Source of the DNA: Streptantibioticus parmotrematis
GTDB lineage: Bacteria; Actinomycetota; Actinomycetes; Streptomycetales; Streptomycetaceae
Direction: 5' to 3'
Length of the DNA: 64,000 bases
NCBI RefSeq assembly: GCF_019890615.1
Contig: NZ_JAINVZ010000013.1
Location: 124,001-188,000, forward strand
In this document: positions 1 to 64,000 of the stretch, one piece after another
Numbering within the stretch: the stretch's first letter is position 1
How the letters are laid out: each line of letters starts with the position of its first letter
Notes under the pieces: model-generated
What the model was told of the DNA's origin: nothing
Database searches by the model: none
The model's input: the letters and a program-made list of their open reading frames with translations, nothing else
Made by a program: the position numbers and the translations under genes

Positions 1-513
1 ACACGATGGATTGTGTGGCTCCGCGGCCGTGGGGTGTACCACGGATGTCCAGTTGTCTTGATAGCACCGCGTGTGTCGACCCGCCAGCCCCTTGGCGTGG
101 GCCGCGATAGACGTTGCTGAGACGGCGACACATGGCGTGTGATGGCTTGACAGGAGAAGGCACACCGCTGCTGAACTGCGGTAACACCGTTGACTTCTGG
201 GGGCATGGGCAGGGGCTATCGCGTGTGCGTGCCATTACGGGTCGTCAAGACGGGTACGCAGAGGCGGACAGATCGGGGACGTGGTCCCTGTACCAGCCGC
301 AGGGTGATACTGCGAAGATGCCGACCGATGGTCACCAAAGCGCCGATCATGCTTGTCGCGTCGCTGTTTGAGTGGCCTCCGGCTGGGCTTGCGCGCCGAT
401 CTGTGTGCGCCGTTCATGGGAAATACGGAAACGCATGGTTAGCTCCGCTGGATCTACTCGCCGGCCAGCGAGACGGACTATCCGAGTCCGGGGGAGCGGG
501 AAGGGAGTGCAGG
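1..513. other. Left-edge stretch without a convincing gene
   Basis: Short overlapping open frames exist on both strands, but none has a good ribosome site or a recognisable product. I see no RNA gene or clear repeat here. Confidence 0.4.
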
Positions 514-762
514 ATGGTTCGGACCCACGAGTCGCTCGTAGCCAAGTGGGCGGAGAACACTGTGGTCGGCGACGACGGATTCCGCGCGAGTGAAGCCGAG
601 GCGGTGGTGCCGGCGCTCGGTGCCACCGAGGTGAAGATTGTCACCCCGCGAGAGACGCCGACCGCCTGGTGGATCGGCCATCACGTGGTCGAAGAACGGC
701 AACCGGGTGTGAGTGCCCGCCGTGGGCTCTCCGTTGCGGAGCTGCTGAGCCACCTCGGTTGA
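514..762 (+). CDS. Small hypothetical protein (82 aa)
   Basis: An ATG at 514 lies a few bases after a purine-rich GGGAG sequence. The 82-residue product is hydrophilic and acidic in its first half and ends in a short helical-looking segment (SVAELLSHLG). I do not recognise a family. The frame extends upstream to 190, but that extension is arginine-rich and looks non-coding, so I start at 514. It precedes the HTTM/hydrolase gene by about 115 bases on the same strand. A spurious frame cannot be excluded. Confidence 0.4.
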   Translation: MVRTHESLVAKWAENTVVGDDGFRASEAEAVVPALGATEVKIVTPRETPTAWWIGHHVVEERQPGVSARRGLSVAELLSHLG

Positions 763-878
763 CGGCCGCGCCCAGGATTCCACTACCACCCCACCTGCGG
801 TGCCGGGGTCTTGGGCGTGCATGCACCCATGCGAGAGGGACCGCCCAGCCCCAGCCTTCACCACCTCGGGAGACACTT

Positions 879-2768
879 ATGGGCTTCGGCGACGACCTCG
901 ACGCCGTGCTGCGCAAGGCGGAAGTGCTCACCTCCGTAGGTCAATTGATCGGAGCCCTTGAGCAGCTTTCGGCGCCCGTGGAACTGGCGCCGGGTGGTTT
1001 CCTCGCATGGGACGTCGGCCGGTACGCTCTTCCACGCTCCTGGGCACCCGCGGTGCCGGCCTTGGATCGCCTCTTCGGCCATCCCCAGGTGCTGGGCCTT
1101 GTCGTTGCGCGGGGCGCCGCCGCGCTGGGGCTTCTGGCACCCCGTATCGGCCGCCCGGCCAGGGCAGCGCTATCGTCCGCGATGTGTCTGACGTCGTACG
1201 GCCTGCAGGCCCGCACTCGATACGGGTTCGACGGGTCCGACCCTCTGGCCTTCGTTACCTACGCCTGCGCGGCGTTGGAGAAGGCGAGTGGCGGTGACCG
1301 GCGAGCCAGGGAGGCAGTGGTGGCCTTCCTAGCGGCCCAGGCTTGCCTGTCCTACGCCACGTCCGGGGCGGCGAAGCTGGCTTCCCCGGTGTGGCGGGAC
1401 GGGTCAGCCATTCCGCGGATCTTCCGCACTGAGGCCCTCGGCGACGCCTTTCTCCACCGGGCGGTACGTGATCGACCGTGGCTCGCGAAGACGCTCTCCT
1501 GGTCGACCATCGCCGGCGAACTGGCCTTTCCTCTCGTGCTTGTGGCGCCCCGCCCGGTCGCCCGAGCCATCCTCGCTGCCGGCCTGGCGTTTCACCTCGG
1601 CAACGCGCGCTTCATGGGACTCAACCGTTTCGTCTGGTCTTATTGCGCGACGTACCCGGCCATCGCGCATGTGTCGCGTTCGCTTGGACCTCCAGGCAGC
1701 AGGCGGAGGTGGGAAATTGCGCCAGCCGTCGGTCTCGCGGTACGGGCAGGACGTCCCGTAGGCGTAGCGGAGGCCTCGTCACGCGGTATGCCGCCCTGCG
1801 GTGCCGTTGCCGCGCTCGCCCTTCTGACATGTGCGGGGGCCGGCGCCGCCGCGATACGGCTGGCGCGGACACAACGGATCGCCCGGGCGCATTCAGCGCC
1901 CGGCAGGATGGTGCGCTTCGGTCACCGCGACGTACATGTTCTCGCGGACACGGGCTCGGACGGTCCGACTGTGGTGTTCGAGAGTGGGATGGCCTGCCCC
2001 GTCACAGCCTGGTCGTGGGTGCTCCGCGGTCTCGGCCCCGATGTCAACTATGTGGCCTACGACCGGCCCGGCCTTGGCTGGAGCGCACCGGCCCGTTGGG
2101 CGCGGGACGCTGAGTGGAACACTGAGGCGCTGGTCGCGTTGCTCGCTCGGGTGGGAGCGAAGCCGCCCTTTCTCCTGGTGGGGCATTCGGTAGGCGGAGT
2201 ATTGATTCGCTGCTTTGCGCGTCGTCACCTGGAGTTGGTTTGCGGCCTGGTGTTCGTCGACTCCTCACACCCCGAGCAACTTCACCGTTCCGCCGGACAG
2301 CGGGAGACGCTCCCCTGGGTTCGGCAGCGGTTAACCACCCAGTGGATTCAAGCAGTTATCGGCGCATCGACTGCGGGTCAAGCCGACGCATCAGTAACTG
2401 GTCCCTTCAGCTACCTGCCGGGCGAGACCGCAGGGATGACCGAAGCGCGCATGTCTGTGCCCGCAACTTGGTGGTCCGCCGGCCGGGAATTGCGCCAATG
2501 GAGCCGCTCCTGGTCGCACGACGCCTCGCGGCTCAAGACATTGTCGTCGACTCCGGTAGCGGTGCTGACGGCGGGGCGAACGGCCCTTTCGGATCCGGCT
2601 CACCTGGGGCTTCAGCGAGAACTGGTCGAGTTGTCGACGTTGGGACGGCACGACATCGTAGCCGGCGCAGGGCACAACACCCTGGTGACTCGTAAGGAGT
2701 ACGCCGAACGTGTGGTTGCCAGCATCAAGTGGGCTCTGGCCCAGAACACGGCGGACATCCATGCTTGA
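879..2768 (+). CDS. HTTM-domain membrane protein fused to alpha/beta hydrolase
   Basis: This is a 629-residue fusion. The N-terminal half (about residues 1-300) has several hydrophobic segments and the signature of HTTM proteins (vitamin-K-carboxylase-like membrane domain): an AAKL...WRDG segment, then hydrophobic helices ending in FHLGNARFMGLNRF. After another membrane segment (around residue 315), the C-terminal half is an alpha/beta hydrolase. It has the nucleophile elbow GHSVGG and a late AGAGHN that supplies the catalytic His. The start at 879 follows CGGGAGA; the open frame runs further upstream but the extension is implausible. A TTA leucine codon at 2331-2333 would make translation bldA-dependent. 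It overlaps or abuts the DUF5819-like gene downstream, so the two probably form a pair. The substrate is unknown; the layout places the hydrolase next to the membrane. Confidence 0.75.
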   Translation: MGFGDDLDAVLRKAEVLTSVGQLIGALEQLSAPVELAPGGFLAWDVGRYALPRSWAPAVPALDRLFGHPQVLGLVVARGAAALGLLAPRIGRPARAALSSAMCLTSYGLQARTRYGFDGSDPLAFVTYACAALEKASGGDRRAREAVVAFLAAQACLSYATSGAAKLASPVWRDGSAIPRIFRTEALGDAFLHRAVRDRPWLAKTLSWSTIAGELAFPLVLVAPRPVARAILAAGLAFHLGNARFMGLNRFVWSYCATYPAIAHVSRSLGPPGSRRRWEIAPAVGLAVRAGRPVGVAEASSRGMPPCGAVAALALLTCAGAGAAAIRLARTQRIARAHSAPGRMVRFGHRDVHVLADTGSDGPTVVFESGMACPVTAWSWVLRGLGPDVNYVAYDRPGLGWSAPARWARDAEWNTEALVALLARVGAKPPFLLVGHSVGGVLIRCFARRHLELVCGLVFVDSSHPEQLHRSAGQRETLPWVRQRLTTQWIQAVIGASTAGQADASVTGPFSYLPGETAGMTEARMSVPATWWSAGRELRQWSRSWSHDASRLKTLSSTPVAVLTAGRTALSDPAHLGLQRELVELSTLGRHDIVAGAGHNTLVTRKEYAERVVASIKWALAQNTADIHA

Positions 2769-2834
2769 CCCGGACGGACCTCCTGTCCTCAGCCCCCAGC
2801 CGACGCGCCCCTTCGCCGGTACGGGCTGTACGGG

Positions 2835-3326
2835 TTGCTGCTCATCTGGTTCGGGTTCACGGTGGCGCAGCAGTTTCGTAAGCAGCCACAGTGGCTCGGT
2901 GCGGTCGACCCGGGGCACGCCCTGTTTCCGGTCTCTACGTACTTCGCTCCCAATCCGGCGGCCGAGGACATCCACCTCCTCGTCAGACACCAGTTGACAG
3001 ACGGCGCCACCACCCCGTGGCGCGAATACCCGGTGATCCAGCGGCGGTCGCTGCGGCAAATGGTCTGGCATCCCGGCCGACGGGCCGAAAAGGCCCTCCT
3101 CGACTTGTCCTCCGACCTCACGTCGGTATTGCGTGGTGAGCGGCGTGAGGAGTTCGTGCAGACCTCGATCCCGTATCTCACGCTGTTGAGTGTCGTCTCT
3201 CACCGCTGTCCGGCTCCCGAGGGCGCCGAACGCGTGCAGTTCCAACTCGTGGCGTCCCCCGGTCGGGAAAGGACCGAGGAGCCTCGCAGTATCTTGGCAT
3301 CTACGTTCCACAACCTACCGAAGTAG
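2835..3326 (+). CDS. DUF5819-like membrane-anchored protein, start uncertain
   Basis: The product has an N-terminal hydrophobic helix (LLIWFGFTV) and then a soluble domain with a FAPNP motif followed by a tryptophan/arginine-rich region. This resembles DUF5819 proteins, which I recall as frequent neighbours of HTTM proteins in actinomycetes. The TTG at 2835 lies inside the hydrophobic helix and is unlikely to be the true start. An ATG at 2761 overlaps the preceding stop but is in a different frame, and joining it to this frame needs a one-base shift near 2818. So either an indel is present or a non-standard start is used. No catalytic residues are apparent. It is probably a partner of the upstream membrane/hydrolase fusion. 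Confidence 0.55.
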   Translation: MLLIWFGFTVAQQFRKQPQWLGAVDPGHALFPVSTYFAPNPAAEDIHLLVRHQLTDGATTPWREYPVIQRRSLRQMVWHPGRRAEKALLDLSSDLTSVLRGERREEFVQTSIPYLTLLSVVSHRCPAPEGAERVQFQLVASPGRERTEEPRSILASTFHNLPK

Positions 3327-3635
3327 GCGGATGCGCGAAGCGCGACTCAAAGGCAGGCCCGAGGCCTTTGGCGTAGAAGACGGACGAAGTCGGCCCTGAG
3401 CTGCTCACCGCTTTCCGATGACCGAAAACGTCGTGAATCAGGTCTCCGCCTCGCCGTCGCCCCAACCCGACGCCACGTCTTTGTCCCGTACTTGAGACGC
3501 TTCTCGCGAGCGGAGCCCCGAGCACACCAAACGATCGCCGCAGGAGGCCGGAACGGCCGGGTACGTACGGTGACGGAACGCTCTCGTTCACCCTGGCCCT
3601 GGCCCGAACTCAGTTCGGCGAAGAGGCAGATGCCT
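3327..3635. other. Intergenic stretch before the insertion sequence
   Basis: No convincing gene is seen on either strand. It lies between the DUF5819-like gene and the left end of the IS. Confidence 0.4.
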
Positions 3636-3638
3636 TTA

Positions 3639-4505
3639 GACCGTGTCCTACGTGGTGAGGCGGCCGTTTGGTCTCGGCATGGGGCGGGGTACGTGGAGTT
3701 GGATTGTTCCGGACGGGCTGTGGGAGATCGCGAAGCCGCTGATCCCGCCGTCGAAGGTGCGGCCACAAGGCAGCGGAACACAGGACACCCCTGATGAGAC
3801 GCTGTTCGCGGCCATCATCTACGTGCTGGTCAGCGGCTGCGCCTGGCGCCAACTACCTCCCTGTTTCGGCATATCGAAGTCGACTGCCCACCGTCGGTTC
3901 CTCATCTGGTCGCGAGCCGGCCTCTGGGGACGACTACACGAGGCCGTGCTGCATCGGCTCGACGATGCCAGCCTCATCGACGTCACCCGCGTCGTCCTGG
4001 ACATCGTCCACGTAAGGGCTAAAAAAGGGGCGAACACACAGGCCCGAGCCCCGTGGACCGGGGCAAGCCGGGTTCCAAGATGCACATCCTGTCGGACGCG
4101 AACGGACTGCCCCTGGTCGTCGGCGTCTCGGCCGGCAACACCCACGACAGCGAAAGGCTGAAGCCCATGGTCGAAGGTCACCAAACGAGACACGACCCCC
4201 ACCGCGGCCGCCACTTCAAGCCCCAGCGCCTCCACGCGGAGAAAGCCTATAACCGCGCCGACCTGCGGAAATGGTTACGTGGCAAACGCATCGGAGTACG
4301 GATCGCTCGCAAAGGCACCGAATCCAGCGAACGATTGGGCCGCCGCCGTTGGGTCATCGAGCGAACAATGTCCTGGCTATCCGGCTACCCAAGCTTGAGC
4401 CCTCGTTACGAGCGCGATCCCCGCAACTACCTGGCCTTTCTCGGCCTCGCTGCCGCCCTGTGCTGCTCCAAACGACTCGTCCGCCTCACCACGTAGGACA
4501 CGGTC
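3639..4505 (+). mobile_element. Complete IS5-family insertion sequence with TTA target duplication
   Basis: The ends form inverted repeats that begin GACCGTGTCCTACGTGGTGA at 3639 and match the reverse complement ending at 4505 over at least 25 bases. The element is flanked by a direct TTA (3636-3638 and 4506-4508), the type of three-base duplication expected of IS5-group elements. It carries one transposase in two overlapping frames. The right copy of TTA is only one base from the stop codon of the minus-strand adenylating enzyme, so the insertion spared that gene. Intact ends and duplication suggest a recent insertion. Confidence 0.9.
3643..4496 (+). CDS. IS5-family transposase, two frames joined by -1 frameshifting
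   Basis: The first frame (3643-4161) encodes the N-terminal part with the DUF4096-like start (WSWIVPDGLWEIAKPLIPP) and CAWRQLPPCFG. The second frame (4053-4496) encodes the DDE part, with GKPGSKMHILSD, NTHDSERL and the C-terminal RRRWVIERTMSWL that carries the catalytic Glu. The second frame lies at -1 relative to the first. The run GCTAAAAAAGGGG at 4018-4030 sits at the expected change point and is a plausible slippery site. Fusion would give a DDE transposase of about 285 residues. No internal stop interrupts this arrangement, so the element may still be active. Confidence 0.85.
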
Positions 4506-4509
4506 TTAT

Positions 4510-5589
4510 TCAGTACACCCCTTCGATGACCGGCTCTTCCTCAAACCGTTCAACCGGAGCGATGTCGGCGACCGAGTCTCCGGTCTGACCGCGAGGTGGA
4601 CGCACTCGCGTCGCCAAATCCCGTTCCAAATTGTTCGGCAGGAACGCGCTCTTGCTCACGTGGCTCATGACCACCTGGCCGCGCTCCCCGTAGGGCACCA
4701 CTTCACGTGTTGCCGGGTCCACCACAGAGAGGGAGACAAAGGGCGAGTTGGTGTCGAACACACACGGATCCTGGACACCGAGGCCGTGGCGCTCGTCACT
4801 GGCACCAAGGATCATGGTGTTTCCGTAGGTGCCGTGCAGCACGATATCCCGGAGTGTCTCGGTCTTGTAGCGCTTGCGTGTCTCCGTGTCCATGTGGGTT
4901 CCCACCCAGACGATCGCCCGCACACTCCGGGTCAGGAGTTCGTGAGTCCGCGGATCACCAACCAGGCGCTCCAAGATGGGAGGCGTGGTCATGAGTACCC
5001 CGATACGCTGGCTGCTGAGCAGGGTCACGACCTGATCGACGAGATGATCCACGTAGGCGTCAGCCTCGGTTCCACCCCTGCTGATCAGCTTCTTCACCCA
5101 GCGAGGGTCGACATCGATGGTGAAGCAATGACCGCCGCGTTCCATAGCCTGCCTGTGCGCGAAGTGGCCGACGCCGTGCGGACCGCTTGGTGCGGTGCTG
5201 AGCCAGTTGACACCGCGTGGCACTCCCTGAGCGTCAAGATTCGCGTGAGTCCACGCCAAGTTCTGCCGCGCCCAGTCTTCGGAGTACGGGATCCGCTTCG
5301 GGGCGCCGACTGTGCCGCCGGTTTCAAAGATTCCGACGATGTCGTTCACGCTGTCGTAACCCCGGGGAATCAAGTCCTCTGCCGCGACATCCCGCAGCTC
5401 CGCCGTCACATTCGGGAAGAGTGTGAGATGGTCATACGACGTGATGTCGACCAGTGGATCGAACGAAAGCCGTTTTGCACGGTCGAGCCAGAAGCGGGAA
5501 CCTGTCTCTTCGGAGAAGTGCCACCGCATCGCGGTCTTGAGGAATTCGTCCGGTTCGGGGTGCAGATCCGAAAGAATGTCAAACAGCAT
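4510..5589 (-). CDS. EhpF/PaaK-like adenylating enzyme (aryl carboxylate activation)
   Basis: The 359-residue product has the adenylate-forming signature FETGGTVGAPKRIPY near residue 90 and a later HGTYGNTMILGASDE segment typical of the PaaK/LuxE branch of the ANL superfamily. It lacks most of the C-terminal lid domain. Its length and layout match EhpF, which activates griseoluteic acid in phenazine tailoring. It should form an acyl-adenylate or thioester from an aromatic acid. It overlaps the end of the MIO lyase gene by 11 bases in the same operon, so its substrate is likely the cinnamate-type or beta-amino acid made by that enzyme, or its oxidised product. The IS lies immediately past its stop codon, so any downstream operon member would now be separated. 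Confidence 0.7.
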   Translation of the reverse strand: MLFDILSDLHPEPDEFLKTAMRWHFSEETGSRFWLDRAKRLSFDPLVDITSYDHLTLFPNVTAELRDVAAEDLIPRGYDSVNDIVGIFETGGTVGAPKRIPYSEDWARQNLAWTHANLDAQGVPRGVNWLSTAPSGPHGVGHFAHRQAMERGGHCFTIDVDPRWVKKLISRGGTEADAYVDHLVDQVVTLLSSQRIGVLMTTPPILERLVGDPRTHELLTRSVRAIVWVGTHMDTETRKRYKTETLRDIVLHGTYGNTMILGASDERHGLGVQDPCVFDTNSPFVSLSVVDPATREVVPYGERGQVVMSHVSKSAFLPNNLERDLATRVRPPRGQTGDSVADIAPVERFEEEPVIEGVY

Positions 5590-7183
5590 CTTCAGTCTCC
5601 CAGCACTCCGTGACGATTTCGGTCAGCTGATTTCCACGTAGGAGGATCAGCAGCGAGTTTATGTCGTTTTCCATCGCCCGATCTTCTCCGACGAACGGAA
5701 CTCTTTCGCGGACAGTCGCATGCACCTTGTGAATCATAGGTGCGGAACGTTCCGCCCCTCGAAGGTCCAGTGCCTGACACAACGCCAGTAGATGGATCGC
5801 CACCACTTCTTCCACCAGTTGAGCCAAATAAAAGGCGTCTCTGGCCGCGATGGCGGACATGCTTACCTTGTCCTGATTGTGTGCTTCGGTGGAGCGTGAG
5901 AATATGCCTGCCGGAGCGCTTTGTTTCAAAGCTTCCGCAGTTATGGCGGAGCATGCTATCTGCATGCCCTTGAATCCGTGATGCAGGCCGGCCCGCCATT
6001 CATCTGATTCGAACGCCGGTACGAGGTTGGGTGTGAGCCCGTTGTTGAACTTCTCGTCCACAACGTGGGCCAATTGCCTGTCGAGCAGATCCGCTACGTT
6101 CGCGAGAGCCGTCTTGAGGGAGTCCATGGCCTGAGCTACATGGCCTCCGTAGAAATTTCCTCCGCTGTGTGCCAAGCCTGTCTGGGGCTCGAAAAGAGGA
6201 TTGTCGTTCGAGGAATTCACCTCGATTTCCAACCAATTTGATACCCAGTCAAGGGTGTCGCGCAGTACGCCGGTGACGTGTGGGGCGCAACGAATCGAGT
6301 ATCGATCTTGAATCGACCTCGGAAGCAGGGCGTAGTCGTGCCCATCGAGCCCCCCGGCCAACTCGGCCACCTGCTCCGAGGTCATAGAAAGACGTGACCC
6401 CTGCAGAAGACGGCGTATGGCGGCTGCAGACTCCCTCTGGCCCGCATGAGGCTTAGCGGTATGAATGAAGTCTGTAAAATGTCCGCGATTTCCCAGTACC
6501 GCCTCCGAGGTCATCGCAGAACAAATATCGGCCAGCTTCGCCAATTTCCTGGCCTTGATCACAGCCAATGTGGCGAACGCAGAGGAAAAGGAAGTTCCAT
6601 TTATGAGAGCGAGGCCTTCCTTCGCTTCGAGGTCAATGGGGCTCAAACCGGAACGCGAAAGCAGTTCTGCTGCGCTCGTACGCTTCCCACGGTGGTCGAC
6701 CTCCCCTTCTCCCAGAAGTGCTGACCCCACATAGCAAAGCGGAACGAGATCCCCGCTGGCGCCGACGGATCCGCGCTCTGGTATTCTCGGCAGGGCGTCG
6801 TTCGTCAAATGCCAGAGCAGCCTGGACACGACTTCCGGGCGAATCCCAGAATTGCCCTTAGCGAGGCAGTTCGCCCGTATGAGCAGAGTGCCGCGCACGA
6901 CCTCGGGAGGCGTGTCATGGCCTGTACCGTTGACGTGATAACGGATCAAGTTGCGCTGGAGTTCTGCCGTCTTGCTTGCAGCGATGTGCCTGGTGACACT
7001 GTCTCCGAATCCCGTGCTGACGCCGTAGATGACTTGACCGCTGCTTACCAGCTTCTCCTTGAGGTCGCGCGACCTCATCATGGCCTGCATCGCGGCCTTG
7101 GAGATGGTGACGTCGGCCTTTCCGCAGGCCACGGTTTCGACATCGGATATGGTGAGGCTGCTACCGTCAAGTACAATCGACAT
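5579..7183 (-). CDS. MIO-type aromatic amino acid ammonia-lyase or 2,3-aminomutase
   Basis: This 534-residue protein has the family features in order: catalytic Tyr53 in YGVSTGFG, the MIO-forming Ala142-Ser143-Gly144 in GSVGASGDLVPL, the NGTSFSSA helix start, and SSNDNPLF near residue 340. It should remove ammonia from, or shift the amino group of, an aromatic amino acid. At the known substrate-selectivity pair it has Tyr82-His83. That differs from the Ser-His of histidine lyases and the His-Leu of tyrosine lyases, so substrate and lyase/mutase outcome cannot be assigned. ATG 7183 follows AAAGGGGAT; the open frame extends 47 residues further upstream but that part looks non-coding. It lies between the Rieske oxygenase and the adenylating enzyme, which suggests a three-step aryl-acid pathway. 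Confidence 0.85.
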   Translation of the reverse strand: MSIVLDGSSLTISDVETVACGKADVTISKAAMQAMMRSRDLKEKLVSSGQVIYGVSTGFGDSVTRHIAASKTAELQRNLIRYHVNGTGHDTPPEVVRGTLLIRANCLAKGNSGIRPEVVSRLLWHLTNDALPRIPERGSVGASGDLVPLCYVGSALLGEGEVDHRGKRTSAAELLSRSGLSPIDLEAKEGLALINGTSFSSAFATLAVIKARKLAKLADICSAMTSEAVLGNRGHFTDFIHTAKPHAGQRESAAAIRRLLQGSRLSMTSEQVAELAGGLDGHDYALLPRSIQDRYSIRCAPHVTGVLRDTLDWVSNWLEIEVNSSNDNPLFEPQTGLAHSGGNFYGGHVAQAMDSLKTALANVADLLDRQLAHVVDEKFNNGLTPNLVPAFESDEWRAGLHHGFKGMQIACSAITAEALKQSAPAGIFSRSTEAHNQDKVSMSAIAARDAFYLAQLVEEVVAIHLLALCQALDLRGAERSAPMIHKVHATVRERVPFVGEDRAMENDINSLLILLRGNQLTEIVTECWETEDAV

Positions 7184-7352
7184 GCGCCGATCCCCTTTCG
7201 TGTGAAGGACACAGGGCGGAGCGGTGGGGCCAGCGCTGCTGGATGGCGACTGGACGCATCCGTTATCGGGCCGGCGGCCACGCACCACTGCAAGGCTGAA
7301 TGGCCCCCTCTGCCCCGTGGACATGCTCGAACTAGTGGCGCAGAGCTCATTT

Positions 7353-8645
7353 CTACGAGGGGGCGATCAAGCCGGGAACGGGTGTTTGTGAGGCGGCGAG
7401 CGGCGCAGTACTCCTCGCCATGGCGAAACGTTGCAGAATCTCGTTCTTGCGCGGGCTGAACCTCGCTTGAGTGGCCGCCATGACGTCAGCTAGGTACGCG
7501 GCACCATTACCGAACTTCTCGTGTTCTTGAGGGAGTTCAATGATGTCGGGTGCGTCACCTCTGTAGACATTCATTGGGTCGCGTCCCGCTGCCACCGCTT
7601 CTATCTGCTCAAAAATGATCTTTCGCAGAAGGATGACACCTGCGTCTACTGTTCCCAGGTGCTCTTTGGTGCGGTCGGCGATCTTTCCCTGCGTCATCCA
7701 TGCCATGATGTCCTGGCCCTCGACATTGTTCAGCAGGAATTCTCCATCTGATGTGCGCCATGGCACCGGGTACGATGTCACTGGCTCCGGCCCAGGTGTC
7801 GCACGGTCTCCAGGCTTGTACGCCGTGTACCACAGTGCCCACGTGGTCTCATCGTCGATGGGCACTCTGATGTGAAAGCTGTAGCTCCCTCCTCCGCCGA
7901 GGCGCAGGAGGTTCGGGAAAACGAGCGGATGGCCGACGGCCCAGTCATCTGCCGTCGGGTTCTGCCCTTCGAGCATCCGGCGCAGAAGTATGCCGTAATC
8001 TGTCCGATCGAAGGCGGTCAGAGCGTTGATCTGGGTGAACATCTCGGGTATTTCGTCGGCGACGCCGCGCGAGGCCAGCCACTGGCTGTACCTTCCGTGC
8101 AACCATGCGACATGGTCGAGATCGACGGCGTTTTCGAGGACCTGTACGAAATTGCACGGTATGACGGCGTGCCCTACGTCACGGATCGCGTCGTCCCAGC
8201 AGAACAAGTCGTACCGGGGAAGCGCGGGTACTGGGTCCGGGCCGATGTATACGAAGATCAGGCCGCCCAGTTCCTGCGCGGAGTACGCCGTCGTTCGCAC
8301 TCGCTCGCGGAACGTGGATTCGGCCGGCTCGCCCGGCTGATGAAGGCATCTGCCTTTTCCGTCGAAGAGCCACCCGTGGTAGGGGCATCGCAGGCCGTGA
8401 TTCTCGACGATGCCCATCGACATGGAGGCGCCGCGATGCGGGCAGCTGTCGGACAGGACGTGCGTAGTACCGTCGCGATACCGAAAGATCGCGAGATCCT
8501 GTCCGAGGAGGCGGACCTTTCGCACGTCAGGGGACTTAAGGTCGTGGGAGAAGGCGACGGGCCACCAGTACCGGCGGAGCATTTCTCCCATAGGTGTACC
8601 CGAGCTGAAGCTTGTCAGGATGCGGTTGCGCTCTTCGGACAGCAT
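7353..8645 (-). CDS. Rieske non-haem iron oxygenase, phthalate-dioxygenase-like
   Basis: The 430-residue product has the Rieske centre ligands CPHRGAS and CPYHGW in its first third. The mononuclear iron site follows in NAVDLDHVAWLHG (around residue 175), giving the two His and the bridging Asp. It resembles single-component-alpha oxygenases of the phthalate 4,5-dioxygenase type. It would hydroxylate or demethylate an aromatic substrate and needs reductase and ferredoxin partners not seen beside it. ATG 8645 follows GGGGG and matches the family's normal N-terminus. An upstream in-frame ATG at 8822 with AAAGGGGAC would add about 59 unusual residues, so the start is not certain. It is the first gene of the minus-strand operon with the MIO lyase. 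Confidence 0.85.
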   Translation of the reverse strand: MLSEERNRILTSFSSGTPMGEMLRRYWWPVAFSHDLKSPDVRKVRLLGQDLAIFRYRDGTTHVLSDSCPHRGASMSMGIVENHGLRCPYHGWLFDGKGRCLHQPGEPAESTFRERVRTTAYSAQELGGLIFVYIGPDPVPALPRYDLFCWDDAIRDVGHAVIPCNFVQVLENAVDLDHVAWLHGRYSQWLASRGVADEIPEMFTQINALTAFDRTDYGILLRRMLEGQNPTADDWAVGHPLVFPNLLRLGGGGSYSFHIRVPIDDETTWALWYTAYKPGDRATPGPEPVTSYPVPWRTSDGEFLLNNVEGQDIMAWMTQGKIADRTKEHLGTVDAGVILLRKIIFEQIEAVAAGRDPMNVYRGDAPDIIELPQEHEKFGNGAAYLADVMAATQARFSPRKNEILQRFAMARSTAPLAASQTPVPGLIAPS

Positions 8646-9064
8646 TGCGAAACCCCCGGTCTCACACGCGGACTTAGTTGCACCGGCATTTCTGCTCGCG
8701 CGAGCTGCGACGTCGTCTCGACAGCGTCTGTCGCATGAACGAACCCGCTGTGCGCCTGTCATGTGCTCTTCGTCACATGGCGGTGCTGGATGTTCGAGAG
8801 GGTAGAGGGGGGCCTGGGACATGTCACGTCCCCTTTTCTCCATCATGTGGTCCCCTTTGAGGGATACGCGCAGTGGGCCCGAGCGCGGGCTCGGCTACGG
8901 CCCGCTTCCCGGCATACGGCCGCGGTGCCGTAACGAGCTCCCGCAAGGTGGGTGGTGAGGCGTTGAGGATGGCGGTGGGCTCGGTGTTCACTTCTGCCGT
9001 GCCGACGTCAGGTCCGCGGTCTGCTGGTGGGACAGCGGTCCAGCGTTGGCTTGGACGATGTTGC
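8646..9064. other. Intergenic stretch upstream of the Rieske gene
   Basis: It includes the possible N-terminal extension of the Rieske gene (to 8822) and about 240 bases with no convincing gene. The operon promoter presumably lies here, but I could not fix -35/-10 boxes. Confidence 0.35.
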
Positions 9065-9430
9065 TCATGTGCTCGCGGCGGCTGTGATGGCGGGGCGAGG
9101 CGCGCCGGTCCTTCCTGTGCGTGATGCCGTGCTCGAGCCGGATGCGTCGTGAGGAATGAGCCTTGCGCTGTCGGTGAGCACCATGGCCTTGACGGCGTTC
9201 TGGTCGCTCTTGCCGCGGTCGACGACCTCACCCAGGGTCCGCAACCGTACGCCGGGACTGAGGGTGCAGCGTCGTTCGGGCGGCAGGGGCCGGAGATCGC
9301 CGACGGCGCGGGTGATGGTCGAGAGGTCGACGCCGAACCAGCACGCGAGCAACGTCGTGTGTGGCCCCGTGGCGCAGGTGCACGAGGGTGGCCAGGAGCC
9401 GGGTCGACGAGGACGCGGCGGCCGTGTGCG
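9065..9430 (-). pseudogene. Remnant of a DDE transposase (left copy)
   Basis: The minus strand reads a degenerate stretch containing LLACWFGVDLSTITRAVGDLRP and SPGVRLRTLGEVVDRGKSDQ. This is the N-terminal helix-turn-helix region of IS5/ISL2-like transposases. The catalytic part is missing. The same segment recurs on the plus strand at 27.8 kb with close DNA identity (for example GTTGCGGACCCTGGGTGAGG in both). The two remnants therefore form an inverted pair around the 9.5-27.3 kb gene block. Confidence 0.6.
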
Positions 9431-9538
9431 TCTGAGTGGGTCGCTCTGGCAGCGTCCGGTGCTCTTCCCGAAGTCCTCGAAGAAGGTGCCAAATCGTCCC
9501 TGAACGGGGACGTGTGAGCGGTGACGTGACGTGAAACT

Positions 9539-11323
9539 ATGCCGCGCATGAAAGCAGAACCAGCCAATCCGGAAAGCGGAGAGGCTCTCCAGGAGCGTGT
9601 CTCTGACAGCGTCCTGACCACGGCTTGGCGGCACCGAGGCCGTACGGCAGTGGTGTGTGGCGAGGACCGGCTGACTTATGCGGAGTTCCTTTCGCTGGTG
9701 GCTGGGTTCCGTGCCGAGCTGGACGAAGGACGGGGAGCGCGTGTCGGGGTGTTCGGGTACCGTACGGTGGCGCTCCCCGCCTGGTTGGTCGCCATCCAGC
9801 TTTCGGGGTGCTCGTTCGTCGTCCTTGATCCCAGCGCCTCGGAGTCCTTCGTCGAGTGGGTCCGCGAAGCGGCTGGTCTCAGTCGGGTGGTGGATCCGCG
9901 CACATGGCAGCGCCCGTCCGGCGCCGTCGCCACGACGGACCGACCTTCCGTCGGTACCCTCGACGACGAGGCGTACGTGCTCTACACGTCAGGGAGCACG
10001 GGCCGGCCCAAGGGCGTGTCTGTCACGCACCGCAACCTTGCGAGTTCCAACGCGGCACGGTTGGCGGTGTATAGGGAGTTCGGCGCCCCGACCTTTCTGG
10101 CTCTCTCCGCCTTCTTCTTCGACTCGTCCATGGCCGGCTTGTGGGCCACGCTGACTTCGGGTGGAACCCTGGTCATCGCGAGAGAGGACGAGCGTCGCGA
10201 CCCCTGGGACGTGGCGAGGCTGATCAGTCGTCACCGAATCACTCACGTCTTGTCGATTCCCGGGTTCTACGCGGAGGTGCTGCGCGCCATCCGGGCGCAG
10301 CGCGAGGTTGACCTGGAGACCTCGCTGAAGGTGGCCATCTGCGCCGGGGAGACGCTGCCGTCATCGGTGGTGGACTTGCATTTTGAAACTTTTGGACGAG
10401 TTCCTCTGATCAACGAGTACGGCCCCACCGAGTGCACAGTGTGGTCGACCTGGAAGCGGATGGATGCCCCGGGCATGGCGACGATCGGGACACCAATTCC
10501 CGGAACGACCGTTCATTTGCTCGATAGCCGTCTTATCGCTGTCCCGGCAGGCCATATTGGGCATATCGGCATATCTGGCCCGGGCGTGGCGAACGGCTAC
10601 CTCGCAGACCCTGAGGAGACCAGGAGGAGGTTCGTTCAACGTGAAGGCCCACGCGGCACGCGCGTGCGCGTCTATCTCACGGGGGACCTGGGCCGTATCC
10701 GCCCTGACGGGGAACTCGAGTATCTAGGGAGGCTCGACCGGCAGGTCAAGGTGCGGGGGGTGCGAGTCAACCTGGAGAGCGTTGAGAGAGTCCTGTCGGA
10801 CCATCAGGGCTTGCGGGAGGCGGCTTTGGTGTACGACGAACGGAATCAACGCTGCCACGCGTTCGCCGTCCGGGAGGAGCTGTCGGATGTCGCTGAGGCG
10901 GAAGTGCGCGCGGTGGTCGCGGACGCTCTGGGAGCCGGTCACGTCCCGGACGGGGTGACGTTCCTCGCCGATCTGCCGAGGACCAATCGAGGCAAGGTCG
11001 ACAGTGCCGCCCTGTTGGATCTCGTGCTGCCCGGCGTCGCCAGGCAGCGGGACACCGTGACGCCGAACCCGCCGAAGGCGGAGCAGGATATGCAGGTCCT
11101 GGTCGAGCAAGCGTGGGAATCCGTGCTCGGCGTGTCGTTGGGGGAGCAGACACGCCAGACCAGTTTCTTCGATCTCGGTGGCAACTCGATGTCCGTGCTG
11201 CGGCTGGCACGTGCCCTCTCTGAGGTCGCGGGCCGTCCGGTCTCGGCAGCGACGGTCTACCGCAACGACACCGTGGAACGGCAGGCGAAGTTGCTCGATG
11301 GGCTCGCCGCCTCACCCCTTTGA
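9539..11323 (+). CDS. NRPS adenylation-carrier didomain, histidine-like signature
   Basis: This 594-residue stand-alone module has an adenylation domain (about 1-500) with LYTSGSTGRPKG, a FFFDSS core, NEYGPTECTVW, and TGDLGRIRPDGELEYLGRLDRQVKVRG, then the lysine of NRGKVD. A carrier domain (about 520-594) has DLGGNSMS with the phosphopantetheine serine. Reading the specificity positions by motif alignment gives D-S-A-S-I-A-E-V-W-K. As I recall, the histidine code of bacitracin synthetase is D-S-E-L-T-A-E-V-C-K, so His or a related residue is likely. No condensation, thioesterase or MbtH gene is adjacent. A P450 follows 150 bases downstream, the arrangement used to beta-hydroxylate a carrier-bound amino acid (NikP1/NikQ, NovH/NovI). 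The ribosome site before ATG 9539 is weak; ATG 9548 is an alternative start. Confidence 0.85.
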   Translation: MPRMKAEPANPESGEALQERVSDSVLTTAWRHRGRTAVVCGEDRLTYAEFLSLVAGFRAELDEGRGARVGVFGYRTVALPAWLVAIQLSGCSFVVLDPSASESFVEWVREAAGLSRVVDPRTWQRPSGAVATTDRPSVGTLDDEAYVLYTSGSTGRPKGVSVTHRNLASSNAARLAVYREFGAPTFLALSAFFFDSSMAGLWATLTSGGTLVIAREDERRDPWDVARLISRHRITHVLSIPGFYAEVLRAIRAQREVDLETSLKVAICAGETLPSSVVDLHFETFGRVPLINEYGPTECTVWSTWKRMDAPGMATIGTPIPGTTVHLLDSRLIAVPAGHIGHIGISGPGVANGYLADPEETRRRFVQREGPRGTRVRVYLTGDLGRIRPDGELEYLGRLDRQVKVRGVRVNLESVERVLSDHQGLREAALVYDERNQRCHAFAVREELSDVAEAEVRAVVADALGAGHVPDGVTFLADLPRTNRGKVDSAALLDLVLPGVARQRDTVTPNPPKAEQDMQVLVEQAWESVLGVSLGEQTRQTSFFDLGGNSMSVLRLARALSEVAGRPVSAATVYRNDTVERQAKLLDGLAASPL

Positions 11324-11477
11324 CGACACGAGGTATTACCTATGCGTGTGGGTGGATCATTCCAGCCTCTTGCTCTCGCCACCCCGGTCCCCTGCCAGGG
11401 GCGGCTGTGCGTCTGCTTCGCCCCCCGGCTGTCCTCAAAAGCATCGCCGCTCGCTTTCCCTCGCACGGGACGCTGAC

Positions 11478-12686
11478 ATGGGATCCCAGAAAGAGATCGG
11501 GGCCGCCGCGCTTGTCGACGGGGCCACGTATCGCGCAGGCGACCCATTCGCCATCTGGAAGGAGATGCGCGAGCACGAACCCGTGTGCTGGCAGGAGACC
11601 CCTGACTTCGGTGACTTCTGGTCACTCACCAGATACGAGGAGATCGACCGGGTGCTTCGTGACGCCGATGCCTTCAGTTCGGCGGCGGGTATCCTGCTGC
11701 GTCCTACCGGGCAGGGGCCGGACCCGGGCAGTGGCCGGACCATGGCCCTGTCAGACTCCGAGAGGCATCGCGACTTGAGGACGGCGATCGCGGGATGGTT
11801 CGCCCCGCGGAACCTGCGGAGGCTGGCTGACGCGTTGGACGTAGTGGCGACTGCCATCGTGACTGAGGCGTTGGAGAAACCTGTCGCCGAATTCGTGGCC
11901 GAAGTCGCCGCACGGTTGCCCCTCGAAGTGGTGTGGACGTTACTGGACATCCCCCGCGCCGACCGCGGTGACCTGACCCGTTGGTCGATGGACGCGTTCT
12001 GCTCGGACACTGCAGCCGCGCGCAGCATCGGGCACCTGGAGATTCTCGATTACTTCACCGGGCTCGCGGCCGAGCGTCGCCGGCACCCGGGGGAGGACCT
12101 CGTCAGTGTCCTTTCGGGAGTGCGAGTGGCCGGACGGGTTCTGACGGTCGAGGAAACGGTGCTCAACTGTGACAACCTGCTAGTCGGGGGGACTGAGAAT
12201 GTGCGCCTGGCCATGGCCGGCGGCGTGGCGGCGCTGATAGACAACCCCCGGCAGTGGCTGGCGCTTCAAGACGACTTCGAACGGGTCGCGCCGACCGCCG
12301 TGGACGAGATCCTGCGTTGGACCTCCAGTGCCACCCACCTCATGCGCACCGCTCGACATGACGTCCGGCTCAGAGGCAGACACATCCGCAAAGGGGACCG
12401 TGTCGTGATGTGGCTCCCCTCGGGCAATCGGGACGGCGAGCGGTTCCGAGACCCTGAGATCCTCGACCTTTCGAGGACCCCGAACCGACATGTGTCGCTC
12501 GGAGCCGGTCCGCACATCTGCGTCGGCGTGCAACTGGCCAAGCTGGAACTCGGCGTTGTGCTGCGTCACCTCACCCAACGCGTCCGCAGTATCGAACGGC
12601 GCGGCACGGCCGAACGGCTGGAGTCCATCGTCGTCAATGGCTTCCGCACCCTTCCCGTCCGTCTCGAAGCCCGGGGGGACTCATGA
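11478..12686 (+). CDS. Cytochrome P450, probable carrier-bound amino acid beta-hydroxylase
   Basis: The product has about 402 residues when started at ATG 11478 (MGSQKEIGAAALV); the frame is open further upstream but that part looks non-coding. It has the ExxR motif in DEILRW and the haem-ligand loop SLGAGPHICVG. The I-helix reads GGTEN, so the usual acid-threonine pair is Glu-Asn. It resembles NikQ/NovI-type P450s that hydroxylate the beta carbon of an amino acid held on a carrier protein, and it follows the A-T didomain directly. The expected product is a beta-hydroxy amino acyl thioester, beta-hydroxyhistidyl if the A-domain reading is right. It overlaps the alcohol dehydrogenase start by 4 bases, so the genes are translationally coupled. 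Confidence 0.8.
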   Translation: MGSQKEIGAAALVDGATYRAGDPFAIWKEMREHEPVCWQETPDFGDFWSLTRYEEIDRVLRDADAFSSAAGILLRPTGQGPDPGSGRTMALSDSERHRDLRTAIAGWFAPRNLRRLADALDVVATAIVTEALEKPVAEFVAEVAARLPLEVVWTLLDIPRADRGDLTRWSMDAFCSDTAAARSIGHLEILDYFTGLAAERRRHPGEDLVSVLSGVRVAGRVLTVEETVLNCDNLLVGGTENVRLAMAGGVAALIDNPRQWLALQDDFERVAPTAVDEILRWTSSATHLMRTARHDVRLRGRHIRKGDRVVMWLPSGNRDGERFRDPEILDLSRTPNRHVSLGAGPHICVGVQLAKLELGVVLRHLTQRVRSIERRGTAERLESIVVNGFRTLPVRLEARGDS

Positions 12687-13744
12687 GCAACATCACCTAC
12701 GCGATCGGAGCACCAAAGCCGGGGGCCCCGCTCGAGACTATGGCCATCGAGCGGCGTGGACTCGGTCCGGACGACGTGGCCATCGACATTGCCTATGTGG
12801 GCCTTTGCCACAGCGACATCCATACCGTTCGGGGAGAGTGGGGAGACGCCCAGTTCCCCATGGTGCCCGGCCACGAGATCACGGGCGTGGTGGCCGCCAT
12901 CGGACCAGAGGTGACCCGGCATCAGGTAGGCGATCGTGTCGCGGTGGGGTACATGGTCGACTCGTGCGGCGTGTGCCGCCACTGCCTGGCGGGCACAGAG
13001 CAGTTCTGCCTGAGGGGGCATGTCACCACCTATAACGGTCTGGGGTATGACGGCCGGCCGACGCACGGCGGCTACAGCCGCCGGATCGTCGTGCGCGACC
13101 GCTTCGTCTGCCGTGTCCCGGACGGTCTCGCTCTCGACGTCGCAGCCCCCCTGCTGTGCGCCGGGATCACCACGTACGCACCCCTTCGACGGTGGGGTGT
13201 GGAGCCGGGGACCCGGGTAGCTGTGGTCGGCCTCGGCGGCCTCGGCCATATGGCCGTCAAACTCGCGGTGGCCATGGGGGCGGATGTCTCAGTGCTCAGC
13301 CGTACGACGGCGAAGATGGCCGACGCGCTGTGGCTCGGCGCCCATGAGTTCCACGCGACCTGCGCCCCTTCAGTATTCGACGGGCTACGTGGTCGCTTCG
13401 AGTTGGTACTGCTCACTGTCCCCGCGCGGCTGCCGCTCGACCCCTACCTCGAAACACTGCGCGTCGGCGGAGTACTCGTACTCGTCGGCCTGCCGGGCGA
13501 GCCGCTGAGCTTCGATCCGTTCTCACTGGTGGACAACAACGCGGTGGTCGCGGGCTCCCTGGTCGGTGGAATCGCTGAGACGCAACAGTTGCTGGATTTT
13601 TGTGCTGAACACCGTGTGGGGGCGGAGATCGAGACGATATCGGCAGACCAGATCAACGCCGCCTACGCACGGGTACTGGACGGCGAGGTTCGATACCGCT
13701 TCGTCATGGATGCATCAACCATAGGCGATGAACGACTCACATGA
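12683..13744 (+). CDS. Zinc-dependent alcohol dehydrogenase (CAD/YahK type)
   Basis: This 353-residue medium-chain dehydrogenase has the catalytic zinc ligands in GLCHSDIH and PGHE. The structural zinc cluster is in DSCGVCRHCLAGTEQFC, and the nucleotide fold is VVGLGGLGHMAVKLA. These are marks of the cinnamyl-alcohol-dehydrogenase branch, which interconverts aldehydes and alcohols with NADP(H). It begins with a four-base ATGA overlap with the P450 and ends in another overlap with the aldolase homologue. A natural role would be to reduce or oxidise an aldehyde released by the aldolase, but its direction and substrate are inferred. Confidence 0.85.
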   Translation: MSNITYAIGAPKPGAPLETMAIERRGLGPDDVAIDIAYVGLCHSDIHTVRGEWGDAQFPMVPGHEITGVVAAIGPEVTRHQVGDRVAVGYMVDSCGVCRHCLAGTEQFCLRGHVTTYNGLGYDGRPTHGGYSRRIVVRDRFVCRVPDGLALDVAAPLLCAGITTYAPLRRWGVEPGTRVAVVGLGGLGHMAVKLAVAMGADVSVLSRTTAKMADALWLGAHEFHATCAPSVFDGLRGRFELVLLTVPARLPLDPYLETLRVGGVLVLVGLPGEPLSFDPFSLVDNNAVVAGSLVGGIAETQQLLDFCAEHRVGAEIETISADQINAAYARVLDGEVRYRFVMDASTIGDERLT

Positions 13745-14793
13745 CCCCTCGTCACACGCGTGGCCGCGCCGTCATCGACCTCAGGTCCGATACCGTGACG
13801 CGCCCCGACGCAGAGATGCGGGCCGCCATGGCGGCGGCAGAGGTGGCCGACGACATCCTCGACGGTGACCCGACGACGCGCGCTCTGGAAGAACGCGGCG
13901 CCGAGATGCTGGCTGTCGAAGCGGCATTGTGGGTCCCGAGCGGGTCGATGGGTAACGCGATCGCCCTTGCCGTACACCTGAGACCGGGCGATCGCTTCGT
14001 CGCTCCCCGCCTATCCCATGTCGTCGAGTACGAGCTCGGAGCAGTTAGCTGGCTCACCGGTGCCCTGCCACGCGAACTGCCCTGGTCCGTCCGACCTGGC
14101 TGCATCGAAGCCGCGGTGATCTCCCGGACAGTGTCGAGCGACCGGCCCTACGACGCCTTACGCGACCGGTTGCTGTGCCTGGAGAACACGCACAACGCGG
14201 CAGGTGGCACGGTCACGTCACCACAGGAGCACCGTGAGGTGGTGACAGCCGCGCGAGAGGCGGGGATGCTCGTACACCTCGACGGCGCCCGTCTGTGGAA
14301 CGCGGCCGTGGCAGCGAAGACGTCCCTACCCAAACTGACCTCTGGTGTCGACTCTGTACAGGTCTGCCTGAGCAAAGGGCTGGGGGCCCCGATGGGGTCG
14401 CTCGTCTGCGGATCCGCTGACTTCGTCAGGCAAGCCCGAAGGGTGCGCAAGATGCTTGGCGGAGCGGTCCGGCAAAGCGGTGTGGTGGCCGCCGCAGGAC
14501 TGGTGGCACTCGGCCGGGTCGACCGCCTGGAAGAAGATCACCGAAAGGCATCGCTGCTCGCCGCAGGGGTACGGGACCTCGGCTGGGAGGTCCCTGAACC
14601 GGAAACCAACATTGTTATGGCGAAGGTGCCCGACGCCGATGGTCTCGTTCGGAACCTCGATCGAATCGGGGTCGGCGTCACGGTCCTCGCCGGGAAGGTC
14701 CGCATGGTCACGCATTGCGATCTTTCCGAAGGCGATGTGCGTGACGCCCTCGTTCGCATCAAGCGCTTGGCGACCTTTGGAGAAGAAGCCTGA
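13741..14793 (+). CDS. Low-specificity threonine aldolase family PLP enzyme
   Basis: The 350-residue product has the family start DLRSDTVTRP, the HLDGARLWNA segment that positions PLP, and the PLP lysine in CLSKGLGAPMGS (about residue 212). Family members cleave beta-hydroxy-alpha-amino acids to glycine and an aldehyde, or run the reverse. Beside a beta-hydroxylating P450 it could cleave a beta-hydroxy-histidine-like product to an imidazole aldehyde; a transaldolase or synthetic role is also possible. It overlaps the dehydrogenase by 4 bases and the methyltransferase by 1 base. Confidence 0.85.
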   Translation: MTPRHTRGRAVIDLRSDTVTRPDAEMRAAMAAAEVADDILDGDPTTRALEERGAEMLAVEAALWVPSGSMGNAIALAVHLRPGDRFVAPRLSHVVEYELGAVSWLTGALPRELPWSVRPGCIEAAVISRTVSSDRPYDALRDRLLCLENTHNAAGGTVTSPQEHREVVTAAREAGMLVHLDGARLWNAAVAAKTSLPKLTSGVDSVQVCLSKGLGAPMGSLVCGSADFVRQARRVRKMLGGAVRQSGVVAAAGLVALGRVDRLEEDHRKASLLAAGVRDLGWEVPEPETNIVMAKVPDADGLVRNLDRIGVGVTVLAGKVRMVTHCDLSEGDVRDALVRIKRLATFGEEA

Positions 14794-15584
14794 TGCCCAT
14801 CACCCTGTCACCAGACGAATACGCCGCCGCCTGGCGCCTGATCACCGATTCGACCTGGCACGACAAAAACATCGAGGAGGTACTGGTCAGCAAGGTGCTT
14901 CCTGGACTGCGCGAAAGACCCACCCTCCTCGACGTGGGTGCCGGATCAGGCATCGTAGCGCGCAGACTTGCCCCGCACTTCGGGCGGATCACCCTGGTCG
15001 AACAGAACCCTAGCCAGATCGAGCCGAACAGGGAGGAGTTGAAGAGAGCCGGCGTGAGGATCTTCGACGGTCCTTTCGGCGAATTCGACGATCCCGAGCG
15101 CTACGACGTCGTTTTGTGTTCACACGTGCTGTATCACGTGCCGCGTGCTCGCTGGACGGACTTCATTGGCCGCATGCTCTCCTTCGTCCGCCCTGGCGGT
15201 GTGTGTGTCGTGGTCCTGGTTGGCGGCCCGACCGCCGGGCACGGCCGATACACGACACACCACGCGATGCGGCAGGACTTCACCGACGCCGCCGTCAATA
15301 GTCAAATGCTTACCGGCGAACTCGGCGCCATGGGCTTGGCGTACACGGTGGTATCCACCGAGAACCCGTGGTCCACCAGCACCCTCGACGATATGTATGC
15401 CGTCTGTCGCTTTGTCGTGTACGAGGACTGCTTGACTCCCGAGCAACTCGAGCAAATGTCGGAGCGTCAGCTCATGACGTTGGAACTCAGAATACGAGAG
15501 CACGCACAAGACTGTCCAAGGGTGGGCGGGCGGTACCAGCTGGAAATGGAGGACAGCATTGTCCTCGTGCCCAGGCCCCGATGA
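14793..15584 (+). CDS. SAM-dependent methyltransferase, class I
   Basis: This 263-residue protein has motif I LLDVGAGSGIVARRL, an acidic residue at LVEQNPSQ, and the post-motif region YDVVLCSHVLYHVPRARW. The N-terminal part (YAAAWRLITDSTWHDKN) recalls the histamine N-methyltransferase fold, but that resemblance is weak and judged by eye. Its position in a coupled operon suggests N- or O-methylation of the small molecule made there. The start shares a TGATG overlap with the aldolase stop. Confidence 0.75.
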   Translation: MPITLSPDEYAAAWRLITDSTWHDKNIEEVLVSKVLPGLRERPTLLDVGAGSGIVARRLAPHFGRITLVEQNPSQIEPNREELKRAGVRIFDGPFGEFDDPERYDVVLCSHVLYHVPRARWTDFIGRMLSFVRPGGVCVVVLVGGPTAGHGRYTTHHAMRQDFTDAAVNSQMLTGELGAMGLAYTVVSTENPWSTSTLDDMYAVCRFVVYEDCLTPEQLEQMSERQLMTLELRIREHAQDCPRVGGRYQLEMEDSIVLVPRPR

Positions 15585-15731
15585 CCGGACGTCTTCCAGG
15601 AATCCCGAAGTATTCGCCTCCCTATCGGGGGCGGTCGGACCCACGCCGACTGACAGTGACCCAGGACCCAGGGAAACGTGGCCGGTGCCTCAGGCCACGC
15701 CGCTTATTGGAATGTCGGAAGGCAGAAGCCA

Positions 15732-17099
15732 GTGACATCGAACACCGCCTCTCCCGCGGGGACCATCCCGAATGCTCCCGGGGCTCTTCCTTTCATAGGC
15801 CACAGCGCTGCACTTGCTCGCCATCCGCTGCGCTTCCTGTCCTCGATGGCCAACGCGGGGGACTTGCTGCAGGTCCGACTCGGGCCGTTCAGGACTATCG
15901 CGGTCTGCAACCCGGACATCGCCCGGCAGGTGTTCCGTAACGATCGTGTCTTCGACAAGGGCGGTCCGATGTTCGACCTCATCAAGGAGGTGACGGGGCA
16001 TCGGGCGATGGTGGTGATGGAGCATGCCGAGCACAGGCCGCGCAGGCGGATGGTGCAGCCGGCGTTTCACCACGCCCGGTTCCCCGCCTACGCGGAGGTG
16101 ATACTCGACCAGGTCGACGCAGTGATGGGCTCATGGCGAGAGGGGGAATCGATCGACCTCTACGAACAATCGAAGCTGATCACGTCCAGGGTCGGTCTCC
16201 TGACCATGTTCTCGTACATGCAGCCTGACTGGCTGCTCAAGCGGGCACTGCGCGACTCCATCACGATCATGGAGGGCGTCTTTCGGCGGATTATCACGCC
16301 GTCTGCTCTGAACCGGATTCCCACCTTGGGTAATCTTCGTTACAACCGAGCGAACGCCCGCCTCCGGGCCGTGGTCGACGAGATCATAGACGAGTACCGT
16401 CGGCACGACGTGGATCGCGGAGACATGCTGTCGGTACTCCTCAAGGCCGAGTCCGAGCAGCAGGCAGGCGTCCAGGGCCGTACGGCGGTGAGCAACACCG
16501 ACGTACATGACGAGGTCACGGTCTTTTTCCTGGCGGCCATGGACACGACTGCGGCCTCACTGGCGTGGACGCTGACCGAGATGATGCGCCGACCCGAGGT
16601 GTACCAGCGCCTGCGAAGCGAGCTCGCCGCCGAGCTCGGTGGCGAGCGCGTCAGCCTGGCCGACCTGCCCAGACTGAAGTACATGGCTCAGGTGGCGGCC
16701 GAGAGCCTGCGGCTGCACCCGCCGGTGTGGTTGCTGACCAGAAACGTCACAGCGGACACCGAACTCGCCGGCCACACCGTCAAAGCAGGTTCCGCGATCC
16801 TGTTGAGCCCTTATGTCCTCCACCAGCGCGAAGACATGTTCCCCGACGCTGGACGGTTCGATCCGGATCGATGGGCGGAGCCCGGTATGACCAGCCGGAT
16901 ACGCGATGCCCTGATGCCCTTCGGCTCCGGTCCACGCAAATGCATAGGGGAGGTGTTCGGGATGACCGAGTTGCTGCTGGCCCTGGCTCGCATCGTGCCG
17001 ACGTGGGAGCTGGGGTCCCGCGGTAGCGAACCGCGCTCTTCCGTCTCCTTCGTCCTGAGCCCTCGCAACTCCAGGGCGACGCTGAGAAGGATCGCCTGA
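15732..17099 (+). CDS. Cytochrome P450, terpene-oxidase-like
   Basis: The GTG at 15732 follows GGAAGG and gives about 455 residues. Features in order: EHAEHRPRRRMVQPAFHHARF (substrate and C-helix region of terpene P450s), the I-helix AAMDTT, ExxR in AAESLRLHPPVW, FDPDRW, and the haem loop FGSGPRKCIGE. This pattern is that of bacterial class I P450s related to pentalenene oxygenase. It lies directly before the two terpene-cyclase-like genes, so it probably oxidises their product. An earlier in-frame GTG at 15678 would add 18 unlikely residues. Confidence 0.85.
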   Translation: MTSNTASPAGTIPNAPGALPFIGHSAALARHPLRFLSSMANAGDLLQVRLGPFRTIAVCNPDIARQVFRNDRVFDKGGPMFDLIKEVTGHRAMVVMEHAEHRPRRRMVQPAFHHARFPAYAEVILDQVDAVMGSWREGESIDLYEQSKLITSRVGLLTMFSYMQPDWLLKRALRDSITIMEGVFRRIITPSALNRIPTLGNLRYNRANARLRAVVDEIIDEYRRHDVDRGDMLSVLLKAESEQQAGVQGRTAVSNTDVHDEVTVFFLAAMDTTAASLAWTLTEMMRRPEVYQRLRSELAAELGGERVSLADLPRLKYMAQVAAESLRLHPPVWLLTRNVTADTELAGHTVKAGSAILLSPYVLHQREDMFPDAGRFDPDRWAEPGMTSRIRDALMPFGSGPRKCIGEVFGMTELLLALARIVPTWELGSRGSEPRSSVSFVLSPRNSRATLRRIA

Positions 17100-17100
17100 T

Positions 17101-18201
17101 ATGCGCCCAGTTCGCCAGCACTCCACCACAGGGTCCTCAGGGCTCGAACGGGCACAGGCCTATCTGGAGCACATGGCCCGTGGTGCCGAAGACGCCGCCG
17201 AGCGCTTCTCGGTCCAGGCTGCCCTGGACACCGAGTTCCGCAGCGTCATCCCCAGACCGTCGATCAGGCAGGCTGTAAGGCAACTCACCGGAACTGACCC
17301 AGGCTTCGACTTCAGCGCTGACGGGTTCACTGCCATGATCGGCCTCGTTCTGGCGGAGCGTGCTGAAGCAGCGATGCCGCGTGCGCTACTCGACACCTTC
17401 GCGAGCCTGGTCGCGGCTTGCCGTCACCGCTACAGATACAACTACTTCCTGGACAGCCCGCAATTCGCCCCCGACACCGACTGCACCGCACTGTCGGCCG
17501 CCGCGCTGTACGAGCATGGCCGCCTGACGCTGCCAGAGCTACGGCGTACGGCCCAGGACTTGTTGTCCGCCGCAGCATGCGACGCCGCAGGTTCGGAGCA
17601 CGGCGGCAGCAGGTCCGGCTCCCGGCCGCAGTCCGGTGTGATCATGGTCTACTGGGAGGATGCGGAGTCCGCTCCAGCCCCACCCAGAGGCCGCAAGCAT
17701 GATCCCGTGGCGTGCGCGAACGCCTTGTACACCATCTCGCTTGCTCAGCTGAACGGCTCGCGCGGAGAGTGGACGAAGGTGCTTGACGCGACGTGCAGTT
17801 ACGTTGCCACTCAGCTCACCTCGGCCGCCTATCTCTCCGGAACCCGCTACTACCCTGATCCCCATGCTCTGCTTTTCGCCGTATCGCGGCTCTGTGACAG
17901 GTTCCCCGCATACATGCGGTCGCTGGGAGATCTCTTACGGCACCGGCTGACCGAGCGACCTGTCGGCGGCGTCCCCCAAAACCCCCTATCGCTGGCCCTT
18001 TGGGTCATTGCCGGGCAGACGGCTGGGGTTCCGGCCGTTCGGCTCGACGAGGCACGGGATCTGCTTCTGCGCTGCCAGCGCCCGGACGGCTCCTGGCCCG
18101 CCGCGCCGTACTACCGCATGGGAAGGTTCGCCGTTCATTTCGGGTCCCCCCTCCTCACCACGCTCTTCGCGGTTCGAGCGTTGAATGACCCGAGGACGTA
18201 G
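17101..18201 (+). CDS. Class II terpene-cyclase-like / prenyltransferase-repeat protein
   Basis: The 366-residue product is shorter than normal bacterial class II diterpene cyclases (about 500). Around residue 127 it has DTDCTALSAAALYEHG, which lines up with the DxDDTA catalytic motif but has Cys in place of the last Asp. Near the C-terminus CQRPDGSWPA resembles a QW motif, followed by TTLFAVRALND. These point to a single alpha-barrel of the squalene-cyclase/class II type. The acid motif change means it may protonate a substrate differently, act as a non-catalytic partner, or do something else. It starts one base after the P450 stop and lies 54 bases upstream of a class I synthase, a standard pairing for two-step diterpene formation. 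Confidence 0.55.
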   Translation: MRPVRQHSTTGSSGLERAQAYLEHMARGAEDAAERFSVQAALDTEFRSVIPRPSIRQAVRQLTGTDPGFDFSADGFTAMIGLVLAERAEAAMPRALLDTFASLVAACRHRYRYNYFLDSPQFAPDTDCTALSAAALYEHGRLTLPELRRTAQDLLSAAACDAAGSEHGGSRSGSRPQSGVIMVYWEDAESAPAPPRGRKHDPVACANALYTISLAQLNGSRGEWTKVLDATCSYVATQLTSAAYLSGTRYYPDPHALLFAVSRLCDRFPAYMRSLGDLLRHRLTERPVGGVPQNPLSLALWVIAGQTAGVPAVRLDEARDLLLRCQRPDGSWPAAPYYRMGRFAVHFGSPLLTTLFAVRALNDPRT

Positions 18202-18255
18202 GCCGGGACGGACGCGCACCAGAGCCCAGGTACCCACGACGATGGAGACAGCCAT

Positions 18256-19218
18256 ATGAACGATGACGCGATCGCGGTGGGGGCCGCTGCCGCTGAGGGG
18301 CACGGGTACGAATTCGCCGGTGTCACCGACAGGCGACTGTTCGAACAATTGCATGCGTGGTCGAACGCGAACTGCACGTGTCCTCAAGATGCGGCAGGGC
18401 ACAGATCCCAGTGCTACGTGGCAGCTGTCTTCAGCGCCTTCTGCGCGCCGGAGCAGGCGACGCCTGATGAGGTCTTCATCTCGGCCAAGTGCGCGTTGCT
18501 GTTCTTCCTGGTCGACGACGGTCTGCCCGGTCAACTCACCGAGTTCGATCGCCTTCTCGCAACAGGCGGTGATCCGCAGGCCAACGAGCCGACCGCCTGC
18601 CTGGCCTCCGTGCTGGAGGACCTCCACGCTCGTGGTTGTGAGACCAGGTGGTTTCACACCACGGTTCGCGCGTGGGCGTCGAGCATGCGCCACGAGCAGA
18701 CGTTGGACATCCGCGACGTGACGCCTGAGGAGTACCACGTTCTGCGCCGGGAGACGATCTTCGTGTCCTGCATGGTGGCGTGCTGGATGTCTTTGGCACG
18801 TATCAGCACCCCGGCGAAACTCCTCGCTGCCCGTGCCGAGTTGCTTGAACTTGCCATACGCATCGTCACTATCGTCAACGACCTCGGGTCCTTGCAGGCG
18901 GACGCCGCACTTGCCGAAGTGACCGAAGCAGCGCGGGGAGGCCTTGTTGCCATCAACACCATTCTGCTCCGCGAACGCGTGCTGGGCTCACGGGAACGAG
19001 CGGTATCCGAAGCGATGAACCACCATGGTGCCCTTGTCGAAGGCTTTCGAACCCGCGGGCACGACCTCGCGGGGGACCGTCACGCGGGTCAGCAGGTCCC
19101 CGACCTGCTGACCGTGCTGCGCGCTGTGATCAACGGGAACCTGCAGGGCACGCGGCACCTGACCGCGGAGCGCTACCCTGGCGGCGCACAGCTACTGCAA
19201 CGGCTTGAGTTCGTGTAG
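18256..19218 (+). CDS. Class I terpene synthase
   Basis: The 320-residue protein has the metal-binding motif FFLVDDG (two Asp, no full DDxxD) around residue 90. The NSE-type motif NDLGSLQAD near residue 210 carries the Ser, with Asp for the usual Glu. The C-terminal ERY pair is in LTAERYPGG. These are the class I landmarks in the right order and spacing. It should ionise a prenyl diphosphate or a class II product. The preceding gene supports a diterpene route, but a sesquiterpene product cannot be ruled out. It ends the 9.5-19.2 kb operon. Confidence 0.75.
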   Translation: MNDDAIAVGAAAAEGHGYEFAGVTDRRLFEQLHAWSNANCTCPQDAAGHRSQCYVAAVFSAFCAPEQATPDEVFISAKCALLFFLVDDGLPGQLTEFDRLLATGGDPQANEPTACLASVLEDLHARGCETRWFHTTVRAWASSMRHEQTLDIRDVTPEEYHVLRRETIFVSCMVACWMSLARISTPAKLLAARAELLELAIRIVTIVNDLGSLQADAALAEVTEAARGGLVAINTILLRERVLGSRERAVSEAMNHHGALVEGFRTRGHDLAGDRHAGQQVPDLLTVLRAVINGNLQGTRHLTAERYPGGAQLLQRLEFV

Positions 19219-20186
19219 GCGCTCGCTGTGAGTTCGATGGTCTTGCCGCGCCAGTGGCCCGCCGGCCTCGTGAGCGTCTCGATTCGCGACGGCTACATCG
19301 GGACGGGAAAGCGCAACACCACCAATCCGAGCAGAGTTACCCCGAGGCGGGGTTCGTAGGCACGAGCTCAACGCCCTCCAGCCCGGCGGGATCAACCAGC
19401 CCGGTGGGCGCACGCGACCTCTTTACACGGGTAACACCGTGAACAGCACAGTGATCCACCTGAGGCTGAGCGGGCCTACCCAGCGGCAACACTCCCCTTG
19501 ACGCGCCACCATCGGTGACGGTTGTAAGCGGGGAGGGGTGGCGATTCCACCGCTCGAGTGAAACCCTGGTGCATCACGCAAACTCCGGTTAAACTCAGGT
19601 GTATCGGCCGGAACCAACTCGGAATTTCCGGAGCCCTCCAAGTTCCGCTGGAACACCACTTGACGCGGGGGTGTCAGCGGTATGCGTGTAACGCGGCATC
19701 GGTTATAGGGACGGGCGGCTCCTGAGTCCGAGAGGCGAAGGGTCCGCCGTGGTGGGTCGGCCGTGACGAAGCTCAATTGGTCGGCCAGAGTGTAATTGCG
19801 TGTGGCGCGCCGCCCCAGCAGGTTGGATCTTCGAGGAGGCGCTTCCTCGTGAGCGAGTCTGCGTCGCAAGCATCACTGCTGTGCGACCCTGAGCCTTTCG
19901 ACAGGTGGAGTCGTTGGAGCACCTCGAAGGGGAGCTGCTGCTCTCACTGTTCGAAGAGCCGGGCCGTCCGGTGCCCGCTCCCAACATCTGTTGATTGCGT
20001 CCGCTGTGCCCTGCTTCCTGTTCCGTGGACTCGTGCAGTGGCCAGTGATGCCGTCCAGGGCAGCGCCCCGAGTGACTTGTTCGCAGAAGCTATGGGTGCC
20101 GGGGTGAGCGGTATTCAGGCCGCGCGCCCCTGCACGAAAACACATAGCCATTCGTTCGGAGTTCTGTTCTCCCGCATGAGGGGGTA
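19219..20186. other. Long intergenic region between the two operons
   Basis: About 970 bases with only low-quality open frames on either strand. TTGACG-like boxes occur at 19498 and 19660, but neither has a good -10 at normal spacing. The promoter for the diaminopropionate operon presumably lies in the right-hand part. No RNA gene or repeat was recognised. Confidence 0.4.
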
Positions 20187-21269
20187 ATGTTCATGTCGCC
20201 GACCGGTGTCATCGTTGCAAAACCTGAGGAATTCACCTACTCATGGCCCCGACGGGCCGAGACCGACACTCCTTTGCGGCGTCTCGACATGAAGCTGGGG
20301 TCACGGCGGATGTCGTTGTGGCTCAAACTCGAATGCTTCAATCCCACTGGATCCGTGAAGTTTCGAACGGCATTGGCGCTTCTGCGTGCTCTTGATCATC
20401 AACGTCCGCTAGTTCCGGGAACGACCGTCGTAGAGTCAACCTCCGGGAATTTGGGACTGGCGCTCGCACACCTTTGTGCTGAACTCGACTGTCATTTCGT
20501 TGCTGTCGTCGACCCGCGCCTGCCCTCCCACCTGTGCCGTGCCATGAGTTCAGCTGGCGCGGAGGTGATCACCGTACACGATCTAGACGAACGCGGCGGC
20601 TATCTCTTGTCCAGGCTGCGGACGGTTCGGGAGATGTGCGAGTCGCGTGGCACACGTTGGACCAATCAGTACGGCGCTCCGGCCAACCCGCACGTGCACC
20701 GCGACATGACCGGTGTGGAGATCGTACGTCAGACAGGCGGTCTCCTGGATGCCTTGTTCGTGGCGGTCAGTACAGGAGGGACTCTCGCAGGTATCAGCGA
20801 ACGACTGAGGGCCGACGCTCCGGGCGCCCGGCTTGTCGCCGTCGACGTGGCGGGCTCACACGCCATCGCACCGGACGGCCACTCACCCCAATTGCTCACC
20901 GGTATTGGCGCTACGCGGGCCTCGTCGTTTCTGCGACCCCATCACTACGACGACTTTGCCCGTGTGTCCGAAGTCGAAGCGATCGCCCTGTGCCGGATCC
21001 TCGCCGAAGACACCGGGCTCGCGCTGGGTGGTTCAAGCGGCGCGGTGCTTTCGGCCTTCGTAGCCGATGCACGGCGTCGACTACGACCATTCCGCTGTCC
21101 CGTACTTCTGTGCCCCGACGGCGCGATTCGATATCGGGACACGGTGTACAGCGACAGATGGCTCAAGTCCAAGGCACGGCTCGGCGCCGTGACCGCGGCC
21201 ATGGCCAGTTCCCGCAGAGCGGGGCTAGAGTTCGCACTCGCCAAGGAGGAGCGGGATGTCAGCCCTTGA
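20187..21269 (+). CDS. SbnA-like PLP synthase for L-2,3-diaminopropionate
   Basis: This 360-residue fold-type II PLP enzyme has the PLP lysine in NPTGSVKFRTALAL and the phosphate loop VSTGGTLAG. The STSGNLGLALA segment is typical of cysteine-synthase relatives. Next to the SbnB-like gene it matches SbnA, which joins O-phosphoserine and glutamate to make N-(1-amino-1-carboxyethyl)glutamate. The ATG at 20187 follows GAGGGGG and starts the second operon. The last 14 bases overlap the SbnB-like gene, which supports a shared function. Confidence 0.85.
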   Translation: MFMSPTGVIVAKPEEFTYSWPRRAETDTPLRRLDMKLGSRRMSLWLKLECFNPTGSVKFRTALALLRALDHQRPLVPGTTVVESTSGNLGLALAHLCAELDCHFVAVVDPRLPSHLCRAMSSAGAEVITVHDLDERGGYLLSRLRTVREMCESRGTRWTNQYGAPANPHVHRDMTGVEIVRQTGGLLDALFVAVSTGGTLAGISERLRADAPGARLVAVDVAGSHAIAPDGHSPQLLTGIGATRASSFLRPHHYDDFARVSEVEAIALCRILAEDTGLALGGSSGAVLSAFVADARRRLRPFRCPVLLCPDGAIRYRDTVYSDRWLKSKARLGAVTAAMASSRRAGLEFALAKEERDVSP

Positions 21270-22293
21270 GCACACATCCGAGGTTCCATTGCGCTACCTG
21301 ACACGTGCGGACGTCGTGACGGCCTGTGCGCAATTCGATCCGGTCCAAGTCGTCCACGAGGCCCTGGAGCTTCACGGGCTGAGACGTACGACGCTGCCGG
21401 CGGAAGCCTACCTGGGCTGGGAGACGTCCGAGGGCGAACGAGCCCGAAGCCTGGCCTTGCCCGGGGCCCTGTGGGGAACCGATCCAGTCGTCGGCCTCAA
21501 GATCATCAATGGCAGCCTGGGGAACACCCGCCGCGGCATCGCGCGCGCGCAGGGCCTGACGTTCCTTTTTGACCTCGATACTGCGTGGCCGTTGGTCATG
21601 ATGGAGGCCGCCTACCTCAGCGCACTGCGTACGGCGGCCTATACGGCATTGTCGATCGACCACCTGGCCTCCTCCGCCTCCCGCATCGCGATCATCGGCT
21701 GCGGCGCCCTTGGTGAGGCCCACGTTCAGTTGCTCTCCCAGCGCCTGCCCGGCAGTCGGTTCCTGATACACGACATCGATGGCCATCGCCGCGACCAAAT
21801 GGCATCGCGATTGGCCGAAAGCGGTGTGCAGGCTGACGGCGTGAGTAGCGCGCGTGCCGCGGTCGAAGGGGCGGACGTCGTCGTGACCGTCACGACAGCC
21901 GACGCCTCCTATCTTGAGTTCGGATGGCTGCGTCCGGGAACGCTCATCGCCCACGTCTCGCTCGATGACGTCACCCCCGAGGTGGTCGAACGCGCAGATC
22001 TCGTGGTCGTGGACGACTGGGAGCTGGTGCGCAATGACAACCAGCGGCTGCTGGGACGGATGTATCGTGCCGCTCGCGTCACCGGCCCCGCGGACGTCAA
22101 CCAATCGCCGCGAGGTCGTCGGGTGGACGCCACCATGGCTCAGATACTCACGGCTGAGCACCCCGGCCGTACCAGCGTGGAACAAATCATCCTCAGTAAT
22201 CCCTTCGGTATGGGAATACTTGACGTCGCGTTCGCCCACCAAGTGTGGCAAGTGGCGCAAGCGACGGGCCTTGGAATGAAGCTACCGATTTGA
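21256..22293 (+). CDS. SbnB-like dehydrogenase (ornithine cyclodeaminase family)
   Basis: The 345-residue product belongs to the ornithine cyclodeaminase/mu-crystallin family, with the Rossmann motif IAIIGCGALGEAH and the upstream ALRTAAYTALSIDHLA helix. SbnB oxidatively cleaves N-(1-amino-1-carboxyethyl)glutamate to L-2,3-diaminopropionate and 2-oxoglutarate. Start 21256 has a strong AAGGAGGAGCGGG ribosome site inside the SbnA-like gene. The pair is found in staphyloferrin B, viomycin and zwittermicin pathways, which supports diaminopropionate as a building block here. Confidence 0.85.
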   Translation: MSALEHTSEVPLRYLTRADVVTACAQFDPVQVVHEALELHGLRRTTLPAEAYLGWETSEGERARSLALPGALWGTDPVVGLKIINGSLGNTRRGIARAQGLTFLFDLDTAWPLVMMEAAYLSALRTAAYTALSIDHLASSASRIAIIGCGALGEAHVQLLSQRLPGSRFLIHDIDGHRRDQMASRLAESGVQADGVSSARAAVEGADVVVTVTTADASYLEFGWLRPGTLIAHVSLDDVTPEVVERADLVVVDDWELVRNDNQRLLGRMYRAARVTGPADVNQSPRGRRVDATMAQILTAEHPGRTSVEQIILSNPFGMGILDVAFAHQVWQVAQATGLGMKLPI

Positions 22294-22324
22294 GTGCGAG
22301 TCCATAAGGAATGGAGGAAGTAGA

Positions 22325-23413
22325 GTGGTGAGCACACTGATCGAGGTCGGGGATCATCGCTTCCATCCTCTGTGGCTGCGGGACAACTGCCTGTGCCCCG
22401 AATGCCGCGAACCGGCGAGTTTCCAGAAGCTACTGGACCTCGGGCGACTTCCCGGTCTGCCGACGGCCCGGCGTTGGGAAGTGACGGATGGGACCCTTGT
22501 GGTGGACTGGGTGGGGACGCCCGAACACAGGAGTGTCTTCCCTCTCGAATGGCTGTCGGTACACGCTCACGACCAGCCGGCGAGTCGTGGGGATAAGTCA
22601 ATGGAGCCCTGGGATGCCACGACATGGCTGACCAGTCCGCCTGCTTGGCATGAGATCCAGGACTGTGATCCGGAAGGGGGACCGTGGGCTGATGATCTGG
22701 TCCGGTTCGGCATCGCCTTCCTCGCGAACGTGACTTCCGAGGAGCTCGACGCGTTCGCGACAAAGGTAGGGCCGCCATTCGTGACCGAGTTCGGCCGCGT
22801 GGTCGCCGTCGAGGCGGTGCGCGACGCTGATGACCTAGCTCTCAGCGGGGCCGAACTGAGTGTCCACACGGACTTTTCCGCGCACATGCACTCACCGCCC
22901 TTGCTGCAATTCATGCTCTGTGAAGCACAAGACCCCGGTGGGGGTGAATCGGTGTTCGTCGACGGTTTCCAGGTCGCGGAGCGCTTCCGATCCAAAAATC
23001 CACGGTACTTTGAGATGCTGGTGCGCACTCCGATCAACTTCCAGCAATTCTACGGGGACCACCATCTCTTCCACCAGCGCAGGCGCCCTGTGCTGGAGCT
23101 TGGCGAGGACGGCTCGGTCTCCGGAGTCTTCTTCGGTCATTCCCATGCCTGCAACTGGCGGATTGCGCCAGACGACGTGGAACTGTACTACGCCGCCTAC
23201 CACGCGTTCTTCGGTTGTTTGAAGAACCCTGCGAACCAGCTCCGACTACAGCTCGAAGCGGGCCAATGCGTGCTTCTCCGCAATGGCCGCCTGCTGCACG
23301 GCCGGGGCGCCTACGACCCGCGGGCCGGACGCAAGCTCATCACTCAGTGGACGAGTTGGGAGTACTTCGCGTCACGCCGCAGGTATCACCGGTACAAGCA
23401 TCTCTATCAATGA
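22325..23413 (+). CDS. Gamma-butyrobetaine-dioxygenase-like 2-oxoglutarate oxygenase
   Basis: The 362-residue protein has the small N-terminal zinc domain of this family (LWLRDNCLCPEC, residues about 16-27). The TauD-type catalytic domain follows, with iron ligands H and D in SVHTDFSAH, the distal His in LLHGRGAY and the 2OG-binding Arg in GRKLITQW. Homologues hydroxylate gamma-butyrobetaine or trimethyllysine. In this operon it more likely hydroxylates a diaminopropionate- or imidazoline-type amino acid. The GTG start follows GGAGGAAGTAGA. It lies 31 bases after the SbnB-like gene. Confidence 0.8.
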   Translation: MVSTLIEVGDHRFHPLWLRDNCLCPECREPASFQKLLDLGRLPGLPTARRWEVTDGTLVVDWVGTPEHRSVFPLEWLSVHAHDQPASRGDKSMEPWDATTWLTSPPAWHEIQDCDPEGGPWADDLVRFGIAFLANVTSEELDAFATKVGPPFVTEFGRVVAVEAVRDADDLALSGAELSVHTDFSAHMHSPPLLQFMLCEAQDPGGGESVFVDGFQVAERFRSKNPRYFEMLVRTPINFQQFYGDHHLFHQRRRPVLELGEDGSVSGVFFGHSHACNWRIAPDDVELYYAAYHAFFGCLKNPANQLRLQLEAGQCVLLRNGRLLHGRGAYDPRAGRKLITQWTSWEYFASRRRYHRYKHLYQ

Positions 23414-23448
23414 ACGACTGGGTATACCCAGTGCCAAGGAGGACTCAG

Positions 23449-23823
23449 ATGATCATCCGCAGCCTGTCCGAGGCGAAGAGCGTCGAGTGGGGCAGTGGGG
23501 TCAGCCGTCGGCTCCTGCTCGCCGCCGACGGCATGGGATTCACCGTCGCCGACACGACCGCGCGCCCCGGTACCGTCTCGAAGATGGAATATTCCCGCCA
23601 TCTGGAGGCGGTGTACTGCCTGGAAGGACGAGCCGAACTCATCGACAGCGAAGGCCGCACTCACGTGATCGAGCCCGGGGTGATGTACGCACTTGACAAG
23701 AACGACGCCCACACCATCGTCGCCGATGCTGAGAAGGGCCTACGCGCTATCTGCGTGTTCACACCGGCACTTGAAGGACCGGAGCGCCACGATCTCGACG
23801 AGTCGACGTTCTCCCACTACTGA
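23449..23823 (+). CDS. Ectoine synthase (EctC) homologue
   Basis: At 124 residues this is the size of EctC and shows its cupin pattern: SRRLLLAADGMGF, HLEAVYCLEG, YALDKNDAH and ICVFTPALEGPERHD. The residues I recall as metal ligands in EctC (Glu in HLEA, Tyr in YALDK, His in NDAH) are present. The tryptophan three residues before the SRR arginine pair in true EctC is replaced by Gly. EctC closes N-gamma-acetyl-diaminobutyrate to ectoine. No ectB or ectD is nearby, but diaminopropionate genes and an acetyltransferase are, so a shorter homologue of the substrate is likely. ATG 23449 has AAGGAGG. Confidence 0.85.
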   Translation: MIIRSLSEAKSVEWGSGVSRRLLLAADGMGFTVADTTARPGTVSKMEYSRHLEAVYCLEGRAELIDSEGRTHVIEPGVMYALDKNDAHTIVADAEKGLRAICVFTPALEGPERHDLDESTFSHY

Positions 23824-23860
23824 GTCCGGCCCGCTGACCCCGCCCCGATGGGAGCTTGAG

Positions 23861-24391
23861 ATGGACGACTACCTACGGGAGCCGCGTATCAGTCCCGCGA
23901 CGACCGACCACCTACCGGCGATCGTGGAATTGGCGGATCGGTGGCAACTGCGCCCAGGAGCTGGCGTTGTCACCGATCAGGGATTCTTGATGGCCGGGTG
24001 GGGGCGACGCGACTACGAGTTGTTCCTGAGCGAGGCGGAGCTGTTCTTCGTTGCCATTCATGAGGACGAACTCGCTGGCTTCTTCATCGGCTACAGCTGC
24101 GAGCGACGCCACTTTGAGCCATGGCTGCATGCCGAGCTTGCCCGACATCTCGACGCGTACATGCTGTTTGAACAGATGTGCATCGCTCCTGAGTGGGCAC
24201 ATCGAGGCGTGGGCAGCCGAATGATGTCCTCGATGCTCGCTCTCGACCGTTCGGCCCCCGTAATCAGCGAGTCCGCTCGGGTGCCGCTGAACACGGCCAG
24301 TACGAATTTGCACCGGAAGTTCGACTTCACACCGCTGGTCGAGCTGACACGTCCGAGCGGCTTGCAGACCACAGTCTGGATCCACGAGTAG
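23861..24391 (+). CDS. GNAT-family N-acetyltransferase
   Basis: The 176-residue protein has the GNAT core: FFVAIHEDELAGFFIGY, MCIAPEWAHRGVGSRMM (acetyl-CoA loop R-G-V-G) and the late NTASTNLHRKFDF. It does not look like a classical EctA by eye. Next to the EctC homologue it is the best candidate to acetylate the side-chain amine of diaminopropionate and so make the cyclase substrate. ATG 23861 follows GGGAGC. It is the last gene of the operon and ends head-to-head against the LAL regulator gene. Confidence 0.75.
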   Translation: MDDYLREPRISPATTDHLPAIVELADRWQLRPGAGVVTDQGFLMAGWGRRDYELFLSEAELFFVAIHEDELAGFFIGYSCERRHFEPWLHAELARHLDAYMLFEQMCIAPEWAHRGVGSRMMSSMLALDRSAPVISESARVPLNTASTNLHRKFDFTPLVELTRPSGLQTTVWIHE

Positions 24392-24458
24392 GAGAGGAGC
24401 GCCAAATCGGGGAGGCGGGGCCCGCATGCGGCCGAGCAGTCGGGGCCCCGTGAGTTCG

Positions 24459-27290
24459 TTAGTCCGTCTCCCCGACGAGGCGCGCCACCTCCCGGCGAGA
24501 CGTGATCCGCAGCTTGGCGAGGATGTGCGACACGTGTGTCTCGACCGTGCGCCGCGAAAGCATCAGTTGTCCGGCGATGTCGGGGTTGGACCATCCCTTT
24601 GCCACCAGTTCCGCGATGCGCAGTTCACTGTCGGTCAGGGCCTGCCAGCCTGTTGTGGGTCGCTGCCGCATGCCCCGCACACCCGGCCGTACTCCGTGTA
24701 CGCGCAGCCGGGCCATCGCCCGGCGCACCGTCCAGATGGCACCGAGATTCGAGTAGATGCCCAGGGCTTCGGCCAGCAGAGGGCGAGCCTTGTCGTGCTC
24801 ACCTGTCGCGGCCCAGGATTCGGCGGCGTCCTCTAGAACGAACCCCAGCATCGCCGTGCGCCCGCTCCTCCGATAGTAAGCGGCCGCACCCTCGATGGCT
24901 TCCGGGGTCCTGTCGAGCAGCCCCCGGCACCAAAGGGCGACTGCGGCCCCCTGAGGAGTCGAGGAGAAGTCGTCCTCGCATTCCGCCACTTCGACTGCGG
25001 CATGGGCCGTACCTGAGTCCTGGATACTTGTCGCCAACCGAGTCAAGGCGGGAAGGAAAGATCCACGTTCGAGCGTCGCCGCATCGCTGTCCGGTGCTAG
25101 TAGCGGCCGTAGTTCCTCGACGCCGAGGTCGGGCCGCCCCGATCTCTCCGCCTGCGCGGCCTGTGCCGCCCGCACCATGATCTCCGGTCCCAGTTTAGCC
25201 GCCCCTGCTTTGACGCGGGCCAACATCTCCACCTGTCGGGCCGCTTCAGCACCGTCGTCCCGGTGAGCGGCAATCAGTGCCAGGTGGCTGCACCTGATGA
25301 TCCCCATCATCGACCCCGCGGGCACCTCCGAAGCCAGCTCGAGGTCGGTGAGGGCGTCGTCCCATCTACCCTGGGGGTAGGAGATCACCGAGGCGGCCTG
25401 TACCCGGAGATCGTCCAGGCGCGGGATGTTGCCAATACGTTCCGCCAAGGCCAAGGCCTGCCGTGCACCCTCCGTGGCCTCCGGCAACCTGTCCAGATCG
25501 GTGAGCATGGTGAACCGGTTGCCGAGCATCTGCAGGTGCAGGTCCGCCAGGTCGTCGTGGCCGGCCGAGACCGCCAGAGCGCGGTCCACATACGCGAGGC
25601 CAGCCTCGAGATCGGAGGCCGTGACACGCTGCATGGAGAGCGAATGGAGCGCGAAGGCCATGCCCACAGGGTCGGTTGTGCGCTCGGCGGTGTCCAGCGC
25701 ATTGAGAGCGACCATCTCTGCCTCGTCCACCTGCAACCGCGCGCGCAGGGAACTCGACCGTAGCGCGTTGAGCCGGGCGAGCCATGCGGGTGGCCTACCA
25801 GGTTCCGTGACCGCGGCTGTGAGGGCCTCCAACGCCTCGGAGCTTCGGCCCATGCGCTGAAGGCTTCGTCCCAGTAGCCAGTCGGCGCGGCAGAGCCGCT
25901 CAGGATCGCCCATCGCGCGCACCCTCGCCAGCCGAGCGAGTCTTTCGGCCTGATCCCACCTGCCCAGCAGGTAGGCCACCACGCCCAGTTGGTCCTCCAA
26001 CACCGCATACCGCGGGTCAGACTCACGCAGTTGACGCAACGCCCGTTCCAGCAGCTCGGACGTGATGCCGGGGGAGCGGTGGGTGAGCGCGACCGCGTTC
26101 TCAGCGATCCAGTCCAACTCCCAGCCGTCCGCCTCTTCGGGAATGTTGAGTACCAACTGCGCTACCCGCTCGACAGAGGCACCGCCACGGAACAGGACCT
26201 GCGCGGCATGGCGGTACATCGCTGAACGCACGGCTGTTGGCATCGCCTCGTACAGCGTCTGTCGCAACAAGCCGTGTCGGAAGCGTAGCCTTCGCCGGTA
26301 CGGTTCCACCACGCCCACCGCGATCGCGCCCTCCAAAACAGGGACCAACTCGGGCACCGGCCGCCCCACGATCGCTGCCAGGTCCGTCACGGAGAAGTCC
26401 GGTCCCAGCAGTGCCGCGGTGCGTAGCACGTCGCGGACCTCACCGGACAAGAAGTCCAGCCGGTCGGCGATCACCCCGGCCAGCGACACGATGGCGACCG
26501 GCGCGGCGCCGGTCCGCAACTCCGCGCGACCGGCGACGAGATGGACGGCATCAGCCCGTCTCAGGGCGTCCAGCAACTCCCTGACATACAGGGGGTTTCC
26601 CGACGCAAGTCGAAGCTGCTCCGTCAGAGCGATACCGGGCTCGGCCCCGAGGATGTCGGATGCCATCGTCGTTACGCAGCTCGGCGGCAGAGGGTGCAGG
26701 GGGATCACCAGACCTCCGGTTTCCAGCACAACCCTGCGCACCTGCTCAATTGTCGTGAGTCCAGCCGTGGGCCGGTATGAGCCGACCAGCAGCAATGGCG
26801 ACTGGGTCGCCGCGCGGCACATGCCGCGCCACAGGATGACGCTGGCCTCGTCCAGCCAGTGCAGGTCCTCGACGATCAGGACCAGCGGGCCGTCCGCCGT
26901 GAGCCGGTCCACCAGACCGAGCACTCTTTCCACCGCGGCCATTACCGGGTCGCCGGCGACGCCCCACGCTCCGGCTTCCACGGAGCTGGAGAGCGCCGTG
27001 GCAGCAGCGGCGCGCCGTGGGTCCGAGGACCCCTCGTCTATGCCCAGAGCTTCCTTCATCACCGACAATGGGAAGCGCTGACCGAGCGCGTCGCACACAC
27101 CGTGAAGCACCACGCAACCCGCGTCCACCGCTCGTGCCAGGCCCGCCGCCAGCAGCGCCGATTTGCCGATCCCCGGCTCGCCCTCGACGAGAAGCGCGCG
27201 GCCGCGCCCCGCGGCGACGTCCGCCACCGCCTTGCGCAGCAAGACCACTTCCTCGTCGCGGCCCACGAACAAGACTGATCCCCCTGTCAT
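24459..27290 (-). CDS. LAL-family LuxR transcriptional activator
   Basis: About 943 residues. The N-terminal AAA-type ATPase has Walker A VEGEPGIGKSALL near residue 40 and Walker B LVLIVEDLHWLDEAS near residue 145. A long TPR-like helical middle follows. The C-terminal LuxR helix-turn-helix is LTDSELRIAELVAKGWSNPD...SRRTVETHVSHILAKLRI. Large ATP-binding LuxR regulators usually activate nearby specialised-metabolite operons. This one converges on the ectoine-type operon and is enclosed by the same inverted transposase remnants. GTG 27311 is an alternative start; ATG 27290 places the GRDEE motif at the usual distance. Confidence 0.85.
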   Translation of the reverse strand: MTGGSVLFVGRDEEVVLLRKAVADVAAGRGRALLVEGEPGIGKSALLAAGLARAVDAGCVVLHGVCDALGQRFPLSVMKEALGIDEGSSDPRRAAAATALSSSVEAGAWGVAGDPVMAAVERVLGLVDRLTADGPLVLIVEDLHWLDEASVILWRGMCRAATQSPLLLVGSYRPTAGLTTIEQVRRVVLETGGLVIPLHPLPPSCVTTMASDILGAEPGIALTEQLRLASGNPLYVRELLDALRRADAVHLVAGRAELRTGAAPVAIVSLAGVIADRLDFLSGEVRDVLRTAALLGPDFSVTDLAAIVGRPVPELVPVLEGAIAVGVVEPYRRRLRFRHGLLRQTLYEAMPTAVRSAMYRHAAQVLFRGGASVERVAQLVLNIPEEADGWELDWIAENAVALTHRSPGITSELLERALRQLRESDPRYAVLEDQLGVVAYLLGRWDQAERLARLARVRAMGDPERLCRADWLLGRSLQRMGRSSEALEALTAAVTEPGRPPAWLARLNALRSSSLRARLQVDEAEMVALNALDTAERTTDPVGMAFALHSLSMQRVTASDLEAGLAYVDRALAVSAGHDDLADLHLQMLGNRFTMLTDLDRLPEATEGARQALALAERIGNIPRLDDLRVQAASVISYPQGRWDDALTDLELASEVPAGSMMGIIRCSHLALIAAHRDDGAEAARQVEMLARVKAGAAKLGPEIMVRAAQAAQAERSGRPDLGVEELRPLLAPDSDAATLERGSFLPALTRLATSIQDSGTAHAAVEVAECEDDFSSTPQGAAVALWCRGLLDRTPEAIEGAAAYYRRSGRTAMLGFVLEDAAESWAATGEHDKARPLLAEALGIYSNLGAIWTVRRAMARLRVHGVRPGVRGMRQRPTTGWQALTDSELRIAELVAKGWSNPDIAGQLMLSRRTVETHVSHILAKLRITSRREVARLVGETD

Positions 27291-27311
27291 GCTAAGACGA
27301 TATCCAGACAC

Positions 27312-28061
27312 TTGGCTTGAAGGCGACAGCTAGGACCAAAGACAAAGAAACACGAAGTCGCCGCGGCAATACGGGTGAGCTGTGGGCCGTTGTGGTCGAC
27401 CACGGTGAACCACGCTGCCGATGGCGCCGGGTGAAGACCATACCGCCAAGGGGTCCTCCAGGTCCGCTTCCAGCTGTTGTGTGAACCCATCAGCGTCCAG
27501 TGCGTCGGATCGCGGTTCGGGGCAGTCACTCGCCGACGTCAGCATGGGTAGTGGAGGGCGACGGGGCGGGCAAGACCGAACTGCAGCCGGGCCTCGTACC
27601 TCCAGTCCTCCAGCCACTTGAGCCGCGAGCGGTCGAGCAGGATGGAGGGCACCTCGTCCGCCGCCCGGATCGTGATGTGTCCGGATCGTGCTGACCAGAT
27701 TGGTCACCCGCTCGCGGCGTCGGATTCGGCGCGGGCGATCCGCAGGGAGAGCGGCCCGACTCCATCTGCGCGGTCGTACCAGTCTGGGCGCGCGACACAC
27801 CATCACCTGCGCCATCGGCGAGCTGCGGCCGCTGCTCGCCGAGCGAGGCTCCACCGTCAGTCCCGGAGTGCGGTTGCGGACCCTGGGTGAGGTCGTCGAC
27901 CACGGCAAGAGCAATCAGAACGCCGCCAAGACCATGGTGCTCTCGTTAGTCATGGCCTCCGGGTGGTGAGCAGGCGTGCCCGTCCACGACTGACCGGACT
28001 CTCGTCCCCGGTCCACCGACTGCTCTCGCGGAGGAGGGGACAGTAGTGTCCTGCTGACCAG
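27312..28061 (+). pseudogene. Transposase remnants (right copy) in otherwise empty stretch
   Basis: Around 27790-27950 the plus strand reads TITCAIGELRPLLAERGSTV and SPGVRLRTLGEVVDHGKSNQ, the same transposase segment as the minus-strand remnant at 9.1 kb. The catalytic core is absent. The rest of the stretch has no gene I can support. Confidence 0.55.
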
Positions 28062-29252
28062 TCAGAGCCGGCTGACGGCGGTGGCGCTCAGCGCGCTGGA
28101 GAACACTTCAACGTGCCCGATACGGCCGGGAAACCAGTCCGCCGGCCGGCCGTCGTACTGGCCCCGACCGATGACGAAGTCGCCTCCAGTGGCGTACGGC
28201 GTGGCAGCGACGGATTCACCCTCCAACCGTCCGTCGACGTACAACGAAAGACGCTCGGCGGCAAAGTCGTAGACGCCGACCAAGTGTGTCCAGTGGTTGA
28301 GAACGGGACGGCTGGTGGACAGCGCCCTGCTGCTGGCGGGGTCGGCGGAGTCGCTCGCTACCCTGGAGAACGCCCAGCGTTGGTCGACGACGGAATACTG
28401 CAGGTAGAACCCGCTGTTCATCGACCCGTCCTGGCTGACGGCAGTGGCGAACGCATACGTGCTGGACAAGGACACCCAGGCGGAGACGGTAAAGCTGGAG
28501 CCTGGGCCGGTGGCGAGGTCGGGGCCAGAGGTGGTGACCGCGCTGTTCTTACCGTTGAAGGATCCGCCCATGTCGGCGGAGAACGCCACGCCGCAGGCCT
28601 GTCCGCTGTGACGTCCCGTGCTGTCCCCCGGGCCCCAGGCCGCGTTGAGTTGCCAGGAGCCGGTGGGGGCCGGACCGGCGTACGCGCTCGGGTTGTCATG
28701 GCCGACGGACGACAGGTGGTCAGTCGGCCGGGGATCGACCGCACGCGTCAAGTGGGTCGATGGCTGTGCGGACGACAGGGACGCGGAGGCAGTCGGTGAC
28801 GGGGGCGTCGGCGACCCGTCGCCCGGTAACGCGCCGGCCGCCGCCCGAGACGCCGCCGCACCGGAGGCGGCTCGTGCGTGGTGGTCTAACCCGCCATTCG
28901 CAAACAGGAACGGAGCCGCGATGAGCGCCGAACCGATGATCGCCATCGTGGCCAGTAGCGGGGCTCGACGAAGTGAAGGACGAGCCGTGGGCGGGGGCGG
29001 GATCACGGGCACGGGCACGGCGAGTGTGGGTGGATCGTCCTCAGCCGTGGGGTCCGGATCGGCCCCCGCCCTGCCCCTTTCAGCCCCTGGCGTCCGAACG
29101 GCGGTCCGGTCGTTGACCTCGGAGGCGGGTACGGCCGACGGCACGAGGGGCGCCCCGGCTGCGAACTGGACATCAGACATGGCGATGGCTTTGCGGATCA
29201 CCGGTTCCACCGGCTCCGTGGGCTGCGGATCGTCCTCGTGCGAGGCTTTCAC
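28062..29252 (-). CDS. Membrane-anchored LamG/concanavalin-like protein
   Basis: This 396-residue protein has a proline- and acid-rich cytoplasmic N-terminus (1-90). A single membrane helix (LLATMAIIGSALIAAPFLF) follows, then a Ser/Thr/Pro/Ala-rich linker. The C-terminal 200 residues are a LamG-type jelly roll with SFTVSAWVSL, NHWTHLVGVYD, LYVDGRLEGE and FVIGRGQYDG...GRIGHVEVFS. Such domains bind carbohydrate or protein ligands outside the cell. GTG 29252 follows GGAGGAC. No partner gene identifies its ligand. Confidence 0.75.
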   Translation of the reverse strand: MKASHEDDPQPTEPVEPVIRKAIAMSDVQFAAGAPLVPSAVPASEVNDRTAVRTPGAERGRAGADPDPTAEDDPPTLAVPVPVIPPPPTARPSLRRAPLLATMAIIGSALIAAPFLFANGGLDHHARAASGAAASRAAAGALPGDGSPTPPSPTASASLSSAQPSTHLTRAVDPRPTDHLSSVGHDNPSAYAGPAPTGSWQLNAAWGPGDSTGRHSGQACGVAFSADMGGSFNGKNSAVTTSGPDLATGPGSSFTVSAWVSLSSTYAFATAVSQDGSMNSGFYLQYSVVDQRWAFSRVASDSADPASSRALSTSRPVLNHWTHLVGVYDFAAERLSLYVDGRLEGESVAATPYATGGDFVIGRGQYDGRPADWFPGRIGHVEVFSSALSATAVSRL

Positions 29253-29510
29253 GGGTGTCCTCCGTCGGTTCCGGTACGTCGTCGTGGCCCTGACGAGGTA
29301 CGGGCCTCGGTGCGGTTGGGTTCAATGAGGGGGCCGGAAGAACCAGGCCGCCGCGGCATAGAACCGAGTGGCGATGCCGTCCGTATCTCTATGGGGGACG
29401 GTGGCTGCACGCCCCTCGCCCAGCCCTCAAGGACTGGCAGTGGCTGGCTTGTACAGGAGGCGAGATGAAGCTCATGGTCGGTCGTTGTGGCCCCGCACCC
29501 GATCATGGAT

Positions 29511-30414
29511 CTAGGCAGTTTCGCTTAGATCAGCTGGTCGTTGTTCCGGTTGTGCCGTTGACTGATGCGCAGTGGGCGCGGATCGAGCCGTTGCTCCCGG
29601 ACCGGACACCGAGGCGGGGTGGCCGGTGGCGTAGCCATCGAGTGGTGATCGACGCGATCGCTTTCAAGTTTCAGAGCGGAACCCAGTGGGTTCACCTGCC
29701 CGAGAGGTACGGCAACTGGCGGGGCGTCTACAACCGGCGCGGATGTGGGCCGTCGACGGCACCTGGGAGCGGGTGTTCACCGCTCTGATGGCCCAGGCCG
29801 ACGCCGACGAGGACCTCAACTGGGCCGTATCGGTGGACTCCACGATCGTGCGGGCGCACCAGCACGCGGCGGGAGCCCGCAAAAAGGGGCCCCGGCGGGC
29901 GAACCCGACGACCACGCCATCGGCCGGTCCCGCGGCGGACTGACCACGAAGATCCATCTTGCCGCCGACGACCGCTGCCGGCCGCTGGCCTTCCATCTCA
30001 CCGCTGGGCAGGCGGGGGACGCGCCCGCCTTCACGGACGTCATGGCCCGCCTGCGCGTCCCCCGACCGCGGGGTCGACCCCGCACCAGGCCGGACGTGGT
30101 CCTGGCCGACAAGGCCTATTCGTCCCGCGCGATCCGCGACCATCTGCGCAAGCGAGGCATCCGAGCGGTGATCCCCGTTCCGGCGGACCAACGCGGTCAT
30201 CGACTGCGGCGCGGGAGCCGGGGCGGCAGGCCACCGGCCTTCGACCGCGAGACCTACAAGCAGCGCAACACCGTCGAGCGGTGCATCAACCGCCTCAAGC
30301 AATGGCGAGGGATCGCCACCCGCTATGAGAAGACCGCCACCATCTACCTGGCCGGACTACACATTGCAGGGATCTTCCTGTGGTCAGCCAGCTGATCCAA
30401 ACGAAACCACCTAG
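29511..30414 (+). mobile_element. IS5-family element, probably inactive
   Basis: The left end (CTAGGCAGTTTCGCTTAGAT at 29511) matches the reverse complement of the right end (CTAGGTGGTTTCGTTTGGAT, ending 30414), followed by shared ATCAGCTGG. CTAG at both edges may represent target sequence. The transposase inside is broken. Confidence 0.75.
29552..30395 (+). pseudogene. Frameshifted IS5-family transposase
   Basis: Three frames are needed. The first (from GTG 29552) encodes PLTDAQWARIEPLLPDRTP through YGNWRGVYNRR. A one-base change near 29742 moves to the frame encoding RMWAVDGTWERVFTALMAQ and VDSTIVRAHQHAAG. A second change at the GCAAAAAGGGG run (about 29879) is the normal programmed -1 site and leads into IGRSRGGLTTKIHL to the C-terminal RNTVERCINRLKQWRG. 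The first shift is not part of normal expression, so the gene is likely dead unless it is a sequencing error. Confidence 0.75.
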
Positions 30415-31131
30415 CCTTCAGGCCCTCCCTGGCGTTGCTCCTCTGCGGTGTGAAAGGGGACCATAACCGGCGCCGCCGTGTCGTCCAGGAGGGACGAGGG
30501 AGGGCGACGGAATGCGCTGTCCAGTATGTGGTGAACCTGCCTCACTGGCCGGGCGCCCCAACGCACTCGCCGTGGTGATTTCATTCAGCTGATAAGTGCT
30601 TCTCTTCGCGCAGCCATGAACGGAAACTCTGCCACCGGAAGGTATTTTTCCCCGACCATCTGCCATCGCGGTCGTGGAACAGTTCAAGTGGTCATGGCGT
30701 GACCTGAGGAAGTGTCACCAAGAAGCGTTGTGGCCATCGACGAGAGCGGCTGGCGGGTGCGACGGTCTTCCCCGAACGCGCGTAAGCGATCACTAGGTCG
30801 TTGATCGTCACTGCCTGGAGTCTGCGCAGGTGGGCTGAGTGAGCAAACGCATAGTGGGTGTCGTTTGAGCTCGCCAGCGAAGTCCGCGCCCCTGAACTCA
30901 AGTATGGCTGGCGATCGAGTCCGTGCTGCGGTCGACCTTTCGCAGCGAACTATGCCTCATGGCGGTCCATAAGTCAGCCCGTCAACTCACCTCGATTGCA
31001 TCGAATTTGGGCTTGACCGCAGCGATCGGGATCGACAAAATTGCGTGCCGCGGTGCTGCTCGCTCAGTGCTGGCCGACCAGATGAGCAGAGTGAGTATTT
31101 GATAATGCCAACCAACGGCTAAGGGGCAGGC
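30415..31131. other. Intergenic stretch with possible transposase scraps
   Basis: The plus strand contains MRCPVCGEPASLAGRP at 30511, which resembles a zinc-ribbon start of an ISL3-type transposase, but it soon ends. The sequence at 30910-31080 has an open-looking frame without a start. No other gene is supported. The promoter of the tyrosine ammonia-lyase gene presumably lies near the right end. Confidence 0.35.
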
Positions 31132-32628
31132 ATGTCTTCCTTGCTCAGCAGTCTGAGTCTTGACGCGACGCTCACGATGGAGATGCTCGAGCGCGCCGCT
31201 CAGCCCATCGAAGTGCTGATACCCGATGCCATGATGGCGCAGGTGGAGCGTGGCCACGCGTTCGTCCAGAAGATTCTGGCCGAGGGCGGCCAGCCGGTGT
31301 ATGGGGCCACGACCGGGTTCGGGCCGCTGGTGGACTTTCACGGCCGGACGGCCCAGGAAGACCAGTGCGACAACGCCTTGCAGCATCTCACCGCCGGCCA
31401 GGGCCCCGACCTGCCGCTGCCCGTCGTACGGGCGGCCATGTTGATCCGTCTTCGGTCCCTCTCATGCGGTCTGTCCGGCATCTCGCCCGCCGCCATCGAG
31501 GCGTTGCGTGCGGCCCTGGCAACCGCCTTCACTCCGGCAGTACCGACGCTGGGATCGGTGGGTGCCAGCGGTGACTTGGTGCCGTTGGCCTATGTGGCGC
31601 AGAGCCTGCGCGGGGTTGGCGACGCCTATGTGGGTGGCGAGCGAATGCCCGCGGCCCGGGCGCTGGCCGCGGTCGGGCTGAGCTCTCTTGTCTTCACCGG
31701 CCGGGACGCGCTCTCCCTGGTCAACGGCACATCGGTGACCAGTGCCGCCGGCGGCCTGGCGGTGGCGTCGCTGCAGCGTTCACATGAAGTCGCCATCGCT
31801 CTGAGCGCTTTGCTCACCGACCTGCTCGGCGCGGCGCCGGCGTTCCTGCTCCCGCCGCTGCTGGCAGCCTATGGGCATCCGGCAGTCCGACAGGTCGGGC
31901 AGGGGCTGACAAGTTGGCTCGAGGGCAGCGTTCCGTCGGGTACCCGCTCGCTGCAGGAGCCGTACAGTGTGCGGTGCGTCCCGCAGCTGCTGGGGGCCGC
32001 GCGTTCCGCGGTGGACTGGGCCGGCCAGGTGGTGCAGTACGACCTCGAAGGCGTCAGCGACAACCCGCTGTTCTTCGCCGACGAGGACTTGGTCGCCCAT
32101 GGTGGCAACTTCTTCGGCCAGCCGACCGCGTTCGCCGCCGACCTGCTCTCGATGGTCGCCACGCAGCTCGGCAACCTGGCCGAGCGGCAGCTGGACCTAC
32201 TGGTGGACCCGCACCGCAACGCTGGCCTGCCACCCATGCTCACCCCTCTGGCGGGTGAGCACCACGGGGTCCAGGGCGTCCAGCTCGCCGCCACCGCGAC
32301 GGTCGTCTCGATGCGCCGCCATTGCGTCCCCGCGAGCACGCAGAGCGTGCCGACGAACCTGCACAACCAAGACGTGATCCCGTTCGGCACGCAGGCCGCC
32401 TTGACAGCGCTGCACCAGGCGAAGTCGCTGCGGATACTGCATGGCAGCCTAGCCGTCGCTCTGCGGCAGGCGGCGTACTTGAAACCCGGTGGGGCATCGG
32501 CTCCTCGGTGTGCCGAACTTGTCGCCGCACTGGCTGACCTGGTCACGCCGATCGCTGAGGATCGCCCTCTGGACGCCGATGTTCGCGCCGCCGCCGATGT
32601 CCTGGACCGGGTCGTGCGAGAGGCCTGA
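31132..32628 (+). CDS. Tyrosine ammonia-lyase-like MIO enzyme
   Basis: The 498-residue protein has catalytic Tyr57 in YGATTGFGPL, the MIO triad Ala145-Ser146-Gly147 in GSVGASGDLVPL, NGTSVTSA, and EGVSDNPLFF. The selectivity pair is His85-Leu86, the combination that marks tyrosine ammonia-lyases such as the Rhodobacter enzyme, so p-coumarate is the expected product. It differs from the other MIO enzyme in this window. The downstream hydroxylase/methyltransferase fusion begins 2 bases after its stop, and a coumarate-CoA-ligase-like gene follows, which fits a phenylpropanoid route. Confidence 0.85.
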   Translation: MSSLLSSLSLDATLTMEMLERAAQPIEVLIPDAMMAQVERGHAFVQKILAEGGQPVYGATTGFGPLVDFHGRTAQEDQCDNALQHLTAGQGPDLPLPVVRAAMLIRLRSLSCGLSGISPAAIEALRAALATAFTPAVPTLGSVGASGDLVPLAYVAQSLRGVGDAYVGGERMPAARALAAVGLSSLVFTGRDALSLVNGTSVTSAAGGLAVASLQRSHEVAIALSALLTDLLGAAPAFLLPPLLAAYGHPAVRQVGQGLTSWLEGSVPSGTRSLQEPYSVRCVPQLLGAARSAVDWAGQVVQYDLEGVSDNPLFFADEDLVAHGGNFFGQPTAFAADLLSMVATQLGNLAERQLDLLVDPHRNAGLPPMLTPLAGEHHGVQGVQLAATATVVSMRRHCVPASTQSVPTNLHNQDVIPFGTQAALTALHQAKSLRILHGSLAVALRQAAYLKPGGASAPRCAELVAALADLVTPIAEDRPLDADVRAAADVLDRVVREA

Positions 32629-32629
32629 C

Positions 32630-34156
32630 GTGACGGAAACGACCACGCGAAGATCCGGACCGTCCGCCATCGGTTCAGGGGGCGATCTGGCCGTACTGCG
32701 GCTGCCCATGCCGGAGGAACCGTTGGCTGAGTGTGATGGATTCGCCTGCCGACATTCGGGGGACAGGGCGGGAGCCCGTGCCTCAGCGCCCGAACCTGGT
32801 ACCACGACGGCCGAGGGGCACGCTTGGTACCGCTGGCTGCTCGGTCACCATGTGTCGTTCGGGGTGTGGCGCCTGATCTGCGGGTCACTGTCCGGCGCGC
32901 TGGCGGGAGCCGACCTCGCTGCGGAGCTGTTCGACGTGTACTCCGCGCTTCTGCTCTACTCGGGGTCCTGCACGTCTCAGGTGTACGCGGATGCGATCCG
33001 GCCGCGCATGATGTCGTGCCACTCTGCCTTCAGCGGTACCTGGTCGCGGGACTACGAACTGGTTCGGACGTTGCTCGGTCCGCCCTTGTCGCGCAACCGT
33101 GGCACGCGGCTCGCCGTCGCCGTCCAGTTCAACAGGCTGGTGCACATGTCGGTCGCCAAGCGGCTTGTGCCCACTGGCAATTCGCTTCTGCGTGACTCGG
33201 GAAAGGCCGGCGTCCCCCCGACCGACGACGAGCGCGCTCTCTTCGACTTGTTCTTCAGCACACGTCGGGTCAGCACCTGCTCCGTCGACTTCCGCACGCA
33301 GATGATCGAGCGCACTGATCTGATCCTCTCCGACCTGGCCGCACAACCGGTCACCACTCGACACGGGCGAGCCGACCTCGACCGGTTCCAGATGGGCCTG
33401 CGCGGCAAGTTCGAACGCCTTGTCAGCATCACCCGGCAACTAACCCACGAGGAAGGGCTGTGCGGTATGACCGAGCAAGAGCAGGCGGTATTCACGGCGG
33501 ACGCGATGAAAGCCGTGCCGGTCTCCCCCGAACTCATCGACTACGTCCAGCAGCAGGCCGGGCCGCTGTCGCCGACGCAGCGCTGGTTGATCGATCGGAC
33601 GCGTGCGTTGGGCCAAGCGTTCGAGATGCAGATTCCCCCGGAGCAGGGCCAGTTTCTCACCCTGCTGGCCCGGTCGATCGGGGCCAGCAGGATCGTCGAA
33701 GTCGGCACCTTCACTGGCTACTCGACGCTCGCGTTGGCAGCTGGGCTCGGCCCGGAGGGGCAGGTGCTGACCTGCGACCTGTCCGACGAGTGGACCGCGG
33801 TCGCGCAGGAGGCATGGAGAGAGGCGGGGGTGGCCGACCGGATAGAGCTGAAGCTGGGGCGGGCTGCGGACACCTTGCGCGCACTGCCGACGGAACCGAC
33901 CATTGACTTGGCCTTCATTGACGCGGACAAGGTCGGCTACGTCGAATACTGGGAGCTGCTGGTGCCCCGGATCCGGCCAGGCGGGCTATTGCTCGTCGAC
34001 AACGTTCTTTACTACGGCGACGCTGTCTCCCCGGACGCCGTGGGCAACGCCCGGGCAATCCGGGAGTTTAATGCACATGTCCTGGCGGACGACCGGGTTG
34101 AATCGGTGCTGCTGACCATCGCCGACGGTCTCACCGTCGCCCGCAAGAAGTTCTGA
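32630..34156 (+). CDS. Fusion of haem-dependent tyrosine-hydroxylase-like domain and O-methyltransferase
   Basis: Starting at GTG 32630, the product is about 508 residues. The N-terminal ~290 residues (AWYRWLLGHHVSFGVWRLI, LYSGSCTSQVYADAIRPRM, FSGTWSRDYE) resemble the LmbB2/Orf13/SibU haem-dependent L-tyrosine 3-hydroxylases. I judge this by recollection of the family, not by search. The C-terminal ~220 residues are a caffeoyl-CoA/catechol-type O-methyltransferase: IVEVGTFTGYSTLALAAGL (motif I), LTCDLSDEW, IDLAFIDADKVGY (metal-binding) and GGLLLVDNVLYYGDAV. Together they would hydroxylate a phenol and methylate the resulting catechol in one polypeptide. It lies between the tyrosine lyase and the ligase. 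Confidence 0.7.
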   Translation: MTETTTRRSGPSAIGSGGDLAVLRLPMPEEPLAECDGFACRHSGDRAGARASAPEPGTTTAEGHAWYRWLLGHHVSFGVWRLICGSLSGALAGADLAAELFDVYSALLLYSGSCTSQVYADAIRPRMMSCHSAFSGTWSRDYELVRTLLGPPLSRNRGTRLAVAVQFNRLVHMSVAKRLVPTGNSLLRDSGKAGVPPTDDERALFDLFFSTRRVSTCSVDFRTQMIERTDLILSDLAAQPVTTRHGRADLDRFQMGLRGKFERLVSITRQLTHEEGLCGMTEQEQAVFTADAMKAVPVSPELIDYVQQQAGPLSPTQRWLIDRTRALGQAFEMQIPPEQGQFLTLLARSIGASRIVEVGTFTGYSTLALAAGLGPEGQVLTCDLSDEWTAVAQEAWREAGVADRIELKLGRAADTLRALPTEPTIDLAFIDADKVGYVEYWELLVPRIRPGGLLLVDNVLYYGDAVSPDAVGNARAIREFNAHVLADDRVESVLLTIADGLTVARKKF

Positions 34157-34161
34157 CCGGC

Positions 34162-36201
34162 ATGACCTCCCAGCCGCCCCGTGCGGCAGCCGAACCGGAC
34201 GTGAGGGTTTTCCGCCCGTCGTTCGACGACCCGGGCGACATGGGGTTGTCCGAGTACGTACTCGGACGAGCGTCCGCCGGGGGAGACCGGCTCGCCGTCG
34301 TGGATCGGTCCCGCGGCGGCCGCCCACGCGAATGGACTTACCAGGCACTGAAGTCGGCTGTGCACGGCCTGGCCGGACACCTGAGGGACATCGGGTTGCG
34401 TCAGGACGACGTTGTGGCCGTCCTGACCGAAACCAGTTCGGAGTTCGTGATCGCCTACTACGGCGTGCTGGCAGCCGGTGGGGTCGTACTGTGCCTTGAC
34501 CCCCGGGGTACCGAAACCGGTTGGAAGGCGGAACTGGCCTTGTGCCGTGCACAAGTGCTCGTGGTGGAGACCGCGCTCTGGCCCTGTCCGCCCCGCTCGC
34601 CCAAAGGCGACGTCCACATAGGCCAGTGCGGGAAGGAGGTACCGACCTGGTCGGAGGTGATCGCGCCGCGGGACGCGGCCGGGTACGCCCCGGGGGGCCA
34701 CCGCCGCGCAGTGCTGATGTCCTCGAGCGGCACCCAGGGACTGCCGAAGAAGGTCGTTCTGACCCATCGCAACCTGACGGCCGGACTGGCGCAGATCGCG
34801 AGTGTCCACCGCGTCGGCGACGGAGAAGCGGTGACGTGCGTCGGACCGCTGCGGCACATATACGGCATGCAGATGGCCATGAACCCGGTTCTTCGGGCCG
34901 GCGGCACCCTCGTCATCACCGCGGCGCGTTTCCATCTCACCGAGCTGCTCGATGCCATCCGCGAGCATCATGTGGCCGTTGCCTACCTGGTGCCCAGCGT
35001 CATCGTCGAACTCGCCGACCTGCCCTCGCTCCCGGACCTGCCGGGACTCCGCTTGATCGTGTCGGGGGGCGGCCCGTTGGCAGCGTCGGCGGCGACCGAA
35101 TGCAGTCGGCGCACGCGGACCCCCATGGTGCAAGGATTCGGCATGACCGAGGCAGGGTGTGTGTCCTTCACCCCAGACAGCCAACCGGGGCCTGTGGGAT
35201 CCATCGGGGTTGTACTACCGGGGACGGAAGCGCGCTTCGCGGATCCGGGGACCGGTGAACCTCTCGCACCCGGCCAGGCCGGAGAGCTGTGGGTCCGGGG
35301 TCCGCAGATCACCCCCGGCTACCTAGAGGACCCTGGCCCTTCCGCGTGGGATCGCGACGGCTGGTTCCGTACGGGAGACCTCGCAATCCAAGACTCCCGC
35401 GGATACCTGCGGATCGTGGGCAGAGTCAAGTCGCTGATCAAGTACAAGGGGCACCAAGTGGCCCCTGCTGAGCTCGAGGCGCTCCTGCTGGCCCATCCCG
35501 CCGTGGTGGACGCGATGGTGATCGGCGAACCCGACAGCGCTGTTGGCGAACTGCCCAAGGCGTTCGTCGTGGCCTCTCGGGACGTTTCACTCCGTGAGAT
35601 CGCCGCATACGTCGCCGCCAGAGTCGCTGCGCACAAACGGATCCGGCGTATTGAGCGGGTCCGCGAGATCCCACGCTCAGCCATGGGCAAGCCGGCTCGT
35701 CCCGCGCCGCTTCGGGTGATCGTCACTGCTGGTTCGACAGGTCCTTGGCGGCACGTCGCCGCCGAGCTGGTTGGAGCGGGCGCATACGTGCTGATCACCG
35801 GAGAGGAGGAGATCAGCCTGGCTGAGGTCACCGGGCAGCTGCGCGGCGCACCGGGCTTGATCGCCTCGACCGTGGTCGACACCGGCAGCGCGGGGTCATG
35901 GGCGGATACCGCTTACGCGACGTTCGGCGGCATCGATGTCTTCATCGATACCGCGCACACAGGACTCCTCCGCGCGATGGCGTCGAGAATGGCCGCAGCG
36001 GGCTGGGGCCGCCTCATCACACCAGATACCGAAACGGCCGCTGACGTGGCCCGAGAACTCACCGGCACCGACGTGAGCGTGGTCGCCTACCACCCGGGAC
36101 ACCTACCCAGCCGACCCGCGGCTCTCATGGCCCTCGCCACTGGTGCCGTGGACCACCTCTCCGGTTCGTGTTCCACCGCGGAAGATCTGGAGTGCCCATG
36201 A
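34162..36201 (+). CDS. 4-coumarate-CoA-ligase-like enzyme with C-terminal SDR-like domain
   Basis: This 679-residue protein begins with an ANL ligase (1-~515): VLMSSSGTQGLPKKVVLTHRN, QGFGMTEAG, WFRTGDLAIQDSRGYLRIVGR, LIKYKGHQVAPAE, and the C-terminal lysine in PRSAMGKPARP. It should activate a cinnamate to its CoA or carrier thioester. From about residue 520 a Rossmann-like segment follows (LRVIVTAGSTGPWRHVAAEL, later GGIDVFIDTAH). This resembles a short-chain dehydrogenase but is only ~160 residues and lacks a YxxxK motif I can see. Its stop overlaps the next P450 start (ATGA), so the fused form looks native. It may be a degenerate or non-catalytic domain. Confidence 0.7.
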   Translation: MTSQPPRAAAEPDVRVFRPSFDDPGDMGLSEYVLGRASAGGDRLAVVDRSRGGRPREWTYQALKSAVHGLAGHLRDIGLRQDDVVAVLTETSSEFVIAYYGVLAAGGVVLCLDPRGTETGWKAELALCRAQVLVVETALWPCPPRSPKGDVHIGQCGKEVPTWSEVIAPRDAAGYAPGGHRRAVLMSSSGTQGLPKKVVLTHRNLTAGLAQIASVHRVGDGEAVTCVGPLRHIYGMQMAMNPVLRAGGTLVITAARFHLTELLDAIREHHVAVAYLVPSVIVELADLPSLPDLPGLRLIVSGGGPLAASAATECSRRTRTPMVQGFGMTEAGCVSFTPDSQPGPVGSIGVVLPGTEARFADPGTGEPLAPGQAGELWVRGPQITPGYLEDPGPSAWDRDGWFRTGDLAIQDSRGYLRIVGRVKSLIKYKGHQVAPAELEALLLAHPAVVDAMVIGEPDSAVGELPKAFVVASRDVSLREIAAYVAARVAAHKRIRRIERVREIPRSAMGKPARPAPLRVIVTAGSTGPWRHVAAELVGAGAYVLITGEEEISLAEVTGQLRGAPGLIASTVVDTGSAGSWADTAYATFGGIDVFIDTAHTGLLRAMASRMAAAGWGRLITPDTETAADVARELTGTDVSVVAYHPGHLPSRPAALMALATGAVDHLSGSCSTAEDLECP

Positions 36202-37374
36202 CCGACGCAACATTGGACTACCCGTTCAATGATCCACGCACCCTGACCGTCTCGGGGAAGTACGACCAGCTTCGCGGCTCCCGGCAGCTGCCGAAGGTCC
36301 GGCTTCCGTTCGGCGAACCCGCCTGGCTGATCACCGAGTACGCACAGGCCCGGTTCGTCCTGGGAGATTCTCGCTTCAGCCGGGCCGCCGCGAGAGGCCG
36401 GGACATCCCGCGGCAGTCTGACTCGCCGAATGAAGCGGGTCTGCTGGCGATCGATCCGCCTGATCACAGCCGGCTGCGCTCCCTGATCGCCAAGGCGTTT
36501 ACCGTAGGGGCGGGTTGAAGGGCTTAGGCCGCGGATCCGCGCGCTCGCCGAGGAGCTCATCAACGCGATGAAGGGCGCTGGCCCCCCAGCGGATCTGGTC
36601 GAAGATTTCGCGCTGCCACTCACCTTGGGTGTTATATCCGATCTCCTGGGAGTTCCGGAGGAAGACCGCGGGCGGTTTCGTGTCTGGAGCGGCTCGCACC
36701 TGTCGACCAGTGTGCTGTCCGCCACGGAGACGACCGCGCAGTCCCGAGCGCTGCACGCCTACATCACGGGTCTGACGGACCGGCGGCGTGCGGATCCGGC
36801 TGACGACCTGTTGAGCGACCTCATAGAGGCCAGGACCAGGATGACCGACTGTCCGGAGACGAACTTGTGCAGGTGGTGATCACGCTCCTGTTCGCCGGCT
36901 ACGAAGCCACCTCCACGCAGATTCCCAGCTTCACGCGCTTTCTTCTGGAGCGGCGCGGGTGGTGGGCTGAGCTGGTCACTCATCCAGAGAAGATCCCGGT
37001 CGCGGTGGAGAAACTACTCAGGTTCGTGCCCTTGATGGCTGGCGCCGGAACGATGCCGCGTTACGCGCTGCACGGCGGTAGGCGAGACTGTCATCGCCGA
37101 GGGCGAGCCGGTGATCGTGTCGCTGGGCGCGTGCAACAGGGACACCGGGGTCTTCGAGAACCCCGGTGAGTTCTGCATCGACCGACGGCCCAAGTGCCAT
37201 TTGGCCTTCGGGCACGGCCCGCATCACTGCGTGGGGATGTCGCTGGCCCGCGTCGAACTGCAGGAGTCGATTGGTGCCCTCCTGCGTGCGCTCCCTGGCC
37301 TCCGGTCGGCCGGGGAAGTCAAGTGGAAGGACCAGGTGATGCGCGGCTTCCGCACGATGCCGGTTCGCTGGTGA
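36198..37374 (+). pseudogene. Frameshifted cytochrome P450
   Basis: The gene starts at ATG 36198, overlapping the ligase stop, with LPFGEPAWLITEY and IDPPDHSRLRSLIAKAF. It then needs at least three frame changes. One extra G lies in a G-run near 36513, a shift lies near 36845, and another near 37075. Later pieces carry the I-helix FAGYEAT and the haem loop FGHGPHHCVG, and the frame ends normally. All parts of a bacterial P450 of about 390 residues are therefore present but not in one frame. The changes are small indels, some in homopolymers, so decay or sequencing error are both possible. Confidence 0.8.
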
Positions 37375-37405
37375 ACCGCCGGTCCTTGAGTACAGAGAGG
37401 TCGAT

Positions 37406-37735
37406 ATGGAACTTGCACAGCAGCAAGGGGTCCCCGAGCACCTGGGCCGTATCAGGATGGTGGACCTGATGGCCGAGCCGTACGGCACGCTGGCCGGGAT
37501 CCGGGAGGCCACGCCGGCGTTCGCGATCGAGAACAACGGTTACCGGATGTGGGCCATCACCCGGTATCGAGACGTCCGCAAGGTTCTGGCAGAGCCCACG
37601 GTGCTCCGGGACCTCGTCGAGAACCGCCATGCGATCAACGCGCACTGTATCGTCCGCCCCTTGCCAAGAGCACACCTCCCACACGGATCTAGACGCAGCT
37701 TCTTCGACCGCGACGGCGAGAACCATCATCGGCTT
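37406..37735 (+). pseudogene. 5' fragment of a second P450, cut by an IS
   Basis: ATG 37406 follows GAGAGGTCGAT and begins LGRIRMVDLMAEPYGTLAG, then RMWAITRYRDVRKVLAEP, typical P450 N-terminal sequence. It runs to RDGENHH, the position just before the C-helix. The frame then enters the insertion sequence. No 3' half is seen beyond the IS, so the rest was lost. It lies directly after the first P450 and was probably in the same operon. Confidence 0.7.
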
Positions 37736-38570
37736 CCGGATGCGTGCTGATCTTGTTCCGGATGACCTGTGGGAGCGGGTGGCGCCGCTTCTGCCGCCCG
37801 CTTCCGAACGGCGTCACCGCCACCCGGGCCGACTGCGTGTTCCGGACCGAGCGGCCTTCGCGGGTGTCATGTACGTCTTGCGCACCGGTGTCGCCTGGCG
37901 CGATGTCCCGGCCGAGACCGTGGGCTGCTCTGGCGTAACGGCCTGGCGCCGGCTGCGGGACTGGACCGATGCTGGCGTCTGGCCACGTTTGCACGCCGCC
38001 CTGCTGACCGAACTGCGCCGCGCCGACCTGCTGGACCTGGATGACTGTGCCGTGGACGGTTCTCACGTCCGGGCCTTCAAAGGGGGGATCACGCCGGCCC
38101 CTCTCCCGTTGACCGTCCCCGTCCCGGCCCAAGCACCATCTGATCGTCGACCGCCATGGCACCCCGCTCGTCGTCACGCTCACCGGTGGCAACCGCCATG
38201 ACGTCACCCAGCTCCTGCCACTGCTGGACGCAATCCCAGCGATTAGGGGTCTGCGAGGCCGTCCACGCCGCAGCCCCCGGCGTCTGTATGCCGATCGGGG
38301 CTACGACTTCGACAAGTACCGTCGTCTGCTGTGGAAGCGCGGCATCAAGCCGATGATCGCCCGGCGCGGCGTCGCGCACGGCTCCGGGCTGGGCAAGGTG
38401 CGCTGGGTGGTCGAGCGCGCCTTCGCCTGGCTGCACCAGTTCAAGCGGCTCCGCATCCGCTACGAACGACGTGCGGATCTTCACCAGGGCCTGCTCGAAC
38501 TGGCTTGTAGCTTCATATGCCTTCGCCGCCTCCGAACTTCATTCTCCAAAGTTCAGTAAGGTTGCTCGCC
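37736..38570 (+). mobile_element. IS5-family element with broken transposase
   Basis: The transposase begins at ATG 37740 (RADLVPDDLWERVAPLLPP) and continues through GVAWRDVPAE and DLDDCAVDGSHVRAFKGG. The second part (KHHLIVDRHGTPLVVTLTGG through KVRWVVERAFAWLHQFKRL) lies in another frame. One change at the AAAGGGGGG run (about 38080) could be programmed, but a further one-base loss near 38132 is not. I could not define convincing inverted repeats, so the outer limits are approximate. It interrupts a P450 gene. Confidence 0.7.
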
Positions 38571-38884
38571 AGCTGGGTAGCAGTGTCGTCGCCTCGTACA
38601 GGGCCTCAGCGAGTCGAACTTCGATGCCGGGCCCCTCTGTGGGTCTTCGCTCCGATTGTGGCCGGCGTGATCCCGCTCGCTGCCTTCGTGTGGGGGCAGA
38701 GCCACGCGGCTAGCCGGCTGCACCCTGGGCGGCACCGACGAACAGATGCTCCGGCTCCTGGAGCCATACGCCGCGGGTAGCCCGGCTTATCCTGTCGTCG
38801 CCTGCCCCGCCGCAGGGCACTTCGGGCGCCGCACAGTCTCATCACTCATCTCCGACACGACCGAGGCGGCTGCAGGGAGAAGGG
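38571..38884. other. Gene-free stretch with a possible transporter scrap
   Basis: A plus-strand piece near 38630 reads APLWVFAPIVAGVIPLAAFV, which looks like one membrane helix of a transporter, without any surrounding gene. Nothing else is supported. Confidence 0.3.
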
Positions 38885-40047
38885 TTAGGCGTTGGCGGTG
38901 TCGATCGGCTGTCTCCAGACGAGCACGGCGACGGTGCCCGCGAGTATGACCGCGGTGAGGGCGAAGGGGACGGGGATCAGGGGGTCGATCAGGATCAGGA
39001 GGCCGGCCAGGGGCAGGATGGTGTTGACGACGCGGTCGGCGTGCGGCCTGATCGCCAGGGCCCAGATGCCAAGGACGAACACTGCCAGAGGGATCGTGTA
39101 GGCGAGCGATGCCCAGGGCTGGTGGAGGTCGCTGTGCCCGGTGAGCACATCGATTTCGACCTCGATGCCCGCGGAGAATGCACCGGCGGCGGCGAAGATG
39201 AAGAAGTGTCCGTACCCGTAGGCCAGGGAGCTGGAGAAGCTTGAGATGGCGTGGTGGTGCGGCGGCCAGAAGTAGATCCACCACAGGGCGGCGGTGGCAA
39301 CCAGCGTCAGTGCGGCGACGCCGATCAGAGGTGTGAGGTGGTCGGTCTCGTGGAGAGCCTCGATGATCGCGTTGGCCGACGCGAGCAGGCTTTCACCGAG
39401 CAGGATGAGAGTGAACAGGCCGTAGCGCTCGGTGATGTGGTGCGGGTGCCACGGGGTGGAGCCGGTGCGCTCGGCGACGATCGGCACGGCAAGTTCGGCG
39501 CCCACCAGGACGACGAGGGCGATGAAGAACGTCGATTCCGGCAGCAGCAGGGAGGCCAGCCACAGTAGTTGGACGCCGGTGATGCCGCTGGCGTAGATGA
39601 GCGTGGCGCGCCGCGCCGGTCCGGCGGAGCGGGAGGCGCGCAGCCACTGGGCGACCAGGGCCAGGCGCATGACGACGTAGGCGAGGATCAGCACCGAGTA
39701 GTTGTGGTCCTCGAAGGCCGGTTTGATCCCGGAGGCGAGGACGAGCACGCCGCCCATCTGCACGATGGTGAGCACTCGGTAGAGCCAGTCGTCGGTGTCG
39801 AAGGAGGTGGCGAACCAGGTGAAGTTCATCCAGGCCCACCAGATCCCGAAGAACACGATCCCTTAGTTGAGGAGCCCTTCGAGGACGTGCCCGCCCGTAG
39901 AGCGTGGTGCAGCGACACCGCGGCGATGCTGACGGCGACGACGAAGACGAGGTCGAAGAACAGTTCGAGGGTGGAGGCGGTGCGGCCCTCCTCGTCGGGG
40001 TCGCGCGGCCGCATCGGGACCAGCCGGAATCGGGATTCGATGGTCAT
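38885..40047 (-). pseudogene. LtrA-like membrane protein broken by frameshift and stop
   Basis: ATG 40047 begins MTIESRFRLVPMRPRD, then the family start STLELFFDLVFVVAVS. The frame fails near 39890 (HHAL region). In the continuing frame a TAA follows GLLN where a tyrosine would be expected. The rest (GIVFFGIWWAWMNFTWF, HHITERYGLFTLILLGESLLA, ALWWIYFWPPHHH) forms the usual multi-helix low-temperature-requirement A protein to the end. Two lesions within about 25 bases suggest real inactivation rather than one sequencing slip. Confidence 0.75.
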
Positions 40048-40250
40048 GACGGGGATGCCTCCGTGTCCTGGTCATGAGAGGTCCGGGACCAGGGGTGGGG
40101 TGCCCGGTCCCGGATGCTTGCCGTAGACGGTGGCGACGACGGGGATGACGTGACCGTTCGCACCGGCAGACCGGACTGGTGATGGCGGGCAGAACAGGCC
40201 GTGCGGTCCGGGGCGTCACCCGCCACGGACCGCTGCACGCATCCGGGGCG

Positions 40251-40631
40251 TCAGTCCTCGGGGACCACCTCGAGGGTGTTGCGGCGTACGGGCTCGGTCG
40301 ACATCGTCACCGAGTACTCGCTGTCCGCATACTTCTCCAGGTAGGAGGCGTCGACGGCCCGGTTGGTCTCCTCGTCGTCGGAGTCGACGGGTACGAAGCG
40401 CACCGGCTTTTCGACCCCGCCGGCCGAGATCCGGCCCCGGCCGGACTTCAGGGCCGGCCCGTACCACTTCCCCTGCGTGCCGTTGTAGGAGCGGATGAAG
40501 ATCCGGTTCCCGACGGGCACGGACCAGATGTCGACGGTCTTGGGGGTGGTTCCGTCGGGCAGGGTCGCCCCGACGGTGAAGTAGGTCTCGGCGTTGATGC
40601 GGTCAAGCTCATCCGGGGTCCAAGCGGTCAT
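40251..40631 (-). CDS. DUF2255 family protein
   Basis: The 126-residue protein starts MTAWTPDELDRINAE and contains FIRSYNGTQGKWYGPAL and the acidic FVPVDSDDEE segment. This is characteristic of the small DUF2255 proteins that resemble nitroreductase-like (deazaflavin) folds. Function unknown. It is downstream of two related hydrolases on the same strand and may be part of their operon. Confidence 0.7.
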   Translation of the reverse strand: MTAWTPDELDRINAETYFTVGATLPDGTTPKTVDIWSVPVGNRIFIRSYNGTQGKWYGPALKSGRGRISAGGVEKPVRFVPVDSDDEETNRAVDASYLEKYADSEYSVTMSTEPVRRNTLEVVPED

Positions 40632-40704
40632 GGCCGGTCTTCCTCTCGCGTCTGCGGTCAGGCTGCCCCGCATGAGCGGTGCGGGGCAGCGACGACTGCC
40701 TGGG

Positions 40705-41619
40705 TCAGAGCTTGTCGGCGAAGAAGGGGCCGAGCTTGCTGACAGCCTCGCCGACCTCCTTCTCGCCGTCGTAGAGCTCCATGTGGTTCGATCCCTCGAC
40801 GACGTGGAAGGACTTGTCCTTGCTCGCGGCGCGCGCGAACAGGTCATCGCTCATCCACTTCGATCCGGCCTCGCTGCCCGCGATCACGAGCAGCGGCTGC
40901 GTGAGGAACGCCTCGGCCTTGTGGAAGGCGTCGTAGGTGATGATCTGGCTCAGGCTGCGCGTGGTCATGAAGCCGGGTGCGTTGGGGTGCTCGCAACGCG
41001 GCGTGTGGTAGTACTCCCACGCCTGGCGAAGCTCCTCGTTCGGCGCGTCTTCCTCGCGCATCGGTGCGAGCGGGAAGGGGTTGTCCTTGCCCTGGACATC
41101 GGTGGTGCGGGCCTCCGCGCCCATCGCGAGCAGGGGGGCGGCGTCGGCGTCGGCGACGTCGTTCGTCCAGCCGTTGCGGAACATCTGGCCGATGTTGACG
41201 AGGCTCACGGTGCCCACGGCCTTGATGCGGGGGTCGTTGATCGCGGCGTTCGCGGTGTAGCCGGCCCCGGCACAGATGCCCATCGCGCCGATGCGGCTGC
41301 TGTCCACGTAGTCGAGCGTGGTCAGGTAGTCGACCACGGCGCTGACGTCCTCGGTGCGGATGTGCGGGTTCTCCAGCTGTCGCGGCTCCCCGGTGCTCGC
41401 GCCCTGGAACGAGGCGTCGTAGGCGACGGTCACGAAGCCGTGCTCGGCGAGCTTGCCCGCGTACAGGCCGGCTGCCTGCTCCTTCACGCCGCCGCCCGGG
41501 TGGGAGACGACGATCGCCGGGTAGGTCTTCGACGCGTCGAAGCCTTCCGGGAGGTTGATCACCGCGGCGAGGGTGGTGCCGTAGCCGTTGAGGGTCTTGA
41601 TGCTGATGTTCTTGCGCAT
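40705..41619 (-). CDS. Dienelactone-hydrolase-like alpha/beta hydrolase (paralogue 1)
   Basis: The 304-residue protein has AIVVSHPGGGVKEQAAG near residue 40. At the nucleophile elbow it reads GAMGICAGAGYTANAA, which has Cys where Ser is usual, as in dienelactone hydrolase. A late Asp/His pair is in EGSNHMELYDG. It is a paralogue of the next gene upstream (shared layout, about one third or more identical by eye). It is probably an esterase or C-C hydrolase for a small substrate. No signal peptide. Confidence 0.75.
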   Translation of the reverse strand: MRKNISIKTLNGYGTTLAAVINLPEGFDASKTYPAIVVSHPGGGVKEQAAGLYAGKLAEHGFVTVAYDASFQGASTGEPRQLENPHIRTEDVSAVVDYLTTLDYVDSSRIGAMGICAGAGYTANAAINDPRIKAVGTVSLVNIGQMFRNGWTNDVADADAAPLLAMGAEARTTDVQGKDNPFPLAPMREEDAPNEELRQAWEYYHTPRCEHPNAPGFMTTRSLSQIITYDAFHKAEAFLTQPLLVIAGSEAGSKWMSDDLFARAASKDKSFHVVEGSNHMELYDGEKEVGEAVSKLGPFFADKL

Positions 41620-41668
41620 GACTTTCCTCGGGTTGATGTCCGAATGGGTGTCTCTGGGTGGGCCGGGC

Positions 41669-42607
41669 TCACAGGTGGGTGCCGAAGAACTCCGTCGCGG
41701 CTTCGATGGCCTGGCGCGTCGGGTCCGGCTGGTCGTAGAGGTCGTAGTGCGAGGTGTCCTCCACGACGAGGAGGCGCTTGTCCTTCGAGGTGGCGCGGCC
41801 GTAGATCTCCTGGCCGTCGCGGTAGGCGCCGAACCCGCCGGGCTTGTCGCCGATCACGACCAGCAGCGGCCGGGTGAGCAGCTGTTCCGCGTCGAAGAAC
41901 GCGTCCCAGCCGATCGCCGCCGCGCGACGCGACAGCACCGCGCTCGTGGCACCGCCCGCGCTCTGTCCCCGGCCGGTCTTGTAGTAGTCCGTGGCCTCCA
42001 GCACGTCGATGTCCGTCAGCCCCGCTTCCCGTCCGGCCTCGACCGAGAGGGGCAGAAGGTCGTCGACCCGCGGATCCGCGCCGCGCGCCTCGGCGGTGCG
42101 CTGCGCCGCCATCTGCTCCAGAGCGCCGATCGGGTCGTAGCCGCTGAACGACTCGCGGCTGAGGCGCCCGAAGTTCACGCCGGTGATGCTGGTGACGGTC
42201 TTGATCCGGCGGTCGGTCATGGTCGCGTTGATGACGTAGCCGCCACCCCCGCAGACCCCGATCCCGCCGATGCGGTCCGCATCGACGTACGGCAAGGTCA
42301 CGAGGTGGTCGACCGCGACGCGGACGTCCTCCACGCGCTGCGCGGGATCCTCGATCAGACGCGGCTGCCCGCCGCTCTCACCCTGGTAACTGGCGTCGAA
42401 GACCAGCACCACGTAGCCAGCCTCCGCCAGCGCCTTCGCGTACACGTTGCCGGCTGTCTGTTCCTTGCAGCTGCCGATCGGGTGAACGCTCACGATCGCC
42501 GGATAGGAGCCGTTCTCGTCGAAATCCGCGGGGAGGTGGAGGATTCCCGCCAGGTCCCAGGCCATCCCCGGGGAACGGAAGCTCACGCGCTCGGTCCGTT
42601 CAGTCAT
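41669..42607 (-). CDS. Dienelactone-hydrolase-like alpha/beta hydrolase (paralogue 2)
   Basis: The 312-residue protein starts at ATG 42607 after GGAGGAAAC. It has AIVSVHPIGSCKEQTAGNVY, the elbow GIGVCGGGGYVINA with Cys as nucleophile, and a late EDTSHYDLYDQ. It precedes paralogue 1 with a 49-base gap, so the two probably arose by tandem duplication and are co-transcribed. The divergent XRE regulator is the likely controller. Confidence 0.75.
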   Translation of the reverse strand: MTERTERVSFRSPGMAWDLAGILHLPADFDENGSYPAIVSVHPIGSCKEQTAGNVYAKALAEAGYVVLVFDASYQGESGGQPRLIEDPAQRVEDVRVAVDHLVTLPYVDADRIGGIGVCGGGGYVINATMTDRRIKTVTSITGVNFGRLSRESFSGYDPIGALEQMAAQRTAEARGADPRVDDLLPLSVEAGREAGLTDIDVLEATDYYKTGRGQSAGGATSAVLSRRAAAIGWDAFFDAEQLLTRPLLVVIGDKPGGFGAYRDGQEIYGRATSKDKRLLVVEDTSHYDLYDQPDPTRQAIEAATEFFGTHL

Positions 42608-42784
42608 GTTTCCTCCTGGCTGTCCCACTCATCGTCGTCCGGGCCGCGGGCCGGCGCCCGTCGGCTCTCACGACATCAACTGTGGTCGCCCTCGACCGAG
42701 GGCGGAAGGTTGCGATGGAACCCCCCTCAGAGGGGGGTCTGGCAGAACCTGGCCCCTGGCCCCGATCGCCCATAGCGTGAGGTC
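42608..42784. promoter_or_regulatory. Divergent promoter region between hydrolase and XRE regulator
   Basis: A 177-base gap separates the hydrolase start from the XRE gene start on the opposite strand. It contains the palindrome-like CCCCCCTCAGAGGGGGGT near 42722, a good candidate operator for the neighbouring regulator. Confidence 0.5.
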
Positions 42785-43666
42785 ATGGCACCGAAGGACG
42801 AGCGCGTACGGGACTTCCTGGCCACCCGCCGCGCGAAGATCACCCCCGACATGGCCGGCATCCCGAAGGGCAGCGGAGCGCGCCGCGTCCCCGGACTGCG
42901 CCGGGAGGAGGTCGCGATGCTCTCCGGCGTCTCGGTCGACTACTACACCCGGATCGAGAAAGGCGACCTGACAGGGGTCTCCGACGAGGTCCTCGACGCC
43001 CTGGCCCGTGCCCTGCAGCTGACCGAGGACGAGAGCGCCTACCTCTACGACCTTGCCCGCACCGCGCGCCGCCCCTCGCGGGCGAGGAGACAGCCGAAGG
43101 CCGCGGCGGGGGTGCCGCAGCAGGTACAGCTGCTCATCGACACGATGAGCGCCACCCCCGTCATCGCCCTGAGCAAGAGGCTCGACGTCCTCGCGTCGAA
43201 CCCGCTCGGCCGGGCCCTGTTCGACATGGCCTTCACCAGCCCGACTCGACGCTCGTCATCCTCCCCGCCGAACCTGGCCTCCGTCGTCTTCCTCGACCCC
43301 GCCGCGGCCAGGTTCTACGACGACCTCGACGATGCGGCAGCCGCGTGCGTGCGCATCCTCCGTGCCCAGGCCGGCGCGACACCGCACGACAAGCAGCTGA
43401 TACAGCTCGTCGGCGAGCTGTCCACGCGAAGCACCGACTTCAGATCCCGCTGGGCCGCTCACGACGTCGGCGTCCACCGCGCGGGCAGGAAGACCCTCCA
43501 CCACCACCAGGTCGGAGAGCTCATCCTGGGCTTCGAGGAACTGACCCTCGAATCCTCTCCCTCCATCACCTTGTCCGCGTACATCTCCGAGCCCGCCTCG
43601 CCCACCGCCGAGCGCCTGCAACTGCTTGCCAGCTGGGCAGCGACGACCGCGGCGGCGCACCCGTGA
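42785..43666 (+). CDS. XRE-family regulator (MmyB-like)
   Basis: This 293-residue protein has an N-terminal helix-turn-helix (VPGLRREEVAMLSGVSVDYYTRIEKGDL, residues about 38-65). A long ligand-binding-like domain follows, beginning around QVQLLIDTMSATPVIALSKRLDVLASNPLGRAL. This MmyB-type architecture is common among actinomycete regulators that repress or activate divergent small oxidoreductase or hydrolase operons. It is divergent from the two hydrolases. The ligand is unknown. Confidence 0.8.
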   Translation: MAPKDERVRDFLATRRAKITPDMAGIPKGSGARRVPGLRREEVAMLSGVSVDYYTRIEKGDLTGVSDEVLDALARALQLTEDESAYLYDLARTARRPSRARRQPKAAAGVPQQVQLLIDTMSATPVIALSKRLDVLASNPLGRALFDMAFTSPTRRSSSSPPNLASVVFLDPAAARFYDDLDDAAAACVRILRAQAGATPHDKQLIQLVGELSTRSTDFRSRWAAHDVGVHRAGRKTLHHHQVGELILGFEELTLESSPSITLSAYISEPASPTAERLQLLASWAATTAAAHP

Positions 43667-43826
43667 ATCAGGCTGACCGCACGCCGAAGCGGGTCGTCTC
43701 GATGCCGCCGATCTTACGGAGCACGGTCAGCAGGGCGGCGTCCAGGCGTGGCCAGACGCCAGCCCCGGTCCAACCCCGCAGCCAGCTCCAGGCCGTCACG
43801 CCGAAACAGCCCCGGGACGTCCCGCC
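43667..43826 (-). pseudogene. Fragment of an IS5-type transposase
   Basis: The minus strand reads CFGVTAWSWLRGWTGAGVW, PRLDAALLTVLRK, a short piece of the N-terminal transposase domain also seen in the element at 37.7 kb. It abuts the truncated 5' end of the carboxylic acid reductase remnant, so the IS probably caused that truncation. Confidence 0.6.
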
Positions 43827-46800
43827 AGGTTCGAGACGATCAGTTACGGGGAGCTGTGGGAGCGGGCCGGCGCGGTCGCCGCCGATTGGCACCACGACTC
43901 CCTACGCGCCGGGGAGTTCGTCTGCATCCTCGGCTTCACCAGTCGTGACTTCACGACCATCGACCTGGCCTGTCTCCGTTCCGGAGCGACTTCTGTCGCG
44001 CTGCAGTCCAGCGCGTCGGCCGCCCAACTGAGACTCATCATCGGGGAGACCGAGCCGTGTACCCTCGCGTCCAGTGTTGAACTGCTCGATACCGCCCTGG
44101 ACGCCGCGGCCGAGAGTAGTTCGCTGCGCCGCATCCTCGTTTTCGACTACCTGGCGCAGATTGACGAGCAGCGGGAGGTTCGACGCTGCCCGCCGGCGCC
44201 TGGCGGAATGGGGCCGCCCGATCACGCTCGACTCACTGAGCGACGTCATCGAGCGCGGGTCGGTCCTTCCGCCCGCTCCCGATTTCGAGGCCACGTCTGA
44301 CGACGACCGGCCGGCGACCCTGCTGTACACCTCCGGCAGCACCGGTACCCCCAAAGGCGCCGTACTGACCCACAAACTGATCAGGTATCTATGGACGGAA
44401 TACTGGCCATACGCTCGAGGTTTGCCGATCATCGGTATCAACTACCTGCCTATGAGCCACGCGGTCGGCCGGGCCGTGCTGATGGAAACCTTGGTCAGCG
44501 GTGGTGTCGGCTATTTCGCGGCCAGGAGCGACCTGTCGACGCTCCTGGAGGACATCGCGCTGGTCCGCCCGACCGAACTGCTGGTGGTTCCACGTGTCTG
44601 CGAGATGCTGCTGCAGCTGTATCAAGGCGAGCTCGATCGTCGGAGTCGCATGGTCGGGGTCGATGAGGATGAGGTGCAGGCGGAGCTGCGGGAGAGGGTC
44701 CTCGCCGGCCGCGTGGTCCGGGCGGGCACCACATCCGCACCGCTGGCCGACGATACCGCGGAGTTCATCCAGTCGTGCCTGGAGGTTCCCCTGCGTGACG
44801 GCTACGGATCGACGGAGGCTGGTCGTGTCATGTACGACGGGCACATATCGCGGCCGCCGGAATCGCCTACAAGCTCGTCGACGTTCCCGAACTCGGCTAC
44901 TTCCGCGCTGACAAGCCGTACCCGCGAGGTGAGCTTCTGATCAGGTCCGAGACTCTGATCCCGGGCTATTACAAGAGGCCGGAGCTCACGGCGGAGATCT
45001 TCGATGAGGACGGTTACTACCGGACCGGCGACATCATGAGCGAGCTCGGACCGGATCAGCTAGCGTTCGTCGATCGCAGCAATAACGTGCTGAAGCTGGC
45101 GCACGGCGAGTTCGTCGCTGTCTCGGGCTGGAAGTGCTCTTCTCCACGAGTCCGCTGATCCGGCAGATCTTCATCCACGGCAGCAGCGAGCGAGCCTTTC
45201 TCCTCGCAGTGATCGTCCCGACCCCAGCGGCGATCGATCGCGCGAGGACCACGTGCGAAGATCTCAAGCCGATCATCAGCGAGTCGCTTCGGCGGATCGC
45301 GCGGGACGCGGACTTGAAGTCCTACGAGTGCCCGCGTGACTTCTTGCTGGAGACCACGCCCTTCAGCCCAGAGAACAATTTGCTTTCCGACCTCCGCAAG
45401 CCGTCGCGACCCAGGCTCCTTGCCCACTACGGTGCTCGTCTGGAGCGGATGTACACCGAATTGGCTGAGAAGGAATCGCGTGAGCTGCACGAACTGCGGC
45501 ACACCGGTAAGCGCGGCCCGGTCATCGACATCGTCGTTCGGGCGGCCCGGGCGCTGCTCGGATGCCCCGCCGGCCCCGAGGACCATTTCACCGAGCTGAG
45601 CGGCGACTCTCTGTCAGCGCTGGCCTTCTCCCGATTGCTCGGGGAGATCTTCGACACGGAGATATCGGCCGGCGTCGTCCTCAGCCCCGTCAACAACCTC
45701 AGGCGACTGGCGAACCACATCAAGACCGCACTGGACGAGGGGGCGGCGACGCACACCTTCGCGGAGATCCACGGCACCAGTGAACGGCAGGTCCGTGCCA
45801 GCGACCTCGCGCTGGACAAACTCATCGACGTGAAGACGCTCGCTGAGGCCGAGACGCTACCGTGCCGGCGTGGCCCCGTGCGCACCGTACTGGTGACCGG
45901 CGCGACCGGATACCTCGGCCGGTTCCTGTGTCTGGAGTGGCTCAAGCGAATGGAGTTGGCCGGAGGTAAGGTGCTGTGCCTGGTCCGGGGTGAATCCGAC
46001 GATCAAGCGCGCAAGCGGCTCGAAGCGGTCTTCGACAGCGGCGACGCTGAGCTGGTCGAGCACTTCCGGGGCTTGGCCACCGACCGTCTGGAGAGGTCAT
46101 AGCAGGAGACCTTCAGAAGCCCGCCTTTGGGCTTGACCGCCCGACGTGGCTGCGACTGGCCGACACGGTCGACCTGATCGTGCACCCTGCGGCCCTGGTC
46201 AACCACGCCCTGCCCTATGACGAGATGTTCGGAACCAACGTCGCAGGAACGGCCGAGTTGATCCGGCTGGCCATGACCCGGCGACTCAAGGCGTTCACGT
46301 ACATCTCGACCTTCGCGGTGGTCTCCTCCCAATCGTCAACCGCGGACGAGGATGCCGACATCCGACTGTCCAGTCCGGTCCGGAGGCTCGACCAGAGCTA
46401 TGCCAACGGCTACATCACAAGCAAGTGGGCAGGTGAGGTTCTCCTGCGCGAAGCGCATGAGCAATGCGGACTGCCCGTGGTCGTCCTCAGGCCGGGCATG
46501 ATCATGGCCCACCGCCGGTATGCCGGGCAGCTCAACGTGCCTGACGTGTTCACCCGCCTGCTGATCAGTGTCGTCGTCACCTGCACCGCCCCTCGTTCGT
46601 TCTACCGATCACGTGGTGCCCACTACGACGGGCTTCCCGTGGACTTCCTCGCCGAAGCTGTGGTGGCACTCGGCCAGCGGAAGGCGGACGGGTATCACAC
46701 GTTCAACGCCCTCAATCCCCACGACGACGGCATCTCGCTCGACGTCGTCATCGACTGGCTGATCGAAGCGCGTTGTGCCATAGAACGGATCGACGACTAC

Positions 46801-47113
46801 AAGGAGTGGTTCACCCGCCTGGAAACCGCGGTCCGGGTACTGCCGCAGAGACAGCGGCAGCACTCGCTGCTGCCGCTGCTGCACGCCTACGCCGAGCCGC
46901 AGGAGGCTGTCGGCGGGCTGGGCCTCCCGCCTTCGGACCGGGTCCGCGCGGCCGTGCGCGAGGCCAGGACAGGAGTGTCCGGAGGCATCCCCCCTTTCAG
47001 CTTCCCTGATCCGAAAGTATGTCGCCGATCTGCGTCTGCTGGGTCTGATCGAGACGGGGGATCCGGCAGACGGCCTCGCCCACATCCCGGAACGAGACGA
47101 AGGCCACCGATGA
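43827..47113 (+). pseudogene. Carboxylic acid reductase (CAR) homologue, truncated and multiply frameshifted
   Basis: Successive pieces in different frames give the adenylation, carrier and thioester-reductase domains of a CAR-type enzyme. The first begins ISYGELWERAGAVAADWH and lacks the normal N-terminus. Later come [40 protein letters not shown], the carrier FTELSGDSLSALAF, the reductase Rossmann VLVTGATGYLGRFLCLEWL and the YITSKWAGEVLL active site. The end is SLIRKYVADLRLLGLIET. Frame changes fall near 44150, 44845, 45130, 46095 and 47000. CARs reduce aromatic or fatty acids to aldehydes; in this cluster a cinnamic acid is a likely former substrate. The N-terminus is lost at an IS fragment. 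Confidence 0.8.
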
Positions 47114-47320
47114 CCTGGCGTCGACTTCCGGCCTGCGGTCGACCGCCGAACGTCGGTGCTGGCGAAGACGTCGGTGCCCGCGAAGAGTTATGACTCCAAG
47201 CGCAGCGAGATGTCCGGTCACGGGGACGGTGCACCGCGCCCGGTAGGCGCTCCCCTTCGGTCGCCTACGGGCTGGGAGCTCTCGGTGAGCCAGGCCGCCA
47301 GATATCTGGAGGCCCCTTCG

Positions 47321-49255
47321 CTACAGCCCGCGGCCGAGGCGGTCCGCCACCCGCTTGGTAAAGCCCGAGGGGTCGGAGGGCATCCCGCCCTCCGCCAACA
47401 GCGCCAGGTCACGAACAAGTTCCGCGAGATCGCCCAGATCGGCGTCCGCTGTGTCCCGATGCTCTCCGAACGCCGCGTTGAGGCCCGTGACGAGGGGATG
47501 GCCCGGATTGAGTTCCAGGACGCGTAGTGAGCGAGGTACGTCCTGCCTCATCGCCCGGTACACGCTCTCTAGCGCAGGGGTGAGACCGCCCTCGTCCGAG
47601 ACCAGGCAGGCGGGGGAGGTCGTCAGCCGGGTGGAGAGCCGTACCTGCTTGACGTCGCCACCCAGCTGTTGTGTCATCCATGCCAGCAGCTCGGAGAACT
47701 CCTCCTGCCGCTCGTGGGCGCGACCGGCTTTGTCATCGCTGTCAGAAGACTCCTCGGCGTCACTGTGGGCGGCAGACCGAAGCCGCCTTCCCTCGAATTC
47801 GTTCACTTGGTCGACCCACACCGCGTCTATCGGGTCGGACAACAGCAGGACCTCGATCCCTCTCTCGCGGAATGACTCCAGGTGCGGGGAGTTCTCGATG
47901 GCCTGTCGGGAGTCGCCAGTCAAGTAGTAGATGTGCTCCTGACCCGCTGCCATGCGCTCGATGTATTCTCGCAGGCCAGTCGGACTATGCGTGTCGTGGG
48001 TAGACGGGAACGCACTGACGGCGAGGATCGCCTCCCGGTTAGGCGGATCGGTGATAAGCCCCTCCTTTACGGCTCGTCCGAACTCCCCCCAGAAGGTGAA
48101 GTAGCGCTCGGGATCTCGCGACATCATGTCCTTGACGGTCGCCAGGACTCTCTTGGTCAGCCGACGGTGCATCATGGCGATTCGGCGGTCTTGTTGGAGG
48201 ATCTCGCGCGAGACGTTCAGCGACAAGTCCTGTGCGTCGACGATGCCCCTCACGAACCGCAGATACGTGGGGAGAAGCGCCTCGCAGTCGTCCATCACGA
48301 AGACCCGCTTGACGTACAGATGCAATCCGGCGCGGTAGCCTTGGGTGAACAGGTCATGCGGGGCGCGGGACGGGAAGAACAACAGGGCCTGGTATTCGAA
48401 CGTGCCCTCGGCCTGAAGGCGGATCGTCTCGAGCGGGTCGCTCCAGTCGTGGCTCATGTGCCGGTAAAGCTCGGCGTATTCGGCCTCGGACACCTCTTCG
48501 CGAGGACGAGCCCACAGTGCCTTCATGGAATTCAGTGTCTCCGGCTCCGTGGCGGCCTCCGCGTCACCGTCGACCGGGTCCGTGCCATCGTCGGGCTCCA
48601 GTCCCGCGTCCTTCATGCGGATCGGCCACGCGACGAAGTCGGAGTACTGCTTCACGACCTCGCGGATCTTCCAGGCCGCGCTGTAATCGTGCAGCTGGTC
48701 GTCACTGTCCACCGCCTTGAGGCGGAGGGTGACCGCGGTACCTTGTTGGGGCGTGACCGCGGTGTCGATGGTGTATGTGCCCTCGCCGGTCGATGTCCAA
48801 CGGGTGCCGTCGCGCTCACCGGCCCTGCGGGTGACCAAAGTGACTTCGTCGGCGACCATGAAGGCGGAATAGAAGCCCACACCGAACCGCCCGATCAGAC
48901 TCTCCGCCCCGAGGGCGTTTTCACCCTGCCGCCATTCGCGGAGAAAGGATGCCGTGCCGGAATTGGCGATGGTGCCGATCAGTTCGGTCACCTCGGAGCG
49001 CGACATACCGATTCCGTTGTCACGTACTGTCAGCGTCCGGGCCGTAGAGTCGGCTTCGATGGATATGTGAAGGTCGGAGACTTCCGCGTCCGCTGCGAGG
49101 CCGCGCAGGGACGCCAGACGCAGCTTGTCCAGTGCGTCGGAGGCGTTGGATATGAGTTCGCGGAGGAAGATGTCCTTGTTCGAGTAGATCGAATGGATCA
49201 TCATTTGCAGCAATTGGCGTGACTCGACCTGGAATTCATGGGTCTCAGCTGGCAT
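47321..49255 (-). CDS. htpG: HtpG (Hsp90) chaperone
   Basis: The 644-residue protein is complete. The GHKL ATPase domain begins EFQVESRQLLQMMIHSIYSNKDIFLREL and has NASDALDKLR, VRDNGIGMSR, IGRFGVGFYSAF. The middle domain has LFFPSRAPHDL and GIVDAQDLSLNVSREILQ, and the C-terminal dimerisation domain follows. ATG 49255 follows GGATAAT-like sequence without a strong ribosome site. HtpG helps fold client proteins under stress. It seems unrelated to the surrounding clusters and is the most housekeeping-like gene in the window. Confidence 0.92.
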   Translation of the reverse strand: MPAETHEFQVESRQLLQMMIHSIYSNKDIFLRELISNASDALDKLRLASLRGLAADAEVSDLHISIEADSTARTLTVRDNGIGMSRSEVTELIGTIANSGTASFLREWRQGENALGAESLIGRFGVGFYSAFMVADEVTLVTRRAGERDGTRWTSTGEGTYTIDTAVTPQQGTAVTLRLKAVDSDDQLHDYSAAWKIREVVKQYSDFVAWPIRMKDAGLEPDDGTDPVDGDAEAATEPETLNSMKALWARPREEVSEAEYAELYRHMSHDWSDPLETIRLQAEGTFEYQALLFFPSRAPHDLFTQGYRAGLHLYVKRVFVMDDCEALLPTYLRFVRGIVDAQDLSLNVSREILQQDRRIAMMHRRLTKRVLATVKDMMSRDPERYFTFWGEFGRAVKEGLITDPPNREAILAVSAFPSTHDTHSPTGLREYIERMAAGQEHIYYLTGDSRQAIENSPHLESFRERGIEVLLLSDPIDAVWVDQVNEFEGRRLRSAAHSDAEESSDSDDKAGRAHERQEEFSELLAWMTQQLGGDVKQVRLSTRLTTSPACLVSDEGGLTPALESVYRAMRQDVPRSLRVLELNPGHPLVTGLNAAFGEHRDTADADLGDLAELVRDLALLAEGGMPSDPSGFTKRVADRLGRGL

Positions 49256-49629
49256 GTGCGGATTATCCTTTCGGTCTTGGGTATGAGGCGGCCCCGGGGG
49301 GCCTGCGGTTAGGTTCAGCCGCTGAGCAGATGCGGCGCCGGCGAGAATCTCGGCGCGCCACAGAGCGACTGCGGGCTATGGGGGCGTCCGGAAAACGGAG
49401 GTCGATGGCCCGCTGGGGATCCCTCGCCCCCCAACGAGCTGTGGGGGGCCTTGACTGGTTACGGAAGGCCGTTCCGATCGCGACATCGCCGAATGGCTGC
49501 TTTCCTCCCGGCGCACGGTGAAGATCCATGCGTCGTATGTCCTCGTCAGCTCGACTCCACATCGCGTGGGCGAATCCGTGACTTGGTCGTGGGGAGTGAT
49601 GGATAACGTCCGCGCTGCGTGCCGCCGGA
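49256..49629. other. Gap with a LuxR helix-turn-helix scrap
   Basis: Around 49455-49560 the plus strand reads SDRDIAEWLLSSRRTVKIHA, close to the LuxR C-terminal helix-turn-helix, without a start or a complete domain. It looks like the tail of a lost regulator. The rest holds no gene I can support. Confidence 0.4.
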
Positions 49630-50178
49630 TCACGTCGCCTCCCGGGCCTCACGTTGCTCGCTCTCCACCAACGCGGCGGCGCGAGCGCCCCTGATCTGCA
49701 GCCGTAGGACGGTCTCCGGTGTCAGGTTCAGCACCTTGCACAACCACGGCATGGTCAGGCCGCGCACAGTCAGTCGGTGGACGACGCCGAGGAGGTCGAA
49801 CGGATCGACCGGTACCGTCTCTCCTCTCTCCAGCGACCGCAAGGCGGGGTGTGGCTCACGTCGCAGGCTACGGATGTCGTTTCTCAGTACGCGACGTTCT
49901 GTTGTAGTGCAGCCGCCCCAGATGCCCACCGGTTCGTCATTGTGGAGCGCCAGCCTGAGGCAATCCCGGTTGCACAGGCATCTGGCGCAGATCCGTTTGG
50001 CCCGCGCCACCTGCTCTTGACGCTTCTCATAACCGGCCGACGGGAAGAACAGTTCGGGGTCCTCGCCTTGGCAGGCGGGTAGGGCACCCCGCGGCAAGCG
50101 ATAGGGAGGACTGCCGAACGGGATCCGGTGGCGCGTCTGTGCGGAGTTGGACGGCGAGGGGGTGGTGCGGTCAGACAT
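49630..50178 (-). CDS. Long WhiB-family regulator (copy 1)
   Basis: The 182-residue protein has the WhiB iron-sulphur ligands: one Cys in ALPACQGEDPELFFP, then CARCLCNRDC (CxxC and a third Cys after five residues). The beta-turn GIWGGC follows. At about 180 residues it is longer than most WhiB proteins. The extra C-terminal part (DPFDLLGVVHRLTVRGLTMPWLCKVLNLTPETV) looks like an added helix-turn-helix. It is a paralogue of the plus-strand WhiB at 51.8 kb. The MinD-like ATPase gene lies just upstream on the same strand, 30 bases away. Confidence 0.85.
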   Translation of the reverse strand: MSDRTTPSPSNSAQTRHRIPFGSPPYRLPRGALPACQGEDPELFFPSAGYEKRQEQVARAKRICARCLCNRDCLRLALHNDEPVGIWGGCTTTERRVLRNDIRSLRREPHPALRSLERGETVPVDPFDLLGVVHRLTVRGLTMPWLCKVLNLTPETVLRLQIRGARAAALVESEQREAREAT

Positions 50179-50208
50179 GCCGGTCGGGTCTCCTGGTTCC
50201 AGCCGCAG

Positions 50209-51357
50209 TCAGTTCTGGGACAGACTCTCGGCCACAAGGGCGGCGAGCGCGAGGTAGGCGTCCCGAGTAGACGGCCTCAGCAGGCTGAGGTCGATCTGCG
50301 TGCCCAGCGCCACGTGTTCGTCGTGCGGGACCACCACGACACCGCGACAGCGGCGCGCGAAGTGTTCGACGAGGTCATGGACCCGGATCGCTCGTGAGAC
50401 GCCGTGCAGGTGCGAGGCGACGGTGATCGCGCCGCGCGCCTTGTCGCCATAGCCGTGCTCGGACAGCCAGTCGAGCGTGGCGTCCGCGCTAATCGCTCCG
50501 TCCACGCTGGGGGTGGCGGCGAGGACCAACTGGTCCGCGAGATCGAGCACCGCGCTCATCGAACTGTGGAGCAGACCGGTTCCGGAGTCGGTGAGCACCA
50601 GTGGATATTGGGCGCTGAGTGCGCTGATCAACACCCGGTAGCCTCGTGCGTCGAAGGCCGTGCCAATCGCCGGGTCCGCGGAGTTGGCCAGTATCTCCAA
50701 GCCGCTGGGGCCCTGTGAGGTGAACCGTCGCAGATCCATGTAGGAGATGTCGGCCGGCAACGCGGCGACCAGATCGCGCACTGTCGCTTCCGTTTCACGG
50801 CGGTTACGCAGGCCCAGAGTGCCGGCGTCCGAGCTGGCGTCAATGGCGATGACACGGTCAGTGCGTGCTGCGGCGAGGGTCGCACCGAGCGCCGTGGTGA
50901 TCGAGGTCTTGCCCACGCCACCCTTCAGGCTCACCACCGCGATTCGGTGGCAGTGCAGCAGAGGTGTGCGCAGCTTGGCCAGCTTGGCCTCAAGGTGACC
51001 GCGCCGACGAGGCAGGAGCCGACGCAAACGGCCCGCCGGACGTGGCGCACGACGCAGCAGGTCCTCGGCTCGTAGTGGGGAATCGTCTCGCGTCGGTGGC
51101 GAGTCAGGGTTGCGGCGTCCCTGGGCCCTCTGTTCGCCCGCGGGCGAAGAATCCGCAGTCAACTCTCGCGCCTCCGACCAGCGGCGAACCATGTCCGTGC
51201 CCGCGCCCGGGCTGCCTGCGGTTCCTGCCGCGGTGGGGCCATCCCGGTCAGGCAGGTGAGAGGACAGCACGCCGTTGAGGTCCGGGACCACACCGCCCCT
51301 GGCGTGAAAGCCCGAGTCGGCCCGCTTCATCAGTCGGATTCCGCTCTCGTCACCCAT
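50209..51357 (-). CDS. MinD/ParA-like ATPase
   Basis: The 382-residue protein has a proline/arginine-rich N-terminal ~130 residues, then a deviant Walker A RIAVVSLKGGVGKTSITTALG and the ATPase segments VIAIDASSDAGTLG and LVLTDSGTG. No parB lies nearby. The long disordered start is like the EspI/MinD-like proteins of actinomycetes rather than a plasmid ParA. Its position between two WhiB genes suggests a developmental or secretion-linked role, or a plasmid origin. Function inferred only at family level. Confidence 0.8.
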   Translation of the reverse strand: MGDESGIRLMKRADSGFHARGGVVPDLNGVLSSHLPDRDGPTAAGTAGSPGAGTDMVRRWSEARELTADSSPAGEQRAQGRRNPDSPPTRDDSPLRAEDLLRRAPRPAGRLRRLLPRRRGHLEAKLAKLRTPLLHCHRIAVVSLKGGVGKTSITTALGATLAAARTDRVIAIDASSDAGTLGLRNRRETEATVRDLVAALPADISYMDLRRFTSQGPSGLEILANSADPAIGTAFDARGYRVLISALSAQYPLVLTDSGTGLLHSSMSAVLDLADQLVLAATPSVDGAISADATLDWLSEHGYGDKARGAITVASHLHGVSRAIRVHDLVEHFARRCRGVVVVPHDEHVALGTQIDLSLLRPSTRDAYLALAALVAESLSQN

Positions 51358-51755
51358 TCCGCGTCACTCTCTGTACTCCTCCGTGCGCCGCCGCCACAAG
51401 GTTGCGCCGGGTCTTCGCGTCCCCGGCCTGGCCACGTCGCCTGGGCTGAACCGGGCCGTGGTGAGCGTCTTCCGGCATAGTCCCTACTTCCTCATACGGG
51501 CCGGGCAGGGAGTGGGTTCAGCCGGCTGTCCAGTGTTGAAACGGACCGCGGTGGCATCGTCGCGGCCGCACCCAGGGCCTGGAAAGAGCCCCGCGCCCGG
51601 CTGTGAACCCCGGTCGTGCGGCGTGCGTATTTCCCCGCAGAGACCTTCGGCCGCCGGGGCGCCGGGTTGGCACCTCTCGAGCCGCCGGTCCGGACGACAT
51701 CGGGGGTGCCTTCGGATGTCACCGGGAGGACCGCATCCCCCCAGGGAGGGCACGC
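51358..51755. promoter_or_regulatory. Divergent intergenic region, MinD-like / WhiB
   Basis: About 400 bases between two divergently transcribed genes. Promoters for both must lie here. GGGAGGG at 51744-51750 is the ribosome site of the WhiB gene. No complete gene is supported. Confidence 0.45.
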
Positions 51756-52292
51756 ATGCGCACGACCACCGTCGAACCAAACCCGTCCACAATCACCCTA
51801 GGTATGTGCACTCATGACGTCGTACCGTCAGAAGGGAATGAAGCATCCGCGCGGCCGGCTTGTCAGGACGCCGACCCGCTTTTGTTCTTCCCGGAGGGAC
51901 GGCGCGAGGACAACTGGCGCATCGGCAAGGCCAAGGCCATCTGCGCTGCTTGCCCGGTGATTCGCGCATGCCTGCTCACAGCGATTCGGCAGCAGGATAA
52001 CGATGGGATCTGGGGCGGTTGTACACCGGCCGAACGCCGGGCCTTGGTGCGCGACGTGCGGGGGCTGCGCCGCGATGTGAAAGCCATTGTGCGCCGCTTG
52101 GAGGAGGGCGCGCGATTCCCGGTCCGCAGAGCCGACTTCCTGGCGGTTGTGCATCAACTGACCCGATTCGGCTGGGGCGTGGAAGACTTGGCAGACGCTA
52201 TGGGGGTCAGGCCTCAGTCGGTGATCGAGGCCCGACTGAGGGCACATGCCGCAGCGCCCTGCGACGGCGCGGTGCCGACCGAGATGGCCTGA
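51756..52292 (+). CDS. Long WhiB-family regulator (copy 2)
   Basis: ATG 51756 follows AGGGAGGG and gives 178 residues. The iron-sulphur Cys are in RPACQDADPLLFFP and CAACPVIRAC, with GIWGGCTPAERR as the turn. The C-terminal extension (RRADFLAVVHQLTRFGWGVEDLADAMGVRPQSV) again resembles a helix-turn-helix and aligns with that of copy 1. The two are clearly paralogues, transcribed away from each other around the MinD-like gene. Confidence 0.85.
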   Translation: MRTTTVEPNPSTITLGMCTHDVVPSEGNEASARPACQDADPLLFFPEGRREDNWRIGKAKAICAACPVIRACLLTAIRQQDNDGIWGGCTPAERRALVRDVRGLRRDVKAIVRRLEEGARFPVRRADFLAVVHQLTRFGWGVEDLADAMGVRPQSVIEARLRAHAAAPCDGAVPTEMA

Positions 52293-52939
52293 CGAGGCAG
52301 GCGCGTTCTCGCACGGCTGCGCCCTCTTCTGCTGTGCGGGAAACGTCAGGCGGCCGAATCAGGTTGGCGTCATTGTGTGCCAGGCACAGCGAGTGTGCTG
52401 ATCCACAGCCCAGGCCGCGGAAGGGGACACGACGGCGCTCCTATCCGGTTCTCGCTGGCACAGCCTTGTGAGATGCGGAAGCAGAACGTCCAGGACGGAC
52501 AGCACGTGCAGCTGGCAGGGTAGAAGTGAATCGGTTGATGTCCCGTGTCGGGAGCGGATCCGCAACACACGGACCCGCGGTGACCGAGACCAGCGAAAGC
52601 TCGTCCGTCATCGTGTTCAGCACGGCTCGCGGGGCCCGGCCCGCCCGTGGGCAGGGGAGAGCGGACCGTGGGAGCCGCAGCGGGATCGAAGCGCCCAGTG
52701 GCCGAGGCCGCCGGCGTCGTGCACAGCCAGGAGGTCCCGCCGTTGGCCTCGGAGTCCAGCGTGGCGGACGGTGCGTAGATGGGCGCATCCAACAGCGCGA
52801 CGAACTCCTCCATTTGCCCGGTCGCCCCCCGGCTGCCCGCGTACGGCCCCATCGAGCTGGACGTGGTGGGGCGAACTCGAAAGAGCCCGCGCTTGGTCGG
52901 CACGAACCGGTCATGGGCGGTGCCGTACCGCGTGCGCGG
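52293..52939. other. Gene-free stretch between WhiB and the LysM protein
   Basis: Several open frames exist on the minus strand, the best (to 52903) with good codon use for about 90 residues and then not. No start with a ribosome site or recognisable product. I make no call. Confidence 0.35.
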
Positions 52940-54172
52940 TCAGTACCAGCTGTGGTCCTGCCAAAAACTCCATGCTCCGCACGGACTTCCATAGCGCGAA
53001 TCCATGTAGCCGAGCGCCCACTTGATCTGGGTCGTGGGGCTGGTCCGCCAGTCGGGGCCCGCCGTGGCCATCTTCGAGCCCGGAAGCGCCTGGGGCAGTC
53101 CGTAGGCACCTGAGGAGGCATTGCGCGCTTGGACGTTCCAACTGCTTTCATGCGAGATGATCTCGTCAAAGCACCTGAATTGAGAGGTGGGAACGATCGA
53201 TCGGGCGATCGTCCGCACGCTGCCCGCGCTGGATCGAGCGGTGGGTTGCGAGCCCGAGGGGAGCGAAGTCGATCGTTCCAGATGGTTCGTGGCTGCTCGT
53301 GTCTCGCCACTTCCCGGCCGGCCGCCGGGTATGAGTAGCGTCCATCCGACCCTCAACGCCTCTGGGGAGACGAGCGTGCCGCCGTCGGGCTGCACGCGGT
53401 CCTCGTTCAGGGCGAAGATCTCCTGCCAGCGTGCGCCGCTGCCCAACTCGCGTGCGGCGATTGAACTGAGGGTGTCTCCCGGCTGCACGGTGTACGTCGA
53501 GGAGGACGCCGGTGTGGTGTCTGTGGGCGTATCGACGGTCGGTTCGTCCCGCTGCCTCTGCGACGCCCGAGTGGAGTAATGGGGGCCGCTGCCCGGTATG
53601 TGCACAGACCAGCCCGGTTCGATGAAGTCCGATGCGGCCAGTTTCGATCCCCCAGGCTCGGAGCGGCCACGGTTGAGTTGGAAGAGCTCGTGCCAGCGGG
53701 CACTGTCGCCCAGATACCGCTCGGCGATGCCCCCGAGGGTGTCACCGGGCTGCACGGTGTAGGTCGAATACGTGGGGGATGAGGATGAGGTGGTGTGCCG
53801 GGCGGAACGGGTGTCTCCCAGCGCGGCGGCATCAGATGCCACCGTTGATTTGCGCGCAGGCTTGCCGCCCCGGGCAGTGACCGTTGCCGATGAGGCCGCC
53901 TGGCCCGCAGGGTGCGTGCTCCTCGCAGTCGCCGGACGGTCTTCGTGGGGAGAGGGCGTGAGATGGCCCGGATCCGCGGGAGGCGGGGCATCCTCTCCTG
54001 TCGACGAGAGCGGAATTCTCGTGCTCCCGGGCTTGGGAGCCCTATGCTCGGGCTGTGTGGCGGCCGAGGCATGTGGGGCCCCGACCAGGCCGGCGGCGAC
54101 GGTCCCGGTGACCAGGAGCCCCGCCGAAGTAAGACGTCTGCGACGGCTCCTGAGGATGCGCTCCGATCCCAT
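52940..54172 (-). CDS. Secreted LysM lytic transglycosylase-like protein
   Basis: Started at ATG 54172 (or 54175, one codon earlier), the 410-residue product has a twin-arginine-like basic start (RSRRRRLTSAGLLVTGTVAAGLV) ending in an AxA site. A low-complexity Ser/Thr/Pro region follows. Two LysM domains (STYTVQPGDTLGGIAERYLG and STYTVQPGDTLSSIAARELG) are separated by a similar GWSVHIPG/GWTLLIPG end. The C-terminal lytic-transglycosylase-like domain has IISHESSWNVQARNASSGAYGLPQALPGSKM, with the catalytic Glu in HESSW. It should bind and cleave peptidoglycan outside the cell. The longer open frame upstream looks non-coding. Confidence 0.85.
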   Translation of the reverse strand: MGSERILRSRRRRLTSAGLLVTGTVAAGLVGAPHASAATQPEHRAPKPGSTRIPLSSTGEDAPPPADPGHLTPSPHEDRPATARSTHPAGQAASSATVTARGGKPARKSTVASDAAALGDTRSARHTTSSSSPTYSTYTVQPGDTLGGIAERYLGDSARWHELFQLNRGRSEPGGSKLAASDFIEPGWSVHIPGSGPHYSTRASQRQRDEPTVDTPTDTTPASSSTYTVQPGDTLSSIAARELGSGARWQEIFALNEDRVQPDGGTLVSPEALRVGWTLLIPGGRPGSGETRAATNHLERSTSLPSGSQPTARSSAGSVRTIARSIVPTSQFRCFDEIISHESSWNVQARNASSGAYGLPQALPGSKMATAGPDWRTSPTTQIKWALGYMDSRYGSPCGAWSFWQDHSWY

Positions 54173-54633
54173 CATCGGTCCCTTCGCTACTGCTGTGCTG
54201 TGCGTCCTGTCCGATCTCTTGGGGCAAGGCGTCGTCCGGCTGGCGTGCCGCGTCTTGACGGACGGGAAGGCGGTCCCCATGGCTGAAGATACGGGCGGTG
54301 CCAGACCCGGGTTCAGGGTCGGCAGGAGACGTCGGTCTCGTCCGAGCCGTCTGGCCCAGGTCTGCGGATGTCTTGAGCCACGTGGGCGGGGCGCTTCGTC
54401 GGCGGGCGGGTAGACCCGCGCGGGAGCGGGGCCTTGGAGCCATCCTTTCGGCGACGGTGACGCGTCCTGCGAACGGACCGTGCTGTGGCTCCGTATCTCA
54501 GGATGAGAGCCTGTATCACCGTTCCGCCAACCTGGCGGACCTCGCATCGCAGTCTTGGTGGCCGCTTGCGTACGGCTCGGATACCGAAGGAACGGACTAC
54601 AGCAACAGAAATCAGGCTCCGTAAGGAGAAGCC
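54173..54633. other. Upstream region of the LysM gene
   Basis: About 460 bases between two divergently read genes. AAGGGACC before 54175 is the ribosome site of the LysM gene. No further gene supported. Confidence 0.4.
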
Positions 54634-54801
54634 ATGATCACCAAGCCTGCCCCCACCGGTTCGCGCACGGATGACCTGGAAATGGCCCTGGATGTGTGGG
54701 ACGCCTGCCACGCGGGCGCTGACGAGCCGGAGTGGCGGCATATCCTCGACGAGGCGGCGCACCCCGAGATCGCGGAGGCCTTTCAGCGTATGGCCCGTTG
54801 A
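54634..54801 (+). CDS. Small hypothetical protein (55 aa)
   Basis: ATG 54634 follows a clear AAGGAG at 54623 with good spacing. The product begins MITKPAPTGSRTDDLEMALD and continues with an acidic, helical sequence (PEWRHILDEAAHPEIAEAFQ). Its codon use is typical of the genome (third positions mostly G or C). No family recognised. It is too short for usual gene finders but has all the signs of a real gene. Confidence 0.6.
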   Translation: MITKPAPTGSRTDDLEMALDVWDACHAGADEPEWRHILDEAAHPEIAEAFQRMAR

Positions 54802-55359
54802 CCCGGGCCGTTCCAAGACCGTCCTGCTCCGCGGTGGCCACGGCGCAGAAATCGGTACCAGACGAATTCGAACGGCTCTCGGTGATCCGGAGAGTGCGAC
54901 GGGGAACATGTCGTCGAGTCGGCTGACGAGTTGCGCCTCGGGTCGCCGGTAATGGTCGTGGGGCCTTTAGAGGCAAGCGAGGCGTCCGGCCGACCCCGGA
55001 CCCCGCCCCCCGGGATGTCGGCCGGAAGGCACCTCGTGCGGCCCTCAGCCCACCGATCAGAGACGCCGTGACGCCGAATGACGCCCGCTTCCTCATCGAT
55101 GGCGCGTCGGGCTCTGTCTTCGGTCGCAGTGTCAGTCGATCGTCGGGCGTGAAACGGTGAACCTTGTCAGGCGCCCCACCGTATTAGTAGGTGTGAGCCA
55201 CCCGACTCTCGTGGCGGCGGTACGCGCGCAGGGTGTCCTCCACCGCCACCATGAGAGCCCGTCCGCGAGAAGGCGGTTGATGGTCCGCTGGTGTCAACAT
55301 GACGCGCCGGCCGCCTACCCGTGATCTGCGGATGTCCCAGAGGCAGTCGCGGAGGGATC
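54802..55359. other. Gene-free stretch before the ApbE operon
   Basis: No convincing gene. The promoter of the ApbE operon presumably lies in its right-hand part. Confidence 0.35.
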
Positions 55360-55683
55360 GTGTCTGGTCCGACCATGAGTAACATCTGTACGCCGAGCAG
55401 CCGGCGCCGGGACGCTGGGCTGCTCCGGATCAATTTCGTCACCTTCCTGGCGGCGGTAGCCGCGACAGTGGGATCGATCGCCCTCGGGCTCGGGTACGCG
55501 CAGGCGCAGGCCGGCCGGTCCACCGGGCAGTCAACCTCCGATGGTGGCGGGACACCCTGGATCAGACCGAAGACACCCGACGAGGGTTTCGGACAGGCGG
55601 ACACCGTTCGGCGGCCCGGAGGGACCGCTCCGACGGTGAAGGCCTCGCTGCGGGCTTCTCACACCTCCTCGGGCGCGTCATGA
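55360..55683 (+). CDS. Small membrane-anchored protein with C-terminal SGAS
   Basis: GTG 55360 after GGAGGGATC gives about 107 residues; ATG 55375 would give 102. One membrane helix (INFVTFLAAVAATVGSIALGL) is followed by a Gly/Ser/Thr-rich extracellular tail ending SHTSSGAS. The tail resembles the S/T-G-A-S/T motif that ApbE modifies with FMN. Its stop overlaps the ApbE start by four bases. No other recognised domain. A flavinylation role is inference; the usual FMN-binding domain is absent. Confidence 0.6.
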   Translation: MSGPTMSNICTPSSRRRDAGLLRINFVTFLAAVAATVGSIALGLGYAQAQAGRSTGQSTSDGGGTPWIRPKTPDEGFGQADTVRRPGGTAPTVKASLRASHTSSGAS

Positions 55684-56618
55684 CCACCGCCATACGGTCT
55701 GCCGGAGTCTCATTCCAGGCCCTGGGGACCACGGCGACTTTGCTCGTGACGGACTCGCGCGCCCTCCACAAGGGCCATGACCTGCTGAAGACCGAGCTCT
55801 CCGCGATCGACCAGGCTTGCAACCGCTTCCGGCCCGACTCCGAACTGTCCAGGGTGAACGCTTCGTCGGGGCGGCGCGTCGAGGTCGGTGCTCTGTTCGC
55901 GGAAGCGCTGGACACCGCGCTACGAGTCGCCGACGAGACTGCCGGCACGGTCGACCCTACCGTGGGGGAGACGGTACGTGCTCTTGGTTACGACCAGAGC
56001 TTCACGGCGCTGCGCCCGCAAGACTTGAGGCCCCTGAGCCCGGCGGCCCCGCCACACACATGGCGTGACGTGCTGTGGCGTCGGGACTCACGCCTGCTGA
56101 TACTGCCCGCTGGGGTTTCGCTGGACCTGGGGGCCACCGCGAAGGCGCTTGCGGCGGACCGAGCGGCGCGGAGGATCGCGGACGTGGCTCACTGTGGTGT
56201 CTTGGTCAACCTTGGGGGTGATCTGGCGATCGGGGGAGAGGCACCGGATGAGGGGTGGCGCATCGCTGTGTCCGACGACCACACGAAGCCGAAGTCCTCG
56301 GACCCCGTGGTCAGGCTGACCGCCGGTGGCCTCGCCACATCCGGCACGGTGCGACGCAGGTGGAAGCGTGACGGAAGGGTTGTCCATCACATCGTGAACC
56401 CTTCCACCGGCGACGTTCCGCCCCTGGTGTGGCGCACGGTCACTGTCGCGGCGGCGACCTGCGTGGAAGCCAACGCTGCCGCCACTGAAGCCGTGGTGCG
56501 TGGCGAGGCTGCCCTCGACGCGCTGCGAGCCAAAGCCTTGCCTGCGCGACTGGTGCGTATGGAGGGCGCCGTCGTCCGGGTTTGCGGGTGGCCAGCGGAA
56601 ACGGCGGGTGTGGAGTGA
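55680..56618 (+). CDS. apbE: ApbE FAD:protein FMN transferase
   Basis: The 312-residue protein has the ApbE pattern: FQALGTTATLLV at the start, NRFRPDSELSRVN, SLDLGATAKALAAD (FAD-binding), GVLVNLGGDLAIGG and the late HHIVNPSTGD with metal ligands. ApbE links FMN from FAD to a Ser/Thr in target proteins. There is no clear lipoprotein signal, so it may work in the cytoplasm or be exported another way. It couples to the small membrane protein upstream and the haem membrane protein downstream. Confidence 0.88.
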   Translation: MTTAIRSAGVSFQALGTTATLLVTDSRALHKGHDLLKTELSAIDQACNRFRPDSELSRVNASSGRRVEVGALFAEALDTALRVADETAGTVDPTVGETVRALGYDQSFTALRPQDLRPLSPAAPPHTWRDVLWRRDSRLLILPAGVSLDLGATAKALAADRAARRIADVAHCGVLVNLGGDLAIGGEAPDEGWRIAVSDDHTKPKSSDPVVRLTAGGLATSGTVRRRWKRDGRVVHHIVNPSTGDVPPLVWRTVTVAAATCVEANAAATEAVVRGEAALDALRAKALPARLVRMEGAVVRVCGWPAETAGVE

Positions 56619-57361
56619 GCGCGGGGGAGTTGATCGCCTCTGCGGCTGGGCCAAACGTGCTCCGGTACGCGTCCCGGGCCGTAGGCACCGTCGCCTTTTT
56701 CCTCCTCACGGTCACCGTGGCACTCGGCATTGCGACGGCGGGACGCTGCGCGCCTCAGCGGTTTGCCCGGTTCGAGATCAGCATGCTCCACCGCAACCTC
56801 TCCCTCCTCTCGCTGCTTTTCCTGATCTGCCACATCACCACCGCACTCGCTGACAGCTTTGTCCGCCTGGGTTGGCTCGCGGCCGTCGTGCCCTTCCTTT
56901 CGTCCTACCGGCGGTTTTGGTTGGGTCTCGGCACAGTGGCCTTCGATCTTCTGCTCGCCGTACTGATCACCACGGCCGTGCGGCTCCGGATCGGCAGGAG
57001 CCGTTGGAAGGCAATCCACTGGCTGGCATACGCGATGTGGCCCGACGCGCTGTTCCACGCAGCGGGCATCGGCACCGACACTCCGCTGGGCTTCCAACTG
57101 GCGCTGTACGGCCTGTGCCTCGCGCTGGTTCTCGGAGCCGTTTGGTGGCGACTTCTGCGTACGACAACCACTCGCGCGGGGGTCCGATTGTGCCTGGCCG
57201 CGGCGTCGTCAGCGGTGTCCTGCCTTTTGGTGGTCTTCGTTGTCGTGGGTCCCGCGCAGCCTGACTGGGCTCGTCGCGCCGCCCCGATCTCATACGTCCA
57301 CACGAGCGGCTTCCTGCGAGCAGACGCGGCGGTGGAGGCGGGACCGGAGGCGGACCGGTGA
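56615..57361 (+). CDS. Ferric-reductase-like haem membrane protein
   Basis: GTG 56615 overlaps the ApbE stop. The 248-residue product has about six membrane helices. Paired histidines (MLHRNLSLL..ICHITT and IHWLAY..LFHAAG) are spaced to bind two haem b groups, as in ferric-reductase-like transmembrane domains. It lacks a flavin/NAD domain, which may be supplied by the NuoF-like protein next to it. It probably passes electrons across the membrane. Confidence 0.75.
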   Translation: MSAGELIASAAGPNVLRYASRAVGTVAFFLLTVTVALGIATAGRCAPQRFARFEISMLHRNLSLLSLLFLICHITTALADSFVRLGWLAAVVPFLSSYRRFWLGLGTVAFDLLLAVLITTAVRLRIGRSRWKAIHWLAYAMWPDALFHAAGIGTDTPLGFQLALYGLCLALVLGAVWWRLLRTTTTRAGVRLCLAAASSAVSCLLVVFVVVGPAQPDWARRAAPISYVHTSGFLRADAAVEAGPEADR

Positions 57362-58695
57362 ACACGCACCCGATCACAGGACCGCCCTTACAGCCGGCGC
57401 CCACCGGCGGGGAGTCGGGTGCCCGCCTACTGAGTGGAGCGTCGGACGCCGGGGCGGGGGAGGAATTGTCCCGGCACTTGGCCCGGTACGGTCCCCTTCC
57501 ACTTCCCTCTGTCGGCGGGTGCGCGGAACTGATCAGGGTTGTCGAGGAGTCCGGCCTCACCGGTCGCGGCGGTGCCGCGTTCCCGACCGGGCGCAAGATG
57601 CGGTCGGTCGCGGTGGGCGTGGGACGAAGGGTGGTCGTCGCCAACGGAATGGAGAGTGAGCCCGCCAGCTGCAAGGACTCGACACTTCTTGAGCACGAGC
57701 CACATCTGGTCCTCGACGGCGCGGCGGTCGCGGCCGAGGCAATCGGCGCGGACACCGTTCACCTTTGCCTTCCCCGGGACCGCCAAGACCTCGTGGACGG
57801 TCTGACGAGAGCTGTGCGCAGCCGCGTGGAACACGGCGTCGACACTGTGCCCGTACTGGTCCACAGTGCTCCATTCCCGTACGTCTCCAGCGAGGAGACC
57901 TCCCTCGTGCGATGGCTCAACGGGGGCGACGCCAAGCCGATGACAGTCCCTCCACGGCCGTTCGTGACAGGGGTCGCAGGACGCCCCACCCTGATCAACA
58001 ACGTCGAGACCCTGGCGCACCTGGCGCTGATAGCCCGCAAGGGGCCCGCGTGGTTCCGCGGTCTCGGCAGGGCGGACGCACCCGGCTCCGCCCTGGTCAC
58101 CGTTTCTGGCGGGGTTCGCCGTCCAGGTGTTTACGAGGCACCGATGGCCACGACCATCGGCTCTATCATCGACCTTGCCGGCGGACCCGCGGCCGTACCT
58201 CGAGCGGTCTTGGTGGGAGGGTTCTTCGGGACTTGGCTCCCCGCTCCGCGGGTCCTGGACATCCCATACGCTCCGTCGGATCTGGCCGAACTGGGTGCGG
58301 GCCCGGGAGCGGGCGTCCTTGTAGTCCTGCCCAGCTCCGCTTGCGGCCTGGCCGAGACAGCCAGCGTGCTCAATTACCTCGCAGCGCAGAGCGCCCGGCA
58401 GTGCGGGCCTTGCTATCGCGGCCTGCCGGCGGTGGCTCAAGACTTCACAGCACTGGCCAAAGGCCGCGGAGATACTTCGGTAATGCGCCGGCTGAAGCAC
58501 AGAGTGGGGCTGCTGCCCGGCCGAGGCGCCTGCCGTCTTCCTGATGGCGCGGCACAACTCGCGGCGTCGGCACTGCGTGTTTTCGCGGACGACGTCCACC
58601 ATCACCTGAGTTTCGGCCAGTGCCGAGGCTGGTTCGGGGCCCGGGTCGTGAAAGTCCCGGTGCCTGTCGCACCGAGGGAAGAGGAGTGGCGGTGA
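57358..58695 (+). CDS. NuoF/RnfC-like flavoprotein with SLBB domain
   Basis: This 445-residue protein has the NADH/FMN site GRGGAAFPTGRKM and NGMESEPASCKDS. Next come TLINNVETLAHL and an SLBB-like segment SGGVRRPGVYEAP. Near the C-terminus the iron-sulphur site reads QSARQCGPCYRG with a later GRGACRLPDG. NuoF has one more Cys (SCGxCxxC) where Ala is here, so the cluster may be three-Cys or altered. It should oxidise NAD(P)H and feed the adjacent ferredoxin or haem protein. It overlaps its neighbours on both sides. Confidence 0.8.
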   Translation: MNTHPITGPPLQPAPTGGESGARLLSGASDAGAGEELSRHLARYGPLPLPSVGGCAELIRVVEESGLTGRGGAAFPTGRKMRSVAVGVGRRVVVANGMESEPASCKDSTLLEHEPHLVLDGAAVAAEAIGADTVHLCLPRDRQDLVDGLTRAVRSRVEHGVDTVPVLVHSAPFPYVSSEETSLVRWLNGGDAKPMTVPPRPFVTGVAGRPTLINNVETLAHLALIARKGPAWFRGLGRADAPGSALVTVSGGVRRPGVYEAPMATTIGSIIDLAGGPAAVPRAVLVGGFFGTWLPAPRVLDIPYAPSDLAELGAGPGAGVLVVLPSSACGLAETASVLNYLAAQSARQCGPCYRGLPAVAQDFTALAKGRGDTSVMRRLKHRVGLLPGRGACRLPDGAAQLAASALRVFADDVHHHLSFGQCRGWFGARVVKVPVPVAPREEEWR

Positions 58696-58913
58696 ACGCA
58701 TCCGACCGCGGGATCAGCGTGCTGCGCGTCGACCGGATCGCCTGTGAGGGACGTGGGCTGTGCGCCGAGCTGATACCCGAGTCGATCCACCCTGACGAGT
58801 GAGGGTACCCCGTCGTGCACAACGCCGGTATCGCGGCTGACCTCTTAAAGCACGCCCGTCGGGCAGTGGCCGGATGCCCGGCACTCGCGTTACGGCTGGA
58901 GGCCACAGCATGA
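58692..58913 (+). pseudogene. Ferredoxin with in-frame TGA
   Basis: GTG 58692 overlaps the NuoF-like stop. The product starts ISVLRVDRIACEGRGLCAEL and would continue after a TGA at 58800 with GYPVVHNAGIAADLLKHARR, AVAGCPALALRLEATA. Related ferredoxins have Trp (DEWGYP) here, so the TGA looks like a TGG-to-TGA change. Three cluster Cys (ACEGRGLC and GCP) suggest a 3Fe-4S ferredoxin. The stop removes the last Cys, so the protein is likely inactive unless the stop is read through. Confidence 0.75.
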
Positions 58914-59133
58914 GCCCGCGTGCACCCGCGTGATGGACGCAGACGCGTGGTGTGTGCACTTCGGGACTTGGACGAACGACGGGCTGCCCGTCCGCCTGAC
59001 TCGGGTCACGGGTTTCGGAGTCCACGTCCCATCGAGGGCCGCTCAGACGCGGCCTCGGGACGGCGGCGGCGGGAGCTGGCGGGCGGAGCATCTGGATCGG
59101 CGATATATCGGACGAGCCATGGAGTGTTGAGAG

Positions 59134-60243
59134 ATGACTAGGAGTGGCGTGGAGCCCGAGGTAGGAGAAGCTGCCGTCGAAAGGCTCCACGAGGAGCGTG
59201 GGCCGTGGAGCGGTACGAGCGAACCGATCGGGCAGCGTCAGGACATGGTGACGCATCCTGAGTTGAAGGTGTCGGCGATCTGGAGGGTCCTCGCCCGACG
59301 CAGCACTCACGAACGGTCCGCGCAGGAGACGTCGATGCGTTGGGTGGAGTCGGCGGGTCTTTGCCAAAGCCCGGCGGAGTCGGCGAATCTGCATCAGAGC
59401 AGACCAGGTCTGCTGGCCGCATGGTGCCATCCGGATGCCAGCGAAGCGGACTTGTCGCTCGTGGCCATGTGGATGTCCTGGCTCTTTCTGCTCGACGACC
59501 GGATAGACGAGAGCACTCTCGGCCGTGACGCGGACCAATTGGAGTTCCGTCTGCGGGATCTGCACGCGGTAGCCCTGGGGATGTCCGGCCCAGTGTCCCC
59601 CATGGGGCGGGGACTGGCGGAGATCATTGAGCGGGCTTGCGAGGAGATGCCCTCGTGGTGGCAGTTCAGATTTCGCAGGAACGTGGCGGAGTACCTGGCG
59701 GCCTGCGTCTGGCAGGCAGCCCATCGGCAAGCCGGGCAGGTTCCCACTCTTGAGGAATTTCCGTCCCGGCGCCGTGCGTTCGGGGCGGTGATGCCCTCGT
59801 TCGACAGGACGGAGGGAGTTCTCCTGCCGTCCTCGATCCACTACTCCAGGCCTTACCAAGACCTCCTCTTCGCGGCCGCCGACCTGGTCTGCTGGACCAA
59901 CGATCTGATGACGGCTGACAAGGAGGCCGCGCACGGCGACCTCCACAACCTCGTCCTGGTCACGGCACACCATAAAGGTCTAGAACGGCAGGCTGCCGCC
60001 CGGATGGTGGCCGCGGCCTGCGAGGACCGTCTGCACGTCTTTTCTCGTGCCCGTGAAGAGCTCGCCGAACTCCTCCAGGCTCGGGCGGAAGTATCGGCCG
60101 AAGGCGTCGAACTGCGAGCCGACGACTGCGCCACCGTGTTGCTTGCGTGGGTACGAGGGCACTTGGAGTGGGGGCTGCACACCCCGCGCTACCACCCGGA
60201 GGATGATGAAGCAGGAAGGTCCTGTCATGCCGGTAGCCACTGA
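59134..60243 (+). CDS. Class I terpene synthase (second locus)
   Basis: The 369-residue protein has the metal motif FLLDDRIDE (DDxxDE type) near residue 115 and the NSE-type NDLMTADKEAAHGD near residue 250, with Thr for the usual Ser. The C-terminal part includes RGHLEWGLHTPRY with the RY pair. This is a canonical bacterial terpene synthase, more complete than the one at 18.3 kb. The P450 start overlaps its end by 17 bases, so the pair makes an oxidised terpene. Product not predictable from sequence. Confidence 0.85.
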   Translation: MTRSGVEPEVGEAAVERLHEERGPWSGTSEPIGQRQDMVTHPELKVSAIWRVLARRSTHERSAQETSMRWVESAGLCQSPAESANLHQSRPGLLAAWCHPDASEADLSLVAMWMSWLFLLDDRIDESTLGRDADQLEFRLRDLHAVALGMSGPVSPMGRGLAEIIERACEEMPSWWQFRFRRNVAEYLAACVWQAAHRQAGQVPTLEEFPSRRRAFGAVMPSFDRTEGVLLPSSIHYSRPYQDLLFAAADLVCWTNDLMTADKEAAHGDLHNLVLVTAHHKGLERQAAARMVAAACEDRLHVFSRAREELAELLQARAEVSAEGVELRADDCATVLLAWVRGHLEWGLHTPRYHPEDDEAGRSCHAGSH

Positions 60244-61543
60244 TGCCATGCTTCGCGCGCCAAGGGTGCCGGGAGGCTTGCCCTTCGTGGGCCACGCGGT
60301 AAGTCTGCTCAAAGAACCACTGGCGTTCCTCGACGCGCAACGCCCGCTGGGGGAGCTCGTCGAGTTCCGCATCGGGCGCCGACCCGCCTACATTGTCAAC
60401 CACCCCGAACTGGTCCTGGCCGTCCTGGCCGGCCCCGCGGGCCGCTTCACACGCGGCGAGATCTTCGCCAAGGCCCGACCACTGTTCGGGCAGGGAGTGG
60501 TGGTGGCGGACGGTATCCGGCACCGCGACCGCCGACGAGCCCTCCAACCCCTGCTCAGTGCCGTCCGCCTGCCGGGGTACCTCTCCACACTCGCCGAGTT
60601 GGTGAGTGAGCGGGTGGCCTCCTGGAGCGATGGCCAGACCGTCGATTTGAACGCGGAGATGACCGACCTTACGCTGAACGCGGTCGCTGCCACCATCCTC
60701 GGTCACCCCCTCCCTCCTAGGTCCGCGGAGACCGTCCACCGAGCGCTGCCGATAGTTGTCAGCGGCCTGGCCCGCCGTGCCTACGGCCCTGCCGCCGCGT
60801 TGTTGGACAGACTCCCCGGGCGCGAACGCGCCCAGTACCGAGCGGCGTTGGCGGACATCCACCGTGTGGTGGACGCACTCATCACCGCTGACGAATCAAG
60901 TCCAGCCCTGCGACAGCTCGCCGGTGGCGTCGACGTGGACCAGCTTCACGACGACGTCACTTCGCTGCTCATCGGAGGATCTCACACCACTGCGGCGGCG
61001 GCCGCCTGGATCTTCATCCTCCTGAGCCGATATCCACAAGTCCGAAGCCGGATCAAGCGAGAGACCGGCGAAGTCCTCGGAAGCCGCCCCGTCACTTCCG
61101 CGGACCTACCCAATCTCGTCCTCACCCGACGCGTGGTGCAGGAGACTCTCCGCCTCTTCCCACCGGTCTGGCTCTTTCCTCGACGCGCGGTCTCGGCCTG
61201 CGACCTCGGGGGACACCACGTGGAGGCGGGCACCCAGGTCTTCTACAGTCCCTATTCGCTCCACCGCGACCCTCGATGGTTTCCCAGGGCCACTTCGTTC
61301 GACCCCGACCGCTGGGACCCTGAACGCCACCCCCAACCACCACGCGGCGCCTATCTCCCCTTCGCCGCCGGTGTACATGGCTGTCCCGGTGGCGACTTCG
61401 CCCTGGGAGAACTCACCCTCCTCGCAGCGGCGGCCACCGCGCGTTGCCGACTGGATCCTGTTCTGGGCAGCCGCACCACGCCCGTTCCAGCGGCCACCCT
61501 CGGTCCTGGCCCGGTGAAAATGATAGTTAACGCTCACCCTTGA
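60227..61543 (+). CDS. Cytochrome P450 partner of the second terpene synthase
   Basis: ATG 60227 has AGGAAGG seven bases upstream and gives 438 residues. It begins PRVPGGLPFVGHAVSLLKEP. The I-helix LLIGGSHTT has His where the acidic residue usually is. ExxR is in QETLRLFPPVW, FDPDRW follows, and the haem loop is FAAGVHGCPGG. It lies translationally coupled to the terpene synthase and likely oxidises its product. The longer upstream frame overlaps the synthase in another frame and is not real. Confidence 0.85.
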   Translation: MPVATDAMLRAPRVPGGLPFVGHAVSLLKEPLAFLDAQRPLGELVEFRIGRRPAYIVNHPELVLAVLAGPAGRFTRGEIFAKARPLFGQGVVVADGIRHRDRRRALQPLLSAVRLPGYLSTLAELVSERVASWSDGQTVDLNAEMTDLTLNAVAATILGHPLPPRSAETVHRALPIVVSGLARRAYGPAAALLDRLPGRERAQYRAALADIHRVVDALITADESSPALRQLAGGVDVDQLHDDVTSLLIGGSHTTAAAAAWIFILLSRYPQVRSRIKRETGEVLGSRPVTSADLPNLVLTRRVVQETLRLFPPVWLFPRRAVSACDLGGHHVEAGTQVFYSPYSLHRDPRWFPRATSFDPDRWDPERHPQPPRGAYLPFAAGVHGCPGGDFALGELTLLAAAATARCRLDPVLGSRTTPVPAATLGPGPVKMIVNAHP

Positions 61544-62929
61544 CATCGCGTCGGCTCATACGGTTCGGGCACCGCGAGACTGCCCCGTCGCGGCTTGTCG
61601 GCTACCGCCTGGTGGTGGCGCCGGAGCCGTGGATCCATCCACCCGCCCTTTGTGGTAGGAGCAGACTGGTTCGGTCCGTGATCAGTGGCTCTACGGCGTC
61701 CAGGCCCTGTTGCTGGAGCGCGAAGGCGATGATTATGGTCAGCGTTTCGTTTGCGCCCCTGGAGCTCCGGAGTGGCCGGCGTCCGCGAGCTGCTGCCGGT
61801 GCGGCAGTGGCGATGGCGCAGCCCCGGGCGGAAGGCGTTGGACGACCGGAAGGTGCTCAGCGGCATCCTGTTCGTGCTGTACACCGGCATCTGATGGGAG
61901 CGGCTGCCGGGTGAGCTCGGTTTCGGCTCGGGGATGACCTGCTGGCGCCCACTGCGGGACTGGAATAACGCCGGTGTCTAGCAGCGCTTGCACGAGGTGC
62001 TGCTGCCAGAGCTGCGGGCCCCGGAACGCCCGGACCTGTCGCGGGGTGTTAGCGCCCTGACATGGGAGGTGTCGACCACGCAGCGGGACCAGTCCAGCCG
62101 GGTGGGGGGAAAGGGGGGCCGCATTCAGCTCGGCCAGCAGGACTTCGTGGAGCCGCTGCCAGACGCCAGCCTCGTTCCAGTCCGGCAGGCGGCGCCAGCA
62201 GGTCGTGCTCGAGCCGAAGCCCAGGTCCCTGGGCAGGTACTCCCACCGGATGCAGGTGTGTAGCACGTACAGAATCCCACAGAGCACCTCCCTGTCCGGC
62301 AGCGGCTTGCGGCCGGGGTGTCGGAACCTGCGCTCACGCTGCGGCAGGAGCGGCTCCAGGCGATCCCACGGCTCATCCGACACGATCCACGGCGACGTCC
62401 CCACACCGAGCCGAACGCTCAACTCCCGCCCCGGACGCGGCGATCAGGGCAGATCCACCTCATTGCGTTAGCCGTTGTTAGGGGCAGTTCACACACGATC
62501 AATTCTCGTGGAGATTCGCTTCCCGGTACGACGCCCTGGCTATGCAGAGCGGTAAGCGTTTGCAGGGCCGGCCCGAGGCCCTCAGCTTCCCGCGTGGTCG
62601 CAGCAGGCTCCCTTGAGCCTTCCGCACACTTGGTGGTGGTCGCGGACCGCGTGGCCACCAGACGTGAGGCGGGCCGTAGTGCCTGGTCTGGACAACCTGC
62701 CACCACGGCCCGTCCCTTTCATCCCCTCAGCGTGCCTCCTCGGGGCGGGAACTCGCCGCGGGCAACTTCAGGGACAGGGGCCCCGCAGCGAGCCCTCAAC
62801 TCTTCATACGGCGTAGACGTCAACGAGGTTCACTCCCGGGCCGCTCAACCAGTCCCGGAAGAAGACCGCCGTTTGACAAGGTGCGGTTGGCAGCCTCGCG
62901 TGAATGACTCAGGCTCTCGATCAAACAGC
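61544..62929. pseudogene. Two convergent IS5-type transposase remnants and empty sequence
   Basis: On the plus strand (about 61782-62025) ALDDRKVLSGILFVLYTGI and RLHEVLLPELR are recognisable, with stops at two positions that should be Arg and Trp. On the minus strand (62422 to about 62060) a related start reads PLLPQRERRFRHPGRKPLPD and CIRWEYLPRDLGFGS. The two 5' halves point toward each other and meet near 62040. The right part of the stretch has no supported gene. Confidence 0.6.
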
Positions 62930-63232
62930 TCAGGGCCTCGCTCGTTGCAGCTCGCGGACTGCCACCTGATCAGCGGCCGCCTCGAAGATGCTCACTGTCT
63001 CGCGTTGCCGGGCGCCGTCGATCGCCTTGAACAGCCGACGCCCTGCGGCGAGTCCCTCGATATATCCGGCCCCCTGGGCGAAGTCACTTTGGGCGGTCAA
63101 CAGTTGCAGGTGATCATAAGTGTCCCTTCCCTCGTCGCTGTGCTGCCGACCTGTCCAGTAGCCACGTATGAATTTGCTGGGGTCCGTCGAGGTACTGCTT
63201 CTGCGTTCCGCGACTGCATACCGTGGATCCAT
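62930..63232 (-). CDS. Hypothetical protein (100 aa)
   Basis: The product begins MDPRYAVAERRSSTSTDPSK and continues with a balanced, helical-looking sequence (TYDHLQLLTAQSDFAQGAGY). ATG 63232 follows GGTGAGGACGG. Composition looks protein-like, but I know no family. It stands alone between remnants, so it may be spurious. Confidence 0.4.
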   Translation of the reverse strand: MDPRYAVAERRSSTSTDPSKFIRGYWTGRQHSDEGRDTYDHLQLLTAQSDFAQGAGYIEGLAAGRRLFKAIDGARQRETVSIFEAAADQVAVRELQRARP

Positions 63233-64000
63233 CCGTCCTCACCACCCTTGGCGATCACGCTGTTGCGAAGCCCTGTGCCAGGAGGCCGTCTCTTGAGAGA
63301 GCTTCTGGCGGCGTGTCCGTGCCCTTGTGTCACGCCATCCGGCCCGCGGTATGCCGGCATTCCCGGCACTCCAAACCATCGGTGCTGAGCCCATCCCAAG
63401 GACCTGTCCCGTGGGCCGTCCACGGCGCGGGCCGACGGCTCGCGCTCGCCATCGATCCATGGGCTCAAGCTCTGCCGCTGTGGGGTCGCGGCGGCACTCC
63501 CAATCTGTGCCGCCGCGGACTTCCGCCGTGACCCCCTTGGCGAGGTCCAGGGGGAGGCGGAAGGGGACCACAGGCGGCATCGCCGACGGCGGCCGGAACG
63601 CCACATGGTCCCATCCAGCCATACGCACGCCGGGCGGGAAGGGTTCGATCCGATTCATCCGGCCCGCCTCGCCCCAGGGTGGGGCCTGGGCGTGCGTGGT
63701 CCAGTAGTACGACGCCGTATGCCGGCTTTCCCTGGCCTCCGGTGCCGACAAAGGCTGGTCCGTGACCTGGCCCCCCGTGCTGGTCCACACAGGCTCGCGG
63801 ATCTTCGTGGACGGCGTGCCCAGCCAGCAGATCGGCGTCGTACGCAGCTGGGACGGAGACCTGCAACTCATGATCCGCGGTTGGCCCGTCTTCGGTTTCA
63901 GTAAGGGCACCGCCGCTGGCCAGACCAATGGTGAGGGGGTCGTCGGTGCATGGTTCGCTGTCTTCACGCTCAGCAGCAGGGTCCTGCCCGCGACCGTCAC
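63233..64000. other. Right-edge stretch, possible partial gene on plus strand
   Basis: From about 63708 to the window end a plus-strand frame without a start reads YDAVCRLSLASGADKGWSVT and later SRIFVDGVPSQQIGVVRSWD, with protein-like composition. A TAG at 63705 closes the frame upstream. It could be the 3' part of a gene that continues beyond the window, or a remnant. The opposite-strand frame is less convincing. Confidence 0.3.

Follow-up and report, generated by a model that had tools for sequence, protein, structure and literature searches.

A diaminopropionate-type gene pair in one operon with an orphan EctC-like cupin in Streptantibioticus parmotrematis: a possible route to imidazoline carboxylates

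Five genes on the + strand of a Streptantibioticus parmotrematis contig, at 20187-24391 of the window (by which we mean the whole stretch of 64,000 nucleotides that was analysed), form an operon that joins a gene pair of the type that makes L-2,3-diaminopropionate (Dap) to a 2OG oxygenase, an EctC-like cupin and a GNAT. That these genes are present is certain, whereas their product is inferred. Tentatively, and at a little under an even chance, we read the operon as a part of secondary metabolism in which Dap would be made, N-acylated, closed by the EctC-like enzyme to a 2-alkylimidazoline-4-carboxylate, and then oxidized. With the same reserve, this would be an undescribed pathway from L-2,3-diaminopropionate to 2-methyl- or 2-alkylimidazoline-4-carboxylate and a hydroxylated or imidazole form, and a natural route to DHMICA-like compounds. 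The features concerned are as follows.

20187..21269, + strand: SbnA-like PLP enzyme, predicted step 1 to L-2,3-diaminopropionate (PALP, TIGR03945)
21256..22293, + strand: SbnB-like NAD-dependent dehydrogenase, predicted step 2 to L-2,3-diaminopropionate (OCD, TIGR03944)
22325..23413, + strand: Fe(II)/2OG oxygenase of TauD/gamma-butyrobetaine-hydroxylase type (TauD, 131 bits)
23449..23823, + strand: EctC-family cupin, proposed cyclodehydratase (PF06339 Ectoine_synth, 114 bits; cut-off 27)
23861..24391, + strand: GNAT N-acyltransferase, proposed to acylate diaminopropionate (Acetyltransf_1, 29 bits)
24459..27311, - strand: LuxR-family regulator with AAA_16 ATPase (AAA_16, GerE and TPR matches), convergent neighbour
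9539-11323: A-PCP didomain, upstream of the operon

All five genes are thus where an earlier note on this DNA had placed them. The SbnA-like and SbnB-like frames overlap by 14 nt and the gaps that follow are of 31, 35 and 37 nt; judging from the sequences, chance is no explanation for five full-length family matches. Promoter and terminator signals around the operon did not exceed chance, and the convergent LuxR-family gene is, from its position only, possibly a local regulator. The surrounding region is mosaic: biosynthetic genes are mixed together, IS-type transposase genes follow downstream, and G+C is 62-65% versus mostly 66-70% further downstream; in such a region a shared operon alone is no proof of a single linear pathway. 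These features, together with the occurrence of the arrangement in a single genome, would suit an operon that is itself mosaic or decayed, in which Dap, the EctC-like gene and the GNAT, which could for instance confer self-resistance by acetylation, serve separate products or do not work as one unit. We consider this improbable, as all five frames are intact, lie on one strand at the close spacing just given, and keep their motifs.

The first two genes are adjacent, and the best solved relatives of their products are Dap enzymes. In the SbnA-like protein the PLP lysine and the STSGNLG motif are aligned, and among solved structures CmnB is the best match (200 bits), with SbnA next (146 bits); for the SbnB-like protein the best are CmnK (214 bits) and the putative ornithine cyclodeaminase 4m54 (152 bits). 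CmnB and CmnK are the makers of the diaminopropionate of capreomycin. Both proteins score under the equivalog cut-offs of NCBIfam, with 278 bits against 350 for TIGR03945 (SbnA) and 228 bits against 327 for TIGR03944 (SbnB). The same adjacent pair, with the same PLP and NAD motifs, is found as SbnA/SbnB for staphyloferrin B and as CmnB/CmnK for capreomycin; there its partner is a siderophore synthetase or an NRPS, whereas here it is an EctC-like cyclase.

The predicted fold of the cupin matches EctC with Z of 17-18. With the residue positions of EctC taken from PMC6344544, the alignment retains all the metal ligands (Glu57, Tyr84, His92) and the majority of the substrate contacts, Arg25, Thr40, Tyr52 and Phe106 being kept; two substrate-site residues of a bona fide ectoine synthase are replaced, Trp21 by Gly and Asn38 (Asn/His in such enzymes) by Ala. 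The cupin lies outside the canonical ect-cluster clade (split support 100/100) and inside the clade of orphan EctC proteins (support 100/100), whose WG[NS]G motif it carries: a Trp is located three residues upstream of the Gly at the Trp21 site (W-G-S-G-V-S-R-R). The earlier note had taken this Gly to fit a changed substrate. The replacement is real, yet it is common to 40/40 aligned orphan EctC-like relatives, none of which stands beside sbnA; since these relatives have quite different neighbours, we reject the Gly as a marker of a Dap substrate. The upstream Trp is similarly arranged in nearly all the aligned relatives, and the Asn38 position is Ala, Thr or Cys throughout the clade.

The absence of ectB and ectD that the earlier note reported is true of the operon, which also has no ectA; it is not true of the genome, where a complete canonical ectABCD is found elsewhere (G000:C8, L003). 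Because of this complete set the operon is not the ectoine pathway of the host, and the frame of ectoine biosynthesis in which the operon had first been placed was wrong. An auxiliary ectoine system is conceivable, in which the cupin would use N-gamma-acetyl-diaminobutyrate provided by the host ectA and ectB: an H. elongata ectC mutant made ectoine again when it was given an orphan EctC from P. syringae (PMC5924519). We regard it as very improbable, because the host already owns a bona fide EctC (196 bits), because Trp21 and Asn38 are missing at their places (in P. lautus EctC, exchange of Trp21 for Ala left 9.7% activity; PMC6344544), and because sbnAB would be pointless. The likeness to the canonical system lies in the order of the chemistry. 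Step by step the operon parallels ectBACD, with a maker of the diamino acid, a GNAT N-acetyltransferase, an EctC cupin with its metal ligands kept, and a 2OG oxygenase. The differences are that the diamine is there provided by EctB and here by SbnA/SbnB, one carbon shorter, and that neither the GNAT nor the oxygenase is of the EctA or EctD type.

The orphan (solitary) EctC of Czech et al. 2018 and the SdmE type share with our cupin the W-G-[NS]-G-x-S-x-R motif and the loss of Asn38 in addition to clade membership; the reaction of this clade, whose role was called unresolved in a 2018 review (PMC5924519), is by analogy probably a five-ring amidine closure. In showdomycin biosynthesis the cyclase SdmE is proposed to turn L-Gln into the five-membered amidine 2-amino-1-pyrroline-5-carboxylate (ADPC; PMC8724604), and a side reaction of EctC also gives ADPC from Gln (PMC6344544, PMC5924519). 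Modules of adenylation, carrier and acyl-CoA dehydrogenase genes (A-ACP-ACAD) surround the orphan EctC in 62 of the 67 loci examined, four orphan loci also having a pseudouridine-phosphate glycosidase in a layout as in showdomycin biosynthesis, and it is in A-ACP-EctC-ACAD modules, some of them showdomycin-like, that the nearest relatives of the cupin reside (up to 58% identity). An EctC-like enzyme is also associated with anthelvencin. It follows from these neighbourhoods that the cupin might instead be an SdmE-like glutamine cyclase yielding ADPC, while Dap would enter the same natural product as an independent unit. This is unlikely in our view: the showdomycin-type module (SdmC-SdmD-SdmE; ligase, ACP and ACAD beside the EctC-like gene) is absent here, the operon having no ACAD gene, A gene or standalone ACP, and the host has no clade-type adenylation ligase, the best match (39% identity) lying in NRPS domains. 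In addition, the cupin has the longest terminal branch of the orphan clade (0.64) and departs from near-invariant clade residues, including Cys59, which is Val as in canonical EctC. Gln is the probable substrate of the orphan/SdmE type, whereas here sbnAB, the GNAT and the oxygenase are the neighbours, and a glutamine cyclase would leave the latter two without a role.

The joint occurrence of sbnAB and ectC-like genes, which the earlier note had proposed to look for, did not recur in the loci and genomes covered. No sbnA stands beside an orphan EctC across the 67 loci, among which the arrangement of the operon is unique, and no SbnB above the family cut-off occurs within 50 kb of an orphan EctC in 40 genomes. 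In two showdomycin-like loci (L117, L126), which have no sbnA, a gene of the OCD family shares 28-29% identity with SbnB and scores 35 bits against TIGR03944, and a scan of genome contigs returned two relatives only, neither with sbnAB.

The GNAT has no match in NCBIfam even at E 10, TIGR02406 (EctA) included, while the host EctA used as a control scores 209 bits to the latter; as far as its sequence tells, the operon GNAT is not an EctA. Its predicted fold is a GNAT (pLDDT 85), with small-amine and N-terminal acetyltransferases as nearest structures, and its relatives at L093-L103 have no EctC-like gene alongside. A GNAT of this kind leaves room for a different donor: the acyl group that Dap receives could be longer, unusual or attached to a carrier, with the upstream A-PCP or PKS genes as one conceivable source, and a 2-substituted imidazoline would be closed on a carrier or amide. 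The loss of Asn38, a carboxylate contact in EctC, could signal a carrier-bound or amidated substrate, and both the A-PCP didomain and an A-ACP-KS-AT-ACP-TE protein encoded just beyond the window edge are at hand. The A-domain code of the didomain, read by eye as D-S-A-F-I-A-E-V-W, is presumably not Gln-like, which is not decisive. We hold such an acyl group to be unlikely as well, in view of the 969-bp gap between the operon and the genes upstream and of the lack of a condensation domain or amide ligase in the operon.

The oxygenase is of the gamma-butyrobetaine/TmpA type: besides the TauD match it has the HxD...H motif (HTD at 181, LHGR at 324), a CxCxxC motif in its N-terminal part, TmpA as closest solved relative, and a GBBH-like_N score of 21.9 bits, slightly below the cut-off of 22.8. 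In a pairwise alignment Trp181 and Tyr194 of BBOX1, which we take to hold the trimethylammonium group, correspond to the non-aromatic Val160 and Leu173. Relatives of the oxygenase at L108 and L109 have no EctC-like gene alongside.

Returning to the imidazoline pathway, the steps can be laid out as follows. Going by their families and by CmnB/CmnK, SbnA and SbnB would make L-2,3-diaminopropionate, one amino group of which the GNAT would acylate, most simply from acetyl-CoA. The cupin, with Fe(II) on Glu, Tyr and His, would cyclize the amide with the remaining amine in a dehydration that gives 2-methyl- (or 2-alkyl-) imidazoline-4-carboxylate; regiochemistry is irrelevant, because N-alpha- and N-beta-acylated Dap yield the same ring. 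The oxygenase would then hydroxylate or desaturate the ring, the latter leading to an imidazole. N-beta-acetyl-Dap is isosteric with Gln (C-gamma replaced by N, the amide NH2 by CH3), therefore the same five-ring closure should be applicable to it, and in chemical terms the orphan clade supplies a fitting type of EctC. That an ordinary EctC, the one of H. elongata, hydrolyses DHMICA, the proposed product, speaks for the reading (PMC5924519). Closure of the free substrate may, however, not go forward readily without a subsequent reaction to drive it, because DHMICA was seen to be hydrolysed and not formed, and because the Gln-to-ADPC equilibrium is towards Gln (PMC5924519). The passage from Dap through acyl-Dap to a five-membered ring, already put forward in the earlier note, thus remains the most economical account in which each of the five genes has a part, and it fits the clade, without the argument from Gly. 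The arrangement in one genome only, the scores of SbnA and SbnB under their cut-offs, the GNAT not being an EctA, the Ala in place of Asn38 and the mosaic region count against it.

DapY of the daptides also forms a methylimidazoline enzymatically, starting from a 1,2-diamine that is acylated (PMC12338566); that enzyme is unrelated, an ATP-dependent YcaO acting on a peptide C-terminus. In line with the earlier remark that no described pathway of the present form was known, a literature search found no paper in which EctC is tied to diaminopropionate, and none that ties it to a naturally occurring methylimidazoline carboxylate; the DHMICA-like compounds in the literature found are synthetic ectoine analogues only. 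If the proposed pathway is true, imidazoline amino acids would have a biological origin, and one orphan EctC a concrete, assayable function. EctC chemistry would then be a general former of amidine rings (six-membered ectoine, five-membered ADPC, imidazoline), with the diamine or amide on offer deciding which ring is made.

All five genes that the earlier note had read as one operon were found in their places on the forward strand, tightly spaced (one overlap of 14 nt, the other intergenic gaps being 31-37 nt), and each has family matches in Pfam and NCBIfam:

20187-21269, forward strand: SbnA-like, PALP/TIGR03945
21256-22293, forward strand: SbnB-like, OCD/TIGR03944
22325-23413, forward strand: 2OG oxygenase, TauD with a GBBH-like N-terminus
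23449-23823, forward strand: EctC-like, Ectoine_synth
23861-24391, forward strand: GNAT, Acetyltransf_1

The operon is thereby confirmed, and its make-up is unusual. The SbnA-like and SbnB-like proteins score below the NCBI equivalog cut-offs (TIGR03945, TIGR03944); because the solved structures nearest to them are those of CmnB and CmnK, respectively, of capreomycin biosynthesis, L-2,3-diaminopropionate (Dap) is the natural assignment for the pair. For the GNAT, NCBIfam yielded nothing at a threshold as loose as E 10 (host EctA, as control, scored 209 bits to TIGR02406); the structure predicted for it (pLDDT 85) is similar in fold to N-terminal, PA4794-like and phosphinothricin acetyltransferases. 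The oxygenase is nearest to TmpA and gamma-butyrobetaine dioxygenase, and retains the HTD and LHGR motifs. Val and Leu replace BBOX1 Trp181 and Tyr194, residues that we take to be concerned with the trimethylammonium substrate, which would make a compound of that type an unlikely substrate here.

The 7.4 Mb host genome, in which the window lies on contig C5, encodes two Ectoine_synth proteins. The second belongs to a complete ectABCD set at another locus (L003), in which EctB and EctD were named from sequence and gene order:

9023-9541, minus strand: EctA
7696-8964, minus strand: EctB
7243-7641, minus strand: EctC
6334-7239, minus strand: EctD

Since this set is complete, the window operon is not needed for ectoine, and as the host's ectoine supply it is ruled out; auxiliary ectoine synthesis is very improbable. 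Upstream, across a gap of 969 bp, lies a biosynthetic mosaic with AMP-binding proteins, an aromatic amino acid lyase, a Rieske protein, an A-PCP didomain, two P450s, an alcohol dehydrogenase, a GntG-type aldolase, a methyltransferase and a terpene synthase; an A-ACP-KS-AT-ACP-TE protein is encoded directly beyond the window edge. At 17101-19218 a 366-aa protein with no Pfam match and a QRPDGSWP-type motif, as in terpene cyclases, adjoins a weak Terpene_syn_C_2 match, the pair being possibly a two-part terpene cyclase. Two MIO-type aromatic amino acid lyase genes, each near an AMP-binding protein, flank the region on opposite strands (5579-7324 and 31132-32628). IS-type transposase genes (29465-30395 and 37629-38201, the latter with an IS4/5-family match) are a sign of past rearrangement.

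Aligned to P. lautus EctC (contact residues from PMC6344544), the EctC-like protein retains the Fe ligands Glu57, Tyr84 and His92 and likewise Ser23, Arg25, Thr40, Tyr52, Cys104 and Phe106; Gly stands in place of Trp21 and Ala in place of Asn38. The Gly for Trp, read earlier as fitting a changed substrate, is present, but it marks the clade of orphan EctCs (those outside ect clusters) and not a Dap substrate, because all 40 aligned orphans have it. Their motif is W-G-[NS]-G-x-S-x-R, with a Trp three residues upstream (Arg in one diverged member), and position 38 is Ala, Thr or Cys; a Trp shifted by two residues has been described in some orphans (PMC6344544). In a maximum-likelihood tree the window protein groups with the orphans, and the split between these and canonical EctC has 100/100 support; the protein's position within the orphan clade is not resolved, and its terminal branch (0.64) is the longest there. 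Near-invariant orphan positions are altered: Cys59 (39/40) to Val, Leu50 (38/40) to Met and Val68 (37/40) to Leu, some to the canonical EctC residue. These departures do not identify the substrate; they are consistent with a changed one.

The ACP and acyl-CoA dehydrogenase (ACAD) of one shared module accompany 62 of the 67 orphan loci, nearly all also with its adenylating ligase and often with a transglutaminase-like protein. Across L034-L066, L088-L091 and L112-L136, orphan genes lie overwhelmingly within such A-ACP-EctC-ACAD modules. TrpA/TrpD-like enzymes occur in 29 of the 67 (L034-L042, L044-L046, L048-L049, L054-L055, L089, L090, L112-L116, L120, L121, L127, L128, L135, L136), accompanied in many cases by TrpC/PRAI-like proteins and in some by one resembling TrpB; these may form a counterpart of the tryptophan pathway that is based on an aminopyrrole carboxylate. 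Four loci carry a pseudouridine-5'-phosphate glycosidase, three of them (L091, L117, L126) also a HAD phosphatase, arranged as for showdomycin (pseudouridine-phosphate glycosidase, ligase, ACP, EctC-like, ACAD):

L117, 8824-12848: showdomycin-like cluster
L126, 8800-11835: showdomycin-like cluster
L091, 7209-13018: showdomycin-like cluster, on a Burkholderia stagnalis plasmid
L056, around 9841-14493: showdomycin-like cluster

In that pathway SdmE is the proposed cyclase, which would turn L-Gln into 2-amino-1-pyrroline-5-carboxylate (ADPC), with SdmC for activation, SdmD as carrier and SdmA/SdmB for ribose attachment and dephosphorylation (PMC8724604). By gene content SdmE is probably the EctC homologue, and the module context suggests that many orphan EctCs, whose function was termed unresolved in PMC5924519, are glutamine cyclases of this type. 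A parallel glutamine-cyclase reading of the window enzyme is nevertheless unlikely: the operon differs from the SdmE module in having no module-type ligase, ACP or ACAD, and the protein departs from the near-invariant residues of the clade. In the host genome the best match to a clade-type ligase reaches 39% identity and falls in NRPS domains. A variant of the Dap route with a carrier-bound or longer acyl group is rated as unlikely as the glutamine cyclase.

Genomes of the family (298, then 395, in overlapping draws) and of the phylum (396) were searched. The co-occurrence of sbnAB with ectC-like genes, proposed earlier as a check, was not seen besides the window: no SbnA, operon-type GNAT or operon-type oxygenase lies within 10 kb of an orphan EctC in the 67 loci, and no SbnB over cut-off near one in the 40 genomes with orphan EctC. 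Two showdomycin-like loci (L117, L126) have a remote gene of the ornithine-cyclodeaminase (OCD) family, without sbnA. Within this sample the arrangement occurs just once, and this is what most weakens any reading of the operon as one pathway. That the operon is itself a mosaic we consider improbable.

N-beta-acetyl-Dap corresponds to a glutamine in which N takes the place of C-gamma and CH3 that of the amide NH2, and in both compounds the alpha-amine would attack the amide carbonyl to give a five-membered amidine; N-alpha- and N-beta-acetyl-Dap would yield the same imidazoline. An EctC from a clade that closes glutamine would, by this shared ring chemistry, be of a type suited to acetyl-Dap. 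H. elongata EctC converts Gln to ADPC and also hydrolyses DL-DHMICA (4,5-dihydro-2-methylimidazole-4-carboxylate), the product proposed for the operon; the Gln/ADPC reaction lies towards Gln and DHMICA was seen to be hydrolysed (PMC5924519), and a downstream step may therefore have to pull closure. DHMICA was not turned over by S. salexigens EctD (PMC6890836), in keeping with an oxygenase of another type in the operon. The best explanation, held tentatively and ahead of the glutamine cyclase and the carrier-bound or longer-acyl variant (level with each other), then the mosaic and last auxiliary ectoine synthesis, is a route in which Dap would pass through EctC-type closure to a 2-alkylimidazoline-4-carboxylate that would then be oxidised.
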